A stretch of 64,000 nt of DNA from contig CM041199.1 of NCBI GenBank assembly GCA_023078555.1, positions 7,383,315-7,447,314 of the forward strand, read 5' to 3'. Both the position numbers and the translations under genes were made by a program. The stretch comes from Ulva prolifera. Its lineage: Eukaryota > Chlorophyta > Ulvophyceae > Ulvales > Ulvaceae. The notes below the pieces were generated by a model. That model did not search any database. It saw only the letters and a program-made list of their open reading frames with translations, and was not told where the DNA came from. Numbering within the stretch: position 1 is the first letter of the stretch; each line of letters begins with the position of its first letter. Below are positions 1 to 64,000 of the stretch, in pieces.

Positions 1-544
1 GTACATGCTCAAGCTGAAGGGGCACAAAGATTTTGTCTTCTCCGTAGCATGGAGCCCTGACGGGTCCAGGGTGGCCACGGGGTCGGCAGACGAAACTGCC
101 GCGGTGTGGGATGCGGCCACTGGCGACAGGATGCACGAGCTGCATGGGCACAGAGGTGCGGTCCGCGCAGTGGCTTGGAGCCCTGACGGGTCCAGGTTGG
201 CCACGGGGTCGGAGGATCACACTGCCGCGGTATGGGACGCTGCAACAGGCAAGCGCATGCTCGAGCTGGGCGGGCACGGAGATCGGGTGTCGTCCGTAGC
301 ATGGAGCCCCGACGGGTCCAGGGTGGCCACAGGGTCGCATGACTGCACTGCCGCAGTGTGGGACGCGGCCCGTGGCAAGCACATGCATGTGCTGCAGGGC
401 TCCAGTTCGAGCAGACCTAGTATGGAGCAGGCTGTCAGGTCAGTAGCTTGGAGCCGTGATGGGGCTTCGGTCCTCACCGCATCGGACGATGGCACCGTGT
501 GCATATACAGCCTTGTTGGCCGTCGTGAGTTCCCCCACGTATGA
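1..544 (+). CDS. WD40-repeat protein, C-terminal part (cut by window edge)
   Basis: The open frame runs in from the left edge and stops at 542-544, so this is the end of a larger protein and the ATG at 5 need not be the start. About four WD40 blades are visible. Three carry near-identical VAWSPDGSR and TAAVWDAA motifs at a 42-residue (126-base) period, and the last is degenerate (VAWSRDGAS, then DDGTVCIYS). WD40 repeats build a beta-propeller that serves as a protein-interaction platform, so no catalytic role can be assigned. The first three repeats are almost identical in DNA as well as protein, which suggests recent amplification or homogenisation. The upstream domain that would define function lies outside the window. 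The fold is clear; the specific product is unknown. Confidence 0.85.
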   Translation, partial: YMLKLKGHKDFVFSVAWSPDGSRVATGSADETAAVWDAATGDRMHELHGHRGAVRAVAWSPDGSRLATGSEDHTAAVWDAATGKRMLELGGHGDRVSSVAWSPDGSRVATGSHDCTAAVWDAARGKHMHVLQGSSSSRPSMEQAVRSVAWSRDGASVLTASDDGTVCIYSLVGRREFPHV

Positions 545-1355
545 GGCGTCGGGTGACGTCTGATCTTGGCGATGACAGGGGGTGAGCATGTATTTCTGTG
601 CCAGTGCTGGTGGATCGTAGCCTGATTTGAGCGGTGCGAGCGGTGTTGTACATATTCTGCTGGCCCTATACATGTACAGCACGTGTTGTGCAGCGGCCCT
701 ACGTCGGGACGCTTAATGTTAGATGTGACATAAGAGTTGTGCCGGACTAACTGCATGCAAATTGTTACGCGCCCGTCCACTTTGGGGATTGTGTGTACGG
801 GCTAGAGTGAACATTGCGGTCCTTCATCGCCTTGCCCAACATTTTGACTTTTCACAGTCGTGATTCAGAGATGAGTGGAATCCCAGCAGATGTCCCCCTG
901 TGGTGCATCATCACAGTCTCAGGTTGACCGTGGCTCGCTGCTTGCCAAGTGAGTAACATTCAACAGGCCCCGCACATCGGGAGCAGATTGCAGCAATGAC
1001 AGCAAAGAGAAAAGCTGGCACAGAACTACAACCAGCTGTGCTGGATCGCCGAATTCCATTTGCTGAAAGGTATCACGACTGGCGATCGCTGACTGAGTCC
1101 ACGGCACCGATGATGTTTCTGCTGGGCAAGTAGCAGCTTTGGCTTTCCGGGCCGATCACACACTGGCAGGAATTTTTGCATGTGCTCGTGGCTACTTCTA
1201 GGATACTATCCCTATAACTGCAGCAACGCGACAAGACACAGGCCCGCAGTACCATTGACCGCGCCGCTGACAATTTGACCGCTGATCTCACTGCTCGCAG
1301 CATACAGGCGGCTCCACTGATGACGGTGCTCAGCGCGGCCAGCCCTCCCAAGATC
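545..1355. other. No gene recognised
   Basis: Downstream flank of the WD40 gene. Only short overlapping open frames with no family resemblance are present, and I see no convincing exon or repeat. Confidence 0.5.
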
Positions 1356-1444
1356 TCCAGGCGATCTTCGGCATCATCTGTGGCAATGGGTTGTTTGCAT
1401 ACACCCATTAATATTGTCACAGATGCTGCCGAAGATCGCCTGGA
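1356..1444. repeat. Inverted repeat (hairpin), 32-base arms
   Basis: Arms at 1356-1387 and 1413-1444 are inverted copies matching at 30 of 32 positions, with a 25-base loop. The arm sequence corresponds to the part of succinyl-CoA ligase beta exon 6 that encodes the AILVNIFGG region. The right arm joins directly onto the exon-6-like fossil at 1413-1611, so the hairpin looks like a partial inverted duplication of that fossil. Confidence 0.85.
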
Positions 1445-1611
1445 CCAGCAGGCCGGCGGTGAGCAGCTTGAAGGCTTCCATGACCTGTCCCTCCGAGGCA
1501 TTGCCGCCGACGTCGAGGGAATTTGCGGTGGCGCCGCTGTGGAGTTCGATGATGTCCATTGTTGCTACCGCGAGGCCATCGCCATTGACCAAGCAGCCGA
1601 TGCTGCCGCCA
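1413..1611 (-). pseudogene. Decayed copy of succinyl-CoA ligase beta exon 6
   Basis: Read on the minus strand, this stretch encodes [20 protein letters not shown] followed by [20 protein letters not shown]. This closely matches exon 6 of the intact gene 2 kb away (3716-4009), which reads [20 protein letters not shown] and [20 protein letters not shown]. After that the copy degenerates (IFGSICDN in place of [11 protein letters not shown]) and runs into the hairpin at 1356-1444. No other exon of the gene is seen beside it. It lies in the same orientation as the parent gene, which fits a local segmental duplication. Several substitutions fall at residues conserved across the family, so I call it non-functional. 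Confidence 0.8.
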
Positions 1612-1664
1612 ATGCTTTTAGAACATGCTGCACTGAGGACACAGTTCGTAACCTGCATGCGCAC

Positions 1665-3219
1665 ATCACACTCTACATCTGCACTAGCACTATGTCTGCA
1701 TCAAAGTCTAGCTGCTGCCTTGATTGTGACGTCCGGTCAGTTATGAGACAGTTCAAAAACCTGCAACTTCAGCGAATGAGCGAATGTAGTGGATGTGCTC
1801 TGCTTGTTGACACATCAAATACAGTCAGGGGGCTCGATCGTCCTCTGCTGGATTGTTGAGCACTGCACGTTACTAAGGGGCCATTTGCAACCGAAAAGCC
1901 CGCCTGAAAGTGGGCCCACCCAGGTATGCGCGTTTGCAGGGGCGTGGCAGGAAAGTTGAGACTGACTCCGCGAATGGATAAGAAGACCGAGCATGCGGTC
2001 ACGCATCAAGCATGCAGTCACACATGCCTAACATCCTACTGGACTCATCTAGGCGGCGCAAGTGGCAATGACGTGACAGAGATGTTGAACATGACAAAGA
2101 TGGCCTGGAATGACAAAGCCTCCTCATTGTCAACACTGGCATGTCTTAGATTCAAGCCATGAACTTGCGATGGTGAGCAACAAAAAGAGATTTCAGAGCT
2201 TCAAGTGTTAGCTGATTTGGCTGGCACACAATCCAAGCGCTTAAGTACGAGAGACATCGCTGGCTCCGCGAGTGGTGTGGCAGACATGGAAGTGCGTTAG
2301 CGTTTCACTCAGGAGATGCTAGGAAAAGCCCAGAACAGGGCACATGGCGAAAAAATGGAAGACAAATGGTGTTTTAATGAGCCTGACCACTTCATGCGTT
2401 TCAGAAATGAGGGTGCAGTCGCGAGTCATGCACTCCCGCTGCGAAGTGGTCCCATTGAGGGCGCGCGAGAACGAAGACGAACCTGATCGATGTGGGAAAA
2501 CTTTAAGTGTTGTTAATGTTGAATGTACAGAATGTGGGATTATCTCTGGCGCTCGCGAGGCTCCGACGAGCCTCATGTATTGGCAGACTGGTTTCTCCCC
2601 CTCCGTTGGCCAGTCACTTCAGGCCTGCCCTTATTGTGCTATATCAGTGTACATGCCGGAGCGGCCTGCCACTGACTGACATCAGTGCATTACGCCAGCG
2701 TTCCCTGTGTTTTACATGCTGCACATGCTGTGCATGTACGTAGTCAGATCGTGTCATGTGCTCTTAACCAAGGAGGCACCATGCGAGTGGGGTCGTCCTT
2801 ATGCATGCCTTTCAACAGGCTCTGGGCAGGAACAGCTTACACTGACATGTTGTCGCCTTCTGTGTTGCAGCAGTGAAGCGCACAGACGAACCACTATGAT
2901 GTCCGATGTCAACACATAAATCTTACAGCGCTTGGATCCCGGCTGCAAAAAATCTGACAACGTCCAAATCAATGCGGCATTATAGTCAACATGCCTGCAT
3001 GACATCTCAGGACGAGGGTAATCAGAACTCAACACCTGGCAGACAGCAGTGACGCATTGCCATCGCTGTTTATATGGAAACGAAGGTCCCCTCTGAGCCA
3101 ACCATCGTACTCACGGCCGACCGCATGTGGTGCATGCACTCATGCCCAGCATGCCAACCCCCCAGGCATGCGTACCAGCCCAAATACCAACAGCGCTGTG
3201 GATTGCCAGTGGGCCCTGA
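1665..3219. other. Intergenic; 3' flank of succinyl-CoA ligase gene
   Basis: No recognisable gene. A 111-codon plus-strand frame at 2344-2679 has scattered cysteines but no family signature, and I do not call it. TTACA, the reverse complement of TGTAA, lies near 2930 and could be a distant poly(A) signal for the minus-strand gene. Confidence 0.4.
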
Positions 3220-6145
3220 TCACACGCTGATGGCAGCCACGGCCTTTGTCGCAGCATCGTCGAGATCGTCGGCAGGGATGAGGTCCATCGTGCTCTCCCG
3301 CAGGATGCGCTTGCCCTCCTCGACGTTTGTGCCCTCTAGCCTCACCACGAGAGGCACCTGCAGCCATTCTCACCACATTCTCACCGCCACTGCATTCGTT
3401 TGCGCTGCGATAGACGGCGAAGCCTGCCAGCAGACTGGTAGGCGATACTGAAGCATACGCTAGTCGACGCGTGATCAGCTCCCTCACTATGATACACATG
3501 AGACCGTCGACAAATGCCACCGTGATGGGCGGCTTCAGAATGCACTGAATTCCCTACTGTCATGCTTTGAATTGTGCCCCTGAAAGCACACCCCTAACCT
3601 CTTTCTGGAGCAACAAGACCTTGACGTCCCACGGTGTGCGGCGCAAGTGAACAGGGCAGTTGAATTCAATGTGTGCAATGGTTAATTGACGAGTGGGCGG
3701 GGGCAGGGGCCGCGCCTTGAGGTCGACGGCCTTGGCGGCGTTGACGATGCCGCTCGCCACGACGTCGCACTTCATGATGCCACCAAAGATGTTGACGAGG
3801 ATCGCCTTTACTTGGGGGTCGGCGGTGAGCAGCTTGAAGGCCTCGACGACCTGGCCCTCCGAGGCGTTGCCGCCGACGTCGAGGAAGTTTGCCGGGGAGC
3901 CGCCGTGGAGCTTGATGATGTCCATCGTCGCCATCGCGAGGCCGGCGCCGTTGACCATGCAGCCGATGCTGCCGTCGAGGCCGATGTAGTTGAGGTCGAA
4001 CTTTGCACCCTGTAGCTACCGCCTGTGGTCGGGCACCTGAGCCGGGCACGCTGTGGAGGAATGCATGATTGCGCATCGCAGCACCCGAACGGGCCTGCCC
4101 TGGCAACGGATATTTTACACGGCTGCGAAAAGGGCTGAACCGGCAGCTGCTCCACGGCTCCACGGTGTTGCAGCTGTGCTCAGCACCTGACATGACCACG
4201 TTTCCAGCCCGCGCTTGAAGTGCCAGAGGAAACGGATGCGGATGACAGCCTGCGAGATGACAGTTGTGCAGAGAGGTACAATGCAGGGTTCAATGGGACA
4301 TGCATAGTCTGTATTTGAGCTGTAGAGGGGCGGGGAAGGAGGGAGAGTCGCGCCTGCACTTCCCGGGGGTCCAGCTGGGAGTCATCTTTCATGGCAAAGA
4401 GCTCCTTCTGGCGGTAGGAGGCGTTCTCGTCAAAGCCGAGCTTCGCGTCTGCGGCCAGTAGGCGGCCCTCAGAGTCCTCCGCAAGCGGGTTGACCTGCAG
4501 CAGGCAGCGCAGCGGGTCGGGTCACACCACCCGCGCACGTTGCTTTGAGACCAACATGTGTCCGCTGGGACGCATACAGGGAGCCACAGGCGATCATGTT
4601 CTTGCTATGCGTGCTGGGCGCAGATGCAAACATCGGCAGGGGGGCACCTGTGACAAATGTTTAAGGGTATTAGGGATCAATACTACAATTGCGGTGTCCC
4701 ACCATCGCAGCTACCGGCTGCAGCACTGTGTCACAAAAGTTCCCGTCCTAAAGAGAGTCTCACTGTAGGCCTGAGAGTTTCAGGCTGGCAGAGTGCAGGC
4801 ATCATGCTCACCTGTGCAGGTGAGGCATTGAGGTGCAGCCATGGGATGACCTGCCACAGGAAAATGGAGGGGCCTTGTACTCTGATGCCTCAATCACAGC
4901 AGAGTAACAGATGCATGAAGCATTGCATTGAATGCATGCTCCTGCCATCTTAACCAGGAGCTGCTTTGGTCAAATGGGAACAAAAGCTGTGTGGGTTTTG
5001 CTGGCTCACGGATGGGGTAGACGTCAGTATGTACAGCTGCACGACAGACTCACGATGCAGCTCACAGGTAGCAGAGCTCAGGTGGAGTCCACACACCTCG
5101 ACCATGGTGCAGTCTTTCTCCACGAACATCTTGTACAGCGACGAAATTTGTTCTTTTGCATCCTCCATGTGGCTCTGGACGCCTAGCCCCTTCGCCATGC
5201 GGCCAGCTTGCTCATCAGTCAGCCCCTCGTTGATGTCTACAGGGATCTTGATGATCTTTTCTGGAAATTTCTCAGCCAGGTCCTCAATGGACGTCCCGCC
5301 TTCGCTGCAACCAATCATGATTGGACCCGATGTGCTCCTGTCCAGAAGAATGGCAAAGTACATTTCTCGAGCAATGGACATCTTCTTTGCAACATACAGT
5401 GTGTTCACAGGTTTTCCTGCACAGAAAGCTAGTATTCAGTTCACATGGGGGGGCATATACTCGCAGCCGCGCTTTCTGGACGTGCACCTCGCACGAAGGA
5501 ATTGTATAGCAGCTGAGAACGCATCTCCAGAGATGGAGGCTTACAAAGATTTGTTGCCAGCTTGTCAACGCCGTAGTAAATCGGCACACACAGGCACAAA
5601 TGGCACACCTGCTGGACCGGTCTGCTTCGTGACAAGCGTTTGGCCGAGCATTTGTTCAGCAAGGCTTTTCGCCTCTGTGGCTTTGCAGATATGAACTCCA
5701 CCTTGTAGGCCACTCTTGAATGTACCCAATCCTCGCCCCCCTGCTAGAATTTGTGACTTGACGACGATCTGCACCTTTCACAGGTGTATCAACGCTGCAC
5801 TGCGATAACACATTGTGGCACATACACTCGAATTCAAGGCTCACCTCTCCTGCGTGGTCTTTCATCTTGTCTGCCGCGTCCACAACCTCGTCAATAGTCT
5901 GTGCGGGCACTCCTTCCGGGACATGAATGCCATACTGCGACATAAGCTGTGCTCCCTGTGGCAGCAAAATCACAATGAATGGAAGTACTGATTCACCCCT
6001 CGTGCTTGGTATAGCCGTTCTGGTACATACGCAACTCCTCGTGGCTCGATACCTGATACTCGTGGATGTTCAGGAAGCGCTTTTGTCCTTCTACGCATGT
6101 TCTAAGCTGGGGCAGCTGTAGAACGCGCTTTGCGACGCTCAGCAT
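3220..6145 (-). CDS. Succinate-CoA ligase beta subunit, mitochondrial
   Basis: Beta subunit of succinyl-CoA synthetase, the TCA-cycle enzyme that interconverts succinyl-CoA and succinate with substrate-level phosphorylation in the mitochondrial matrix. Seven exons on the minus strand join to 418 aa: 6053-6145, 5845-5955, 5609-5768, 5097-5416, 4354-4494, 3716-4009 and 3220-3357. Landmarks in order are a short basic presequence, [23 protein letters not shown] (ATP-grasp), [94 protein letters not shown] and [16 protein letters not shown]. Length and motifs match the family throughout. The start is the ATG at 6145, which gives a mitochondrial-like leader. Introns 5 and 6 appear to begin with GC (CAG|GCGCG and AAG|GCGCG), because only these donors preserve both frame and family alignment. 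Nucleotide specificity (ADP or GDP) is not assigned. Confidence 0.95.
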
Positions 6146-6723
6146 CGTTACAGGCTGATCAGTCTAAACGCAAAGTCAGGCGAAGCTCCCGTCGGTCAAA
6201 CAGCGGAACGCAATGCGAGTGGAAAATATTGCCTGGCGCATTCGCGTGCGAGGCCTTGAACTCCATGATGCAATATCTCAGCGTATGTCTGGCATGGCTG
6301 CGGCAATTCTTGGTGCCGCAGCCAGCTCACGCTGTTTCGTTCCGTTTGCCGTCACGCCTGTAGACACCGTGGCGCGGTAGCACTCTTGCTCTATGTAGTT
6401 GGTAGCAACTGCGGCGACCAATGCCATGTTGTTAAGATGATCTGTTCACACTTATGGTGCATCATGTGTGTGCAAAGCGAGACGTCCGTAGCTGTGCACC
6501 AACGGCCGCTTTGAAGAGGACAAGACAGATTTTGCAACCTAGACAAGGCAGGCGCGCCAATTGTTGAACAATATACCAACAATAGCAGCGCAATGAGTGG
6601 GTACGATGTCTGATTTCAAATGAAGTTTTGACCGCCAGGGACAAGCGCGCCGAACAGCTCCAGCAGCCCAGTTCAGCCAAACAGCTTGCGTCTTTCGGTC
6701 TGGAACGAAACCGCTGATCGTCG
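6146..6723. promoter_or_regulatory. Divergent promoter interval (nothing specific seen)
   Basis: About 580 bases separate the minus-strand succinyl-CoA ligase start from the plus-strand WW-protein start, so both promoters should lie here. I see no clear TATA box or repeated motif. Confidence 0.4.
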
Positions 6724-9700
6724 ATGTTCAATGCTCCCATTTATGTTGCTATGTGCAGATCGGCAGGTGCGATGCCACCTCCACCATCAGTTGGCCAAAG
6801 TCAGCCAATTCAGCAGTCACAACCACAACCTGGCCAGCCATCGCAAGCCAGCAGACCGGACGCTACGGCACATGCCGGGCCACCTTGTCCACCTTCTTCA
6901 CAAGGACCGCCAAAGCCACCAGGTCCACCACCACGCCCCCCAGGCGCTCCGCCAGGCCCACCAAGACCAGCACCTCCCCCTCGTGCTCCCCCAGGGCCTC
7001 CCGCAACACAAGCAAACCCAGGCCCTGCACCACCACGGCCACCCGGTCCACCCGGTCGTCTAGCTCCTCCGGGTCCTCCCCCCCGACCTGCAGCACCACC
7101 GCGACCACACGCGCCGCCCCCACATCCGTCCAACGGACACTTCCAACCGCCTCAACCCACACACCCACGCCCCCCAGGGCACCCCCCTCATCAGACCGCA
7201 ATACCAGCACAGCCCCACGCACAAGATTCCGCGCAGCCACACCCGCCAGCGCACGCACCTGCCGCGCCGCCCCAGCAGCCCGCCCCAGCATTCCACCCGC
7301 CTCCAGGCGGAGCCGCACCGCCGCAGCAGCAGCAGCAACAACAGCCTGCTGCTGCGCCGCGTCAACCCCAGCAGCCGCCCCGGCCTGTGCGTCCAGCATA
7401 CGCAGTCCTCAGCGCGGCCCCGGAGCTGCGCGCCCCCGCGCCGCAGCCCACGACCGCAGCAGACCAACCCGCCGATGACGGCGACGCCCCCCCCGGCCTC
7501 GAGCTCCCGCCCGCCACCTCCGCGGCGGCCCCCGCCGACCCTCCCAAGAAACAGCTCCCGAAGGCCCTGCTCGCACGCCTCAAGCAGCGAGGAGTAGTTG
7601 CGGATGATGACAGCCGGCCCGGAGACGCAGCCGCGGCCGCACCGGCCGCAGCCTCCGCCGCGCCCTCCGCAAACGGTGCGCGCCTTCCGGCGCCAGGCAC
7701 TGCAACGACCATCGACGCGTTCGGCGAACTCCCCGCCGGCTGGAAGATGTCCGTCGACCCCCGGTACAACCACCCGTACTGGTTCAACGCGGCGACGGGG
7801 GAGCGGCGGTGGTCCCGGCCAGCAGACCCCACGCCCGCCGCGGCGGCCGCGGGGGCGCTGCCGGAGGGCTGGCAGGCGGCCATGGACCCCGCGACAGGGG
7901 TCACGTACTACTTCAATCGGGCTCTCAACACGCAGCAGTGGGAGCGGCCGGCGGGGCCGCCGGCCGCCGCGGGCAACGCTGCGGCGGCTGCTGCGCCGGA
8001 ATTCGAGGCGTGCGCGCAGTTTGAGGGCGCGCGGAGAGGCTGCGTGTTCAAGCTCGGCGCGAAGGGGCTGGGGTACTACAGGTGCGGAGTCCTGTGCCAC
8101 TTCGTAGGGTGCAGTGGTGTGGGAGGCTGAGGTGTGGCTGCGCATGAGCACACACGGCTCTCCTGGTGTACCCTGCCCTGCTGCCACTTCGGGGGCCTGA
8201 GTAGAGGACTTGTCTTGGGTCGTTGGGCCTGACAACACAGAATGGATCCGTACGTTTGGGTCTAATGTCTGGATGATAGTCCTAGTAATGCTGCAAGGCG
8301 ACCCAGCACTGCTGAGGACCAACTCGACCAGAGGGTCTTTGCCTGGCTGTTGAGACACCGCTGTCATGTCGTGGGACACTAGGGCTCCGGGAAGCAGGAG
8401 TCCACGTGCCTTACAGGGGGGGGTCCCAGGAGCTCCGGAGGCCGGGTGTCTAACGACCCTAACACGGGAGTGACGGTGAGCCTCGTGTTCGGCCCCACCA
8501 CAGCGCCTTGTGGTCCCAGTGTCCAAGCTGGTCCAGCCTCGGTCGCCCGTCGCTGTGTTTGATTGTACCTCTGCGCGTGCAGCTTGCATGAATGTGCTTG
8601 TTGCGTAGCAACGCTGGTTGCGCAGCAACTCTTCCTGGGGCGGCGGCCCAGTCATGCCTGTGGCCCTGTGAAGGATTTATGCGTTGCGATCAGCGTTGCG
8701 GTCAGCGCTGCTGCAGGCACATCCCGCTCCTTCAAACGTGGCCATGTGTACATTGTCCGCAATGAAACTTGAGCTTCGTTGTGGTACCAGATTGACCACT
8801 CCATTGCCTGACGGACCTGCCAGTGATCGAGCAGTGGCCCTGAACAGCTCACGCACCTCTGGCTCGTGCAATCGCCGGCTGCGCAAGAGCGTGCGACTGT
8901 GTTCTTCGATCTCTGAGGCTCACAAGGGTCTCAATTACACTGTGATCAGCTGAGATTCCGATCTGACAGCCGCGAACAGCTATTGGGTCTGATATGATGC
9001 ACCTCCAGCCATGCAGAGACACACCTCCCGGAGCTCAGGCGGAGACTGCTGCGGCCCCCAAGGCGGCGGCGGCTGCGTCGCCGGACGCAAAGCGGCGGAG
9101 GCTCGCGGAGGACCTCGCGCACGTGCGCCGCAACGCGGCAATGCGGGGGGGCCGTGACGGCAGCCGCCGGCAGGCCCCTGCGATCGACCCGCTCGACCCG
9201 GCCGCGTACTCTGATGCCCCCCGGTGTGCCCCCACGCCACCGCACGTGCCCCTGTACATGCACAGGGTTGGGAGCCATGCGGGGTCTGCTGGCCCAGGCT
9301 GAGTCCATGTGCTGTGCATCAGTGTGCAAATGCGGAGGCTTTCATGCATGTAGGTGTTGCCGACTGAACCTGCGGGCTGTCCTGCCCCTGCGGCCATGGT
9401 CCCCCCTTGGCCTTGTAGAGGATCTTCTTCATGCACATGCATGCCCATCTCCAGCTTCCACATGTTGTTCGAGATTCATGCCCTGCCTCGCAGCGTGAAC
9501 ACCACGCACAAAATAGCCTTTCAGCGGACGCCTGCCTCGAGCGTTGCAGCTGCAGATGGACACTGATTCCTTGCTTGAGACCAACCCTCCCTTGCCAACG
9601 AAACAGTCAAAGCTGTATCATGCATGATTCACCACGAAGTCACCTTGTTGCAGCTGCTGGGAGTCTATGTTGAGGCTGCTCACTGCTGCTGGAGTGTGCC

Positions 9701-9768
9701 ATATGTGCATCGATGCATGCAGGGGCGGCTGGGGAGTGGGCCTGGCACGGGCACAGGAGAGGGACTAG
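6724..9768 (+). CDS. PQBP1-like WW-domain protein
   Basis: Proline-rich nuclear-type protein with two WW domains, resembling polyglutamine-binding protein 1, a splicing-linked factor. Exons are 6724-8081, 9017-9223 and 9723-9768 (536 aa). The first ~300 residues are a Pro/Ala/Gln-rich linker with a Q7 run. WW1 (LPAGWKMSVDP...YWFNAATGERRWSRP) is near residues 333-365 and WW2 (LPEGWQAAMDP...YYFNRALNTQQWERP) near 377-410. Next come VFKLGAKGLGYYRD, spanning the first splice, then SPDAKRRRL, IDPLDPAAYSDAPRGGWGVGL and a stop. The PSYSDAPRGGW-type tail is typical of plant PQBP1-like proteins; the final conserved peptide seen in plants was not found. An in-frame TGA at 6715 bounds the start, but the ATG at 6772 is equally possible. 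The last exon is short and its end is the least certain part. Long frames antisense to exon 1 are GC-rich shadows. Confidence 0.85.
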
Positions 9769-11723
9769 TGGGTAGCAGGGCCACAGCGTGGGCCTGGTCG
9801 GGGGGCCCCATTGTGCCATGCGCTGCTCCAAGGCCCTCACTCTCTTGCAAGGGCACAGCTGCAGAGGCAAACATCCCTGCAGGCATCGTACAGCCGCGCC
9901 GCGGCCCGCGGGGTGCCACCGTGCCAGCTTCACATGGACATGTGCCTGTTGTGACAGCGTTCCAGCCGGAGCGGCGCCCCTCACAATTCGTGGATCCTTA
10001 CAGCTTCCCAATGGCTGTGTTGCAAACAACGCGGGGTCTAGGCAGGCTTCTGGGTTGGCTCCAAGGCGGCGTTTAGGGCGGCTGCTAAAACAGAAGCTGC
10101 GGCCTGCCCTGTGTGGGCGACTGCGGCCGGCTGAGCGTGTGGCACAGACATGTTTCATCCCTATGCTCGGGAAATGCTGAGTTGTCAGACAATTTTGTGA
10201 GGTTGCATGTATGCAAATGGCTGGGTGAGCGAGCGTGCCGCAGTCTGATTGCAGAATACCGCTGGATGCATATGCACCTTCACATGGTCATGAGTGATAT
10301 TCCTTGTGAGTGCAAGTACTCATGCATCAATGCCACCACACATCTTGGAACCCAAAGCAATCAGATAGTCGGTGGCTAATGCGTAAGAAGCGTCTGGCAC
10401 CTTGACTTGGGGTGCATGTGGCCCAAAGGGTGAAATCGCTAATGTTGGCAGAGTACAGTGTACCAGTCACTCATTTGATCATCATAAAAGTTCATGGGTT
10501 GCGCTGTGTCCAGTTGTGAATAAACTGCATGGCAGCTACCGGGGGCTGCTGTGTGAGCAGAGACAGGGTACCCCAGGCGGGTGCTACAGCGTGTGAGGTT
10601 CAAGGCACTGCTCAGGCAAGCACTGACATCATCGGCCACGCTACACCTGAAGTACATACATTACGGCAACGTGCCCCACGTGTGCATAAATGCTGCTGGC
10701 GGATGGCTGAAATGTAGTGCAGACATTGTTCCCCCTGGCTATGGCGATGCCCAACCGCTCACCATCGCAAGCGCATAATGTACCACATGAATGGGTTCAC
10801 AGTGTGAATTTATCGAGGGATGAAGACGTGTAACAATGCCGACCGACCTGAACCTGCATGCACGGCTGCATAGGCTGTCCAGAGGGGATCCCACACACGG
10901 TACCCTGCATTCTTGAGGCATGACGATGGTAGAGGCTGCTTGGCATGTAAATCGAGTATGGACACTGATTGATTAGGTATGTGACATGATACCTAATCAC
11001 ATTGTTTGCTAGCCACTATTGCACTCGCGCAGCCCTTCTGAACTTGATGTCTATGAGTTGACATTGTCTCTAGGCAGGTCGAGGGCCACAGCATGCAACA
11101 GCGTATGTATTGTATGCTTGATCGCACATACAGTTACAGCACTTGAACCACACTCACTGTAGCTCTCACTGTGTATTCATGGCCACCAATCATATCTCCT
11201 TGAAGTAAAGCCCAGGCGCGCGTACGCCCAGATGATCAGATCAAAATGGAAATTCCAAAACCTTTGGTGACATTGTTTCCGATCTAGTCTATCAATCTTG
11301 TGTACAATTAATTATCTGATTCGCTCACATCGCCCATGAGTCTGCTTGCCAGAAGCATTCTGCAAGTGCCAGAAACTGCATCTCTGGACGTTGATGCTTC
11401 GCCCCAGGCATGCCCTCTGACCATGTGCCGAGTCCAGGAGCAATCCGCTGTTTGTGCGATTGGACATCCGCGAAAATGATGGGCCAGTCACGTAAGATGG
11501 TCTGCCTGAGAGCCTGAGCTACAAACATTATCATCCCAAGCACAAACAGGTTTTCAAATATCATTCCGGCACGAAATGTGGAAAAGAAGCAGCATCTTGG
11601 AACCTGCAACTGCCTGTACTGAATCACTTGCGGGCCGTGCCGCGTTATGGGCACCGGTGCTTCTGAATCAGACACCTTTGGAGAAGATCATCAGATCTTC
11701 AGGTGCTGTACCAACTGGACCGG
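9769..11723. other. Intergenic, no gene recognised
   Basis: About 2 kb of short overlapping frames. A 116-codon minus-strand frame at 11325-11675 contains one hydrophobic stretch but resembles nothing I know. No repeat array is seen. Confidence 0.4.
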
Positions 11724-12673
11724 TCATGTATTGAAAGCCAGGCCATGCAGGGACATCTGCTGGGCAGCATGTGACTGGAAGTGGTGCTGCAGCAGATCAT
11801 GCTGGTCTTGCAGACTTTTGTGCAATTCGGATTGGACCTGCACAGCTACGGTAACGTGATTCATGTTCAACCTGTCTCCCAGGCAGCATGTGCCAGCCAC
11901 AAAATGCTTAGCCCGTGGAATGTCTCCTTCGACTTGCATACTCCAGATGCGTCCGAGTCCCACAAAGCAACAACCGGAGTGTCATAAATTCATCCACTGC
12001 TGCTCTATGCAAGCTGTCCGCAGCGCAATGCAGAGGCAATGGCACAGTTCGAGAGCACTCTCACAATGCAATTGTGAATCAGTCAATTGTGAATCAGCGC
12101 TGTGAGACAAGGACTGCAAGAACTCAGTGGCATTCAGGCTAAGGAGGGCATTCCCACCTGTATCTGATGTCGAAGCTCTTTCTGCATTTGGTGCTGTTGG
12201 ATAATGGTCTCGACCAGCTTTTGCCGAGCAGCCTCGTCGGAGCCCACACGCGAGAGAGGCTCGCCAGCTGACTTTTCAGGCCAGTCCTGTGGTTCACTCG
12301 GGGACATCGCGTGCACCTCAGCACGCGGTGAAGATCCGTCTTTCCCTGACAGGCTACCAGATACAGTCGAGACTGGGGCATAGGCATCCAGCGCTTCAGA
12401 TTTTTGTGAAGCCTGGTAATCAGCCGTCAAAGTGAGGCGATATTTCTGTAAATGGCTTTTCACGTGCATGATCGTCACATCAGGTTCGTTCATGTGCTCC
12501 AGAATCCCTTTGGGTGTCGCGTACTGAGCTCCCCCCAGATCCGCAACGGCTCTTTCAAACCTCATGTGAAGCTCATTCGTCCACCTGATTCGCTTCTTGT
12601 TTTTACATGCAGATAATGTTGCAGAGGACTGCCTTGCGGTCCGAGAAGACCCCTCGGCCGGCACTTTGCCCAT
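11724..12673 (-). CDS. GARP/MYB-CC transcription factor (PHR1/PSR1-like)
   Basis: Two exons, 12158-12673 and 11724-11837, give 209 aa. The single GARP Myb repeat lies at about residues 27-83 and begins KKRIRWTNELHMRFERAV; it has LGGAQYATPKGILEHM and ends in the hallmark TIMHVKSHLQKYRLTL. A coiled-coil (MYB-CC, LHEQLE-like) segment follows and is split by the intron: LVETIIQQHQMQKELRHQIQ joined to VQSELHKSLQDQHDLLQHH. Family members bind phosphate-starvation promoter elements as dimers; PSR1 in Chlamydomonas and PHR1 in plants are the known cases. The intron (GTGGGA donor, GTGCAG acceptor) keeps the coiled coil in frame. The protein is short for the family and lacks long Gln-rich flanks, so upstream exons could be missing. 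Acting in phosphate signalling is inference from family only. Confidence 0.88.
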
Positions 12674-15288
12674 CTCGACACGGGACGATCAAGAAGCAGC
12701 GTCAAGCAGGTTTGTATAACGAAGATCTCTCATCTCGATAGACCTGATCTATACTCATGTGGCACGACATCTCACACCCAAGGCCGTTCAGTACAGCAGC
12801 CGGTGCAGCAGTCAGAACATCGGGCCATTTGCGTCACCCAGCGGGAGAAGAGGCTACGTTCTGGCGGTCATGGATCAATTTTATGTGACCAGAGCGTACT
12901 TCCAGTGACTAGCAGATTCACCCATTATCAGTCCATCCGCAACCATGCATTGACACCTCAGCCTTGGCCAAGCTTGGCGTCGCTAGATCCTGCCGCGGCG
13001 TGGGATGCTGGATGCGCATGATACAACCACACTGCGCTTGAACAGCCAGGAGCCCGTCGATGCACAACTAGCGGTTTGCGCCATGGCGACCATTCGCGTG
13101 CTGGCGCACGCGTGGCCGCGATGCAAGCGGAGTATCTGGATGCTAACAAAGTACGTGATCAATCATTGAGCATACGAGCACGGGCCACAGCACGGCACAA
13201 CACCAGGACGCAATATGTGGGTCGCAAACACGACTACCGAATGAAAAGGAGTTTTCTACATGGGTGCGGTACAAGTAGGCCTCAGCGAGCGCCGAGAGGC
13301 TCCATACACTTGCGACCAGCTGCCACCGTCGAACGTTTCCCTTTCCTCTGGCATGCACAAAACAGCCCTCGACAAATCTGGGATTCGGAACATGGCATTG
13401 TAATCAAACATATACGCTGCATTTCACTCGGAAAAACGGTTATGTCTTTGGATCTACGCTGGTTTTGCTGCTGACGTGAATGGTGCTGGTTTGCTGCCTG
13501 CCTCGGCCACGAGGCTACCAGTCGGCTTGTGTGTGCCCTTTCCAGGCACCTTGGGCCCTGTGCAGCCGTGTAGCGCATCCAGGCCCGCGCGGCAGTGCCA
13601 GTGCCTGTGCAAGTCATGTCACTTGTTCAGCGATTTTCAGCCACTCCCCACAAGCCAGACTGGCTTAAAGACGGGGCGCCTCCAATGTGCTTTACACACA
13701 CCAAAGAGCAGGATCTGTCCACCAGGGAAAGGTTGGGGCCTCACCATCCCAGCTTCCGTGTGACAAGGACAAAGGCAGCAAGGCGGGCAGCACCGCGAAA
13801 GGAGCAAGCAGACGAAGCAAACACCAAGACACCCACGCACATCTCACCCATCACCGGCGTAGCAAGCGACACAGATCCGCAGACCGCCAAGCACACACCC
13901 ACACACCAGCACACACCCACACAGACCCCACGGCCCACACACAACAACACAACCGCCAACACCACAACGCCTGCCGACGTACGACAGGGCCGCGCCCAAC
14001 ACACTGCTGCCTGAGGCTGCCCATCATGGCCGCCCGATTGCCGGGGGCCGCCCTAGCCCCAAACCGCACCCCCACCCCCCAAGCCACAGCACACCCACCA
14101 CGCCTGCCCGGAACACCGCCGCGCAGCCTCGCCGGCCCACGCCGCACCGCACCCAGGACAATGCATCGCCCAAGCCGTCTCCGCAATCCCTGCACATGCC
14201 AACGAAGGCACCCCGCACGCCCATCGGACCTGGCCCAGCTTCCGTGACACTGCCTTGCCCCACTTGCGCTGTATTCGTGGATTTCAGATGCGCTGCAGGA
14301 CGACCATTACAGGGCAGCCGGTGAAATAGGTCTGGCTGCAGCTATATACAGAACCCCCAGAGGCTATCAAGCCAGAGTGCAACCTCACAGTACTTTGGTT
14401 ACTCGAAAGCTGCGTAGCAGAGTTGCAGGAGTTGATTACAACTGTAACAGATACACTTTACGGATGATATCTCCATCAACTGTATGTGCGTGACTTTTCA
14501 TGTTCAAGGAGATGTAGCCCTGACCGCGAATCTGTGATGTTCCGTGAGAGAAATGTGTGAGGTGGACCGCCTTGCTTGTGACGAGGAGCCAGCTGGAGGA
14601 GCTAGCAGGGTGGCTTTACGGGGGCGTATGAAGAGCTTTGTGCCAATAACATTGAACCTTTTTTGAGGTGGACTTCTTTGACTTTCTCAGCACGGGCCGA
14701 AACAGTAGTGAAGCTTCGTTTTGCTTTGTGCGCTTGCCCCTGTCGTCACTCCGAAGTAGGGACGATCACGAGCGCGACTCCGTAGAGTTGTGATCGAGCC
14801 TGCATGCAGCCGGCTTTCTAAAAATCGAACACACAGGCACATTGACATGTAATCGTTCGTAAGGTCGAGGCCATTGTGTACTAAGCTCCTGCAAACGCTG
14901 TCCGCTGTCCAGGCCTTCGGGTCGGTAACCGCGATTTCAGGCACAGCCGTGAGGGCAGGCACCGCCAATGCGTGGAGGTACGCATTGCAGGTACTATGTG
15001 CTGCATGTCGCCATGGTAAGCTGATCAATGCTCCGCGGGGAGTGTGAAGTGCCGTTCCCAGGGTATGTACGTATTTGGTAGATGGACAGCGACAAGTGTC
15101 GGCCTAAATGCGTGATCCATTCTATCCACCCAGGCTTCTGTCAAGTTGCACATTTTCGCGCTCTGACATGTCGACCTAATGCAGAAGAGGATGTACGGTA
15201 CGGCTCGAGTAAACGGCAAGACAACGCCACTGAACCTTGCCAATCTGCCATACAGCGGCGGCCCGAATGTGGGCAATCGCCGCGATAA
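12674..15288. other. Intergenic with an A/C-rich strand-skewed block
   Basis: No gene recognised. At about 13850-14240 the plus strand is strikingly rich in C and A (ACACCCAC-like runs). This opens long low-complexity frames such as 13687-14247, which I treat as composition artefacts. The last part is the 5' flank of membrane-protein copy A. Its only upstream ATG candidates (15179 and 15191) are in a different frame from the conserved exon. Confidence 0.4.
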
Positions 15289-18200
15289 ACTCTACCAGTA
15301 TGGCTTTTGGCGCTGTCTACGCGTCTGTTCATCCTACCAGAGGCCTGGGATGGCTGGGCAACCATTCATGCCAAGCCTTACCAAGTTTTTCTCTACACCA
15401 TGCTTGCTAGCTTTGTCGCCATCGTAGTGAATTCCTGGTGCCTATCTGTAGCATCCGAACCTGTCTCAGTATTGCTCCTGATCCCCTGTATGGTGTACTG
15501 CATTTGCCACCTTGCCGTGCACCTTCTTGTTTCGGGATACGGCCCGGCCGTGAGCCAGAACACGCCATACACTGCCATGGGATGCCTGTCAGGTACTGCC
15601 CATGCTTTTGTCACCGTGAGGCTGCTGGCGTGGCCAGGTCAGCACATCCCTTTCGGGAGCCACCAGCGTTTCCTGGCCTGGCTTGCGGCAGGGATGTGGG
15701 CCGTCAGCGTTGCAGCTGTTCTAGGAATCTGGGGCATGGACCATCCTCCAAAGCCACATAGGTACGTCTCGGTTGTATTTGTTGAGACAGTGCTTGTCAC
15801 CACGACATCGGGCTGTTCTTGCATCGGGGCGATTGTCACCCTGTATTGCAGCATGCAGTCACGCGCCTGGTCATGAACTCTTTTGCGCACTGGAGCTTCT
15901 CCTTGAGTTGCCAGGCTATGTTGCGCATGCCCGTCTATTGCTTGTGAGTGCAGATCCTTTGCGGCACCGCTGCTGCGGGCGAGTATACGGGCCCTCAGAG
16001 TCATGGACTCTGTGACAGACATGCTGGTCATCAGAATGATGCTGGATATGGTGGGCTGCTAGCTGCACAAAGCTGCTGCGCATGTAGGCTAGCAGTTGAT
16101 GTCGGATCTGGGAAGAGTTTCTTGTCCCATTTTTGCGCGGCAGATCCAATCAAAGAGCATGTGCCAACCCCACATGAGAGAGTTTTGCTTGTGTGTTCGT
16201 TGTTATATCATACATCCTAGCTAATGGATGTTTTGGGGTAGCGTGGCTGAAACTCTGATCACGCTGATCGTGCGTGGCCGATTGTTTGCAGCGGTGACCC
16301 ATTGATGGCAGGTGTCCACTGGTGCATCATGCACGCTGCACCCCAATTCAGGTCTGCTTCTTTCCAAGCATTCTGCATAGGTGGGTGTCCAGATGTTCAG
16401 CAAACGCGTAGATCTCTTGTTGCGGTGTTGTGCCTCTCCTGTGGTTGGCACATTTGGCGGCGTTGTTTTCAAGAGGGCCACTGCGGTACGGCTGTCTCGA
16501 TGCGGAGTTTATGCTGAGGACACTGCTGCAGGCCCAGGAGCCATGCTACTGGTTTGGCGCACAGAGGGCTTGTTCCCGATGGCTCATCTTGGCCGCGTGT
16601 GCTGGCGGCGTCGCTGCTTTGGACCTGGCCATCAGCATGTTCCTTGCGTCGGCAGGATTCGCATTCTCAAGCAGTGAGTTGAGTGATCGGAAACGGCGGT
16701 GAGCTCTGCTGCTTCTCAAGGTCATGCTGTGCTGTGAGCAGACTTGCAGCCCTTCTGGGGATGCATCAAAGGCAGCCAACTGGGGTTGGCCCAACCTGCG
16801 CGCGCACGACAAGGCAGATTGCATTGTCTGATGGCATGGAAACACCTGCAAGTTCAAGGCGACGCAGCCCTAGTGCCAGTGGCAATGCTTTACAAGGACA
16901 AATCCAGAGAGGCGGGTAGCACCGCCCAACAGTGGCGATGTGTGACCACGCATGTTCTGAAAGCACCCACTCGTACAGGCCTACAGTGCAGCGCAGACCA
17001 ACCCGATTCTGAGCAGGTGTGTGGCTTGCTGCTGATGATGCTGGCCTGCTGCAGGATGTGGATTCGCGCCCATGTGGCGATGTTCTCGTGCGAGGCCGCC
17101 ATCCTCGCGGTCCCCCTCGGGAAGCTCGTCAGCGGCTTCCAGGAGCCCGCCGCCGCAACGTCCACCGCAGACAGCAGGCTGCAGACCGCAGATGCGCAGC
17201 TGCCCCAGCTTCAGGACGCCCCAGCTTCAGGACGCAGGTGCGCCCCGCCCCAGCTTCAGGACGCCCCAGGACGCCCCAGCTTCAGGACGCCCCAGCTTCA
17301 GACCGCAGGTGCGCCCCGCCCCAGCTTCAGGGCGGTCCCGGCGCAAATGTCAGCATGCTGGGGCGCTGTATGCCTGCCTGCCTGCGCAGCATCGTCCACA
17401 AGCCCGCGCGGCGCTATGCATGCTGCCCAAAGGCAGGCCGGGGCATGCAGTCACCTCCGCACACCATATGATAGTGCATCTGGCAACTGCAATTCCCCGC
17501 TGGAATCCACACAATCCACGTGACAGTCACAGAGTATACTCACCGCCCTCTCATGCATACATATGTTCAGGAGAGCCTTGTGTGGTACAGTAAAGTAGAT
17601 CTGAATGTACTGAGCCGTATCCAATTGGACATTGACAACTCCGAGCGACCGCAGGACTGCATATGCCATGTAGTTTCTCATGTGCAGTGCATTTGCCCGT
17701 ACTGAGCGTGTACGGAAATGGTGAATGAGAAGTCTAGTATAGATGCTTGCCTCCTACGCTGGTATCTACGATCGTGCCCGTCCTCTGTCCTTTAAAAGCC
17801 ACATACACTGGAGCCTTCTGGTCACATGAGGCCCTCAGCGTGTGGGGTGTCTGCCTGGTCTCCGGTTCCCTGCGGCCTGTGCCAAGCTGCGGCACTGGTA
17901 CAGCCGCCATGGCCGCAGTTGAGCTCTCTGGGTGGGTGGGCTCGAGGTAAGATTTTCCTTGCAAAGTTCATCACTTGTCTGCAATATGTGAGCTTCACGA
18001 CGACGGCAGGAGTGCCTCTCTGTGCACACGCGACACACTGTGTCTGAGACATGCATGCTGCGCATGCACTTGTCTATTCTGTTGGTGATCTTGTACACAC
18101 AGGCGCCGTTTGTGGCCAGGCAGCCTGGTCCTGCAAACGCTGCGACCCACGATCGCAGCTCTTGTTCTGTCCTGGGCCGCAGCTTGCCCTGGTCCTGTCC

Positions 18201-18615
18201 TGCCATGCAGCGGCACTAGGATCATGATGATGGCCCGCTGGGTGCTGCGGCTATTGCCTCTTATGCATGAATAGGTCTAACTCGTCATCTCGCTGTATGG
18301 ATGCTGCAGCTAGGGCGATGACTGCATCTGCAGAGTGTGCCCAGCAAGTGTATGACTGTGCGCACTGGCCATACCGTCGACAGGCCCGGCCTGTGATTAA
18401 CCCTACTTCTCGACTGCAGGAACTCCGTGACGCTCACGCTGGCATCGTTCGCGGTCACGGTCGCTTCATTCTGCCTGACCATGCTCGGCATGAAGAGGGT
18501 CCTCGGGGCGGTGAACCGCGTCGGCGTGGAGCTGCGGCAACGCCTCTCCAGGGGCTCGGTGCACAGCGACAGGCCCCGCCCCGCAGGCACATGCATGGAG
18601 TCCTGCAGCCTGTAG
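15289..18615 (+). CDS. Multi-span membrane protein, tandem copy A
   Basis: First of four tandem copies of a membrane protein I do not recognise. Exons: 15289-15761, 15954-16050, 16532-16698, 17055-17237 and 18420-18615; the phases match those of copies B and D. Exon 1 encodes LSTRLFILPEAWDGWATIHA then four hydrophobic segments. Exon 2 ends TDMLVIRMMLDM. Exon 3 has QEPCYWFGAQRACSRW and a helix. Exon 4 has HVAMFSCEAAILAVPLGKLV. Exon 5 has LTLASFAVTVASFCLTMLGM then a basic tail. The N-terminus is disturbed: the conserved frame meets a TAA at 15286 with no ATG before the first helix, while the nearby ATG at 15179 reads in another frame. Either a frameshift or an unseen upstream exon is present. 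A minisatellite expands the end of exon 4. Transport or channel function cannot be assigned. Confidence 0.7.
17190..17340 (+). repeat. 17-base minisatellite spanning exon 4 donor of copy A
   Basis: Tandem, partly scrambled copies of a ~17-base unit (CAGCTTCAGGACGCCCC) occupy the end of exon 4 and the start of the intron. Among them the donor-like string GCAG|GTGCGCCCC occurs twice, with breaks at 17237 and 17308. Only the first keeps phase 2 into exon 5. Copies B and D have no array here and an exon 60 bases shorter. Confidence 0.8.
17588..17667 (+). repeat. Dispersed ~80-base repeat, copy 1
   Basis: Shares a diverged but colinear ~80-base sequence with 48647-48729, including CAGTAAAGTA, TCTGAAT, ACTGAGC, TTGGACATTGACAACT and GCATATGC-like ends. 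Copy 1 lies in intron 4 of membrane-protein copy A. There is no coding potential and no clear terminal inverted repeats, so the class is unknown. Confidence 0.7.
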
Positions 18616-19886
18616 AGGTGGCCTCTGAGCCCGGCACGCACCAACAATGGACGCCGCCATCGTACCGCTGCAGGTCACGCACACGATGACCAGACCTGGA
18701 CTTGCTGAGCCCCGGGCCTGTGAGTGCGGTTGTGCACCCCTGTTGGGTGCAGCAGTAGGGCCGCATAACGCTCGTGGGTACTGTCCATGTGATGGTGTGG
18801 GGCAAGCTGGAGCATGGGTGGTCGTCTGGAGCATGTGGCGGCGGGCACTCAGTGGCCTGGGTTCTGGGACACACACGCCATGGCTTGCAGGCGTGTGCGG
18901 ATGCGTTCATGGTGAAGCCAGGGGTACGACCAGCTGCCAGCAGGATCGACCTCAGGGAGCTGTCTGGATTGATGCCTGTGTTGGCCTGTGCAGCGGGCAG
19001 GACTTTGCACGACGTAGATCAGGCGCCAAAGCGTGCATCGGTGGCGGGCTCCCGGAGCAGTAGGCAGTCAGCTGAATTGGATGGTATACTGGAGAACATG
19101 ACAGCATGATGCTGCAGGCCACGGATGCCCCAGGAAGGACATAGCTAGCTTGTGGCAAGCATGGACGCAGGCACATCGACGCGTCATTGACCCGCAGGTG
19201 CTCGAGCTTCAGGGGCTGGCCTTGTCTGAAGCTAGCCTGTGCCAGACCAGCAGGAACTCTGCTTCTATACTTGCAATGGAACCATACAACACTGGCCACA
19301 TATGGAGAGAACGAGAGATTAACATGTGTGTGCTTTGCGTTCAATTTGGTACCGAGCAGTGTCGTGTTGCCTTGCAGCGTTCCGGCGGCTGCCACCAGCA
19401 GTTGGTGCTAGGTGAATGGAAGCGTTCTATTTGAATGGGCAGGAGGGCCCACCTCTGATACTGAGAGGCCAAGCAGACCAGGGGCATGTCCTGGCAGATC
19501 GCTCTGAAGTGATTGTGACCGCAAAAACACCACCAGTAATAGAGCTACAGAATGATTCTTGGGCATGTACGCAGAGACTGGAATGAGCACCACGATGGCA
19601 TGGTATGTGCCCGACATCATGCGATGCATGTGGTTGTATCACGTTTTTGCTACATTAGCGGTAATAGCAGGCATGTTGTGAGCTCCTGTGGTATAGACCC
19701 TTCAGAGGCCCACCGGTTGCCAGCCTGTGTAATGGGCAGCAGGCGCCGGCCAGTGAGTTCTGCAGATCATACAGTAATCAACACTATCCCATTACTGGGG
19801 AGATAACTTCTGCTGTGACCCTCTGGTGCTGCGTAACAGCATGATTAAGACACAGCCAGGCAGACACCAGGCCTGCAACCATCAAA
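18616..19886. other. Intergenic between copies A and B
   Basis: No exon-like frame with family similarity. Holds the 3' flank of copy A; nothing else recognised. Confidence 0.4.
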
Positions 19887-20662
19887 ATGCATAGCCTGCA
19901 GCATGATCACAAGGAAGCCAGTGCATGCCCACGTGCACGATGCAGAGTCTAACGCCATGTTTTTCGCACTTACTTCTGCAAAATTACAAACAGCAGACAT
20001 CATCATTGACTGTTGTTTGGAACGTGGCTCCTCGCATCTATTGCTCGCTCCCCCTCATGTACGCATGCAGAGCAATGGCACACTATGCAACTTGTTATCA
20101 ATGCGTGATACCTTGCACCCCCGGCAGGTGATCTATTTACAAAACGCCCCACCATGTCTCGAGATATTCGACACCTGTCATCACGCCCGTGTGGCGCGCC
20201 GGTTCGCTGTTGAACCTGAATGTAGCAGTGTCGTTGATCCACATCATGCGCAATTACAAGGATTATTTATTAGGTTTGGGCTTGAGGTCAATGGCCTTTG
20301 GTGTGTCGTTGCTTTAAAGACACGCACCGTTGCGACTTGGCTCCCAGCGGTCGATGCACGGTGCTAAGCCGTGAAATCACGATTTCACTGTTCTCAGGTA
20401 GCTCTTCCTCTGTATTTCTGCGCTCTTACCATGTCTTATTCCATGAAGGACGAAACTCGCCGTCCTGGTGTCCAGTCTCGTATATGAGTAGTGACGACGC
20501 TTGCGCTGATCTTCGAGAAAGGCCGGTCAGTTACCACCCTCATCCAATCAGCACGGATGCCACCGATAGGCTTATGTTATTGACTGTGTTATTATCTTCT
20601 GATTGCACAATACTGTGTACAGCACAACTCAACGCCTCAAATAGCATACCAGAGCACACGAG
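19887..20662 (+). repeat. 5' flank of copy B, duplicated upstream of copy C
   Basis: Colinear, diverged similarity to 24943-25686 at an offset of about 5.0 kb. Shared anchors are ATGCATAGCCTGCA (19887 and 24944), GGAAGCCAGTGCATG, CAGGTGATCTA and a TATGAATAGCGACG-like string (20483 and 25516). The duplication unit therefore carried its promoter region along with the gene. Confidence 0.75.
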
Positions 20663-23600
20663 ATGTCCAACCAGCCGGAAAGCGGCAACGTACCTCGTGA
20701 AGACCCAGATTCATGTTCGTACGAGCTGCCTGAGTGGGTGCGGGTGCTGTCTGCGCGCCTGTTCATTCTTCCACAGGCATGGGATGGCTGGGCAGCGATT
20801 CATGAGGAGCCGTTCAAAGGCTTCCTCTACTGTGTGTCAGCGAGCTTATTTGCAATCATATTCAACACTTCAGGTCTGCTTGTCGCCAACGCAGGAAGTG
20901 GAGGTCTTCTTCTGCTTTCCTGCACGGCATATTGCACTTGCCACCTCTGCATGCACCTTCTTGTTTATAGATATGGCCCAATCGTCAGCCGTAGCAAGAT
21001 ATACAATTCCGCCTTCTTCGTGACAGTCTGTGCATATACGCTTGCATCGATATTGTTGCTGGCATGGTCAGGCGATCACGCCCCCTTGGGAAATCAGTTG
21101 GGGTTGATCGGATTTCTTGCTGTGGGCATTTGGATGCTCATCGTCCCAGTTGTACTTGGAATGTCGGCGACGCAACACCCTCTGCAGCCATACAGGTGAA
21201 GTTTCCCACAGTGTCGATCGACGATGCTGATTCCGATATTTAGAATCCTACGCAAGAATGCAACATGCCCCTACTGTGTGATTTGCTTAAGAAGCATGCA
21301 GTGTATGGGGCTACTGTGTAGTTACATCTCAATGGTACATGTAGGAAACATCTGTCAAGTGTGCTGAGTATCGGCTGATCCAGTGCAGGTCCATCACCGT
21401 CCCACTCATTGGCGCCACTGTCCGGACTCTGCGAATCCTAGACGGTTTGACAGACTTGCTAGTCATCAGAATGATGCTGGAGAAGGTGGGCTGCTCATGC
21501 TCACCAGTGCTGGGTCTTGATGGCCAATGAAATGCGCTGAATGTCTCGGTCTCGTTTCTGGATGGCAGCCCTGAAAAAGCTGCCAGGCGACCCAACACTA
21601 CTTCGCACAAGCACCCAAACAAAGATGCTAATCCACAAACTTGTGTTCCCCCTGGCTGCTGATCCCACTGCTGCATGCTTGCGTGCTCGCATTGGTACGT
21701 ACGTACTGCGCCACTTGTATGCCCTTGGGCCAGTGGGCTCCAAAGCTTACCTTTGCGAGGGTTTCTTATGAACTAGGTTGCTGCTCACAATGAAATAGAA
21801 TCAATCAATTCAATGTTCTGCGAAGCTGCTGCAGGCCCAGGAGCCGTGCTATTGGTTTGGGGCTGAGCGGGGCTGCGACCGCTGGATCATCCTGGCCGTC
21901 TGTGCCGGAGTCGTTGCAGCTGTGGACCTCGCCATTGGCATTTACCTTGCTTTTGCAGGGCCGTCTATCCAGGCCGTCGATAAAGGTGCTGAAAAAAGAC
22001 GGTGCGCTTCTTCGCTTGGCTGTCAGACTGCGGTTTCCCTCATTGTTGCCTCGCCATGCAGCAGCAGTGCTAGAGCGCAGGTAGCTTCACCCAGGCTGCA
22101 ATGTCCAGGGCCATACACACCGTGCATCACACAGTCAAGCCTATATGTGTTTGATATTTGCCGGGTCAATGCTGAGGTGTGGCCAGATCTGCTCTGCTTC
22201 GTGCGACATGCAGACGGTCACTCACACTGACTTGCAGTGACCATTGGCAGTTGATACGCCACTGCCAGTTCCATCGTGCGGCGTGCCGTAGGCACGAGGC
22301 CTCAGAATCCAGTGACAGGACTCTCAAAATGCTTGATGTGACTGTCTGAACAGCGCAGTGTGGGATCGGAGAGAGTCCACCATGTGTGCCAGGGAACCGC
22401 GCTGAAGTTCCGCGGCAACACAATAGCTAGATCAAGACTCGGCTTGCTGCACAATTGCTCAGTGTGCTGTGTCCTTCGATGCAGTTGGCTACTCTGCAGG
22501 TGCCACGCTTGTACTGCTGCCTGTGGCACCAGAAGAGTGGCAATCATATACGGATGGCAACCGTGCACGAGGCGGCCCACATCACAGCACCTGTACCTCC
22601 TGTCTTTTAATTGTTGCTGCTGACGATGGTGGGGCCAGGCCGTATGCACAGTTACGAGTGCCTGCTCCAGGTCGCAGCCCTATCCACACTCCAGCAGTGT
22701 GACATGAAGTAGCCCCACGCCATCATCCCAGGTGGCTGCGTACGCTGTTGTAGCTCTGCCTGTGCTGCAGGCTGCTCACTCATGCCCACTTGGCATCGTT
22801 CTCGTGCGAGGTCGCGATCCTCTCGGTCACCCTCGTGAAGCTCTTCTGCGACTTCCAGGAGCCCGCCGCCGCCACCTCGCCCACCGAGCGCCGGTGCGCC
22901 CCTGCGCCACACTCCCACTCTGCGCTGCTGGTGTGCACATGGGGCGCCCTGATGAGGTCTGTGTTGGTCCACAGTCCTTTCAGGCATGGAGGTGCACGTC
23001 CGAGCTGGGTCGCATGTGTCACGCCCATTGATTTTGCCAGCACAGGCGTGGCGTATCGTTCCACTGGAGTTCTGAGGTGCACCTATTCACCCTTCGCCGC
23101 GAATTCTTCCGCTTGTGTTGTGAGGTGCATCTGTGCACTCTTCTGCGGAGCCTGTGGTGCTCCTGTATGTCATGAACCAAATCTGGCTGCGTCTCGGCAA
23201 GCGGCATGCATGCATGAATATGCCACCTGGCAGTTTGCGGCCGGATCCAGGCCGTTGTGCTGTCCAGGTCACAATATGTCAGCCTGCACTGACACCCTCC
23301 GCAGCTCATCTTTCTGTGGCACTGGGCCTAATCCCTCAGGCTTGTGCGGAGGCAGCCATCAGCATAGCTTCCCGGCCTCCTCCGCTGCTGTCCGGCATTG
23401 CTCTGCATGATCCCCTGGACTGCGGTTGTGGGTTGTCAAACCCGATCACTTGGAATGGCGTCGAGGTCTCGGGTCTCCAATCCTCGATGGCAGCCGTAGA
23501 GCCCTGCTTTAAGGCGATCCGACATTGGTGCTGCTGTAGTGGCTCAGGCCGCGGTGGCAGCCTGCATCGGCAGGCTGCACCCGTTCCGTCGTAGGAAGGT

Positions 23601-23886
23601 GGCAGACGTCTGGATGGTAGTCTTGGCCAAGCACGTGCCGGTATGTGTGACATGATACCTGCTGTGCAGGAACGCCGTGTCGCTGACCCTGGGGTCGTTT
23701 GCCGTCACGATCGCCTCGTTCTGCCTGACAATGCTCGGCATGAAGCGGGTCCTCGGGACGGTGAACCGCGTCGGCGTGGAGCTGCGACAGCGCATGTCTC
23801 GGGCGTCAGTCCACAGCAGCCACAGCACAGATGTCGGACGCCTGCGGCCGGTAGATGCATCCGCGGTCGCCGATATGGAGAAGTGA
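20663..23886 (+). CDS. Multi-span membrane protein, tandem copy B (intact model)
   Basis: Best-preserved copy. Exons 20663-21195, 21389-21485, 21835-22001, 22771-22893 and 23670-23886 join in frame to 378 aa, starting at a clean ATG. After a polar ~40-residue head and LSARLFILPQAWDGWAAIH come hydrophobic segments at about residues 53-75, 80-105, 117-138 and 145-168. Exon 2 adds an amphipathic linker ending LLVIRMMLEK. Segment 5 follows QEPCYWFGAERGCDRW, segment 6 is SFSCEVAILSVTLVKLF, and segment 7 is SLTLGSFAVTIASFCLTMLG before a basic, Ser/Arg-rich tail. That makes about seven membrane segments. There is no signature of a known GPCR, rhodopsin or transporter; the protein is unrecognised. 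Donors use the GTGCG type in introns 3 and 4. Four tandem homologues show this is a real, expanding lineage-specific family. Confidence 0.82.
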
Positions 23887-24942
23887 GCAGCATCACTCTG
23901 TTGGCACGTCCGCTGTGAACTGTCACATCTCGATCTGCGCTTGGCATTGTGTGCGGGCGGTGCATCGACAGATTCCAAAGGGTGGCACGGGCAGGTGTGC
24001 CGGGGTTGGGCGACTCAGCAGGCTGTCAAGAGTCTCAAGACTGTGTGATCACGCAGGGGAGCGCTGTGCGCTTGCTTTTCTGAAAAGATCAATATTTGGC
24101 TGCAATGCTGCTGAGCACATGCCTGGATATAGCAGCTGCAGATGTATGTGGACGTGCTTCCACACATGCTACAGTTTCACCATGATTGCGACCCTGCCTC
24201 AGCCGACGCTATAACCGGACGCGCCGCTCCACCTTCCACGGGCTGACTGGTGCAGCTGCAAGCTCTGCTGGACTGGTGGCTTGTTGCCGCTGCGGCCTGC
24301 AGTGGTGCAATGACAAGAGCGCATCAGGAATATCGACACCAGGCCTCATCTCGGATCTATGCGGAGGGCAGGTGAATGCTGGTCAAACACACAATGGGGC
24401 AGCAGCGCCGGTGTGAACCGGGCTCAAATATGAGCACCCAGCCATGAGCTTCGTCTGCCGCCGAGTCTACATAGAGCTATGTCGCCTTGCCTTGGATCGA
24501 CGACCTGGAGATGCTGACGCATAACCAGCTACTTAGGGCAGACACACTCGTTCGATTGGTCATACAGGACTGAAAAGAACTAGCAGAATTGCGGGGACAT
24601 CCTGGAGGGCCACCATGAGTGCTCTGAGATGTGGTGCATGATACACTGCAGATGCTCTATATGACTATATGCTTTGCAAATCAAAAGAACTATGTGACAA
24701 GATATTGGGCGCATTTGAGGTCGTCCGCCGTTCGTTCGGGAAGCATCTGCGAGGTTGCAAGCTCAAGTTGTTGCACTACAACAGCGCAGCCAGTCAAGGT
24801 GCTGTGTCCATGTAGCTTATATAGCTGTCGTCGCTTCACTTCACAGGCTAGAGCTGGCAGGGTCTACTCGAATGGACATGGCGATCCATAACTGTACTCT
24901 ATACGAACTGCCACTGCTCGTCAGCCTGTCATGATCACAAAC
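23887..24942. other. Intergenic between copies B and C
   Basis: Short frames only; nothing recognised. Confidence 0.4.
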
Positions 24943-25686
24943 AATGCATAGCCTGCAACACGAGGAAGCCAGTGCATGGCCACTGGCAAGATAAAGAGTC
25001 CACTGCCACAGTATTTCCGGCTCCTGCTGCAAAATCATAGATAGCAGACAATATCATAGACAACTGGTAACTTACCAGTGGTAAGGTAACTGGTAGCAGC
25101 ATGGCAGTCTGTTGCTCCCCCTCTTGTACTTATGCAGACCCAAAACATATCAAACGTGATTGGAACGCTTTCTCGCGAGAGCACCCTTTCAGGTGATCTA
25201 CTAACAAGGCATCCCACCCGCTACCCAGCGACACCTGGCATCACGCGAGGGTGACGGCCAAGTTCTTTCTTAGACCTGAGTGTAGCGACGCAATTTCGTT
25301 GTGAGGCGTTGTGAGGCGTTCAAAGTTCATCTGTCGGGTAACGAGGGCATGACGTCAACGGCGTTTGTGTGACATCGCTCTCATGTCGATAGGTTTGATG
25401 GTGCAGGCAAGCTTCCACTGTTCGCGTCAAGCTCTTCGCTTCCAAATGCTACGATCTGAGTGACGATGTTTCCCTTAGCGTCGGTTAATCACTGTCCGAG
25501 TGACCAGGTTCGCATATGAATAGCGACGCTGCTTGGCCCGGTGTGCAAGGTGGGTGAATGAGTTACCAGCATCAACAACCCAGCGCAGATACAGCTGAGA
25601 TATGTATCGTGTCAGTGTATCCAAATTGCAGAAGATGATGTGCGCCGTCGCAATGCAACGACTGAAACAGCATACAAGAGCGCGCG

Positions 25687-26465
25687 AGGTGTCCAAACGG
25701 CTCGACAGTGGCAACGTACAAGTATTAATCCAGGTTCTTGCACACGCGAGCTGCCTGAGTGGACGCGGATGCTGTCTGCACGCCTGTTCATTCTTCAACA
25801 GGCATGGGACGACTGGGCAGCAATCCATGAGGACCCATTTAAGGCCTTCCTCTTCTGCATATTAGCAAGCTCTATTGCAATTATGCTCAACAGGTCGGGT
25901 TTGCTTGTAGCCAGCGCATCGAAGGGAGGTCTCGTTCTCATCCCCAGCACGGCTTATTGTGTTTGCCATCTTTCCTCGCATCTTCTCGTTTGGAGATATG
26001 GCCTGATGAGCACTCTACAATGATGAAAGCAGGTTGCGTTGTGTCCCTGTGCGGTGCCTGCGGTCCACTGGCTTGTGAGCCTTGTCCTCGGACTCTCATC
26101 ATCCATGGGTGCGGCAATGCCGACAATGCCGACTGAGCGGTCTCAGAGGCCGCTCCCGTGCGTCCGTCCACCATGCTGCCTGTTGCCTGGCAACACTCCA
26201 GCCTGTGTCGGCGCGGCCGGCCCTGGAAGTCATCCCTGGGGCATGAGTCAGCCCCCCCCCCGCCCCGTTGTGCAGGAACGCCGTGACGCTGACCCTGGGC
26301 TCGTTTGCCGTCACGACCGCCTCGTTCTGCCTGACGATGCTCGGCATGAAGCGGGTCCTCGGGGCGGTGAACCGCGTCGGCGTGGAGCTGCGGCACCGGA
26401 TTTCGAGGGCGTCAGCCCACAGCGGCCACCCGGTCGCGGACACCGCCGGCGGGTGCGGCCTGTAG
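25687..26465 (+). pseudogene. Multi-span membrane protein, tandem copy C (broken chimera)
   Basis: Exon 1 sequence resembling copy B begins near 25687, where the ATG of B is GTG. One base is missing relative to B before the ELPEW motif, shifting the frame. The conserved stretch ELPEWTRMLSARLFILQQAW through HLLVWRYG is then readable to about 26000, where similarity to B ends abruptly and a stop follows. Exons 2, 3 and 4 are absent. Exon 5 reappears at 26276-26465 (NAVTLTLGSFAVTTASFCLT...RHRISRAS) behind a C-rich acceptor. In both exon 5 and the C-rich intron end it is closest to copy D. I read it as a deletion chimera with a B-like 5' half and a D-like 3' end, and non-functional. A short transcript is possible but no full product. 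Confidence 0.82.
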
Positions 26466-28320
26466 AGGCAGGCGCAGTCGGAGTACGTGGTCAGCACAAC
26501 ATGAAGGGCAAGCTGTCGGAAGGTCCACTGTTCCGTCAACTAGGTCAACTACTCAGCGTCATAATGGGCTGGCGGAGCCGTACTGGGGAGGCTGTGGCTG
26601 GTCTGGACCCATGGACGGCAAAGATCAGGGCGTCAGGTCTGGTGCATCTGCGTGCGGATCAGCTGCGGCAACGGTCACACCACCCAGACGCGGTCTGGCA
26701 GCTTGCGAAGCTTCCGGCCTTGGAGCATTTGCATACGTGGGCGGGGCTAAGCTAGCGTGTATGTTCTGGGAGACGTTAGGCTGAGGCGACCGCGGTCGAC
26801 CAGGCTGTAGTGTCATCATGCTCCCTGGACTCGGGAGACTTTCCCCAGGGTCCATGCTGACTGTGCACCTGCATCGTCGCGCCCAACTGTCACAGATTCG
26901 GCCAGGGCGCTGTTCTCTTGGCGGTGGCACGGCTGCACCGGTGGGTGCATGCAGTGGCAGGGGACGCCTCCTGTGCAGCGTGAAGATGATGCGGTACACC
27001 TGAAATGCTTGCACAAAATCAGGGCAGCTGCTGACAGGATGTGTGCAGCGAACGGTCATACATGTGGGCCTCTGGCTGACCCGGTCGGGCGGAGAGAGAT
27101 GGCAGGAAGCAGGACAGCTTGAATGCGGCTGTAAACCATGGGCAGGCCTGTGCGGAAGCACTGGGCACATCACAGCTGCCTTGTCTGAAGGACGGCCGCT
27201 CATGACCTGCAAGTGGTGGCCACCACGTATGCATGAGCTGCAGCAGCTACCTGCGGCGGCATGGCTAACAATGCTGACTTTCTCCATTGGCCACTGTTAT
27301 AATACATGATGACAGGCTAGGTGAGACAGGATTCAAGGTGTCAACATGAGAAGGTATACGGATGCACAATGTGCTGAGGACAATTGGTACCTGTGTTGGG
27401 AACCGGGGATGTTTTGCTTGAACGTTAGTGGGATGGCCGCTGTGGCGGCGTAGTGCGATCATGGCAGCTGGAGGCGGTGCATTTGCACATGCGCTTGCCT
27501 GGCTGTGGATCGCAAAGCTGAAGCTTGAGGAGGGAGTGGAGACAAAAAGACGAAGCACTACACATCCTCCTGTACACCAGTTTCAGATGGCTGTTCCAGG
27601 TGACTTCAGCATATGCCGCCAGCTGAGGGGTCAGCTGAGACAGGTGTGGGTGTAGGTGTCCAGGCAAGATACTAGAATTCTTCGCTTTAAAGCGACAAAT
27701 TGTTCGCTAGAGGATTAACTGGAAGAAAAACATGAGAACACACATCATCAATCGGCGCTGAAACTGGATCTTGAGTCCTAGGAATGCGGTTTATCAAGTG
27801 ATTGATAGCAGGTAGCATCTTCAGGCACCCACTGCTGTCAAACTGTGTGTTCCGCACTGCTTTGGCTGTCAACCACCGGTATCTCAGCTGCGACAGCTTT
27901 GGCCCTGTGTTACGCCACACCCAAAGCACGTCGGTCCCGCAAGAAGCACTACGTTTACGTAGCGTGGTCGCATCTGGAGCAACGTGGCACACATCGCTTA
28001 TTGGCTTTCATCATCGCTTCGGGTGCGTCGTGCACACATAGTCTATGGCAGGCATCCCTGCACAAACAGCTGGTCAAGTCTCAGACATAGACAATTGCTT
28101 CAACCTGTATTGACGCTTTTCCACGTACTAGTCTGACCGATAGTGGACGTGTTCCTCGCTCGTAGGAGGCAGTCCGGCGGATGGACTCCGCCAGCGCTTT
28201 GCCAGGTGTGTAACGCTCAACGCGCATGTGCCAAAACGCGAGAGCATGATCATGTTGCAGCTGTGCGCTGTGTGATGCGGCTTTCGTGCAGAAATTGGCT
28301 CAAAGTCTCCGGCCGCTACA
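26466..28320. other. Intergenic between copies C and D
   Basis: Several 60-220 codon frames on both strands overlap one another without family similarity. Holds the promoter flank of copy D; nothing else recognised. Confidence 0.4.
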
Positions 28321-30644
28321 ATGCAGAGAAATGATCGCAACAATGATCCTGAACTTGCCAGGCAACCTTCACACGAACATAAGTCAGGCTCAAGTAGTGT
28401 TCCGGGCTGGGTTTTGGATTTGTCTGCGCGTTGTTTCGTTCTTCCAGAGGCTTGGGATGGCTGGGCCGTGATCCATGAAAAACCGTGCCACATTTTTGCT
28501 TACGCGATGTGTGCTGGGTTCTTCGCAATGATTTGGAACTCATGGGCTCTGGTTGCAGCCAGCCTGCCTGTGGGCTGGGTGGCCTTGGTTCCATGCATAA
28601 TTTATTCCAGTTGCCATCTGACCTCTCATCTGCTTGTCTGGAGACATGGCCCAATGATCAGCAAGGCGACAGTCTATCGTGTTCTAGTCTCCCTGTCTTC
28701 TGCTCCGCATACATTCCTTTGCTTGTGCCTGGTGTTCTGGCCAGGTCAGCATGTGCCCTTTGGAAGCCATATCTTGTTCACTGCTGTCCTCTGTGTGGGC
28801 ATGTGGCCAATGTACGTTGCAGCTATTCTTGGATGCTGGGCAGAGGATCATCCTTCACAGCCACACAGGTGCATTACATGCTCTATCTTGCCTGTCACTT
28901 CCCTGAGACACGTGTCCAAGCACCCACAATCTGCTTCACCCAGACGAGTGACAGATGCACTGCTCAACAGTAGGAGTACAATCGATGTAGCCGCATCCTG
29001 TGGCTAGATCATGGTCTGCATGTCTAAGTGACCAGACGCTGGCCCGTGACACCTGTCTGTATGCACGTCTAAGCTTCCAAAAGATGATGGGGCATCACAT
29101 GGATCCCCCTGCTGCAGTGCTGACTTGCAGGTCTTGCAAAGGACCAGTGCTGACTGCCACAACCCGCCTCCTCCGGGTGACTGATGCCTTCACAGACATG
29201 TTGGTCATCAAGATGATGCTACAAAAGGTGTGCGGGGTCCTCTATCCTGGCAAAAGTCAGGCTCTTCATCCGGTAGTGAGATGCCGCAGGCGTACGGCCT
29301 GCCTCGTCACCAGCTATTCGTCACTTGGTCCTTGCAGCTAGGTCTTGCTCATCAAAACTCGTCGTGTGCATCTGGGTCGTACGGAATGCCACGCTGCAGA
29401 AGGCTCCCCCAATCCGCTCACACTCAGCTGAAGTCTGGCTAGGAACAAACCGGCAAGGAACACTTTGCACACGGCACAAAGTCGATGCTTCCAATAAACT
29501 TGGGCACACTGACCCAATAGACTTGACCCGGACTGAACGAAATGAACCGCTGCAGGCACAGGAGCCGTGCTACTGGTTTGGAACCGTGCGGGGCGGCGGG
29601 GCGTGCGCGCGGTGGCGCGTCATGGCCGCTTGTGCGGGTCTCTCCGCAGCTGTCGACCTCGCCCTCAGCATCCACCTCGCCACGGCCGGCTTCTCTGCCC
29701 AGAGCAGTGATCACGACGTCGACGCGCGGAAGCGGCGGTGCGCTACATCATCTGTGCGCCTCGTGAGCTGCATGCGCGTTGGCCTCTTTGCAGTAGCGGC
29801 AGTGCATGTATGGGCAGGCGTGGAAGTGCTGTTTTGGGGTGCGTAGAATGTTTACTACCAGTTCGATAGGCCTGTTCAGTCTGGCGTGTGCCCACACACC
29901 CCCTGGAAGGTGGTCTGAACGCAGCGAGCTACGCACCTCGCAATGCTGCTTTCACTCCAGTGTTTCACAAGTTCCCAGGATCCGCTCATCTTGTGGGTGT
30001 ATCCCAGCCACCTCAAAGGAGTGTCTCCTAGCGTTCTTTCAGGTGTCTCCTAGCTGTTTGCGCGCTCCCAAACAGGCCGAGCTCCCAGACGTGCACCATC
30101 ATGTGTGCCTGTGTGTGCCGAGATGAGGTAGCGCAGTAGTTCCGCGCCTGGGCTGCAGTGCCACATGCGCCCTCACGCAAGCTTCTGGCCGTGGCTGCAG
30201 GATGTACGTGCGCGCACATGTGGCGTCCTTCTCGTGCGAGATCTCCATCCTCGCAATCACTCTCGTGAAGCTCTTCAGCGACTTCCAGGACCCCTCCGCC
30301 ACGACCTCCCCTGCCGAGCACCTGTGTGCCCCACCCCTGCCCTCCGTGTCCACCTGTGCGCCGGCACCAGGGCTGCTGACGCTCATTCAGCTGGCCCATG
30401 CGAGCCCCCCCCGCCCCTGGTGTGCAGGAACGCCGTGACGCTGACCCTGGGCTCGTTTGCCGTCACGATCGCCTCGTTCTGCCTGACAATGCTCGGCATG
30501 AAGCGGGTCCTCGGGGCGGTGAACCGCGTCGGCGCGGAGCTGCGGGTGCGGATTTCGAGGGCGTCAGGCCACAACAGCCACCATCCAGCTGCTGGGCGCT
30601 TGCAGCCGATTGAGATGGTTGGTTGGGCCGACGCGCAGGCATGA
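28321..30644 (+). CDS. Multi-span membrane protein, tandem copy D (intact model)
   Basis: Exons 28321-28868, 29131-29227, 29556-29737, 30201-30323 and 30428-30644 join in frame to 388 aa from an ATG at 28321. Order and phases equal those of copy B, and exons 2, 4 and 5 have identical lengths (97, 123 and 217 bases). Exon 1 has LSARCFVLPEAWDGWAVIHE and four hydrophobic segments. Exon 2 has AFTDMLVIKMMLQK. Exon 3 has QEPCYWFGTVRGGGACARW and a helix, with 15 extra bases. Exon 4 has SFSCEISILAITLVKLF. Exon 5 has LTLGSFAVTIASFCLTMLGM, KRVLGAVNRVG and a variable tail. About seven membrane segments are predicted by eye. Exons 3-5 are far more GC-rich than exons 1-2, a contrast seen in the other copies too. 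Function unknown. Confidence 0.82.
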
Positions 30645-31968
30645 GCAGGAGCCGCTCTTCCCGGTCTCCACGCTGGAGGCCACGGCGCCTGCACTGTGGA
30701 GCTGCAGTGGTCTTGGGCTTGAGGAGACGGCTGGCTGCTCAGGCATGTGGCGCGTACTGCAAGCATGCCTGGCAGGCCTGCAATAAGCACGATCTAGATA
30801 TTCTACAACAACTGCTGTGCGACTCCAGGCACCGAGGCCGCAGGGAAAAGTCTGGACGAGCACGCTGTCTTTTGGAAGAGGGCTGGAGTTGGTGAGCCAG
30901 CTGGACATGCGGCATGAAAACACACATGGGGCTGCAACTGGTGCGGTCGATTGTAGTCGGCGGTGAGGCTCAGGTTCACCTTCTGGGCCAAGGGGGGTGC
31001 AGTGATGCTGTGGCTTGTGTGTGGGTACCTGCCTGTTGATTGGTGTCCTTTGTCCTGAGTGGACTTGGTGGTCCATGATTTAACACAGGAGGTCACGAGG
31101 CTGCGAGTACACCCATGCTGTGCACCTCTGCTCCTCTGCACCTGGATCTGGTCCTGTTGTGACTCGTGGCGACTTACATGGCGTCCACACTTGGCTCTGC
31201 TCCAGGCCTGGCATTCATGCCAGTGCATCTAAGCTTGGTCAGCCAGGTTGGATCCCGTTCACAGATGAGCTCGGTTCACGGAGGAAAGGTAGCGCCAGCA
31301 GTGCGTCTGGTCATTTGTTGGCAAACTCAGATATGTTGGATGTGGTGGTTGAGTGAGAAGGCTGCAGCTGCGGCACCTCTGCAAAGAATACATCCAACGG
31401 ATCTGATCGGCCATGTTGTGGACGAGGGGCACAGCAGCTGGATTTGCTATGACGGAAACTCAGCGGTGCACGAGGATAGTGCAGGTGCTGCACATGTGGG
31501 TCCCAGGCGCATGCTGACCTGCTGGTGTGCGCTTTCTATTTCGAGAGAAAAAAGGCAGAACACATGTGTGCGCACATCCCAGAAGATGGATCACAGTAGG
31601 CCAAAAACATACAGTGGACAGATGAAGCAGCTGCATCATCTGGCTGTGTGGGTGCACTGGGAGGGCCACCTTCAAAGAGTATGAGTAAAAACGATCATCA
31701 TCCATACATACGACTGTTATGTTATTCTGTCCTTGACTTTGTGAGATTATGACCTATTGAGGTATCAAGGGTTTTAGAAGTTGAAGAGACTGGTATATTT
31801 TTGTGTTTGAACTACAGGCCTCATTCTGGAGTCTATAAATGCACATGTACTGTCTAACAGCTTTGGACTTTACTTGTAACACTCTTCTCCCTTTTGTTAC
31901 AGCCCGCTGAACTGTCCCTCTGAGCCTAAGTGCTCCAATTTACATATCAACGACCATCAGAAAAGACC
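30645..31968. other. Intergenic; TATA-like element near the end
   Basis: No recognised gene. A 172-codon frame at 31166-31684 is not convincing. A TATAAAT at about 31835 lies 130 bases before the small exon candidate at 31969. Confidence 0.35.
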
Positions 31969-32531
31969 ATGACGTCCGAGTTCATGCAAAGATTGGAAGA
32001 AAATATGCCATTGTACAGATGCATCACCAAATTTTATCAGGTATGTCCGAAGTCTGCAGGTCTGCAGATCAGCTTTACACCCATAACTTCTAATCACACG
32101 AGCTGTGGAACACACAAAGACAAACTTCTTATTCTTTGATTCAGGCACCCCAGGCTTGCACAGACATGCAAACATGACTGAGGATGCAGCAGGTATACAT
32201 CAGGGACCCTCAGGTGAACAAGGATGCAGGTCACGGCACACCAAGCATCAAACAAATACAGGAGCTCCAGTCAGACAGGGCCCACATGCATCATCGTCAG
32301 CAGCGCCCCTGTCGCGCCCAACACGACCCACCCTGCACTCTCGCAGCACCCCAGTGCAGGCACATTCAGCACACTTCAACCAATTTGTGGCACACACCCA
32401 CCACCACACCAGCCCAAACTGCAAACGCTATATACGTACCACCTGCCACCCGACACTCAGCTGCACTTCTGGGTGCAAATCAGAGCAGCTGTGTCACAAC
32501 CCTCGAAAAGACCACGTCCACCTGCAAATGA
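31969..32531 (+). CDS. Possible small gene, two exons, unrecognised
   Basis: ATG at 31969 opens MTSEFMQRLEENMPLYRCIT plus KFYQ, ending at CAG|GTATGT (32040). A phase-0 acceptor at 32191-32192 could join VYIRDPQVNKDA and continue to a stop at 32531. The first exon reads like real coding sequence. The long tail of the second lies in A/C-rich, low-complexity DNA and is doubtful, so the gene may end earlier or continue by another splice. It converges on the Ycf45-like gene with 40 bases between stops. No family assigned. Confidence 0.3.
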
Positions 32532-32570
32532 CATTCCACTTCACCAGACCAAAACACAGAGAATTGTACA

Positions 32571-35500
32571 CTAGAAGCGTTTGCGCTGGCTGCCCCCCTT
32601 CTCAGCCCTGCTGCGCCCGGCTGCAGCGCGAGCCTTCCCCCCGCGGCCACGCCGAGGCGCGCCCTCATCCCCCGATTCCACCCCACGAGACATTGCAGAC
32701 AGCACCGCCACGTCGTCCAGGTCCTGCATATGCTCTACCCACGCGCCAGGCAGTCCCGCAGCCTCTACCTGCGCCCGCGCGGCATTGCGCCCCGGGGCCA
32801 TCCCCCCCTCAACCCCCCCCACCACGGCCCCCTTGAACCCCCGGTCCGCCGCATCCTCCGCCTCCACCACCGCACTGTACTGCTGATTGAGCGCCTGTGC
32901 GAGTGCCGCGTCTGTCGTGCGTGGCAGCACCGTCGGCAGTGCCGCGTCCACCACAGCCCCCCAGCCGTCACCGCCGCTGCGCTGCGCGCTGCCGCGCACC
33001 GCGCCGGGGTGCGTCGTGTACGCTACAGCGGCACCTGTGCCGCCGCCGCCACCGCCGGTGTGCGGCTGTGGGCCCCGGCCACCCCCGCCGCCGCCACCAC
33101 CGCCGCCGGGGCTGCCACTGCCGGCGTCAGTAGGGCCGCCGTAGTCAAGGTTCTCCGAGTAGACGGCGGTCTTGGCCGTCAACAGGCCCGTTTCATGATT
33201 GCGGCGCCGCACCTGTAACCACATCAATACTCTTCACCACACACACCCTCGCACCCCACACACCGGTTCGCTTGTGTAGCGGCGACCTTGGTGCTCGTGG
33301 GAACACACACTGGCGTCCGCAAGCCGAAGAAGCTGTTCGGTGGCTAAGCAGGCAAACACGTGAGTGTTGCAGACACAAGCTCGAGCACCGCACGGTCAAT
33401 GCGCCTGCCCGAATTCCACACAGCAGTGCACAAGCAGCAGTGTGCTTGATCAACCAGCTGCGGCGGCCGCACCTTGACATACGGCATGTCGCCGAGCAGC
33501 AGCGCGTCGACCGACTCCTCGACGTCGTGCTGCACCCAGAGGTCGCGCTCACGCATCTCCAGCAGCACGGGGAACGTGCTCGGCGCGCGCCGCTCGAGCA
33601 CGCTCTTCTGGGAGTTGCGCGACCGCGCCGTGTCGTCGCCGAGCGTCACGCTCTCGAGGCCCCCGACGAGGTCGCTCAGCATCGGGTTGTTCATGAGGTT
33701 CTCGAGGAACTGGCCGTGCGCGGTCGCGACGAGAGTCACGCCGCGCTCCGCGATCGTGCGGCACGCGAGCGCCTCCGCCTCCGTCCCGATCTCGTCGACC
33801 ACGATCACCTCCGGCATGTGGTTCTCCACCGCCTCGATCTGCAGCCGCGTGGTGCCGTTAAAGCTGCATGCATGCAGGCGGTAGCGGGCTGGTGTGTGTG
33901 TGTTGGCTTAAGCACCGTCCGTGCGAGCATGTCCAGCACAGCGTGCCGGCGCGCATGTGCTGCGGTGTCGGCGGGACAGCCCCGCCGAGGATCATGGCAG
34001 TGTGTGCGAAGGGTAGGATGTCCCGCACTGCTGATGGAGTGCGCCTGAGGGGCTGCAGCGCCGCTGTATCGATGTGGGGGAGTGGGCATGAGAGCACCAC
34101 GTCCCGGACACATACCCAAGGGGTGGGCAGCGACGTGTATGCCACCACGCCGAGCCGCTGCGGCCTCTGCAGCTCAAGCAGACTCATACGCGGTTAGCAG
34201 ACTACGTGCAGCAGAGGCGGGGGCAGTGGGGGGCCGGGGGGTGCTCACCATGACGCCGTGCTGCTGGTGGACGTCGGGCACCTGCATGCGGCGCGCCGTG
34301 CCGACGGCCGGGTGCGGCACGTCGCCGTCGCCGCCGATCTCGTTCGACGTGTCGACGATGACGACGCGGCGGCCGCAGTCATCCGCGAGCGTGCGCGCCA
34401 GCTCCCGGATGACGGTCGTCTTGCCGACACCCGGGCGGCCGAGGAAGAGGATCGACTGCGGGTCTGCACGGCAGCTCATGCATGTCATAGTGGACCAAGA
34501 CTGGCAGACGGTTGGAGGCGGGCACAGCAGATAGGATGCTAATGGGGTGCGTGTGGGTGGGGCATATAGTTACTGCTGTGTTCTTATGGCGCAATTGTTG
34601 TGGTGGCACGGTGGCCGGTAGAGCTTGGGGACACAAGGGGGCACAATGATGCATGTCAGCCTGTACATGTGGTCATCGGCAGGTTGTTAAATGCGCCTCA
34701 CACAACCACAAGACACTGACAGCAAAAATTCATTGCTGCTTTGGCGGTGAAGCAATGTTTGCACATGCTCCAGCACCCAGCTCAGTCTGTGGCAGCAAGT
34801 GTACTCACTGCACGGGCGGATTGAAGCAACGTTTCAAATCATCTCAGCATGACTGTGCAACTGCAAGTGCATGGCATACCGGATCGTATGCAAGTCATAA
34901 GCCGGACACAAGTCATCTTCTGCGTCAGGAGGACATATCGGGACCCCGTGGTCCAGTGGTACTGGGCAGCGCACGCTCAAGAAGGTCTCTGATCATGTCC
35001 ACATGGCCGCTAACAGCTCGGCCTACGCGACACGTCAGACCAATGATATCACCACGCCTGTTCTTCATTGCGCTGATGCGATGCAATGTTCCTTCAATAC
35101 CTGCCCTGTTGTCGAGGCCAAAGGCGCCAAGTTGATTAGCTGCGGACTGGAGGTCTTCCCTGGTCACAAGCCGGTCGCTCAATTCCTCCACCTCGCTCTG
35201 GAAGCGAGCATATGGCTTTCGCCCTAGATCAATAATTATTTCGAGAAGTTCATCCCGCTTCGCATGGCCCAGGAGTGGAGCAGAGACGTCCGCGGGCAAA
35301 ACCTGCAAAGCTTGAACCGCTCAGACAAGCGTAGTCCATGGCTAAAACATCGCATGACCATCAAATTAAAGCTGAATTACATTCGCAAACAATCGCGTGT
35401 GGCATCTACGGCGTCAATGCGGACTCCGAATATACCACGTCATTCCTGTACGCACCGACAGCAGGTCGCCCATGTCATCTGTCACAGACACTCCAAGGTC

Positions 35501-35686
35501 ATCTGTATGTGCTTCCCTTAGAGAGCTGCTGGGATCGACTGCTTGAAGAGTCACTGTGCGGGGCGCGGTGCAATACTTTGGAGATGCCCTCGAGCATGGT
35601 CGACATGGCAGCCCTTGCACGACGGCTTGATGGTGTATCTTAGAGTTTACTGACGGACGATTCAAAATTGACGCCGAGGAAATCAT
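32571..35686 (-). CDS. Ycf45-like P-loop ATPase, plastid-targeted
   Basis: Homologue of Ycf45, an AAA-type ATPase related to sporulation protein SpoIIIAA, encoded in some plastid genomes and in the nucleus of green plants. Exons 35456-35686, 34975-35302, 34249-34463, 33473-33838 and 32571-33212 join to 593 aa. The first exon gives a Ser/Arg-rich leader like a chloroplast transit peptide. The core follows: [47 protein letters not shown], Walker [49 protein letters not shown] (Walker B), [15 protein letters not shown] and [19 protein letters not shown]. The last exon is a 214-residue Gly/Ala-rich tail with a basic end; I do not see the R3H domain some homologues carry. A second acceptor upstream of 33838 (after GCATGCATGCAG) would add eight in-frame codons but breaks phase with the previous exon. 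Biochemical role unknown. Confidence 0.93.
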
Positions 35687-37058
35687 GGTTCTGAAGATCA
35701 GAGTCTTCAGTCTGCAGCAATATTCTGGGGTGATATGGGACAGTGCAACGCCAAGTGTCCTAGGACGATTAGCGCCTCAAGCATGCTCTTATTTCGCCTG
35801 GTTTATATCGTCAGACATACGCCGGATGCTGCTGGCCTGAATTCCCAGTGCTGCGTGTCTGCCCTCTCCATGCAGGTGCCGCGTCATGTCAAACCCGATC
35901 GAGCGGACAGCATCGAATATGCGAGCACCGAATATGCGATGCTGCCGAACGAGGAGACCTTACCTCGATGAGATTAGGAAGGTCGGAGCCGCTGTTGTGT
36001 GTTGGGATTTTCCCGCAGCGCCTTGGCGCTTGTGTTGGTCGACAGAGGCAGTGTCGTGCTTGTCTGACAGCGCTCGAAATATCGACAGCAAACCTCTACG
36101 TGCGGTCAACAACAGCAGCATCTACCTGGAGCTAACGTGTGCCTGTGTTTGAAGTTGCGTCGCATCGCTGCTGCTTTGATGAAACCAGACAATTATGTTC
36201 CATGTTGCATGCGAGCCGGTGCTCATGGCAACATGGTGAATGCACACTCTCGCCACAGTTGCCCGCGCCACTCTTTAGAGAGATGTATTACTCGGACGTT
36301 CACGGTACAGCACGTGTACTCTTGAAGGCTACAACTGCTCCTGCGAAGCACATCCTGCATGAAGGCGCGTGGCTGTTTGTATCGCAATTGTCTACATACC
36401 GGTACCCGTTGACCATCTTACACCCTCTGCGCTTTCCCCAAAGAACGCACATCGCCCAGAGTTGCTGCGGCAAAAAACTATAGTAAAAAATAGTCAGATA
36501 TACTTTTGCCTCGTTTAATGGCCTAGCGGTCTACACTCGTTGCAGCTTGCGTTCGGGCGTGTGTGTACAGCATGCGGTGTCGTGTTGCGGGAGTGGGTCA
36601 AACGACGGTACGCTTTGTTTCCGATGATCAGGCACACAATTACAAGGTATCTGCCGACATATAGCACGTAGCTATGGACGTAGTGCCGGCATCCTTGTTG
36701 CGCCATGATCACAGTTGCTCCGCAACGCTTGCCATCCGCTCGCCACCGTCACGTAGATTCTGCGCAACATGCAGCGTGATGCCGCACTGATAGTGTCTGC
36801 AAGTACATCCATGCGTACCTCCGAAAGCTGAGTGAGCGACGTTTGAGGCCTCCTGTGTTCTATTGTTTCAAAGCGAGTGCCACGTACCTGGCAGCATCAG
36901 CGCACAAGGACGAGCTGGTTCCATGAAGGGTGGCGACGGTTGAAATAGTACCTTCTGATCTGAATGACTGAAGTGGGTCATCTTCCGGAAGATGCAGCCA
37001 ACTGCTGTCGCCAGATTCTGGCTGAGCAGTACAGAACCTGTGAGGCTGCCATGGCTCA
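35687..37058. promoter_or_regulatory. Divergent interval between Ycf45-like and DUF482 genes
   Basis: Short frames on both strands, none with family similarity. It should contain both promoters. I see no specific element. Confidence 0.35.
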
Positions 37059-40000
37059 ATGATGCTGTCGTCCAAGCTCTACAGAACGTTATACGATGCT
37101 TTTCAGGGCCCCAAATCCATGTGGGTAGCGTCAAAAGCGTCCAAGCATCCAGCCAGCACCCCTCGTGTCTGCAGCAACGCAAGGAGAGCTCGATGCCGTA
37201 CCAGACAACACACAGCAGCAGGCATCGGCTTGAAGAGGTCACACACACATGCACGTAGCAGGAGATGCAGCGATCTACGGCCTCAGGCGATCAGCTCGGC
37301 TGCGGCGGTGGCGGGTGCGGGCGTAGCAGTCGCAGCAGCAGCAGCAGCGGCGCTGCAGAATCGGCGCCCCTCTGGCGGAGCCCACAGGTGCGGTCGTCCT
37401 CCAGTGCAGTAAACAATGATGCGTGCAGCTCACCTCTCTTTGAGTCGCCGACAGCAGCAGCAAAATCTGTAGTCTTCAGCTATGCATTGACCTCGGTTCC
37501 CCGGGCACCTCACAAAGCGCACAACAGGGGCAGCCCTTGCAATGCCTGTCTTGTGCTCTAATGTCATGCAATCCGAGACCCCAGTACGACCCAGCAAACA
37601 TGTGCCTTGTCTCCCGATTCGGCATGCTCATGTGTGTGCCACCAGCAGTGGCCACATGCCCACGGCCGGCTTTGTGTGTTTACAAAGAATTCACGTGCCA
37701 TGAACTGGGAAGGCAGGGCAATTCGCATCGCAGTCAGCACTCGTCCACAAGACCATTTCGATCCAGAGCCCGCCGACTCGTTTGACTCGTTTGTTTGCGT
37801 CCTCACACACTAGCCCTCCCCGGCTAACAGCCGCATGCATGCAGGCTATCTGTGGTCGCACCGAGCGGTGCCGGCGCCGCCAGTCAGCAGACCCCCTCTG
37901 AGTCCTCACCAGCGCAGCCTCCCGCTGCGGCCAATGGGCATGCGGCAAACGGGGCGGGACCAGCGGCCGCCGCGGGGGCCGCGGCGCCGCCGGACGCATC
38001 CGCAGCGCCTGCAGAACCCGGAGCGGAGGGTGACACCCAGGCGGGCGATGCGGCAGCGGCGGCAGGGGCGGCCCGGAAGCAGGTGGTGGTGACGACCGTG
38101 AGCTCAATCTTCGAGGTCAGCCTCTTCACACTCACACAGTCCAGGCCTTCAAGCCTCATCCGTAATCCGCGGCGCTGGCTATGAAGTCCCATGTTTACTT
38201 CACTGACGAGCCTGTATTTGGTGAGGCCTGCGTGGCCAATCCTATGTCTGCAAATGCCATGGCCCATTCTCATCTACAGCCGCAGCTGGCCCATCCTCAT
38301 CTACAGCCGCATCACCACACCTCAGACCATCAGACCATCTGCGCCACAACCTTATTCAGGCCGCATCAGCTCATAGCAGGCACATGCCGATCACCGCACG
38401 ACACCCCCGCGCCAGCCGCCGCATGCATGCATGCAGTTCTCCGCGGAGGAGTGGGACGCCTGCGCCACCTCCTCCGGCGACGTCAGCCCGTTCCTCCTGC
38501 ACGCCTTCTTCGCGGCCCTCGAGGCCTCCGGCAGCGCCGCCCCGGCCACCGGCTGGGTGCCCTGCCACATCGCGCTCCGCGAGGAGGCCGCGCCAGGCGC
38601 CCCCGCGGCCTCCGGCCGCCTGCGCGCTGTCGTCCCGGCCTACATCAAGTCGCACTCCTACGGCGAGTACGTGTTTGACCACTCCTGGGCGAACCTGCAC
38701 CACCAGCTCGGGCAGGAGTACTACCCGAAGCTGCAGTGCGCGGTGCCCTTCACGCCGGCGCCGGGGGCGCGCATGCTTGTGGCGCCGGGGGAGGACGCGG
38801 AGTCGCTGCGGAGGACGATGCTGGCCGCGCTGCCGCAGATCGGCGACGCGCTCAAGGCGCGCCTCCTCTGCCCTCGCTGATCTGCCGGGCCAACCATGTC
38901 TTGGTCCACCGAGGCGCAACTGTCTGTCTGGGTTGTCCATATGCATGCATCTCGTGCATTTGCAGTGCGTACGGCGTCTCTTCGCCCCAAAATTGCGCAT
39001 CACCACTGCTGATTGCAATTAAGCTTGGTCAGCGCCGACTGGGTGTAGGCCGCTGCCGTGTACGCATGGAGTATATGCATGCACTACCTGGTGACTCCCC
39101 AGTAAGCCACGGTACCTCGCTGAGTCTATCTGCTTGGGCCAGCACGCAAACGGCATCCTCGGGACACGGCAGAGTGCGGCTACAGGTGTCTTCAGTGCAC
39201 ATGACGTTCAACACGGAGGAGGAGTGGCGGCTTGCGGGGCAGACGGGGTGGCAGTCGCGCCTCGGGCTGCAGTACCACTGGGAGAACAACGGCTACGCCA
39301 CGTTCGACGACTTCCTCGCGGCACTCAAGCAGAGCAAGCGCAAGAGCATCCGGCAGGAGCGCAAGAGCGTCGGCAAGCAGGGCCTGCGCGTGCGCCGCCT
39401 CTGGGGCTCCGAGGTCACCCCCCGCATCTGGGACGCCTTTTACGACTTCTACATCAACACGACCGGTGCGCGCTGCCGCGCCGTGCTGTGCTGTGCTGTG
39501 CCGTGCTGTGCTGTGCTGTGCTGTGGCAGACGCCGCGCCGTGTTGTGGGTGTCGGAGCAACAGCCGGGTTGAAATCAGCGGCCTGAAAGTGCGCATGCGG
39601 CATAGAGTTGCGCTTGCGACGGCAGATCGGGGAGAGGCTCAGTGATGCCGACGCCTCATGCGTTGGCAGTCTGTCCGATGGCTCAGGCGCGCAACGAGCG
39701 CCTCATGCGGCACCTGTAATGTCCAGCAAACGGTCCCCGGCCGGGCGTGGCTACGGCTGCGGTGTCCAGGGTGGAACTGTGCTATTCTGCCGACACTGAT
39801 TCTTCAGCAACTGCCCCCACGGCGCTCTTCATCAAGCAGGTCAGGACTGCCGGCGTCAGATCTGGCTGACCGGCGCCACCGCCATGCATGCAGACCGCAA
39901 GTGGGGCTCACGCTACCTCACGAAGGACTTCTTCAAGCGTCTCGGCGACACGATGTCGGACCGCGTGCTCCTCGTCGTCGCGTACGACGACGCCTTCGAC

Positions 40001-40731
40001 CCGGACCTCCCGGTGGCCGCGGCACTCAACCTCGTGGGGTCGCACGCACTCGTCGGCCGCAACTGGGGCTGCCGCTTCGGCTCGCGCTACAAGCACCTCC
40101 ACTTCGAGCTGTGCTACTACCAGGCGATCGAGGCCGCGATTGAGCTGGGGCTGGACAGGGTGGAGGCCGGCGCGCAGGTGTGCCTCTGCTCTGCAGCATC
40201 TCCTCCCCAGCCAGGAATCCACCCAGGTTTCGGCAAGCGGTTCTGGCTGGCATAGGCGAGAATCGTGCATTGTACCTGTGTACATGTGTGTAGTGATTCA
40301 TTTGTTCACAGGATTCATAGAGTAGGAACCTGCCGTACGCGCCTGTGTACCCTGCCGGGTCCCGCCTTGTGTTCTTCATTTTTGCCTTTCGAGGCGGGAG
40401 TATGCACACGCACAATTATATACCTCGCACCTGCTGACGCGAGATGAACGTGCAGGGGGAGCACAAGATCTCGCGGGGGTACCTGCCGGCGCCGACGTAC
40501 AGCAGCCACTACCTGCGCCACCCCGTCGCCGGCCTGCACATCCGCCGCTTCCTGCGGAGCGAGGCGGCGCAGATGGACGACACGATCTCGTACCTCACCG
40601 AGGCCGCATCGCCGTTCAAGGACGCGGAGGGCGAGGAGGCGCGCCACGCGGCCGACGCGGTCGCGAGCGTGCGCGGGGCCGCCGACGAGCAGCGGCAGGG
40701 CACCGCGAGCACGGACGACGGCGACGCGTAG
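37059..40731 (+). CDS. DUF482/FemAB-like peptidyl acyltransferase (GNAT fold)
   Basis: Member of the family usually annotated 'peptidogalycan biosynthesis/recognition' or GNAT N-acetyltransferase (DUF482), known mainly from proteobacteria and plants; substrate unknown. Exons: 37059-37387 (tentative), 37845-38115, 38437-38856, 39186-39465, 39894-40177 and 40456-40731; all phases agree, 619 aa. The first ~200 residues are Arg-rich then Ala/Gly/Pro-rich, consistent with an organelle leader and linker. The catalytic region shows TVSSIFEFSAEEWDACAT, PFLLHAFFAALEASGSA, PAYIKSHSYGEYVFDHSWA, YYPKLQCAVPFTPAPGARML, VHMTFNTEEEW, GLQYHWENNGYATFDDFLA, KRKSIRQERK, LTKDFFKRLGDTMSDRVLLV, GSHALVGRNWGCRF and GEHKISRGYLPAPTYSSHYL. 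Intron 3, after 38856, appears to start with GC (AAG|GCGCG), because no GT exists before the frame closes. TGTAA occurs at 40818, about 90 bases past the stop. The start exon is the weak point. Confidence 0.9.
39483..39526 (+). repeat. (CTGTG)n pentanucleotide microsatellite in DUF482-gene intron
   Basis: About eight CTGTG units with one variant, starting 18 bases after the donor of the intron that follows 39465. Confidence 0.9.
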
Positions 40732-41117
40732 CACGTGCTGGGCGTGCTGGGCAGGCTGGCTGCAATGCGAGTCCTGGGATCTGTGGCCAGGGGGTGCCCG
40801 TGCGCCGGCTAGGGGGATGTAAATTGATGATTTTATACTCTTCCAATTGTTCCTTGCTGTAACGTGTGGAGCTCACACCTCTATCTGTTGCTTGCTGTGA
40901 TGCTAGACAGGGCTGGCATGAGTTGGCAGCGGTGGCGATGCACGAGATGCATGGCCTGTGTCACATGTCACACATCGGCCGTGTGAGCCGACGGTGACAC
41001 CTGTCAAGCCAAGCGAAAAGCGTGGGATGGAGTGACACGAGCATGCACTGTCTCATCGTAGGATACCGTTGTTACAGGATCCGTTGTTCATCGTCTGACG
41101 TAGGGCTGCTGAATCAC

Positions 41118-41167
41118 AATTACACCAGCTTAATGCAGAAATTCAAGATAATTAAGCTGCTGTAATT
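41118..41167. repeat. Short inverted repeat (17-base arms)
   Basis: Arms 41118-41134 and 41151-41167 pair at 16 of 17 positions around a 16-base spacer. GAATCACA and TGTGATTC further out (41111 and 41197) extend the symmetry. AT-rich; possibly a decayed small transposon end or simply a stem-loop. Confidence 0.6.
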
Positions 41168-43031
41168 AAGTACTCATTGGGACATCTGTGATTCGTCCAA
41201 ATCAAATTAAACCAATCATGTATTGCAATTGTAAGGGTTCGATTGTGACTCCAAACAACAGACACATTGCTGTGAATGGTTCACCTGCACTCGGGCGATC
41301 CCGACCTGACAATGTTGGCATTTCCTGGGGCTAATTATGAGAGTAGACCACGTGGCATAGGAAAGTGGGTGACGCAGCAACTATGCACACCAGCTCTGCA
41401 TGCAGTGCCTAGGGACTACTGGAGGAGCTGGTGGTTCTGGTGGAATTGCTGCTGCAGTCTGCTCTGATTCAGTCTCGCAAGGACTGCTCACATTTCACCG
41501 TGAGTAAGTGCAGCTTTAACTTGGCTCTCTGATTGTGTACAGCCAGCAGACATAATTCTGTGCACCCACCCCGACTGTGCAGTTGCTTACAAGCCAGTCG
41601 TGTCTCAGGATGTCACATGCTTCGCGACCAGGATACATCAGCGCTGTGTGCCTCTGCTGCAAGTATCGACCAGCTGCCCAGGCAGCCTTACCACATGTCT
41701 GACACGGAGCAGCACTAGCTCCGAGCTCTGGGGTATCTCACAGAGTCCAGTAGCCATGTGAAACAACTGTGCTGTCAACAATGCCTCACTAAGGGCCGCC
41801 ACGTATGGTGCAGCTGCATTGGAGCTTTGTTGTGAGGCGAAATGACTTGACCAGAGTTACAGTAATAATCCCCCGTAGGACATAACAGGTAGTGTCCTTA
41901 TATACGGTTTCAAACACGAGTCCCGTGTACAGTCAAGTCTCATGCATGCCTCTCACTATGTCGGGCTGACCAGATCACTCACATCAAGCTTTGCTTCCTT
42001 ACGTGGTGCAGCTGCAATGTGAGCTCTGCTTGCTTGCTGGCAGCTTTGAATGTACAACAGCCAACACCACACAGCCTAGTACTTTCGTTGGGGCACACAC
42101 AGTTGTAGCACTGCTGCACATTACCTCCACTGGCTCGTTGACAGAGGCAGTGTGTTGTGAGCAGCCATGGCCAATGTATTTTTTTGAAAAGAAAATGAAT
42201 TCAATTGAAGTTGCGAGCACTGAGCTGACATGGCTGAACGGCAACTACAGGAGTTAATCAATTGCTGAACTGATGATTTGACTCCCGGAAAGCTCGTTAC
42301 CTTAATGTAAACGTTGTTAATTTGGAAATGCCCGTTAAAAATGAATGTTGATGTTTTAATTATGCACTTTGAGTGTGCGTTACTTTGGGATCGGAGAACC
42401 GTAATCAGCAGCCCTAGTCTGACAAGCCCATGACGTGGGTCAGACCTCAACATTTACACACACCCCAACGGTGTCTCAGAGACCAGCAAGCGGGCTTGCT
42501 GTGATGCCGAACTGCTAGGACGCAGGACCTGGTGTGAGTGAACGAGTGCAACGCCATCACCCTTGTGCCAGCAGCGTGCCTGGTCACGACACAGCGCAGA
42601 ACTGTGGTACGTCCGCCAGAACTCGGCTTTGGCACGACCCGCGGTGCTGCGTAGTGTGCAGGGGGACGAGGAAGCGACCGTCAAACCCGAGTCCGCGCTA
42701 TCTTCGTTGCACTGCTCGTGGTTCTGGCGACTCGCCTGCCCGCTCGCCGGCACACAGCTTGCCGCACAGTCGTCCCCACATGGTGTGCGGTATGCTGGCC
42801 GGCGGTGGCCAGTGGCCGCATGCTCTGCCTGAAGCGGGCGGGCAGGCGGATCACCATGCGCCTGCGTGCTCTTGCATCACACCCCCCTCGCCAACCTCTA
42901 ACCCCGACAGCTTGTTTGGCCACTGCTTGGTGGCTCAAAGACCTGAAGCATGCCCTCGAAGCAAGCTTTCGTGAATCGCCGGTTTCAGCTGCCGCCACTG
43001 TGCACTGCAACGCCCGCCCCTTCAAGCCCCC

Positions 43032-43065
43032 GCTGTGCTGTGCTGTGCTGTGCTGTGCTGTGCTG
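43032..43065 (+). repeat. (CTGTG)n microsatellite, 3' of the SET gene
   Basis: Six to seven clean CTGTG units just beyond the stop of the minus-strand methyltransferase gene, likely within its 3' untranslated region. Confidence 0.9.
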
Positions 43066-43096
43066 GGCAGTTCACGCACGCTCGGCAGGGTGGGTA

Positions 43097-46000
43097 TCAC
43101 GCGCCGGCCTCCACGATGCCGCGGTACAGGTCCAGCACGCGCTGCGCGCCGGCGGCCAGCTTCTTGCGCTCCACCCTGTACGCCACCGCCGTGGCGTCCC
43201 ACGGCGACAGCCCCCCCGCCTCCTGCACCCAACACCCCCTCAGCACCATCCCCGTGGCCGCCGTGCGGGCTGGAGAATAGTGTGCTGATTCATCACCACA
43301 GAGCGGATACACGGAGATTTGCTTCACACGCCATGGTGCAAAGACCCGGCCGCGCCCGCAGCACCGTGGTCTACAGACAACCGCCAACGGCAGTCCGAGA
43401 ACTTTTTTCACATGCATGCAGAATTTGACACCGCCGCGATGTTCATGTGCTGTTGTTCTGCACGACAAGCAGCGCGGCCAGCGGCGTGTGCAGGCACAGT
43501 GGAGCGCTGTGCTGTGCGTGCTGTGCTGTGCTGTGCGTGCTGGGGCGGGCGGCACCTGCAGCGCGACGTCGTGCTCCAGCGTCGTCGTGAACTCCTCGCA
43601 GATGCTGTCCAGCTTCCGCTGCAGCTTGTCCACGACCGCGGCCTCGTCCTTCAGCACCTGCACATGCACGCCCATCATGCACACCCGCAAGCCGCCCAAG
43701 CCACGACGACCACCTCCGCCACAACCCAGTCCTCGGAGAGAAGCATGCATCTGTGCGGGTGGCTACAGGGATGTTCAGTGGTCCTGCATGCATGGACGGC
43801 ATGCGTGGGGCCGCACCTGGCTGGCGTTGGGCATCTCGGAGGCCTCCATGCTGTAGGTGGGGATGCTCTTGAGGGCGCACAGCAGGGCGGGGTCGTTGCC
43901 GGACATGAGGCTGTGGAAGCCCTCGTCTCCGAGGGCACTCTGTATCCGCGACAGGCTCAACGACGCCCCCCTGCGCGGCACGCCAGCATGTCAGGTGAAT
44001 CTGATTTGCGATCCAATAACGCATTGGCAAATCCGGATGAACGGGACCACAATGCAAGTGTCAGAGCATGTGGCGGGGCATGTAAGAACCTAGACGTGCG
44101 GCTTGGGGTCACGGCCACGTCCGGTGGCGGCAATCAGCACAGCACGCAGCATGAAGCGGGTGTTCCGGCCACAGTGCCAGCCCGCCGGGCCCACCCTCGC
44201 ATTTCGTCTCGAGCTCAAGCTGGAACACGCATGCGCTGACGTGTCCTCTACTAAGAAACGCATCCATGAGCGGTGCGACCAAATTACCCCACAGCAAAGT
44301 GGCGCTGCCGACCGGGTGTGCGCAGGGGACATACGCCGAACCGTTGGAATGATCTGTGCAAGGGATGCCAAGCTTGATTCTAGGTCATCAGCTTTGAAAG
44401 TCAAACAGACATGATACACCGTCAACCCGCAACACGTCTCGCATCATATGGCTCTGAGAGCCCGGCGGACCGAAACTGTCAAAACCAAAAAATATCGCCG
44501 AATTCTCGCAGAACAGGACAAGGCAGAGCGACACAGCCTGAAACGAGGGGCGCGTACGGGGCGCCGCGCAGGGGGGTCGTCCCGACGTAGCCGTCAAACA
44601 GTTCAAAGTCTAGGCGGTCGGCCTCATTCCCCGGCAACACGAATCCATACTGCACCAGCAGGCGTCGGTTGGTCGCGCCGGCCGCGCCGGTGTAAGACAC
44701 AGTCACCTCGTCTCCCGCCGCGATGTCCTCCGCGGCCCGCATCACCACCCAGTTCTCCGTCGACCCCGTCTGGATCGCGTCGGCGCCGTCGAGGACAGGC
44801 ACGAGGCGCGCGTTGGGGGCAGTCGAGTGGTTCGCGAGGTCGGCAAATGGCACCGCGGCAAAGAGCGTCTGCGTGAGCTGGAAGGCGCGCGAGCGGACGC
44901 ACGCGAGGCCCCACTGCAGCGGGGTCGTGGCCGTGGCGTCTGCAGCATGCATGGGCGTCATGCACGCGTGGCCGTCTCAATCCATGGTCATCATCACACA
45001 CTTGATGTAGGTCTCATCAGGACCTGACAGTCCTGGTTTGCGGATTGTGGATGTGCAGATACTGCGCCAAACTTCCAGGGATTGGCCGATGAAACGCGCA
45101 CCGAGGTACGACGTGTTGACGTCCGGGAAGTCGCGCTCGAGGAGCTGCCGTCGCTCCAGCGCCGCGTCGGCGACACGCGGGTGCTGCAGCGCCGCTAGCG
45201 CGGCCGCGTCCTGGCAGAACGGCAGCGCGAGCGCGCGCGGCCGCGGCAGCAGCGCATCGACGTACGCGGTCGTGAACGCGTCGCCGCCGCCCTCGGACAC
45301 GTCGACGAGTGCGTGCGCGAGCAGCACGTCCCACGGCGGCGGGAACTCCGCGTCGGCCGCGGCGCCGACGGCGGCGGCGAGGCGCGGCCACGGCGCGGTC
45401 GGCAGCGTCAGCCCCGCGCTGTCCTCAAAGCAGAGGCATGCCTGCAGGCCGGAGGAGGTACACATTCATGTGGGCCTGCTTGCCGCATGCAGCTAGAAAA
45501 GCTCTGGTGTGTCGATCGCAGTGCGTACTGCACGTGGCGTGATGCAGACATGCAGGGGTGGACTGCACAAATGCTGCTGCCGAAATCGGTTGCAGACAGG
45601 GTGAAGGCCGTACAACCGGGAGCAATGTGCCTGCACAGCTATGTACTCCTCGCAGAGGTGCGTCAGCTTCACCCTGCTGCCTTCCAAGCGATCTTGTTCT
45701 AGCTGTGGTTGAAACGCTTTGCAGTCTACTTTCCAGTTCTGCCATGCAAAGGCCAGAGCTCATGCTGTTTGTTCTCTTGTTCTGAATCTGAGCGTTGGTC
45801 TAAGTTCGCAGGGTGCTGCTGGAGTCCTACATGTGAGCACACCGAATGGTACATCACAGTCCCAGGCGAGCGGGCGTCATCGTGCGGGGAAAGTACACAA
45901 AGTAGTCGCAGCCAGGGGGATCATGCAGGATATGAGCACAGATGTCAGCGCCAGCACCCCCCTGGCAGGGACAGACAGCTCCCGAATTCGTGAGACTAAA

Positions 46001-46903
46001 CTGCAATTCGTGAGACTACAGTGCAATATATTGCTGAGTTTGTACGCACTCTGGCTGGGCCTTGATATCAGGAAAACACGGTCACACAGCACTTGCACGT
46101 TCCTTCTGGACGCAATGCACAGCTATTCACTGAGTCGATCGCATCATCTGAACACTTTGATAGCTTCTGAGGCGTGATACGATGAGTAAGGGGTGGCGAA
46201 ACATGTGGCAGGGCGACCACTTGTATATGCAGTGAGGGCTCTGTGTCCTCTGGTAGATCAGCACAGATGTGTTGCACACAACAGCTTGCAGCTGCCATAG
46301 GACAGTGCAACCTTTTATGAGGAATCAGCATGTCTGTTCGATAGTGTCTGCATGTACAGTGTGTCTGCTGCATTTCCATATCAATCAGGGCTGTCCATCT
46401 TTGGCTGTGGGTGTTGATTGAACCATGTTGCACATCAGCTGATCACACCAACGTGACACGCCTATGAGGTCAGCAGAGACTCCAAATTTGTACAATTTTC
46501 CCGTATTGATCTGAGATCGTATTTGACTCAACAAGCACAGGTACTGCGCTGACACAGCAGGCGCTGGTTACCAAGGTCATGCTTTTGAATGGTTCAGCTA
46601 TCGTACCGCAAGGGGCACGTAGAACAGAGCCTCGTCCTTCTTCACGTCCTCAGTTGCATAGAGGCCTCGTTGATTGTTCTGTGGCCTGGCCTCTACGTAG
46701 TCCAGCTGGGCACCGCATGCGGCTGCAAGATCAGCCACCTCGTCTTGAACAGCTGACGATCGGCAAAGCAGAACTCGCCTGTGGCTTGAAACACGTCTGC
46801 TGACCACACCAGCGGGAGTGATCACGCTTGGCATACTTCCTGCTGTCCGAAGTTGTGCATCTGTCGTCGGCAACCGACGCCCTTGCCACCTGTGCAGCAG
46901 CAT
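43097..46903 (-). CDS. SET-domain protein methyltransferase (Rubisco LSMT-like)
   Basis: Lysine methyltransferase of the SETD3/LSMT class, which in plants modifies plastid proteins; the substrate here is unknown. Exons supported: 46607-46903 (Arg/Ser-rich leader, then RGLYATEDVKKDEALFYVPL), 45102-45441 (split-SET insert region), 44587-44939, 43817-43970, 43556-43657 and 43097-43222. The third carries LQWGLACVRSRAFQL, PFADLANHSTAPNARL, AAEDIAAGDEVTVSYTG and LLVQYGFVLPGNEADRLDFE, the SET core including the NHS and Y motifs. The last three form the C-terminal substrate-binding domain (LSLSRIQSALGDEGF, LKSIPTYSMEAS, AVVDKLQRKLDSICEEFTTT, AYRVERKKLAAGAQRVLDLY). One exon is unresolved: sequence between 44587 and 43970 must supply a link ending in phase 2, with candidates around 44110-44230. 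The ATG at 46903 gives a plausible plastid leader. Confidence 0.85.
43506..43540 (+). repeat. (CTGTG)n microsatellite in last intron of the SET gene
   Basis: Imperfect CTGTG/CGTG units inside the intron between 43556 and 43222. Confidence 0.85.
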
Positions 46904-49900
46904 CACGCCCGAAATGCCCTTGAACGAAAGCGTGACGAAAGCGTGACTGAACTATGCGTTTATCTCTTCATATCTATCTGCGTTGCCATCTTGGAAGCTG
47001 AAGGCAGATACGAATGAGAACGCTCAAGTGGTCGAGCTAGTCTGGAATTCGACACGAGTGCACAGAGGAAGCATTCCCGGCTACAACTGATATCGTGATG
47101 CACAGCGCCTTTCGATCATCTGCATGAGCTGTCAATGTCGTTTCGGCTTTCGTGTTCCTGATGCCATGTACGGTGCCGTGTAGGGCTGCGACCTGATGCC
47201 CCGAAAACGCGCTTCACTGCAAACCACCTTGGCAAGCTTAGCTGACGCACATTCCATATTTCGAGGCTGCGTGACAGCATAAAAAAGCCGCCCACTCAAC
47301 AGTCACCCGTTCTGTTAGCATTTCCTTGTACATGATCGGTTTTTCTGCACCCCGATCAACTCAGCCATAATGCCTCAGCCGGCACTCCCATACTTCCGCA
47401 GGCCCGATTGCCTACATACGCAGTCGTGCATGTGCCATGATATTTCGCTATCACGGTCTTTGAAGTCATCGGTTATTAGCGGCAGCCCTTAGACGACACG
47501 GCAGACTTCTACTGGTGTCAGCGTGCTGTTGTCTTCATGCCAACGTCGCAGCATCTTGTCGACGTCCTGCCACAGAGCCAGAAGCAGCACAACCACAGGG
47601 CATATGAGCAGCCGATTATTCACAAGCCCCGCCCCTAGCTTGCCAGCATGTAATGTATTCCTGTCAGTGAGTGCTTTGGGTACCATCTGGATGTGTATCT
47701 GCATGGAGGGTCAAAACTTGGGCCTACCCTCTCCAGCGGCGATCAGGGCATACCATAGATTGCTGCGACACATGCAAATTTGCGAAAGGTTTAGGTACTT
47801 GTATCAGGGCCTTATGGCTGCAGTTTTCGCCGCTGTGCTTCATTGCACAGCCACACAGCATGGCGATGTGAGCGGTGAAAGGCAAGATGCAAGTCACGGA
47901 AGCTGCTCTGCGGCCACAGGTGAACATACAGCTTACAAAGGGATCTATTCGTGCAGCACATGCCCGTCGGCACTGTAACACAGTAGGTCAATCGCCCTGG
48001 GTGACCTGGTGTTTCCAACCCAGTCGAAGCTCTACATGTACACGCACTGCTGGCAGCCTACCCGCAGCAGCTCCGCAGCAGTCTAGATCGTGTGCATGTG
48101 GACTGTGCACACAAGTGGAACCATCGCAAAGAAGCCACTGCTCCAGTACGGCCTCGTCAGCAGCTGCTGTGGCAATACAGTGGCAAAGCGAACGCATCAC
48201 TGCTCTGCAGTTGCAACTTATTTCGGCTCAAAGTGATTTGAGTATGTGCAGAAGGTTTTCCTGATACTGCTGCAGTGCAAAATCGCCAAGGCTGATGTCA
48301 GGGCCACTAGCATGAGCGTGACGAAATGCCTGCTGCCTTGTCACCTCTCACTGATAGGTGCACAGTACGCTCGTAAGCCTGGGCCGGGCAAGCCTGCTGT
48401 GGTGCTCTGCCATGCCCTTTGAGTGCCGATGCAGCTACAGCCACAAAAGCATGCGTGCTGCTAAGGCACCTGGAGCACTGCATCCGTCGCAAGAGTAGGC
48501 TGTGCCATGTTTGCTATGGCAGCATCAGCCAAAGGTACCACCTACCGCTGGGACCGGGACCGCTGTTTGATCGCCACACTGTGTCGGGGTGCTGAATGCA
48601 GTCCAGGCCCCCACTGAGCTCAGAAGCCTGCTCGGCGCACTCACTGCAGTAAAGTAAAGTAAATCTGAATTTACTGAGCGGTATCCTATTGGACATTGAC
48701 AACTGCGAGTTAACGGGACCACATATGCAGTTTTGCCTTGTCTGCTTGGGTGCTTTTTTCGGTCGTTCTGGAGCTGTCAATGCCCGCGTGCATATGCAGC
48801 CATGCACACACAAGACCCAAATACATGTAGAACAAGCACATTGGCCCTGGTTTGGTGTATCAGGCTTTGGCGGGTGTTTCCGGGAGGGCTGTGGTGCGAG
48901 CTCGTGCCTAGTGCCACGATGAGTGAGTGGGTTTACCAGTGGATTCCGAGAACCGGCAGCATGCCCGGCCTCTGTCCTTTTGAGGTAAATGCAGACACAG
49001 ATCAATGCAGACACTCGCAGATGAACAACCTCGTGCCTGCTCTTCTAATCCAGACTGTTTCTTAGTCCGCCCCCCACACCTCCAGATGTGGGCAGAGCCG
49101 CGGTCCCCGAGTCGGAGGTGGCCATGACTTGGGACTGGCGCACCCTGCATCCCTCTGACCTCTCCCTCACTGTGGCGAAGTGGTCCGCTTCCATGTGGTC
49201 CTTGGACTGCCCTGGTGCGTACAGGGCTGCAAGGGTAGCCAGCCAAAGCTTAAGGCAGTGTAATGCGGTCTGGCAGTGCAATCCCATCTCACACACTTGT
49301 GTATGCTACCTTGAGAAGTTTCATGTGCACGGGCGTCTGCTCTGCACAGGCATCTGTCCTCACCATATCAACTATAGGGAAGCAGAAGAGGTCAGACTAA
49401 CTGGCCTGGCCAGCTTGCATGCAGGAATCGCTGCAGATCAGCTGTGAGGCCATGGCTCTAATGTTCAGCAGAGCGTACATTTCTGTAGCGTGTTTGATGA
49501 TATGGTGTGACTTACGTTCACGGCTGCTGATGTTGTACGGCCAGTCTGTGGCTGGTCATATCTGATCGCAGGCTGCATGTGACTGACGTCAACTGCAGGT
49601 GATGTGAGGTGAGCCAGTGCTGCATCTCTGCCGCAGTGTATGGTGCTCAGCCAACGCTCCGCCACGTGACGAACGTGAATGCAGGCAGTGTGCACATGGC
49701 TCTACTACTGCTACATCGATGTCGAGTGCGCAAGTGAACGCCGCTGACTGAGTGCTGGTCAGGTGGTGGCTCGCTGCACTGCTGGTGCCGAAGCTAGCTG
49801 AACTCGTATGCATTCGCTGATGAATTTGACGAGGGCTGGCCGCAGAGACTGTGTCGGTGACACGCGGGAATTTGCTGTGGCAGCGGAGGATGCACATGAC

Positions 49901-50211
49901 GCAATCTGCAGATCACAGGATATCGCTACAACGAGTTCCGCGGTATCCGCGGGAGCGCGATGAACCCCTGCTTCTCACCACCTGCCATCGCGAAAGGCAG
50001 CCGTGCTGCATGACGAGCACCGAACAAACGGTCTCAAAGTAGAAAATCTACTGCGCCACTTATGCGCAAGGGCGGTATGAGAATGGTCCCGCTGATTAGC
50101 ATTGCGTCGGCTAGTGCTGGCAAGTGCATGATGGCAATTGTCTGCGCAAAGGAACAGCACACGTGACGTGAGCACGCGCATGCCATGGCACTCGTGCGGG
50201 AGTAACAAATG
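46904..50211. other. Long interval without a recognised gene
   Basis: About 3.3 kb of short frames on both strands. A 71-codon minus-strand frame at 47489-47704 has one clear hydrophobic segment but no family resemblance. Contains copy 2 of the dispersed repeat (48647-48729). Confidence 0.4.
48647..48729 (+). repeat. Dispersed ~80-base repeat, copy 2
   Basis: Same orientation and colinear with 17588-17667. Here the start carries an extra AAGTA unit (AGTAAAGTAAAGTA). Intergenic. See copy 1 for shared anchors. Confidence 0.7.
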
Positions 50212-50433
50212 CTACAACTTTGTCCGTGCTGCAGATTCGAATTTGGCGGACTGATGCAGCGTGATTTTGATCACAGTGGCTCTGCTGTTGACCATCAGTC
50301 GTACCTTGGTGGCTTTGACGTCGCCACGCATGCCAGCCTGCATGTTCGCTGAAGAAGCCTCTTCCCATCCAAGGACGCCGAGAGATTCTTCCAGGCTGTG
50401 TATATCTGCTATCAGCCCAAGTGTGTCATACAT
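50212..50433 (-). CDS. Possible exon, unrecognised
   Basis: A 73-codon frame starting MYDTLGLIADIHSLEESLGV with coding-like composition (Glu/Ala/Lys balance, amphipathic). It would be a first exon divergent from the S40-like gene, with 117 bases between the two ATGs. I could not find convincing downstream exons, and no family is assigned. Confidence 0.3.
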   Translation of the reverse strand: MYDTLGLIADIHSLEESLGVLGWEEASSANMQAGMRGDVKATKVRLMVNSRATVIKITLHQSAKFESAARTKL

Positions 50434-50550
50434 AAGTGTACACCTCCATCCTAGCGGTCACACCGTCAGTGTCGTTCTCCCGCAAGGCGCGCATCAGCGG
50501 CAACACCGCTAACAGCATATTCTTGTTCCGGCCACGGCGACCTAGCAGAC

Positions 50551-51540
50551 ATGGCTGACGAAATATTTGACTTTGAGCTAGATGGAGTGGACGGCGGGCT
50601 GTTGGCCCCGGAGCCTCAGCTGCGCCAACGTGCAGAGAGTCAGGCTGGTGCGACCAATGACCCGCACTCTTCTTGCGTCCTCCGTCTTGTAGCCCTATAC
50701 TGGAGCCGTATTGCCTGACATGGGGCTGTGCGTGCAGATGCAGTTGCGCTGGCGACCCCGAATACCGCGCAAGACGACCCGATGCCAGCGTCTGGTAGCG
50801 GAGCTCTGGTGCGCATACCGCCAGTAACGATGGATGCGTGCTAGTCATGAACAGTGCCGGCATCAACAGCGCCACTTTGTTTTCACACTGCCGTGCGAAA
50901 CGTTCGTCTCTCTGCGAGAATGGCCTCGTGTACCGTAGATGTTTGTTCAATCGAAGCCGTCCAGCAGCGCATGGTCACGCTCATAGCAACTGAAGCATAT
51001 TGAAACTAGCAAGAGACTGCCGTGGGTGTGCAGGCTTCATCTGTCCCGATCTCAATCCCAGCGCAGCTCTCGTTTCGGCGCCGGAAAGGCAACGATATAG
51101 CACAAGCACCGGACCCGGAAGCTTTTGTTCCTCCTCATACGCTGTCTCAGCAAGCGGCGCTAGCGGAGTCTCTTCCGCTGTCCTCTTCGTCTCGCATTCG
51201 TACGCGCAACAAGGTGTTCACGTCCATGGGTTACCTCCCTACTAATTGCCAACAAGGATTCCTGGTCTCGCGCACTAGTGATCGTGGTGTTCCGCCATAC
51301 CAGCCCAGCAGCAGCGCATCTGTTCCACCTCAGTCTGCGTTTGCAGCAGCAGCGGCGAGAAGCAGTGGAGGCTCTGCCCGGGTGGTCACAGTCAACACCC
51401 GAGCTGATCCTGGGGACTCAGGTTCAGACCAGTCCACACCATTAGCAAGGAGCACACGAGATATCGGCCGCACTACCACCGGATTATCCATTGCCGCAGC
51501 AATACCTGAACGAGATGACCTTGAAGCCCCATCCCTGTGA
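50551..51540 (+). CDS. S40-like senescence regulator (DUF584) homologue
   Basis: Exons 50551-50647, 50738-50808 and 51034-51540 join to 224 aa. The head is acidic (MADEIFDFELDGVDG). The middle shows a spaced motif set of the plant S40/DUF584 family: VPISIPAQ (plants: PVNIP), FVPPHTLSQQ (plants: VPPHE-LA) and RTRNKVFTSMGYL (plants: RVRNA-TGF). The tail is Ser/Ala/Arg-rich and low complexity. In land plants these small proteins are induced in senescence and stress; molecular function is unknown. Exon 1 ends at G|GTGCGA and exon 2 at CTG|GTGCGC, both matching the donor type used elsewhere in this window. An alternative earlier donor in exon 2 (G|GTAGCG) would switch exon 3 to a frame closing at 51245 and lose the motifs. 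Assignment rests on short motifs, so it is moderate. Confidence 0.62.
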
Positions 51541-51544
51541 TATG

Positions 51545-51572
51545 CCCCCCCCCCCCCCCCCCCCCCCCCCCC
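51545..51572 (+). repeat. Homopolymer run of 28 C
   Basis: An uninterrupted C run begins 4 bases after the stop of the S40-like gene, so it probably sits in the 3' untranslated region. The transcript would carry poly-C; the opposite strand is a G run able to form quadruplexes. Confidence 0.9.
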
Positions 51573-54500
51573 ACCCAGTAACATGAACATTTTTAGTCGT
51601 GCCTCTAATGAAAAACTGCAGGCGTTGCCTGCATCCAAACGGGGTGATTCGGATTCTTATTTGCCATATTCACCTGCTGGCATGGTAGCCGTGTGTTGAC
51701 GTCCTGCCTGTGGTGAAAATGAGAGCGGTGATGTAGCCTCAGCAGCTGTTGGGCAGGGCCAATGCACATGGGGTTCCGTAGGGGGCACTTGACTTGCTCT
51801 GGCCGCGGCTGCTGGATAAGCAGTGAGGTCATTGCCGGCTGCTTGGCAGGACTGAGCAAGTATTGGGGTGGATGATGCCTACCTGGCGGTGTGTTGGCAC
51901 CGTGGTGTCCGCACGCAGTTCACCACACCAGGCAAAGGCCCTTGACCGTGTATGGCAATGCTGCAGCAGCGTTCAGGGCTGAAGTTATTTCATAAAGGCA
52001 CTAATGCGTCTTGTGGAGCAAAGCCGATGCGCTGCGAGTGTTGCAGCCTCAACAAGCCGCCTACAACAGGTCCTACAGCCTGAGGCGAGGCGCGGCTCAG
52101 CGTGTGCATGTGCGCCATTTTAATACTCACGTGGGTGTATGTGTCATTGGTGGCCAACGAAGAGGCCGGCGGCAGTGGCGAAAACTGTTTGCTGGTGCTG
52201 ACTGGCAATTCAGCATGGGCGTAGGTGTATTTTGGGTGAACAAATCACAGGAAAAGAGAATGTAGGAGTAGTGCCGTCGGAGTGTGACAAACCAGTAATG
52301 TTGATAGTTTATGTCCCCTGGTGCTCGGGGTGATCGGCAATAATAAGACTAGTCTATGGGATTGGTCGGAGTGGGTGATCGGAAGGTTGTGTGCCTGCCA
52401 AAACACATTCGTCCGAGTGTGTGCAGGCTTCAGGAATGGAATGGTTGCCATCAATGCTGTTTGTAGCGTGTTGTGGAGCCCTTGTAAATGGTTTGCCGCA
52501 GACTGTTCTTACTTGCATGACTGTAAAACCTCCTAGAGCTCTTCTGCGGTCACGTTACAGCTACTGTGCTTCCACAAGCACACGCAGTATCATGATTGGT
52601 GGGTACGATCTGCTGCATGAATATTAAAATCCCTTTGATTTCGCTCGAGATCTTCAGTAATTGTGGACCGTCCATCTTAATGTGTACATGCATTGAGTGG
52701 CTACGTGAAATGCTCAACCTGGCGACCAAGCACGTGAAGTGCACGTCGACACAACATCCTGTCGGTGACTTCAGGATCCTGGCTTGATTGCTGGCTCAAT
52801 ATGGTGTTATGTTTTTTGTCAGGCCATCTTCTGTTGATGCAGCTGCCTGTAACCAGTACCTCCGCACTGACTCCCGCACGACGATAATGCAATCTCAAAA
52901 CTATCAATGGCGCTGTCATTAAGTTTCTGTGCTCAGCGCAACGGGCATTTCGTCGAGGCTATCCTGATCCTTACCGGCGCAGTGTTCTCGACATTGAATA
53001 CGTGGCGCGGTGCTGTGGCACGTAATTTTGTTTCCTTAACACCTCTTTGACCGGTGGCATGTGCTCGCGCCATGATCGCAGAGAATTTCTTGCGAAGAGG
53101 GCGGCACGTCTCGACCTCAGCAGAAATCTTACCTATGCCCCAGCTTGCAAGTTGGGCTTCCATGGGGAGATCATGTCGAGAAGACCTACACTACTGAAGA
53201 TGAAATCACATCAAGACATCGCTCTGTGCAGCCTCAACACGTAGTTCTGCAGCTTTGCCCACCTTGAGTTGCAGCTTCTGCTTCTGTGTGGCAGGTAGTC
53301 ACTTGAGACTCGTATGGGTCCCCTGCAACACATAAATCAATTTGAGAGGCTCAGATTTCATTGATATCAATCTACAATGGGCGTGACTCGGTGCAACTTT
53401 ATTATCAATTTTCAGCTTCCCAGGTGTGACCTCGTATATGTGACCTGTTTCAGCTGTACTTCTTCGGTCCCGGCGTTATCTCGAGATAGAAACCGTGCTC
53501 AGAAAAAGTCACAATGTATGTCAGCTGATCAAACTCCACTCAATCCTTCTTCTACTGCAGGAATGCTAAACACCTCCATCATGCAAGCTGGCTCTGGAGT
53601 GGTCCAATCTGGCCGCTCAAGCCATCGTGTAGTTTAGAGCTGGCGCAGTAGCCATGGAGAACCCAATCTGTAACTTAATATGGGTCGTTGTGACAGCTTG
53701 CACACTACATGTGGCCAAAGAGTATCGGGGTCATGGCTATGTGTGATCACAAGTGGCCCGACAGTGGTTGCAGTGTGGCCTTAAGCCTGGGTGTGTGTGA
53801 TAAAATCTACGCCCACAAGCATGATACGCTGGACCTGTCTTGATCTGCTATACTTGGAAGCTATTCAATACCAGTCTCGTTGCATTGCATTGCAAGTTCT
53901 GTTGCGAGGTTCAGCATGCTGCTCAAGTGAATGCTCACGGGACTCTGCTATGTGCGGCATGCTGCCATGAACTATGGCGTAGCAAACACCCTGCCAGCGC
54001 GTCGACATGCGCATGCTGCATAACAGACTCATTCTGCGCGATAGGCAGGTGCTGCATGGCAGCTGGCATGCGGACACACAGACCTCCTTTTTTGCCTACA
54101 CTTGTATGCAGCATTTGCCCGTGCATTGCAAGATGCAAGTGTATTGCACATGCCGTTTGCAAGCACCAACCTCACTTTCAAACCTTTGGAAGCGTGTGAA
54201 TTGTGTCGGGGCAGTGGAGCAGGTGCGGAATGAGCATCACCCCTGCATGCCTCAAGGACACCTCCAAGAGCTACCCTTGCACATCAATGTCAATTCAGGG
54301 CTGTAAGGCATGTGTTTACTCTGACATTCAACCGTGGAAACAAAGTTGATGGGCTTCATGCAACATAATGGTCCCCAGCAAGCATGCAGCAGAGACAAAG
54401 CAGCTGCAAAGAGGTGCCTACACAAAGTAGCAAGGCAGCCGCGTCGAGATGCCTGGATCTATCAGTGTGCCTCACTTTCCACTGCAGGGTGCCACAGAGG

Positions 54501-54967
54501 CTGCATCACTACAGAGTAATGGTAACACATACTGAGCTTATGTGGGAACCAAGTGTTACAGAATCATTGGTACCCCCTCATCACCACAGGTCAGGCGGTC
54601 CCGTCAGCGACATTGTGCCAGGCACATAACCAGCACACCGGCATGGTGGCATGGACAGGCATGTGTGTTTTCAAAAGCGAGAACCCGGTCCATGCTGAAA
54701 ACACAGGTTCACATCAGTGTCTTGCTCACAGGCATCGCAAATATGATCACTGGACTGTCAGTCGGCAACTCCCCACCTTATGCCAGCATTACATGCCACG
54801 CGCCAGACTGGTGAGAATCTGCAGTACCTGGAACAGTGCAGATAACAAACAACAGTAGTGACGCGTCCACCGGAGGGCATGTGCATCACAGGATCCCGAA
54901 ACACAAGGTGCCCCGACACCAGCAGTGGCGGGTTTTGCAGGTCAGCTATCCTCAAATGCTGCTCAAC
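51573..54967. other. Interval without a recognised gene
   Basis: Numerous 60-120 codon frames on both strands, none with a recognisable signature. No tandem repeat or mobile element is evident. Confidence 0.4.
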
Positions 54968-55609
54968 TCAAACACCATGTCCCCAGAGCCCCAGCTGAAG
55001 TCGAATCCTGGCGCCATTGTGGCGTGTAGCAGCGCCAGGCTCTGAAAGCACGCCCACAAGCTGGGCCAGCACGGGCACAGCAGCTTCTCTGCACTGGCTG
55101 ATAGAAGAAACGCGGTCGCCGATGCCTGCACAGATGACAGCATAAAGGAGAAGTTCTGACGCATCTCTGATCACGGTGTCAGCACCTGCATGAGCAGGGC
55201 ACGACGAGGAGTGTACATCAGGCAGGAGCCCCCACCTCACCTTTCCTGCCAGCATGCACCAAAGAGGGGCCCAGTCACCATGATGGATCACATTGTGTCT
55301 GAGGGCCCCTGCGAGCCAAGTGTGTTTAGCGGCTCCATGGTTGTGCAGGTTCAACTCCCAGGACAACCTACATCACATATTGAAGTTTACTCACAGCACT
55401 GCACATGAAGGCTCCACAAGACGTAGATCGCTGGTGGAGCTTGCTCCAGCTGCCAGCAGAACGAAAGCTGTACAGAAACCGCCAGCGCAAGCATCAACTG
55501 ACACTAACACAGCCGTGTTTGCTTGCACAGCACCGTAGGCGACGAATGAAACAGGGAATGCTCGTGTGTGTGGTAACGTATGCTCACCTACTCGAAGTTG
55601 TGTTCGCAA
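54968..55609 (-). CDS. Possible exons of an unrecognised minus-strand gene
   Basis: Two minus-strand stretches look more protein-like than their surroundings. One is 55391-55609 (AVQANTAVLVSVDACAGGFC onward). The other is 54968 to about 55195 (DTVIRDASELLLYAVICAGI, then REAAVPVLAQLVGVLSEPGA), which is helical and could be repeat-type. I cannot define splice sites or a family. Reported as a lead only. Confidence 0.25.
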
Positions 55610-55880
55610 TGGAACTCACATGCGAAACAGAGGGCAAGAGCCTTGAATGCACATCACCTGTGTACAGACATGTGAACACACGTAGACTCCGCAGTAGCGA
55701 CGGTATCTAGAAACTCGGTCATCATTGAGTTTTAGCAATGAAAACGCAAGCACAGGTTCATTTGATGGCATTGCACTCCCAACGGCATGCAAGAACAGCT
55801 GAGCATACACGTGCGCAGGTGCACGCACTCAGCTTGGACACAGGAGGTGTGGCGACGCACCCAGCACATGGGGGAATGTG

Positions 55881-58685
55881 TTACAGTCCTCCGCCGGCTG
55901 GTGATCTCTGTGATGCTCCTGGATATTTCAAAAGTTCACAGCCTTCGATGTTAATGTGCATCAGCGGCCCGCGATCACGGATACTCTTCGGGAGGTGTGT
56001 GAGAACTATACACCCGCTGAGGTCGAGGTGTGCCAGCTGGGTGCAGTCACCGATCCGCTGTGGGAGCTCGGTCAGGCGCTGGCACTGGCTGAGGTTGAGG
56101 TGTGCCAGCTGGGTGCAGTCACCGATCCTCTTTGGGAGCTCGGTCAGGCCCTTGCACCAGCTGAGCTTGAGGTGTGCCAGCTGGGTGCAGTCACCGATCC
56201 TATCTGGGAGCTCGTTCAGGCCCATGCACCCGCTGAGGTTGAGGTGCGCCAGCTGGGCGCAGTCACCGATCGCCTCCGGGAGGTGCGTGAGCATTCCGCA
56301 CCCGCTCAAGTCGAGGCGTGTAAGCTGGCCGAGATCGCAGACCGGGTCCGGCAGGCCTGTGAGACTGCGGCACTTGCTCAGGTTGACTTGCACCAGATGG
56401 CTGCAGTTGCTGATCCTGTCTGGCAGCTGCTTGAGCCTTGAACACTGTATCATGGCGAGGCTTGCCAGGTGGCTGCAGTCGCACAAGCTGTCCGGCAAGT
56501 CTGTGATGAGCGCACAAGCCCGGAGTGATAGACGTGTCAGCTGGTTGCATTTGCCAATGCTGGTCGGCAACTGCATCACTTTCGAGAGCGACAGATCTTC
56601 TAAGTGGCCCATGGCAAGAAGATGATCGAGCACTGATGAAACTCCCGTACAGTCAATCAAGCTGAGATACTTCAACCTCGGAGTTTGTGATGCTTTTCGC
56701 GCTTGGAGAAGGTCAGTGACATCAGCTCCACTTGCGGAAAAGTACCGCAGCCTGAGCATCTCTGGCCATCTGGCTTGGATCTTCCCCCGCCCGGTGCTTC
56801 CTGCAGTACTAGTCGCAGCCTCACGATCGGCACTGTCAATGATGCATGCCCGCAGCTGTTCCGCGCCAGCGCAGCCAGCCAGAACCTGTCCCGGTTCTTG
56901 AGTGCTGATGTATCGCACAGAAGCTGCGTCAGCTTCGCTTCTGGAGTCAAACAGGCGCCTCGCGTTGGGCTCCCGTGCGAGGTATTGTGCCACACGGTGA
57001 ATAACAGGGTGCATGTAGTACAGAGGTGTCGCCCACGTGTCATGAACTCTCTGCCGCTCCACTGACACGAGACTCCGCTGCACCAGCTCGAACAGCTTGG
57101 ATCTCGCTGCTTGCATGCTGTGTGGCGAGTGCAGGGGCGCGTGCGTGGCAAAGAGGTGCACGAGCACGTCCTCCTCCACCCGTTCCCCCTCCGCGAATGC
57201 AGCAAAGTCGATGAAGCACTGCCGCAACGGCGGCGGCAGCGCCTCGACGCTCGTGGCACATGCTCCAGATGCAGCGTCCTTCAGTTCATCGCGACGTTCA
57301 CGGAACTCTGTCAGGCATGTCTCCCACTCATCCCTGTCCCTGTGGCGGATTTCGGCGGCCAGGACCTGAAGCGCGAGGGGGATGCCGCCGCACTCCTTCA
57401 GCAGGCCTTCGAGGAGGCCCTGCTCATGCGCCGTGAACTTGGGCCGCTCTGGACCGAAGGCGCAGTTCTCGAACATAAGCTGTGCATGTTTGTGGCTGAG
57501 GGGTGGTAGCTCCACGACCCTGAGCTCGTCCATATCGGTGGCTGCCTTGTCGATGCAAACATCGGACAGCACGGCGCGCTCACGCGTCGTGATGATGAGC
57601 CGGCTGTCTTCATGGCAGCTCGAGGGGTCCGTTGCAAAGTTCAGCGACGCCACGACTGCATGCTTCTCACCAAGCCACACATCATCCAGCACCAGGAGCA
57701 CACTGCGGCCTGCCAGCCTCAGCCGATGAGCGAGGTCAGTCAGCCCACCCAACGCACTATCAAATGGAGGAGCAGCCTTCGGATACAGCTGCGCAAAGGC
57801 CGCTCGCAGCAGAGCAAGGGCCCATGCATCTGGGCCATGTTCTGGTATTTGCTTGCCGACGTTCAGCCAGACCGCTCCGTCGAACCGTGATCGGGCCCGC
57901 TCAAAGACTCCGCGGGCGATGATGGTCTTCCCGATGCCAGGCATGCCCACGATGCCGACATTGCGGGTGGTGGACAGCAGCCCGTCAATGTGGGGCACGA
58001 GGTCTTTGCAGTGCTGGAAGACACGCTCGTGTCGAGGTGGGCATGGAGGGGCGCGTTCGCCAGTGGGCGCGAAGGTGGGACAGAGCTCTGGTGGGGTGTA
58101 CTGGCTCTGATGCATGGCACGAGGCACCTCTTTTACTTGCGAGTCTCGAACGATCGCTTCCAGGTGATCAATCAAGTCAAGATGAAGAAAGGGCTTCAGC
58201 GCTTCAATCTGCTGCATTTTGCTTCTGCGTGGGAACCTCTGCCTCACCTGTTTCTTGATCCGCGATATGAAGCCGCCCTGAGCCACACGCTCATCAGCCA
58301 GGTCCTCCTCTTCTCTCTTGAGGAGCCACTGCTCTAGCTCCAGTATCGCGTCTTCAAGAATGCCAAAAAATTTGTCAGACTTAGTTGTGTACGTGCTGAA
58401 GCTGGTCAGACTTGCCATGCTGTCAAAGACGCCCGCAATGCGGAGAAGTCGTGGATCTGCCAGCATGCTGTGCAGCTCTTGCACGTCGTCTGGGTAGCCT
58501 GCAGTGGCTTGGAGTCGGCCCACCAACACCTTAATGGACTCTTCGACTGCCCACGCCATAGTGCCACCAATATTAATGGGTCGAACAGCACCATTCATCA
58601 AGGCCCTGAAGTCAATTTCGAGGTCTGATTTTGGAAGCTTGTGGCCGTGAGTCCTCGTCCTTGCTGATATATCTGCATGGCACAT
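55881..58685 (-). CDS. NB-ARC-LRR (NLR-type) protein 1
   Basis: Single-exon frame of 934 aa from the ATG at 58685; later ATGs near residues 30 and 43 are possible, and an upstream exon cannot be excluded. Domains: a helical N-terminal region of ~200 residues that is neither TIR nor an obvious RPW8 domain; then NB-ARC with P-loop GIVGMPGIGKT (~240-250), kinase-2 LLVLDDVW (~327), RNBS-B SRLIITTRER and GLPL-type GGIPLALQVL (~432); then a winged-helix segment with HLFATHAPLHSPHS and an MHD-position motif reading MHP (~555). About ten LRRs follow (~660-915) of the LTELPQRIGDCTQLAHLDLS type, several nearly identical at DNA level. Plant proteins of this build are ATP/ADP-switched immune receptors. 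That role here is inference; the architecture is what the sequence shows. A similar gene lies immediately upstream in the same orientation. Confidence 0.92.
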   Translation of the reverse strand: MCHADISARTRTHGHKLPKSDLEIDFRALMNGAVRPINIGGTMAWAVEESIKVLVGRLQATAGYPDDVQELHSMLADPRLLRIAGVFDSMASLTSFSTYTTKSDKFFGILEDAILELEQWLLKREEEDLADERVAQGGFISRIKKQVRQRFPRRSKMQQIEALKPFLHLDLIDHLEAIVRDSQVKEVPRAMHQSQYTPPELCPTFAPTGERAPPCPPRHERVFQHCKDLVPHIDGLLSTTRNVGIVGMPGIGKTIIARGVFERARSRFDGAVWLNVGKQIPEHGPDAWALALLRAAFAQLYPKAAPPFDSALGGLTDLAHRLRLAGRSVLLVLDDVWLGEKHAVVASLNFATDPSSCHEDSRLIITTRERAVLSDVCIDKAATDMDELRVVELPPLSHKHAQLMFENCAFGPERPKFTAHEQGLLEGLLKECGGIPLALQVLAAEIRHRDRDEWETCLTEFRERRDELKDAASGACATSVEALPPPLRQCFIDFAAFAEGERVEEDVLVHLFATHAPLHSPHSMQAARSKLFELVQRSLVSVERQRVHDTWATPLYYMHPVIHRVAQYLAREPNARRLFDSRSEADAASVRYISTQEPGQVLAGCAGAEQLRACIIDSADREAATSTAGSTGRGKIQARWPEMLRLRYFSASGADVTDLLQARKASQTPRLKYLSLIDCTGVSSVLDHLLAMGHLEDLSLSKVMQLPTSIGKCNQLTRLSLRACALITDLPDSLCDCSHLASLAMIQCSRLKQLPDRISNCSHLVQVNLSKCRSLTGLPDPVCDLGQLTRLDLSGCGMLTHLPEAIGDCAQLAHLNLSGCMGLNELPDRIGDCTQLAHLKLSWCKGLTELPKRIGDCTQLAHLNLSQCQRLTELPQRIGDCTQLAHLDLSGCIVLTHLPKSIRDRGPLMHINIEGCELLKYPGASQRSPAGGGL

Positions 58686-58691
58686 CCTCAC

Positions 58692-59565
58692 TTGTGTCTC
58701 ATTGCAAATGTTTCCATCAATTGATGGGTCGAAGTATTCTCAATAGTACAGCCGCTGGTGTTCCTTCAACTTGCATGCATCGCTCCGTCACCGTTCATCA
58801 TGAGGCATCATTGATGGTTGCCGCAGTCAAGAGCAGCGGTGCACACAGCCAGCTCACCATAGCGGCGACACTGCTATGGCAGGCTTGATCTGGCCAGGTG
58901 CATCTCAGGATCAGGATAACTGCGACCACAGACTGACAATGTCAGCGATGCGATGCCAGGCGGCTACCGAGTTCTCACCAGTTCATTGGACATGCTCGGA
59001 GCGAGGTTATGGTCTGCACAATTGTGGAAAACACACCAGACATGGCGGACAGCTGAATACTATGCAGCATATTGCACCGGGCGCATGCTGTACACGCCTT
59101 GGTAATGATGCGGGTCAGAACAAGAATACTAAGCAGATGTGCTAGTGGAAAGAAAGTGTGCGATGGAGTCAACTGAGGATCATGATCATGGTGCACGATC
59201 TAAAGAATTTGTTTATCTAAGCTAGACTACTGGTAGGGGGGCTGCATGTCACGAGAGCGTTCGCAAATCACCTGGGCCATCTACCATTGCGTCGTCTGGC
59301 CTTAAGCTTGAGGGTTGTACATCGACTTCACTATGACGTTCGGCGTCAGACCCTGAAGATGGATCGTTGGCCTGCGTGGTCTCGGCGTTGGCCGCTCCAC
59401 TCTCCAAGTGTGAGTCGGAGCGATCAACGTGCAGGGGCAAAATATCATTCCCATCGCTCCCGTGTTGCAACGGCTACACATGTTGCGCTCTGTTAGCCAC
59501 ATCAGTCTCGCAACTTGTTGTGAACACATATGTTTGCAACAGAAACAAGCTACATAGAATGCGCA
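58692..59565. other. Spacer between the two NLR genes
   Basis: About 870 bases with only short frames. It should hold the promoter of NLR 1 and the 3' end of NLR 2. Confidence 0.45.
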
Positions 59566-62298
59566 TCACGATGAGTTGAACAGTAAGGTGTGCCGCACCA
59601 CACAGTCTGTCACATTCGCTCCGGGATTGGCATGAGGTACATAGCTGTCATCTTCAAAACTTGTTCCAGAAGTCTTGATCTCCAGCTGCGCTTGGCGACA
59701 GAGTCGATGCACAGTAAGAGGTAGCTGAGTCAACTTTGAACAGCAGGTGACATCTAAGTGAGCCAGCTGGCCACACCTGCCCAGGCTCTCCGGCAAATGC
59801 GTGAGAGCTGAGCATGCGCTCAGATACAACTGTCGCAGCTGGGCACAGCCAGCGATGCTCTCCGGCAACATCGTCAGGGCCGAGCAGGAGCTCAGGTTTA
59901 ACTGTTGCAGCTCGGCACAGCCACCGATCGTCTCTGGCAGCTGTTCCATGTGGCTGCTGTGAATGCTGAGGTATGTCAGTTGGCGACAGTCGTCGATGTC
60001 CTCTGGCAGACTCCGAAGACCATGACAGCCGCTGAGGTGCTGCAGCCGATGACACTCACAGATGCTGGCTGGGAGTTCCTGCAGAGCGTTGCAGTGCGCA
60101 AGGTCAAGTCGTGTCAGATGCTTGCAGTTCCCGATGCCCTCTGCAATTTCCTTCAGGCTCTCGCAATCACTGAGATTGAGGTGCACAAGCTGAGTGCACT
60201 TGCTGATGCAATCTTGCAGCATCTTCAGCTCACCACGGCTGGCGACCTCGAGATGGATCAGCTGTGTGGCAGGCATGACGGACGCGATGACGCCATCAGC
60301 ATCAGTCTGTCGCACGCACAGGAAGCTCAGCATTGGCAGCTGGGGCTGCTTCTTTTGCAATTGCGCGTAGGCTGCATCTGATGGCGAGTCAGCACTGCCT
60401 TCAGTTGTTCCCCCTGTAATGGACAGGTAGCGTAGTTGAGACGGCCATCTCATCTGAGCCGGGATGGTCACCTGAGACACAATGCACGCACGCAGCTGAT
60501 TGGCCGCGCTGATGGACGGCATGTCAAAGAGGATCGCCGGATCTACAAAATCCCACTGTGTCGCACAGTCGAGGCCTGAGGGTGCTTCCAGCAGGGTGGA
60601 AGGGGCGTAGCTAAAATATCGTACGCTGACACAGACGCTCGCAACCTGCGGTGCCTCACAGCCCTGCTCTAGGAAACATCGCTCTGCCGCATCTCTGGAG
60701 CGCCGCACCGCGATGCTTCGCATGAATCCATGCATCCAGTACCCCTCATCCCCATCTTTGCCTGTCCATGCCTCCACAAGGCCATGCTGCACCAGCTCAT
60801 GCAGCGCTCGCTCCGCTGCTGCGATGCTGTGGGGTGAGTGCAGGGGCGCGTGCGTGGCAAAGAGGTGCACCAGCTGATTCTTTGGCACCGGCTGCTTCTC
60901 TGTGGACAAATACGCTGCAAGGTCTAGGAAGCACTCGACGACAGAGGGCTGCACGAAGTCGACACTTCGCGCGCACGCTACGCTCGCAGCATCTTCGGCC
61001 GCCATCTGAAGCCTGCGCTCTTCTGCTACGCATGCCTCCCACTGCCCGAGAGTTGTGCGGTTTACCCGCAACTTGGCTGCCAGGGACACTAGAGCCTCGG
61101 GATGGCCGCCACAAGCAGCGACCGCTGCTTTGCAGCTCTCAGTCTGGATGAATGACGGCGGATCTGCATTCGAGTAGCCGGAACCAAATGCGTGGTGGCA
61201 AAACAGCTCGTAGGCGTGCTCTTCCTTGAGCGGCGGCACGTCAATGACACGAAGCTCGGCCATCGGCCTGGCGCCCACCTGGGGGGGCATGTATGACAGA
61301 GTGCAGGGCTGCCGCGTCGTGACGATGAGCCGGCTGCCTGCTAACCTCAGCTCCGGCCGCGTAGCAAAGTTGAGCGCCGCCACCGCGCTCTGGCATGAGT
61401 CGGGCCATGGCCACACATCGTCCAGCACCAGCAGCACCTTCATGCCAGACGTATACACACGCTGCGTCAGCGCCTCCAGGCAGTCGTCTGCAGTCTCATA
61501 CTGACAGTTCCTTAAAGGAAAGAGCTGCTTGAAGGCCTTCTGCAGCAGGGGCAGCGCGCCTCTCGAATTAGTGCCGACTTGAAGCCACACTGCATCACTA
61601 AAATCCTGCTTCCCTCTGCCCTGCGCTGCTCGCTGGTACACGGCATGGGCGATGGCCGTCTTACCGATGCCGCCGACTCCCTTGATGCCAATGTTGCGGA
61701 TATGCGGCAATCTGTCTTCGATTATGGACACCAGGCCTTCCCCTTGGCCATGCTGCACAAGATACATGGTATCTACCTTCTTGACCACGCATTTGCCGGC
61801 TTTCTGCCCCGCCGTAGCATCGGAGATGTGCCGTGCAGCGCTGTCGGGGTTTCCTGGTGATGCAGCTGGCATCGGCACATGCAAGACTTCAGGCTCTGGA
61901 TCGTCCTGATTGTGCAGCGCACAGTACGCCTGCTTGTACAGCAGCGATGAACGCAGCTCGTTGAGCACCTCGCAGGGCCTCTTTGCATCAACGGCACAAT
62001 CAGCGGCGGGGTGGAGCAGCGCGTACGCGGCATCAGCCACTGCATCGCACAGCCGCACGTAGTCCGGCCTGTACTCATCTTTGTGCCCAAGCTGGTCCAG
62101 AACAAACGCGATTGCGGTCAAAGCGGGGCGCTGCAGGAGCTGCAGCAGCCTGCTTCTGTTGTCGTCTGGAGGCCAGGCGCCCGTGGCCTGGGCCTTGGCG
62201 ACCAGCCACGGAATTGATTTTGCAACATTCCATCCGGCTGCTTCTTGAAGGAACACCGGCGCAATCTGCCCCTGCTTGTCACCGTCCTGACCAGACAT
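59566..62298 (-). CDS. NB-ARC-LRR (NLR-type) protein 2
   Basis: Single-exon frame. I chose the ATG at 62298 (MSGQDGDKQG, 910 aa); the frame stays open upstream to at least 62505, with another ATG at 62364. The N-terminal ~190 residues are helical and not similar by eye to those of NLR 1. NB-ARC: P-loop GIKGVGGIGKT (~206), kinase-2 LLVLDDVW (~287), SRLIVTTRQ, and a GLPL position reading GGHPEALVSL (~395), a clear departure from the canonical motif. The winged-helix part has HLFATHAPLHSPHS, nearly identical to NLR 1, and the MHD position reads MHG (~519). LRRs (~680-865) have the form LPESIAGCAQLRQLYLSACS; fewer than in NLR 1. The tail of ~45 residues is not LRR. The two genes are tandem paralogues that have diverged greatly outside a few blocks. 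Confidence 0.92.
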   Translation of the reverse strand: MSGQDGDKQGQIAPVFLQEAAGWNVAKSIPWLVAKAQATGAWPPDDNRSRLLQLLQRPALTAIAFVLDQLGHKDEYRPDYVRLCDAVADAAYALLHPAADCAVDAKRPCEVLNELRSSLLYKQAYCALHNQDDPEPEVLHVPMPAASPGNPDSAARHISDATAGQKAGKCVVKKVDTMYLVQHGQGEGLVSIIEDRLPHIRNIGIKGVGGIGKTAIAHAVYQRAAQGRGKQDFSDAVWLQVGTNSRGALPLLQKAFKQLFPLRNCQYETADDCLEALTQRVYTSGMKVLLVLDDVWPWPDSCQSAVAALNFATRPELRLAGSRLIVTTRQPCTLSYMPPQVGARPMAELRVIDVPPLKEEHAYELFCHHAFGSGYSNADPPSFIQTESCKAAVAACGGHPEALVSLAAKLRVNRTTLGQWEACVAEERRLQMAAEDAASVACARSVDFVQPSVVECFLDLAAYLSTEKQPVPKNQLVHLFATHAPLHSPHSIAAAERALHELVQHGLVEAWTGKDGDEGYWMHGFMRSIAVRRSRDAAERCFLEQGCEAPQVASVCVSVRYFSYAPSTLLEAPSGLDCATQWDFVDPAILFDMPSISAANQLRACIVSQVTIPAQMRWPSQLRYLSITGGTTEGSADSPSDAAYAQLQKKQPQLPMLSFLCVRQTDADGVIASVMPATQLIHLEVASRGELKMLQDCISKCTQLVHLNLSDCESLKEIAEGIGNCKHLTRLDLAHCNALQELPASICECHRLQHLSGCHGLRSLPEDIDDCRQLTYLSIHSSHMEQLPETIGGCAELQQLNLSSCSALTMLPESIAGCAQLRQLYLSACSALTHLPESLGRCGQLAHLDVTCCSKLTQLPLTVHRLCRQAQLEIKTSGTSFEDDSYVPHANPGANVTDCVVRHTLLFNSS

Positions 62299-62505
62299 AC
62301 TGTGCAACAAGACCTGCAGCTTGCAGCCCCTCAGAACAGGAAGGATACAGCGGTAGGTTACCATGGTCAGCACATGTGCATAGAGTGTGTGCACACCTAC
62401 GTAAGCTTGTGTCACTGGACTCCTCCTCTGATGCTTGAAAACGATAAAAAAATTCAGCGCCGCTAGTCTTGTCAAGTCCAGGGAGCTGGGGCTAGTGAGC
62501 AGCAC

Positions 62506-64000
62506 CTGAGGCTGCGATGAGAGATACCTGCATCACGCTGCCATTGATCATGCACAGCACTGTGAGCTGGGGTTGGCAAGCCTTGGCGAGAATTTGCAGC
62601 GCTACAATTTACAGGCGGGATTCGTTTTGGGCACCACAAGAGCTGCAACATCACCACAACAGCATCTCTAGAGATGGAATCATTGTGTAAAAGGATGCAG
62701 GGATTCTATTGCCGAAGCGTTGTGTCAACAAGTAGCGCGACGACCACTGTGCTGCATGATAGATTTCGTTCAGGGTTGACAGGCTACTCCAGCATCAATA
62801 ATTGCGTGATTCGTGCATTCGTTAGGCTGTACCGTCAAGGTGTCATCTGGAGCAGTACCGATCCAACTTGGCTTAGGCCGAACACCACATCAATCAGCCT
62901 GGACTGCTGACACCCAGACATCAGTGAACCAGAAGCTTCGCTAACTGCTGCAGATCTAGACATGACGGCTTGAAGCATCATTGCACGTAAACAAAGGTCA
63001 CCACTCTGAAACCCTTTTATGGTGAGCTGACCATGCCATATGATATCCAGTGGATGACACACACCTGGGCTGATCTGCAGATGTGTACGCGCGGATCTTC
63101 AGTCTATATGTAGCTTGCCTTGAATGGATGGTCGTGTAGAAGGGTTCTTGTCATGCGGGGGCGTCGCTCTGGGAGCGGGCATATGGTGGAGGATCTCCTG
63201 GTGGAGGGCTTTTGCTAGCCAGGCTGCGCTGCTTCAGCTTGACAGGGTGAGCTTCGCTGGCGAGTGTGCCGCTGCACTGATCACCGGTCGTGTTGTGCTT
63301 GCTGCGAATTGCTGACTGAGATCAGCCCATTGGGGGGCGTCTCTGGTGGCACTTCACCGGCAGAATATGTGGTGCTACCCTGCTGGGGGGCGGCGGGTCC
63401 TGCAGGGCTGTGAGGACAGGCTCCGCCAAACGAGGTTCACCCAACGCGAATGATAAATGGCAAAACCTCAATCAGGGTGGAGCTCAGATTGGATTCGTGT
63501 CTGCCTGCACACAAGTGGGTCAAGGCACCGCAATGGGTGTGCAACCCGGCTGCCCCAGGCCGGTATTCCGCGAACAAAGCCATGCGTGCCCAAACAATGT
63601 CCAGACGAGGACGCGAGGCTTAGACTATGCAGATGTTCAATATACCGCACGTATACAATGTATATTATACATGCTGCCATGCGCACTGGAGCTCCTCATC
63701 CACACTTTAGCGCGCTCATGCACACAAGGTGCCGTGTCGGGCTGGCCGGTAGCGGACACTACAAAAGGGTGCATGATGACGTGGGTGTTGGGCGAAGTGG
63801 CGGGAGTGGCTGCGCAACTTGACTACAGCCAGTCCGTGGAGAGCTTAGGAGTGGCCGGCGCCGGCGCACACACAATCTAGCTGGAAACAGCATCTGCTCT
63901 CTATGAGATTATGTTGGGCCGAAAGAATGCTGTGGAAAGAGACGTGGATGGAAGCTGTCTGCGGAGCTCTGTCAGGTCGGGTCTGGGAATAGGGGGCGTC
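62506..64000. other. Right flank, no gene recognised
   Basis: Promoter side of NLR 2 and further sequence to the window edge. A 156-codon plus frame at 63410-63880 is not similar to anything I know and may be chance. Confidence 0.4.

Follow-up and report, generated by a model that had tools for sequence, protein, structure and literature searches.

The window analysed here, a 64,000-nt stretch of the Ulva prolifera genome, contains between 15.29 and 30.64 kb four copies (A, B, C and D) of a gene for a multi-pass membrane protein, arranged head-to-tail in one orientation (Table 1). This arrangement, which had been predicted from the DNA letters, is borne out by repeat families D1, D2 and D4 and by a search of the 88.9-Mb genome with exon 1 of copy B, in which the other three copies were found with E-values of 6.8e-39, 9.3e-37 and 1.5e-35. 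Values of 1.5e-35 or better in a genome of this size mean that the array is not due to chance, and chance repeats are thus ruled out as its source. Two copies, B and D, are intact, their five-exon models of 378 and 388 aa reading openly throughout. Copy A has the five-exon layout with no in-frame ATG in exon 1, and a TAA (15286-15288) lies immediately 5' of that exon. Copy C is a remnant in which the 5' part of exon 1 is followed by a last exon and TM3 to TM6 are missing; where B has its start codon, C has a GTG that is out of frame with the conserved part. The predicted array is therefore real, but the five-exon layout ascribed to all four copies holds for three of them (A, with no start located, B and D) and not for the remnant C, and the predicted segment count becomes seven or eight.

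Table 1. Positions of the exons of the four gene copies in the window.
Feature	Position	Strand	Remarks
Copy A exon 1	15289..15761	+	TM1-TM4; stop-bounded, no in-frame ATG
Copy A exon 2	15954..16050	+	97 nt, charged TD helix
Copy A exon 3	16532..16698	+	167 nt, QEPCYWFG loop and TM5
Copy A exon 4	17055..17237	+	183 nt with GT donor; minisatellite-expanded end
Copy A exon 5	18420..18615	+	TM7, basic tail, stop
Copy B exon 1	20663..21195	+	533 nt, ATG start, TM1-TM4
Copy B exon 2	21389..21485	+	97 nt
Copy B exon 3	21835..22001	+	167 nt
Copy B exon 4	22771..22893	+	123 nt, TM6
Copy B exon 5	23670..23886	+	217 nt, TM7, tail, stop; whole protein 378 aa
Copy C remnant, 5' part of exon 1	25736..26017	+	reaches TM2
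Copy C remnant, last exon	26276..26465	+	TM7, tail, stop
Copy D exon 1	28321..28868	+	548 nt, ATG start
Copy D exon 2	29131..29227	+	97 nt
Copy D exon 3	29556..29737	+	182 nt
Copy D exon 4	30201..30323	+	123 nt
Copy D exon 5	30428..30644	+	217 nt; whole protein 388 aa

The introns of A, B and D have GT-AG borders, and their phases, computed from the exon lengths, are 2, 0, 2, 2 in all three copies, as identical as had been proposed. The lengths given in the original prediction were also reproduced, with an exon 2 of 97 nt in A, B and D and exons 4 and 5 of 123 and 217 nt in B and D, and all four of its signature strings were found, LFILPQAWDGW, QEPCYWFG and FSCE-AIL among them. With the GT donor, exon 4 of copy A comes to 183 nt, owing to a 16-nt minisatellite at that place; automatic splicing took a GC donor instead, giving 123 nt. 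The splice scoring profile was made from the window copies and is biased towards similar exon borders, so that exon lengths elsewhere in the genome are support rather than independent proof.

Selection on the array genes is purifying, with whole-gene dN/dS values of 0.35 (A-B), 0.44 (B-D) and 0.32 (A-D), dS being estimated by the Nei-Gojobori method and close to saturation in exons 1-3. Single exons reach 0.65-0.76 (exon 4 in A-B and A-D, exon 5 in B-D). Within the array the 3' exons have a lower dS and a higher GC3, which confounds their within-array conservation. One could argue that the array is mostly decaying and non-functional, a relic of past expansion, since C is a clear remnant, A has no located start, and stops fall inside the match at 5 of the 58 places found in one exon-1 search of the genome. 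However, the other 53 places have no stop inside the matched stretch, the reading frames of B and D run uninterrupted through 378 and 388 codons, their exon borders are conserved, and every whole-gene dN/dS is below 0.5, making wholesale decay very improbable.

Many more tandem groups like this array exist in the genome, all belonging to a multi-pass membrane protein family far larger than what is visible in the window. Three merged searches of the 88.9-Mb genome yielded 54 exon-1 loci in 26 groups on seven contigs; 40 of these loci share their group with at least one other. The merge took in all 25 rows of the first search, 57 of the 58 rows of the second (one weak place, E 0.005, was dropped) and 14 of the 42 rows of the third, the other 28 lying inside loci already listed. 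The tree, topology, conservation and motif scans were based on the 28 rows, among fetched loci, in which at least 270 of 340 columns are filled, to the exclusion of shorter rows and unfetched loci. In this tree A, B and D fall into a single clade (support 100/99), as do the members of each of four further local sets. NB-ARC/LRR genes surround the array. A link of the family to such genes is unsupported, as only one of the 26 groups has an NB-ARC place no more than 120 kb away, with 0.72 expected (probability of at least one, 0.52).

Family members share the motif A..GWA.IH..P before TM1, a charged helix R..D..TD....R, a loop with PC.WFG....C and a conserved last TM segment. Over 353 pairs between clusters, the GWA.IH..P motif, the charged helix, the two-cysteine loop and the last TM segment are 37-44% identical (the TD helix, at 41%, is among the most conserved segments), compared with 21-26% for the TM1-TM4 body; the C-tail, at 25%, is almost as variable as TM1-TM4. 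W30, P37, S303 and an R or K at position 192 occur in all 28 near-full rows, D187 and C211 in 27, R180, D183 and T186 in 26, and C202 in 25.

About seven hydrophobic segments had been predicted, and seven strong ones are indeed found family-wide; the charged helix encoded by exon 2 might cross the membrane as well, for a total of seven or eight. The median of its best 19-residue hydropathy is 1.00, versus 1.66-2.12 for the other seven segments, and it reaches 1.6 in none of the 28 rows. In predictions from K+R density, with helix borders set by hand, seven TM segments with N-out/C-in give the best charge contrast and are favoured in 23/28 rows, and an N-in/C-out seven-TM arrangement is favoured in 5/28; eight TM segments with N-in/C-in come out ahead of their reverse in 19/28. 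As computed from these sequences, charge counts do not pick out one topology model. Both the C-tail, with 2.93 K+R and 0.43 D+E per row, and loop 6, with 2.89 and 0.89, are basic, as cytosolic segments are. Folding of exon 1 with AlphaFold2 gave four long helices, at low confidence (mean pLDDT 56, pTM 0.34).

In line with the original prediction, the Pfam, NCBIfam, PHROGs and PDB searches recognised no known receptor, channel, transporter or other family in these proteins. A Pfam scan at E up to 10 with the 15 rows of alignment A1 (14 members, one entered as two pieces) returned 14 families, the best at E 0.0062 and none of them a 7-TM receptor family. These and four NCBIfam families were each found in one of the 15 rows and are taken as chance, and no enzyme or soluble domain was recognised in either library. 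The PDB profile search gave seven coronavirus protease sequences (E 0.024-0.26), which we also read as chance because they are soluble enzymes and the best single stretch, among the alignments printed, has an i-Evalue of 1.9. No relative was found for the four rows of alignment A2 in PHROGs, for two short peptide patterns each in viral and prokaryote contigs, or for the DNA of exon 1 of B in plasmids, and an origin from a mobile element or virus was rejected on these searches. Judged against Pfam, NCBIfam, PHROGs and PDB, the family is possibly undescribed. What the data show is homology, conserved exon borders in a common splicing layout, purifying selection, clustering and conserved motifs. 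The earlier interpretation of a locally expanded, spliced family under constraint that the curated libraries searched here do not recognise is upheld, its five-exon layout in every copy apart.

Our best guess, drawn from sequence features, is a birth-and-death family of putative surface receptor- or channel-like proteins. According to this model, new copies would arise by tandem duplication and would perhaps be homogenised at their 3' ends, and some, such as C and perhaps A, would decay. The diverse TM1-TM4 body might provide varied specificity, with the conserved core (GWA.IH..P, charged helix, two-cysteine loop and last TM segment) serving shared coupling, gating or assembly and the basic tail taken as cytosolic. 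Placing the protein among receptor- or ligand-gated channel-like proteins of a cell membrane is a tentative assignment, and tandem expansion is equally compatible with stress proteins, transporters or proteins that handle lipids.

A somewhat less probable candidate is a lipid scramblase- or transporter-like protein. The charged helix would then be a true span, giving eight TM segments with both ends inside, which is the topology of XK-related scramblases, and its buried charges, as in those proteins, would provide a passage for polar substrates or lipid head groups. This N-in/C-in arrangement, ahead of its reverse in the rows counted above, would place the two-cysteine loop outside, with the C-tail and loops 2 and 6 on the inner side; the helix is conserved between clusters, and two solved XK-related proteins, 8 and 4, have the D..TD spacing in their TM1. 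The 7p14 row of the XK-related set has D..AD in its place. In the algal family, however, D183, T186 and D187 lie in the fifth helix rather than in TM1, the helix has a low hydropathy for a span, and charge contrast is better for seven TM segments with N-out/C-in. An XK-related origin, prompted by the D..TD spacing, is supported neither by the Pfam scan (no XK-related match in 15 rows of A1, E 10) nor by hhalign of A1 against three solved XKR pieces of the N-terminal half (probability 0.1%); a PF09815 search of the genome itself was uninformative, its controls being silent.

Were the proteins instead GPCR-like, with an extracellular N-terminus, a cytosolic tail and a long second extracellular loop made of the charged helix and the two-cysteine segment, the charge contrast in 23/28 rows and the basic stretch after the last TM segment would be accounted for. 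This is nevertheless unlikely, as none of the 14 Pfam families found in the 15 rows at E up to 10 is a GPCR, MLO or other 7-TM receptor family, and classical GPCRs are rare in green algae. We think even less of a divergent branch of the insect OR/GR-like superfamily of 7-TM ion channels (with GRL and DUF3537, the latter with members reported from green algae), despite the large tandem families, the conserved last TM segment, and a length of 378-388 aa and seven strong hydrophobic segments that fit the description in PMC7746228. Such proteins have seven TM segments with an intracellular N-terminus and an extracellular C-terminus, an arrangement that the K+R prediction favours here in 5/28 rows. 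The TM7 motif (T/S)Yhhhhh(Q/K/E)(F/L/M), strict or relaxed, is present in 0/28 rows; PMC7746228 describes it as diagnostic yet not definitive, and as mostly unrecognisable in DUF3537. Hhalign to two Orco sequences gave a probability of 0.1% with a shallow two-sequence template that had no positive control, and the 7tm_7 and DUF3537 models had no match in the genome, where their controls were equally silent.

Returning to the receptor- or channel-like reading, one may speculate, with considerable reserve, that this is a candidate undescribed algal family whose members, numbering some 50 or more, are chemoreceptor- or channel-like membrane proteins in which the TM1-TM4 body is diverse and the core conserved, evolving by birth and death like animal chemoreceptors from an independent origin. 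Membrane protein families that are large and turn over fast are often a sign of contact with the surroundings, be it with food, mates, symbionts or pathogens. Green algae are not noted for such receptor repertoires, and a family of this size would therefore open algal sensing or surface interaction to direct tests. If it is a transporter family, it still adds one that is absent from Pfam.

Among known systems, the family resembles insect OR/GR, GRL and DUF3537 proteins, as described in PMC7746228, in length, seven strong hydrophobic segments, large family size and a conserved last TM segment, but differs in a charge distribution that would speak against N-in/C-out, in the TM7 motif and, in a shallow test, in having no Orco profile similarity. 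With XKR scramblases (PF09815) it shares a multi-pass build, a membrane helix that carries D..TD (in the rows of XKR8 and XKR4) and possibly eight TM segments with both ends inside, without sequence or profile similarity; the PC.WFG loop and GWA.IH..P of the algal family are absent from the XKR rows compared. Unlike plant MLO proteins and classical GPCRs in having no Pfam match to them (15 rows of A1, E 10), it has in common with both that seven TM segments with N-out/C-in are one admissible topology.

The membrane protein family is real, constrained and genome-wide, and its local array is partly decayed. The array spans window positions 15,289-30,644 as one gene in four copies, A to D, all on the same strand, and a repeat search recovers the exons as separate repeat families, each spaced at 2.6 to 7.7 kb. 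In copy A, exon 1 is directly preceded by a stop and lacks an in-frame ATG, and exon 4 extends into a minisatellite. The 16-nt unit of this minisatellite, GCCCCAGCTTCAGGAC, occurs within and beyond that exon (17202-17301). Copy C is a remnant: at the position of B's ATG it has a GTG whose frame differs from that of the conserved part; similarity to exon 1 stops past TM2 and the last exon comes next. Scanning the rest of the window with the family profile revealed no further exon chain and a single isolated 34-residue match near 36,545. A non-exonic 103-nt direct repeat (73%) lies upstream of B and C (19908-20010 and 24959-25061), and may be either a leftover of the duplicated unit or a common control region.

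Features of the window, by position
Feature	Position	Strand	Particulars
WD40 repeats, three matched stretches	2-403	+	inside 126-nt tandem repeat at window start
Open frame with two WW domain stretches	6718-8130	+	E 8.5e-21
Copy A	15,289-18,615	+	layout as in B and D
Copy B	20,663-23,886	+	intact model; five exons; GT-AG introns; phases 2, 0, 2, 2; 378 aa
Copy D	28,321-30,644	+	intact model; five exons; GT-AG introns; phases 2, 0, 2, 2; 388 aa
NB-ARC + LRR open frame	55881-58739	-	952 aa; NB-ARC E 7.9e-20
NB-ARC + LRR open frame	59566-62532	-	988 aa; NB-ARC E 7.5e-17

The copies are under constraint, with dN/dS of 0.35 for A-B and 0.32 for A-D (351 codons each), 0.44 for B-D (378 codons), and 0.12 to 0.76 when the same pairs are taken exon by exon. 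Among A, B and D, dS values run from 1.11-1.44 for exon 1 through 0.84-2.76 for exon 2 to 1.14-1.58 for exon 3, and are low in the 3' exons (exon 4, 0.34-0.56; exon 5, 0.33-0.77); GC3 is 0.51-0.60 in exon 1 versus 0.82-0.93 in exons 4 and 5. Computed over the shorter intron of a pair against a shuffled control, A-B identity is 0.60 in intron 3 and 0.50 in intron 4 (controls 0.05 and 0.03), while introns 1 and 2 are not shared (0.03 and 0.13; controls 0.04 and 0.07); intron 2 is partly common to B and D (0.39; control 0.09). The low dS and high GC3 of exons 4-5, and the introns 3-4 common to A and B, suggest that the 3' end may later have undergone exchange or gene conversion, possibly GC-biased. 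An alternative reading is codon bias.

The window corresponds to C4:7,383,315-7,447,314 of an 88.9-Mb genome in 44 contigs, in which chlorophyll a/b-binding protein models matched 38 places, indicating a photosynthetic eukaryote and agreeing with the label chlorophyte. Three exon-1 queries matched 25, 58 and 42 places, which are lower bounds and include broken genes; merged by position, they make at least 54 loci in 26 groups (C1, C2, C3, C4, C5, C7, C8). The family is clustered, at least 40 of the 54 loci sitting in groups of two or more. At least 51 places matched an exon 4-5 query. At C5:7548122-7568297, equal-scoring family places recur at ~9.8-kb steps (7548, 7558, 7567 kb; 7554, 7564 kb), reflecting either a two-gene unit recently duplicated in tandem or an assembly repeat.

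Fetched loci show two layouts: one has five exons and is found in the window's own clade and its relatives on C1, C2, C4 and C7; the other has about three exons (exons 1+2 and 4+5 fused) and is found in the groups on C3 and C5 and in a single C4 locus. In both, the TM5 exon is flanked by introns on either side. Exon 2 is 97 nt in six of eight modelled five-exon-type members outside the window, and the other two models read through the exon-2 intron or a neighbouring one. In a tree of 28 near-full rows (at least 270 of 340 alignment columns filled), the window copies A, B and D group as a clade (support 100/99), as do five rows at C3:4.11-4.13 Mb (100/99), four at C5:7.53-7.55 Mb (100/100), two at C2:8.28-8.29 Mb (100/100) and two at C5:8.55-8.57 Mb (100/99). 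Neither the rows at C4:3.24 Mb nor the pair at C3:3.92 Mb make up an exclusive clade, and two rows have long branches and unsure placement. The picture is one of birth and death through local duplication.

Conservation of the protein is modular. Between-cluster identity (353 pairs) is 0.44 in the pre-TM1 motif (A..GWA.IH..P), 0.21 in TM1-2, 0.26 in TM3-4, 0.35 in loop 4, 0.41 in the charged TD helix (R..D..TD....R), 0.37 in the two-cysteine PC.WFG..C loop, 0.26 in TM5, 0.17 in loop 6, 0.30 in TM6, 0.32 in loop 7, 0.41 in TM7 and 0.25 in the tail. W30, P37, P93, P163, S303 and an R or K at 192 are present in 28/28 rows, D187 and C211 in 27/28, R180, D183 and T186 in 26/28, and C202 in 25/28. 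Hydrophobicity is clear for seven segments (median best KD19 1.66-2.12, 28 rows) and marginal for the TD helix (median 1.00; at least 1.6 in 0/28). K+R density prefers 7 TM N-out/C-in in 23/28 rows, 8 TM N-in/C-in in 19/28 and 7 TM N-in/C-out in 5/28, these rows being kin and their counts not independent; the two better models both predict a cytosolic basic tail. For contiguous exon 1 (four window rows), AlphaFold2 gave four long and two short helices (pLDDT 56, pTM 0.34).

Both NB-ARC frames of the window belong to a set of 33 genomic places, of which 28 reach E 3e-15 or better; the region in and around the window (C4:7.32-7.53 Mb) accounts for 11 of the 33, with further clusters at C6:2.31-2.61 Mb and C1:4.68-4.88 Mb. 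Since few chlorophytes are named as having NBS-LRR genes in excerpts of PMC8891106, the NLR repertoire seems large by algal standards, and separate study may be worthwhile.

The family is not recognised by the curated libraries searched and is possibly undescribed. Copy B had no Pfam match at E up to 10, and D's single match in that search (E 3) is attributed to chance. An alignment of 15 rows from 14 members (one in two pieces) matched 14 families of Pfam and 4 of NCBIfam, none of them in more than one row (best E 0.0062), and five first and three last exons from further loci gave no family match near cut-off. A PDB match of copy B (E 1.1) and seven coronavirus protease sequences matched by the family profile (E 0.024-0.26) were likewise judged chance. 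Open-access literature on algal 7-TM, 8-TM or expanded families yielded no description of this family, which does not prove absence.

As to cell location, ligand and action, we infer, tentatively, a receptor- or channel-like surface protein, in which the varied TM1-TM4 body would give specificity and a common action would fall to the conserved elements, namely the charged helix, the cysteine loop and the last TM. Until fold or function is established, the family should be treated as of an ordinary kind. The main rival, a scramblase or transporter, seems rather unlikely, and XK-related scramblases show no profile similarity to the family (probability 0.1%). Ranked after it are a GPCR-like protein, which is improbable, and a relative of the insect odorant/gustatory receptor-like superfamily (OR/GR), which is very improbable; profile comparison with two Orco sequences gave a probability of 0.1%, and the OR/GR TM7 motif is present in 0/28 rows. 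In genome searches for 7tm_7, DUF3537 and XK-related proteins, the family models and their controls were equally silent, which makes these searches uninformative. The OR/GR-like criteria applied here are those in excerpts of PMC7746228, according to which green algae have single DUF3537 proteins.
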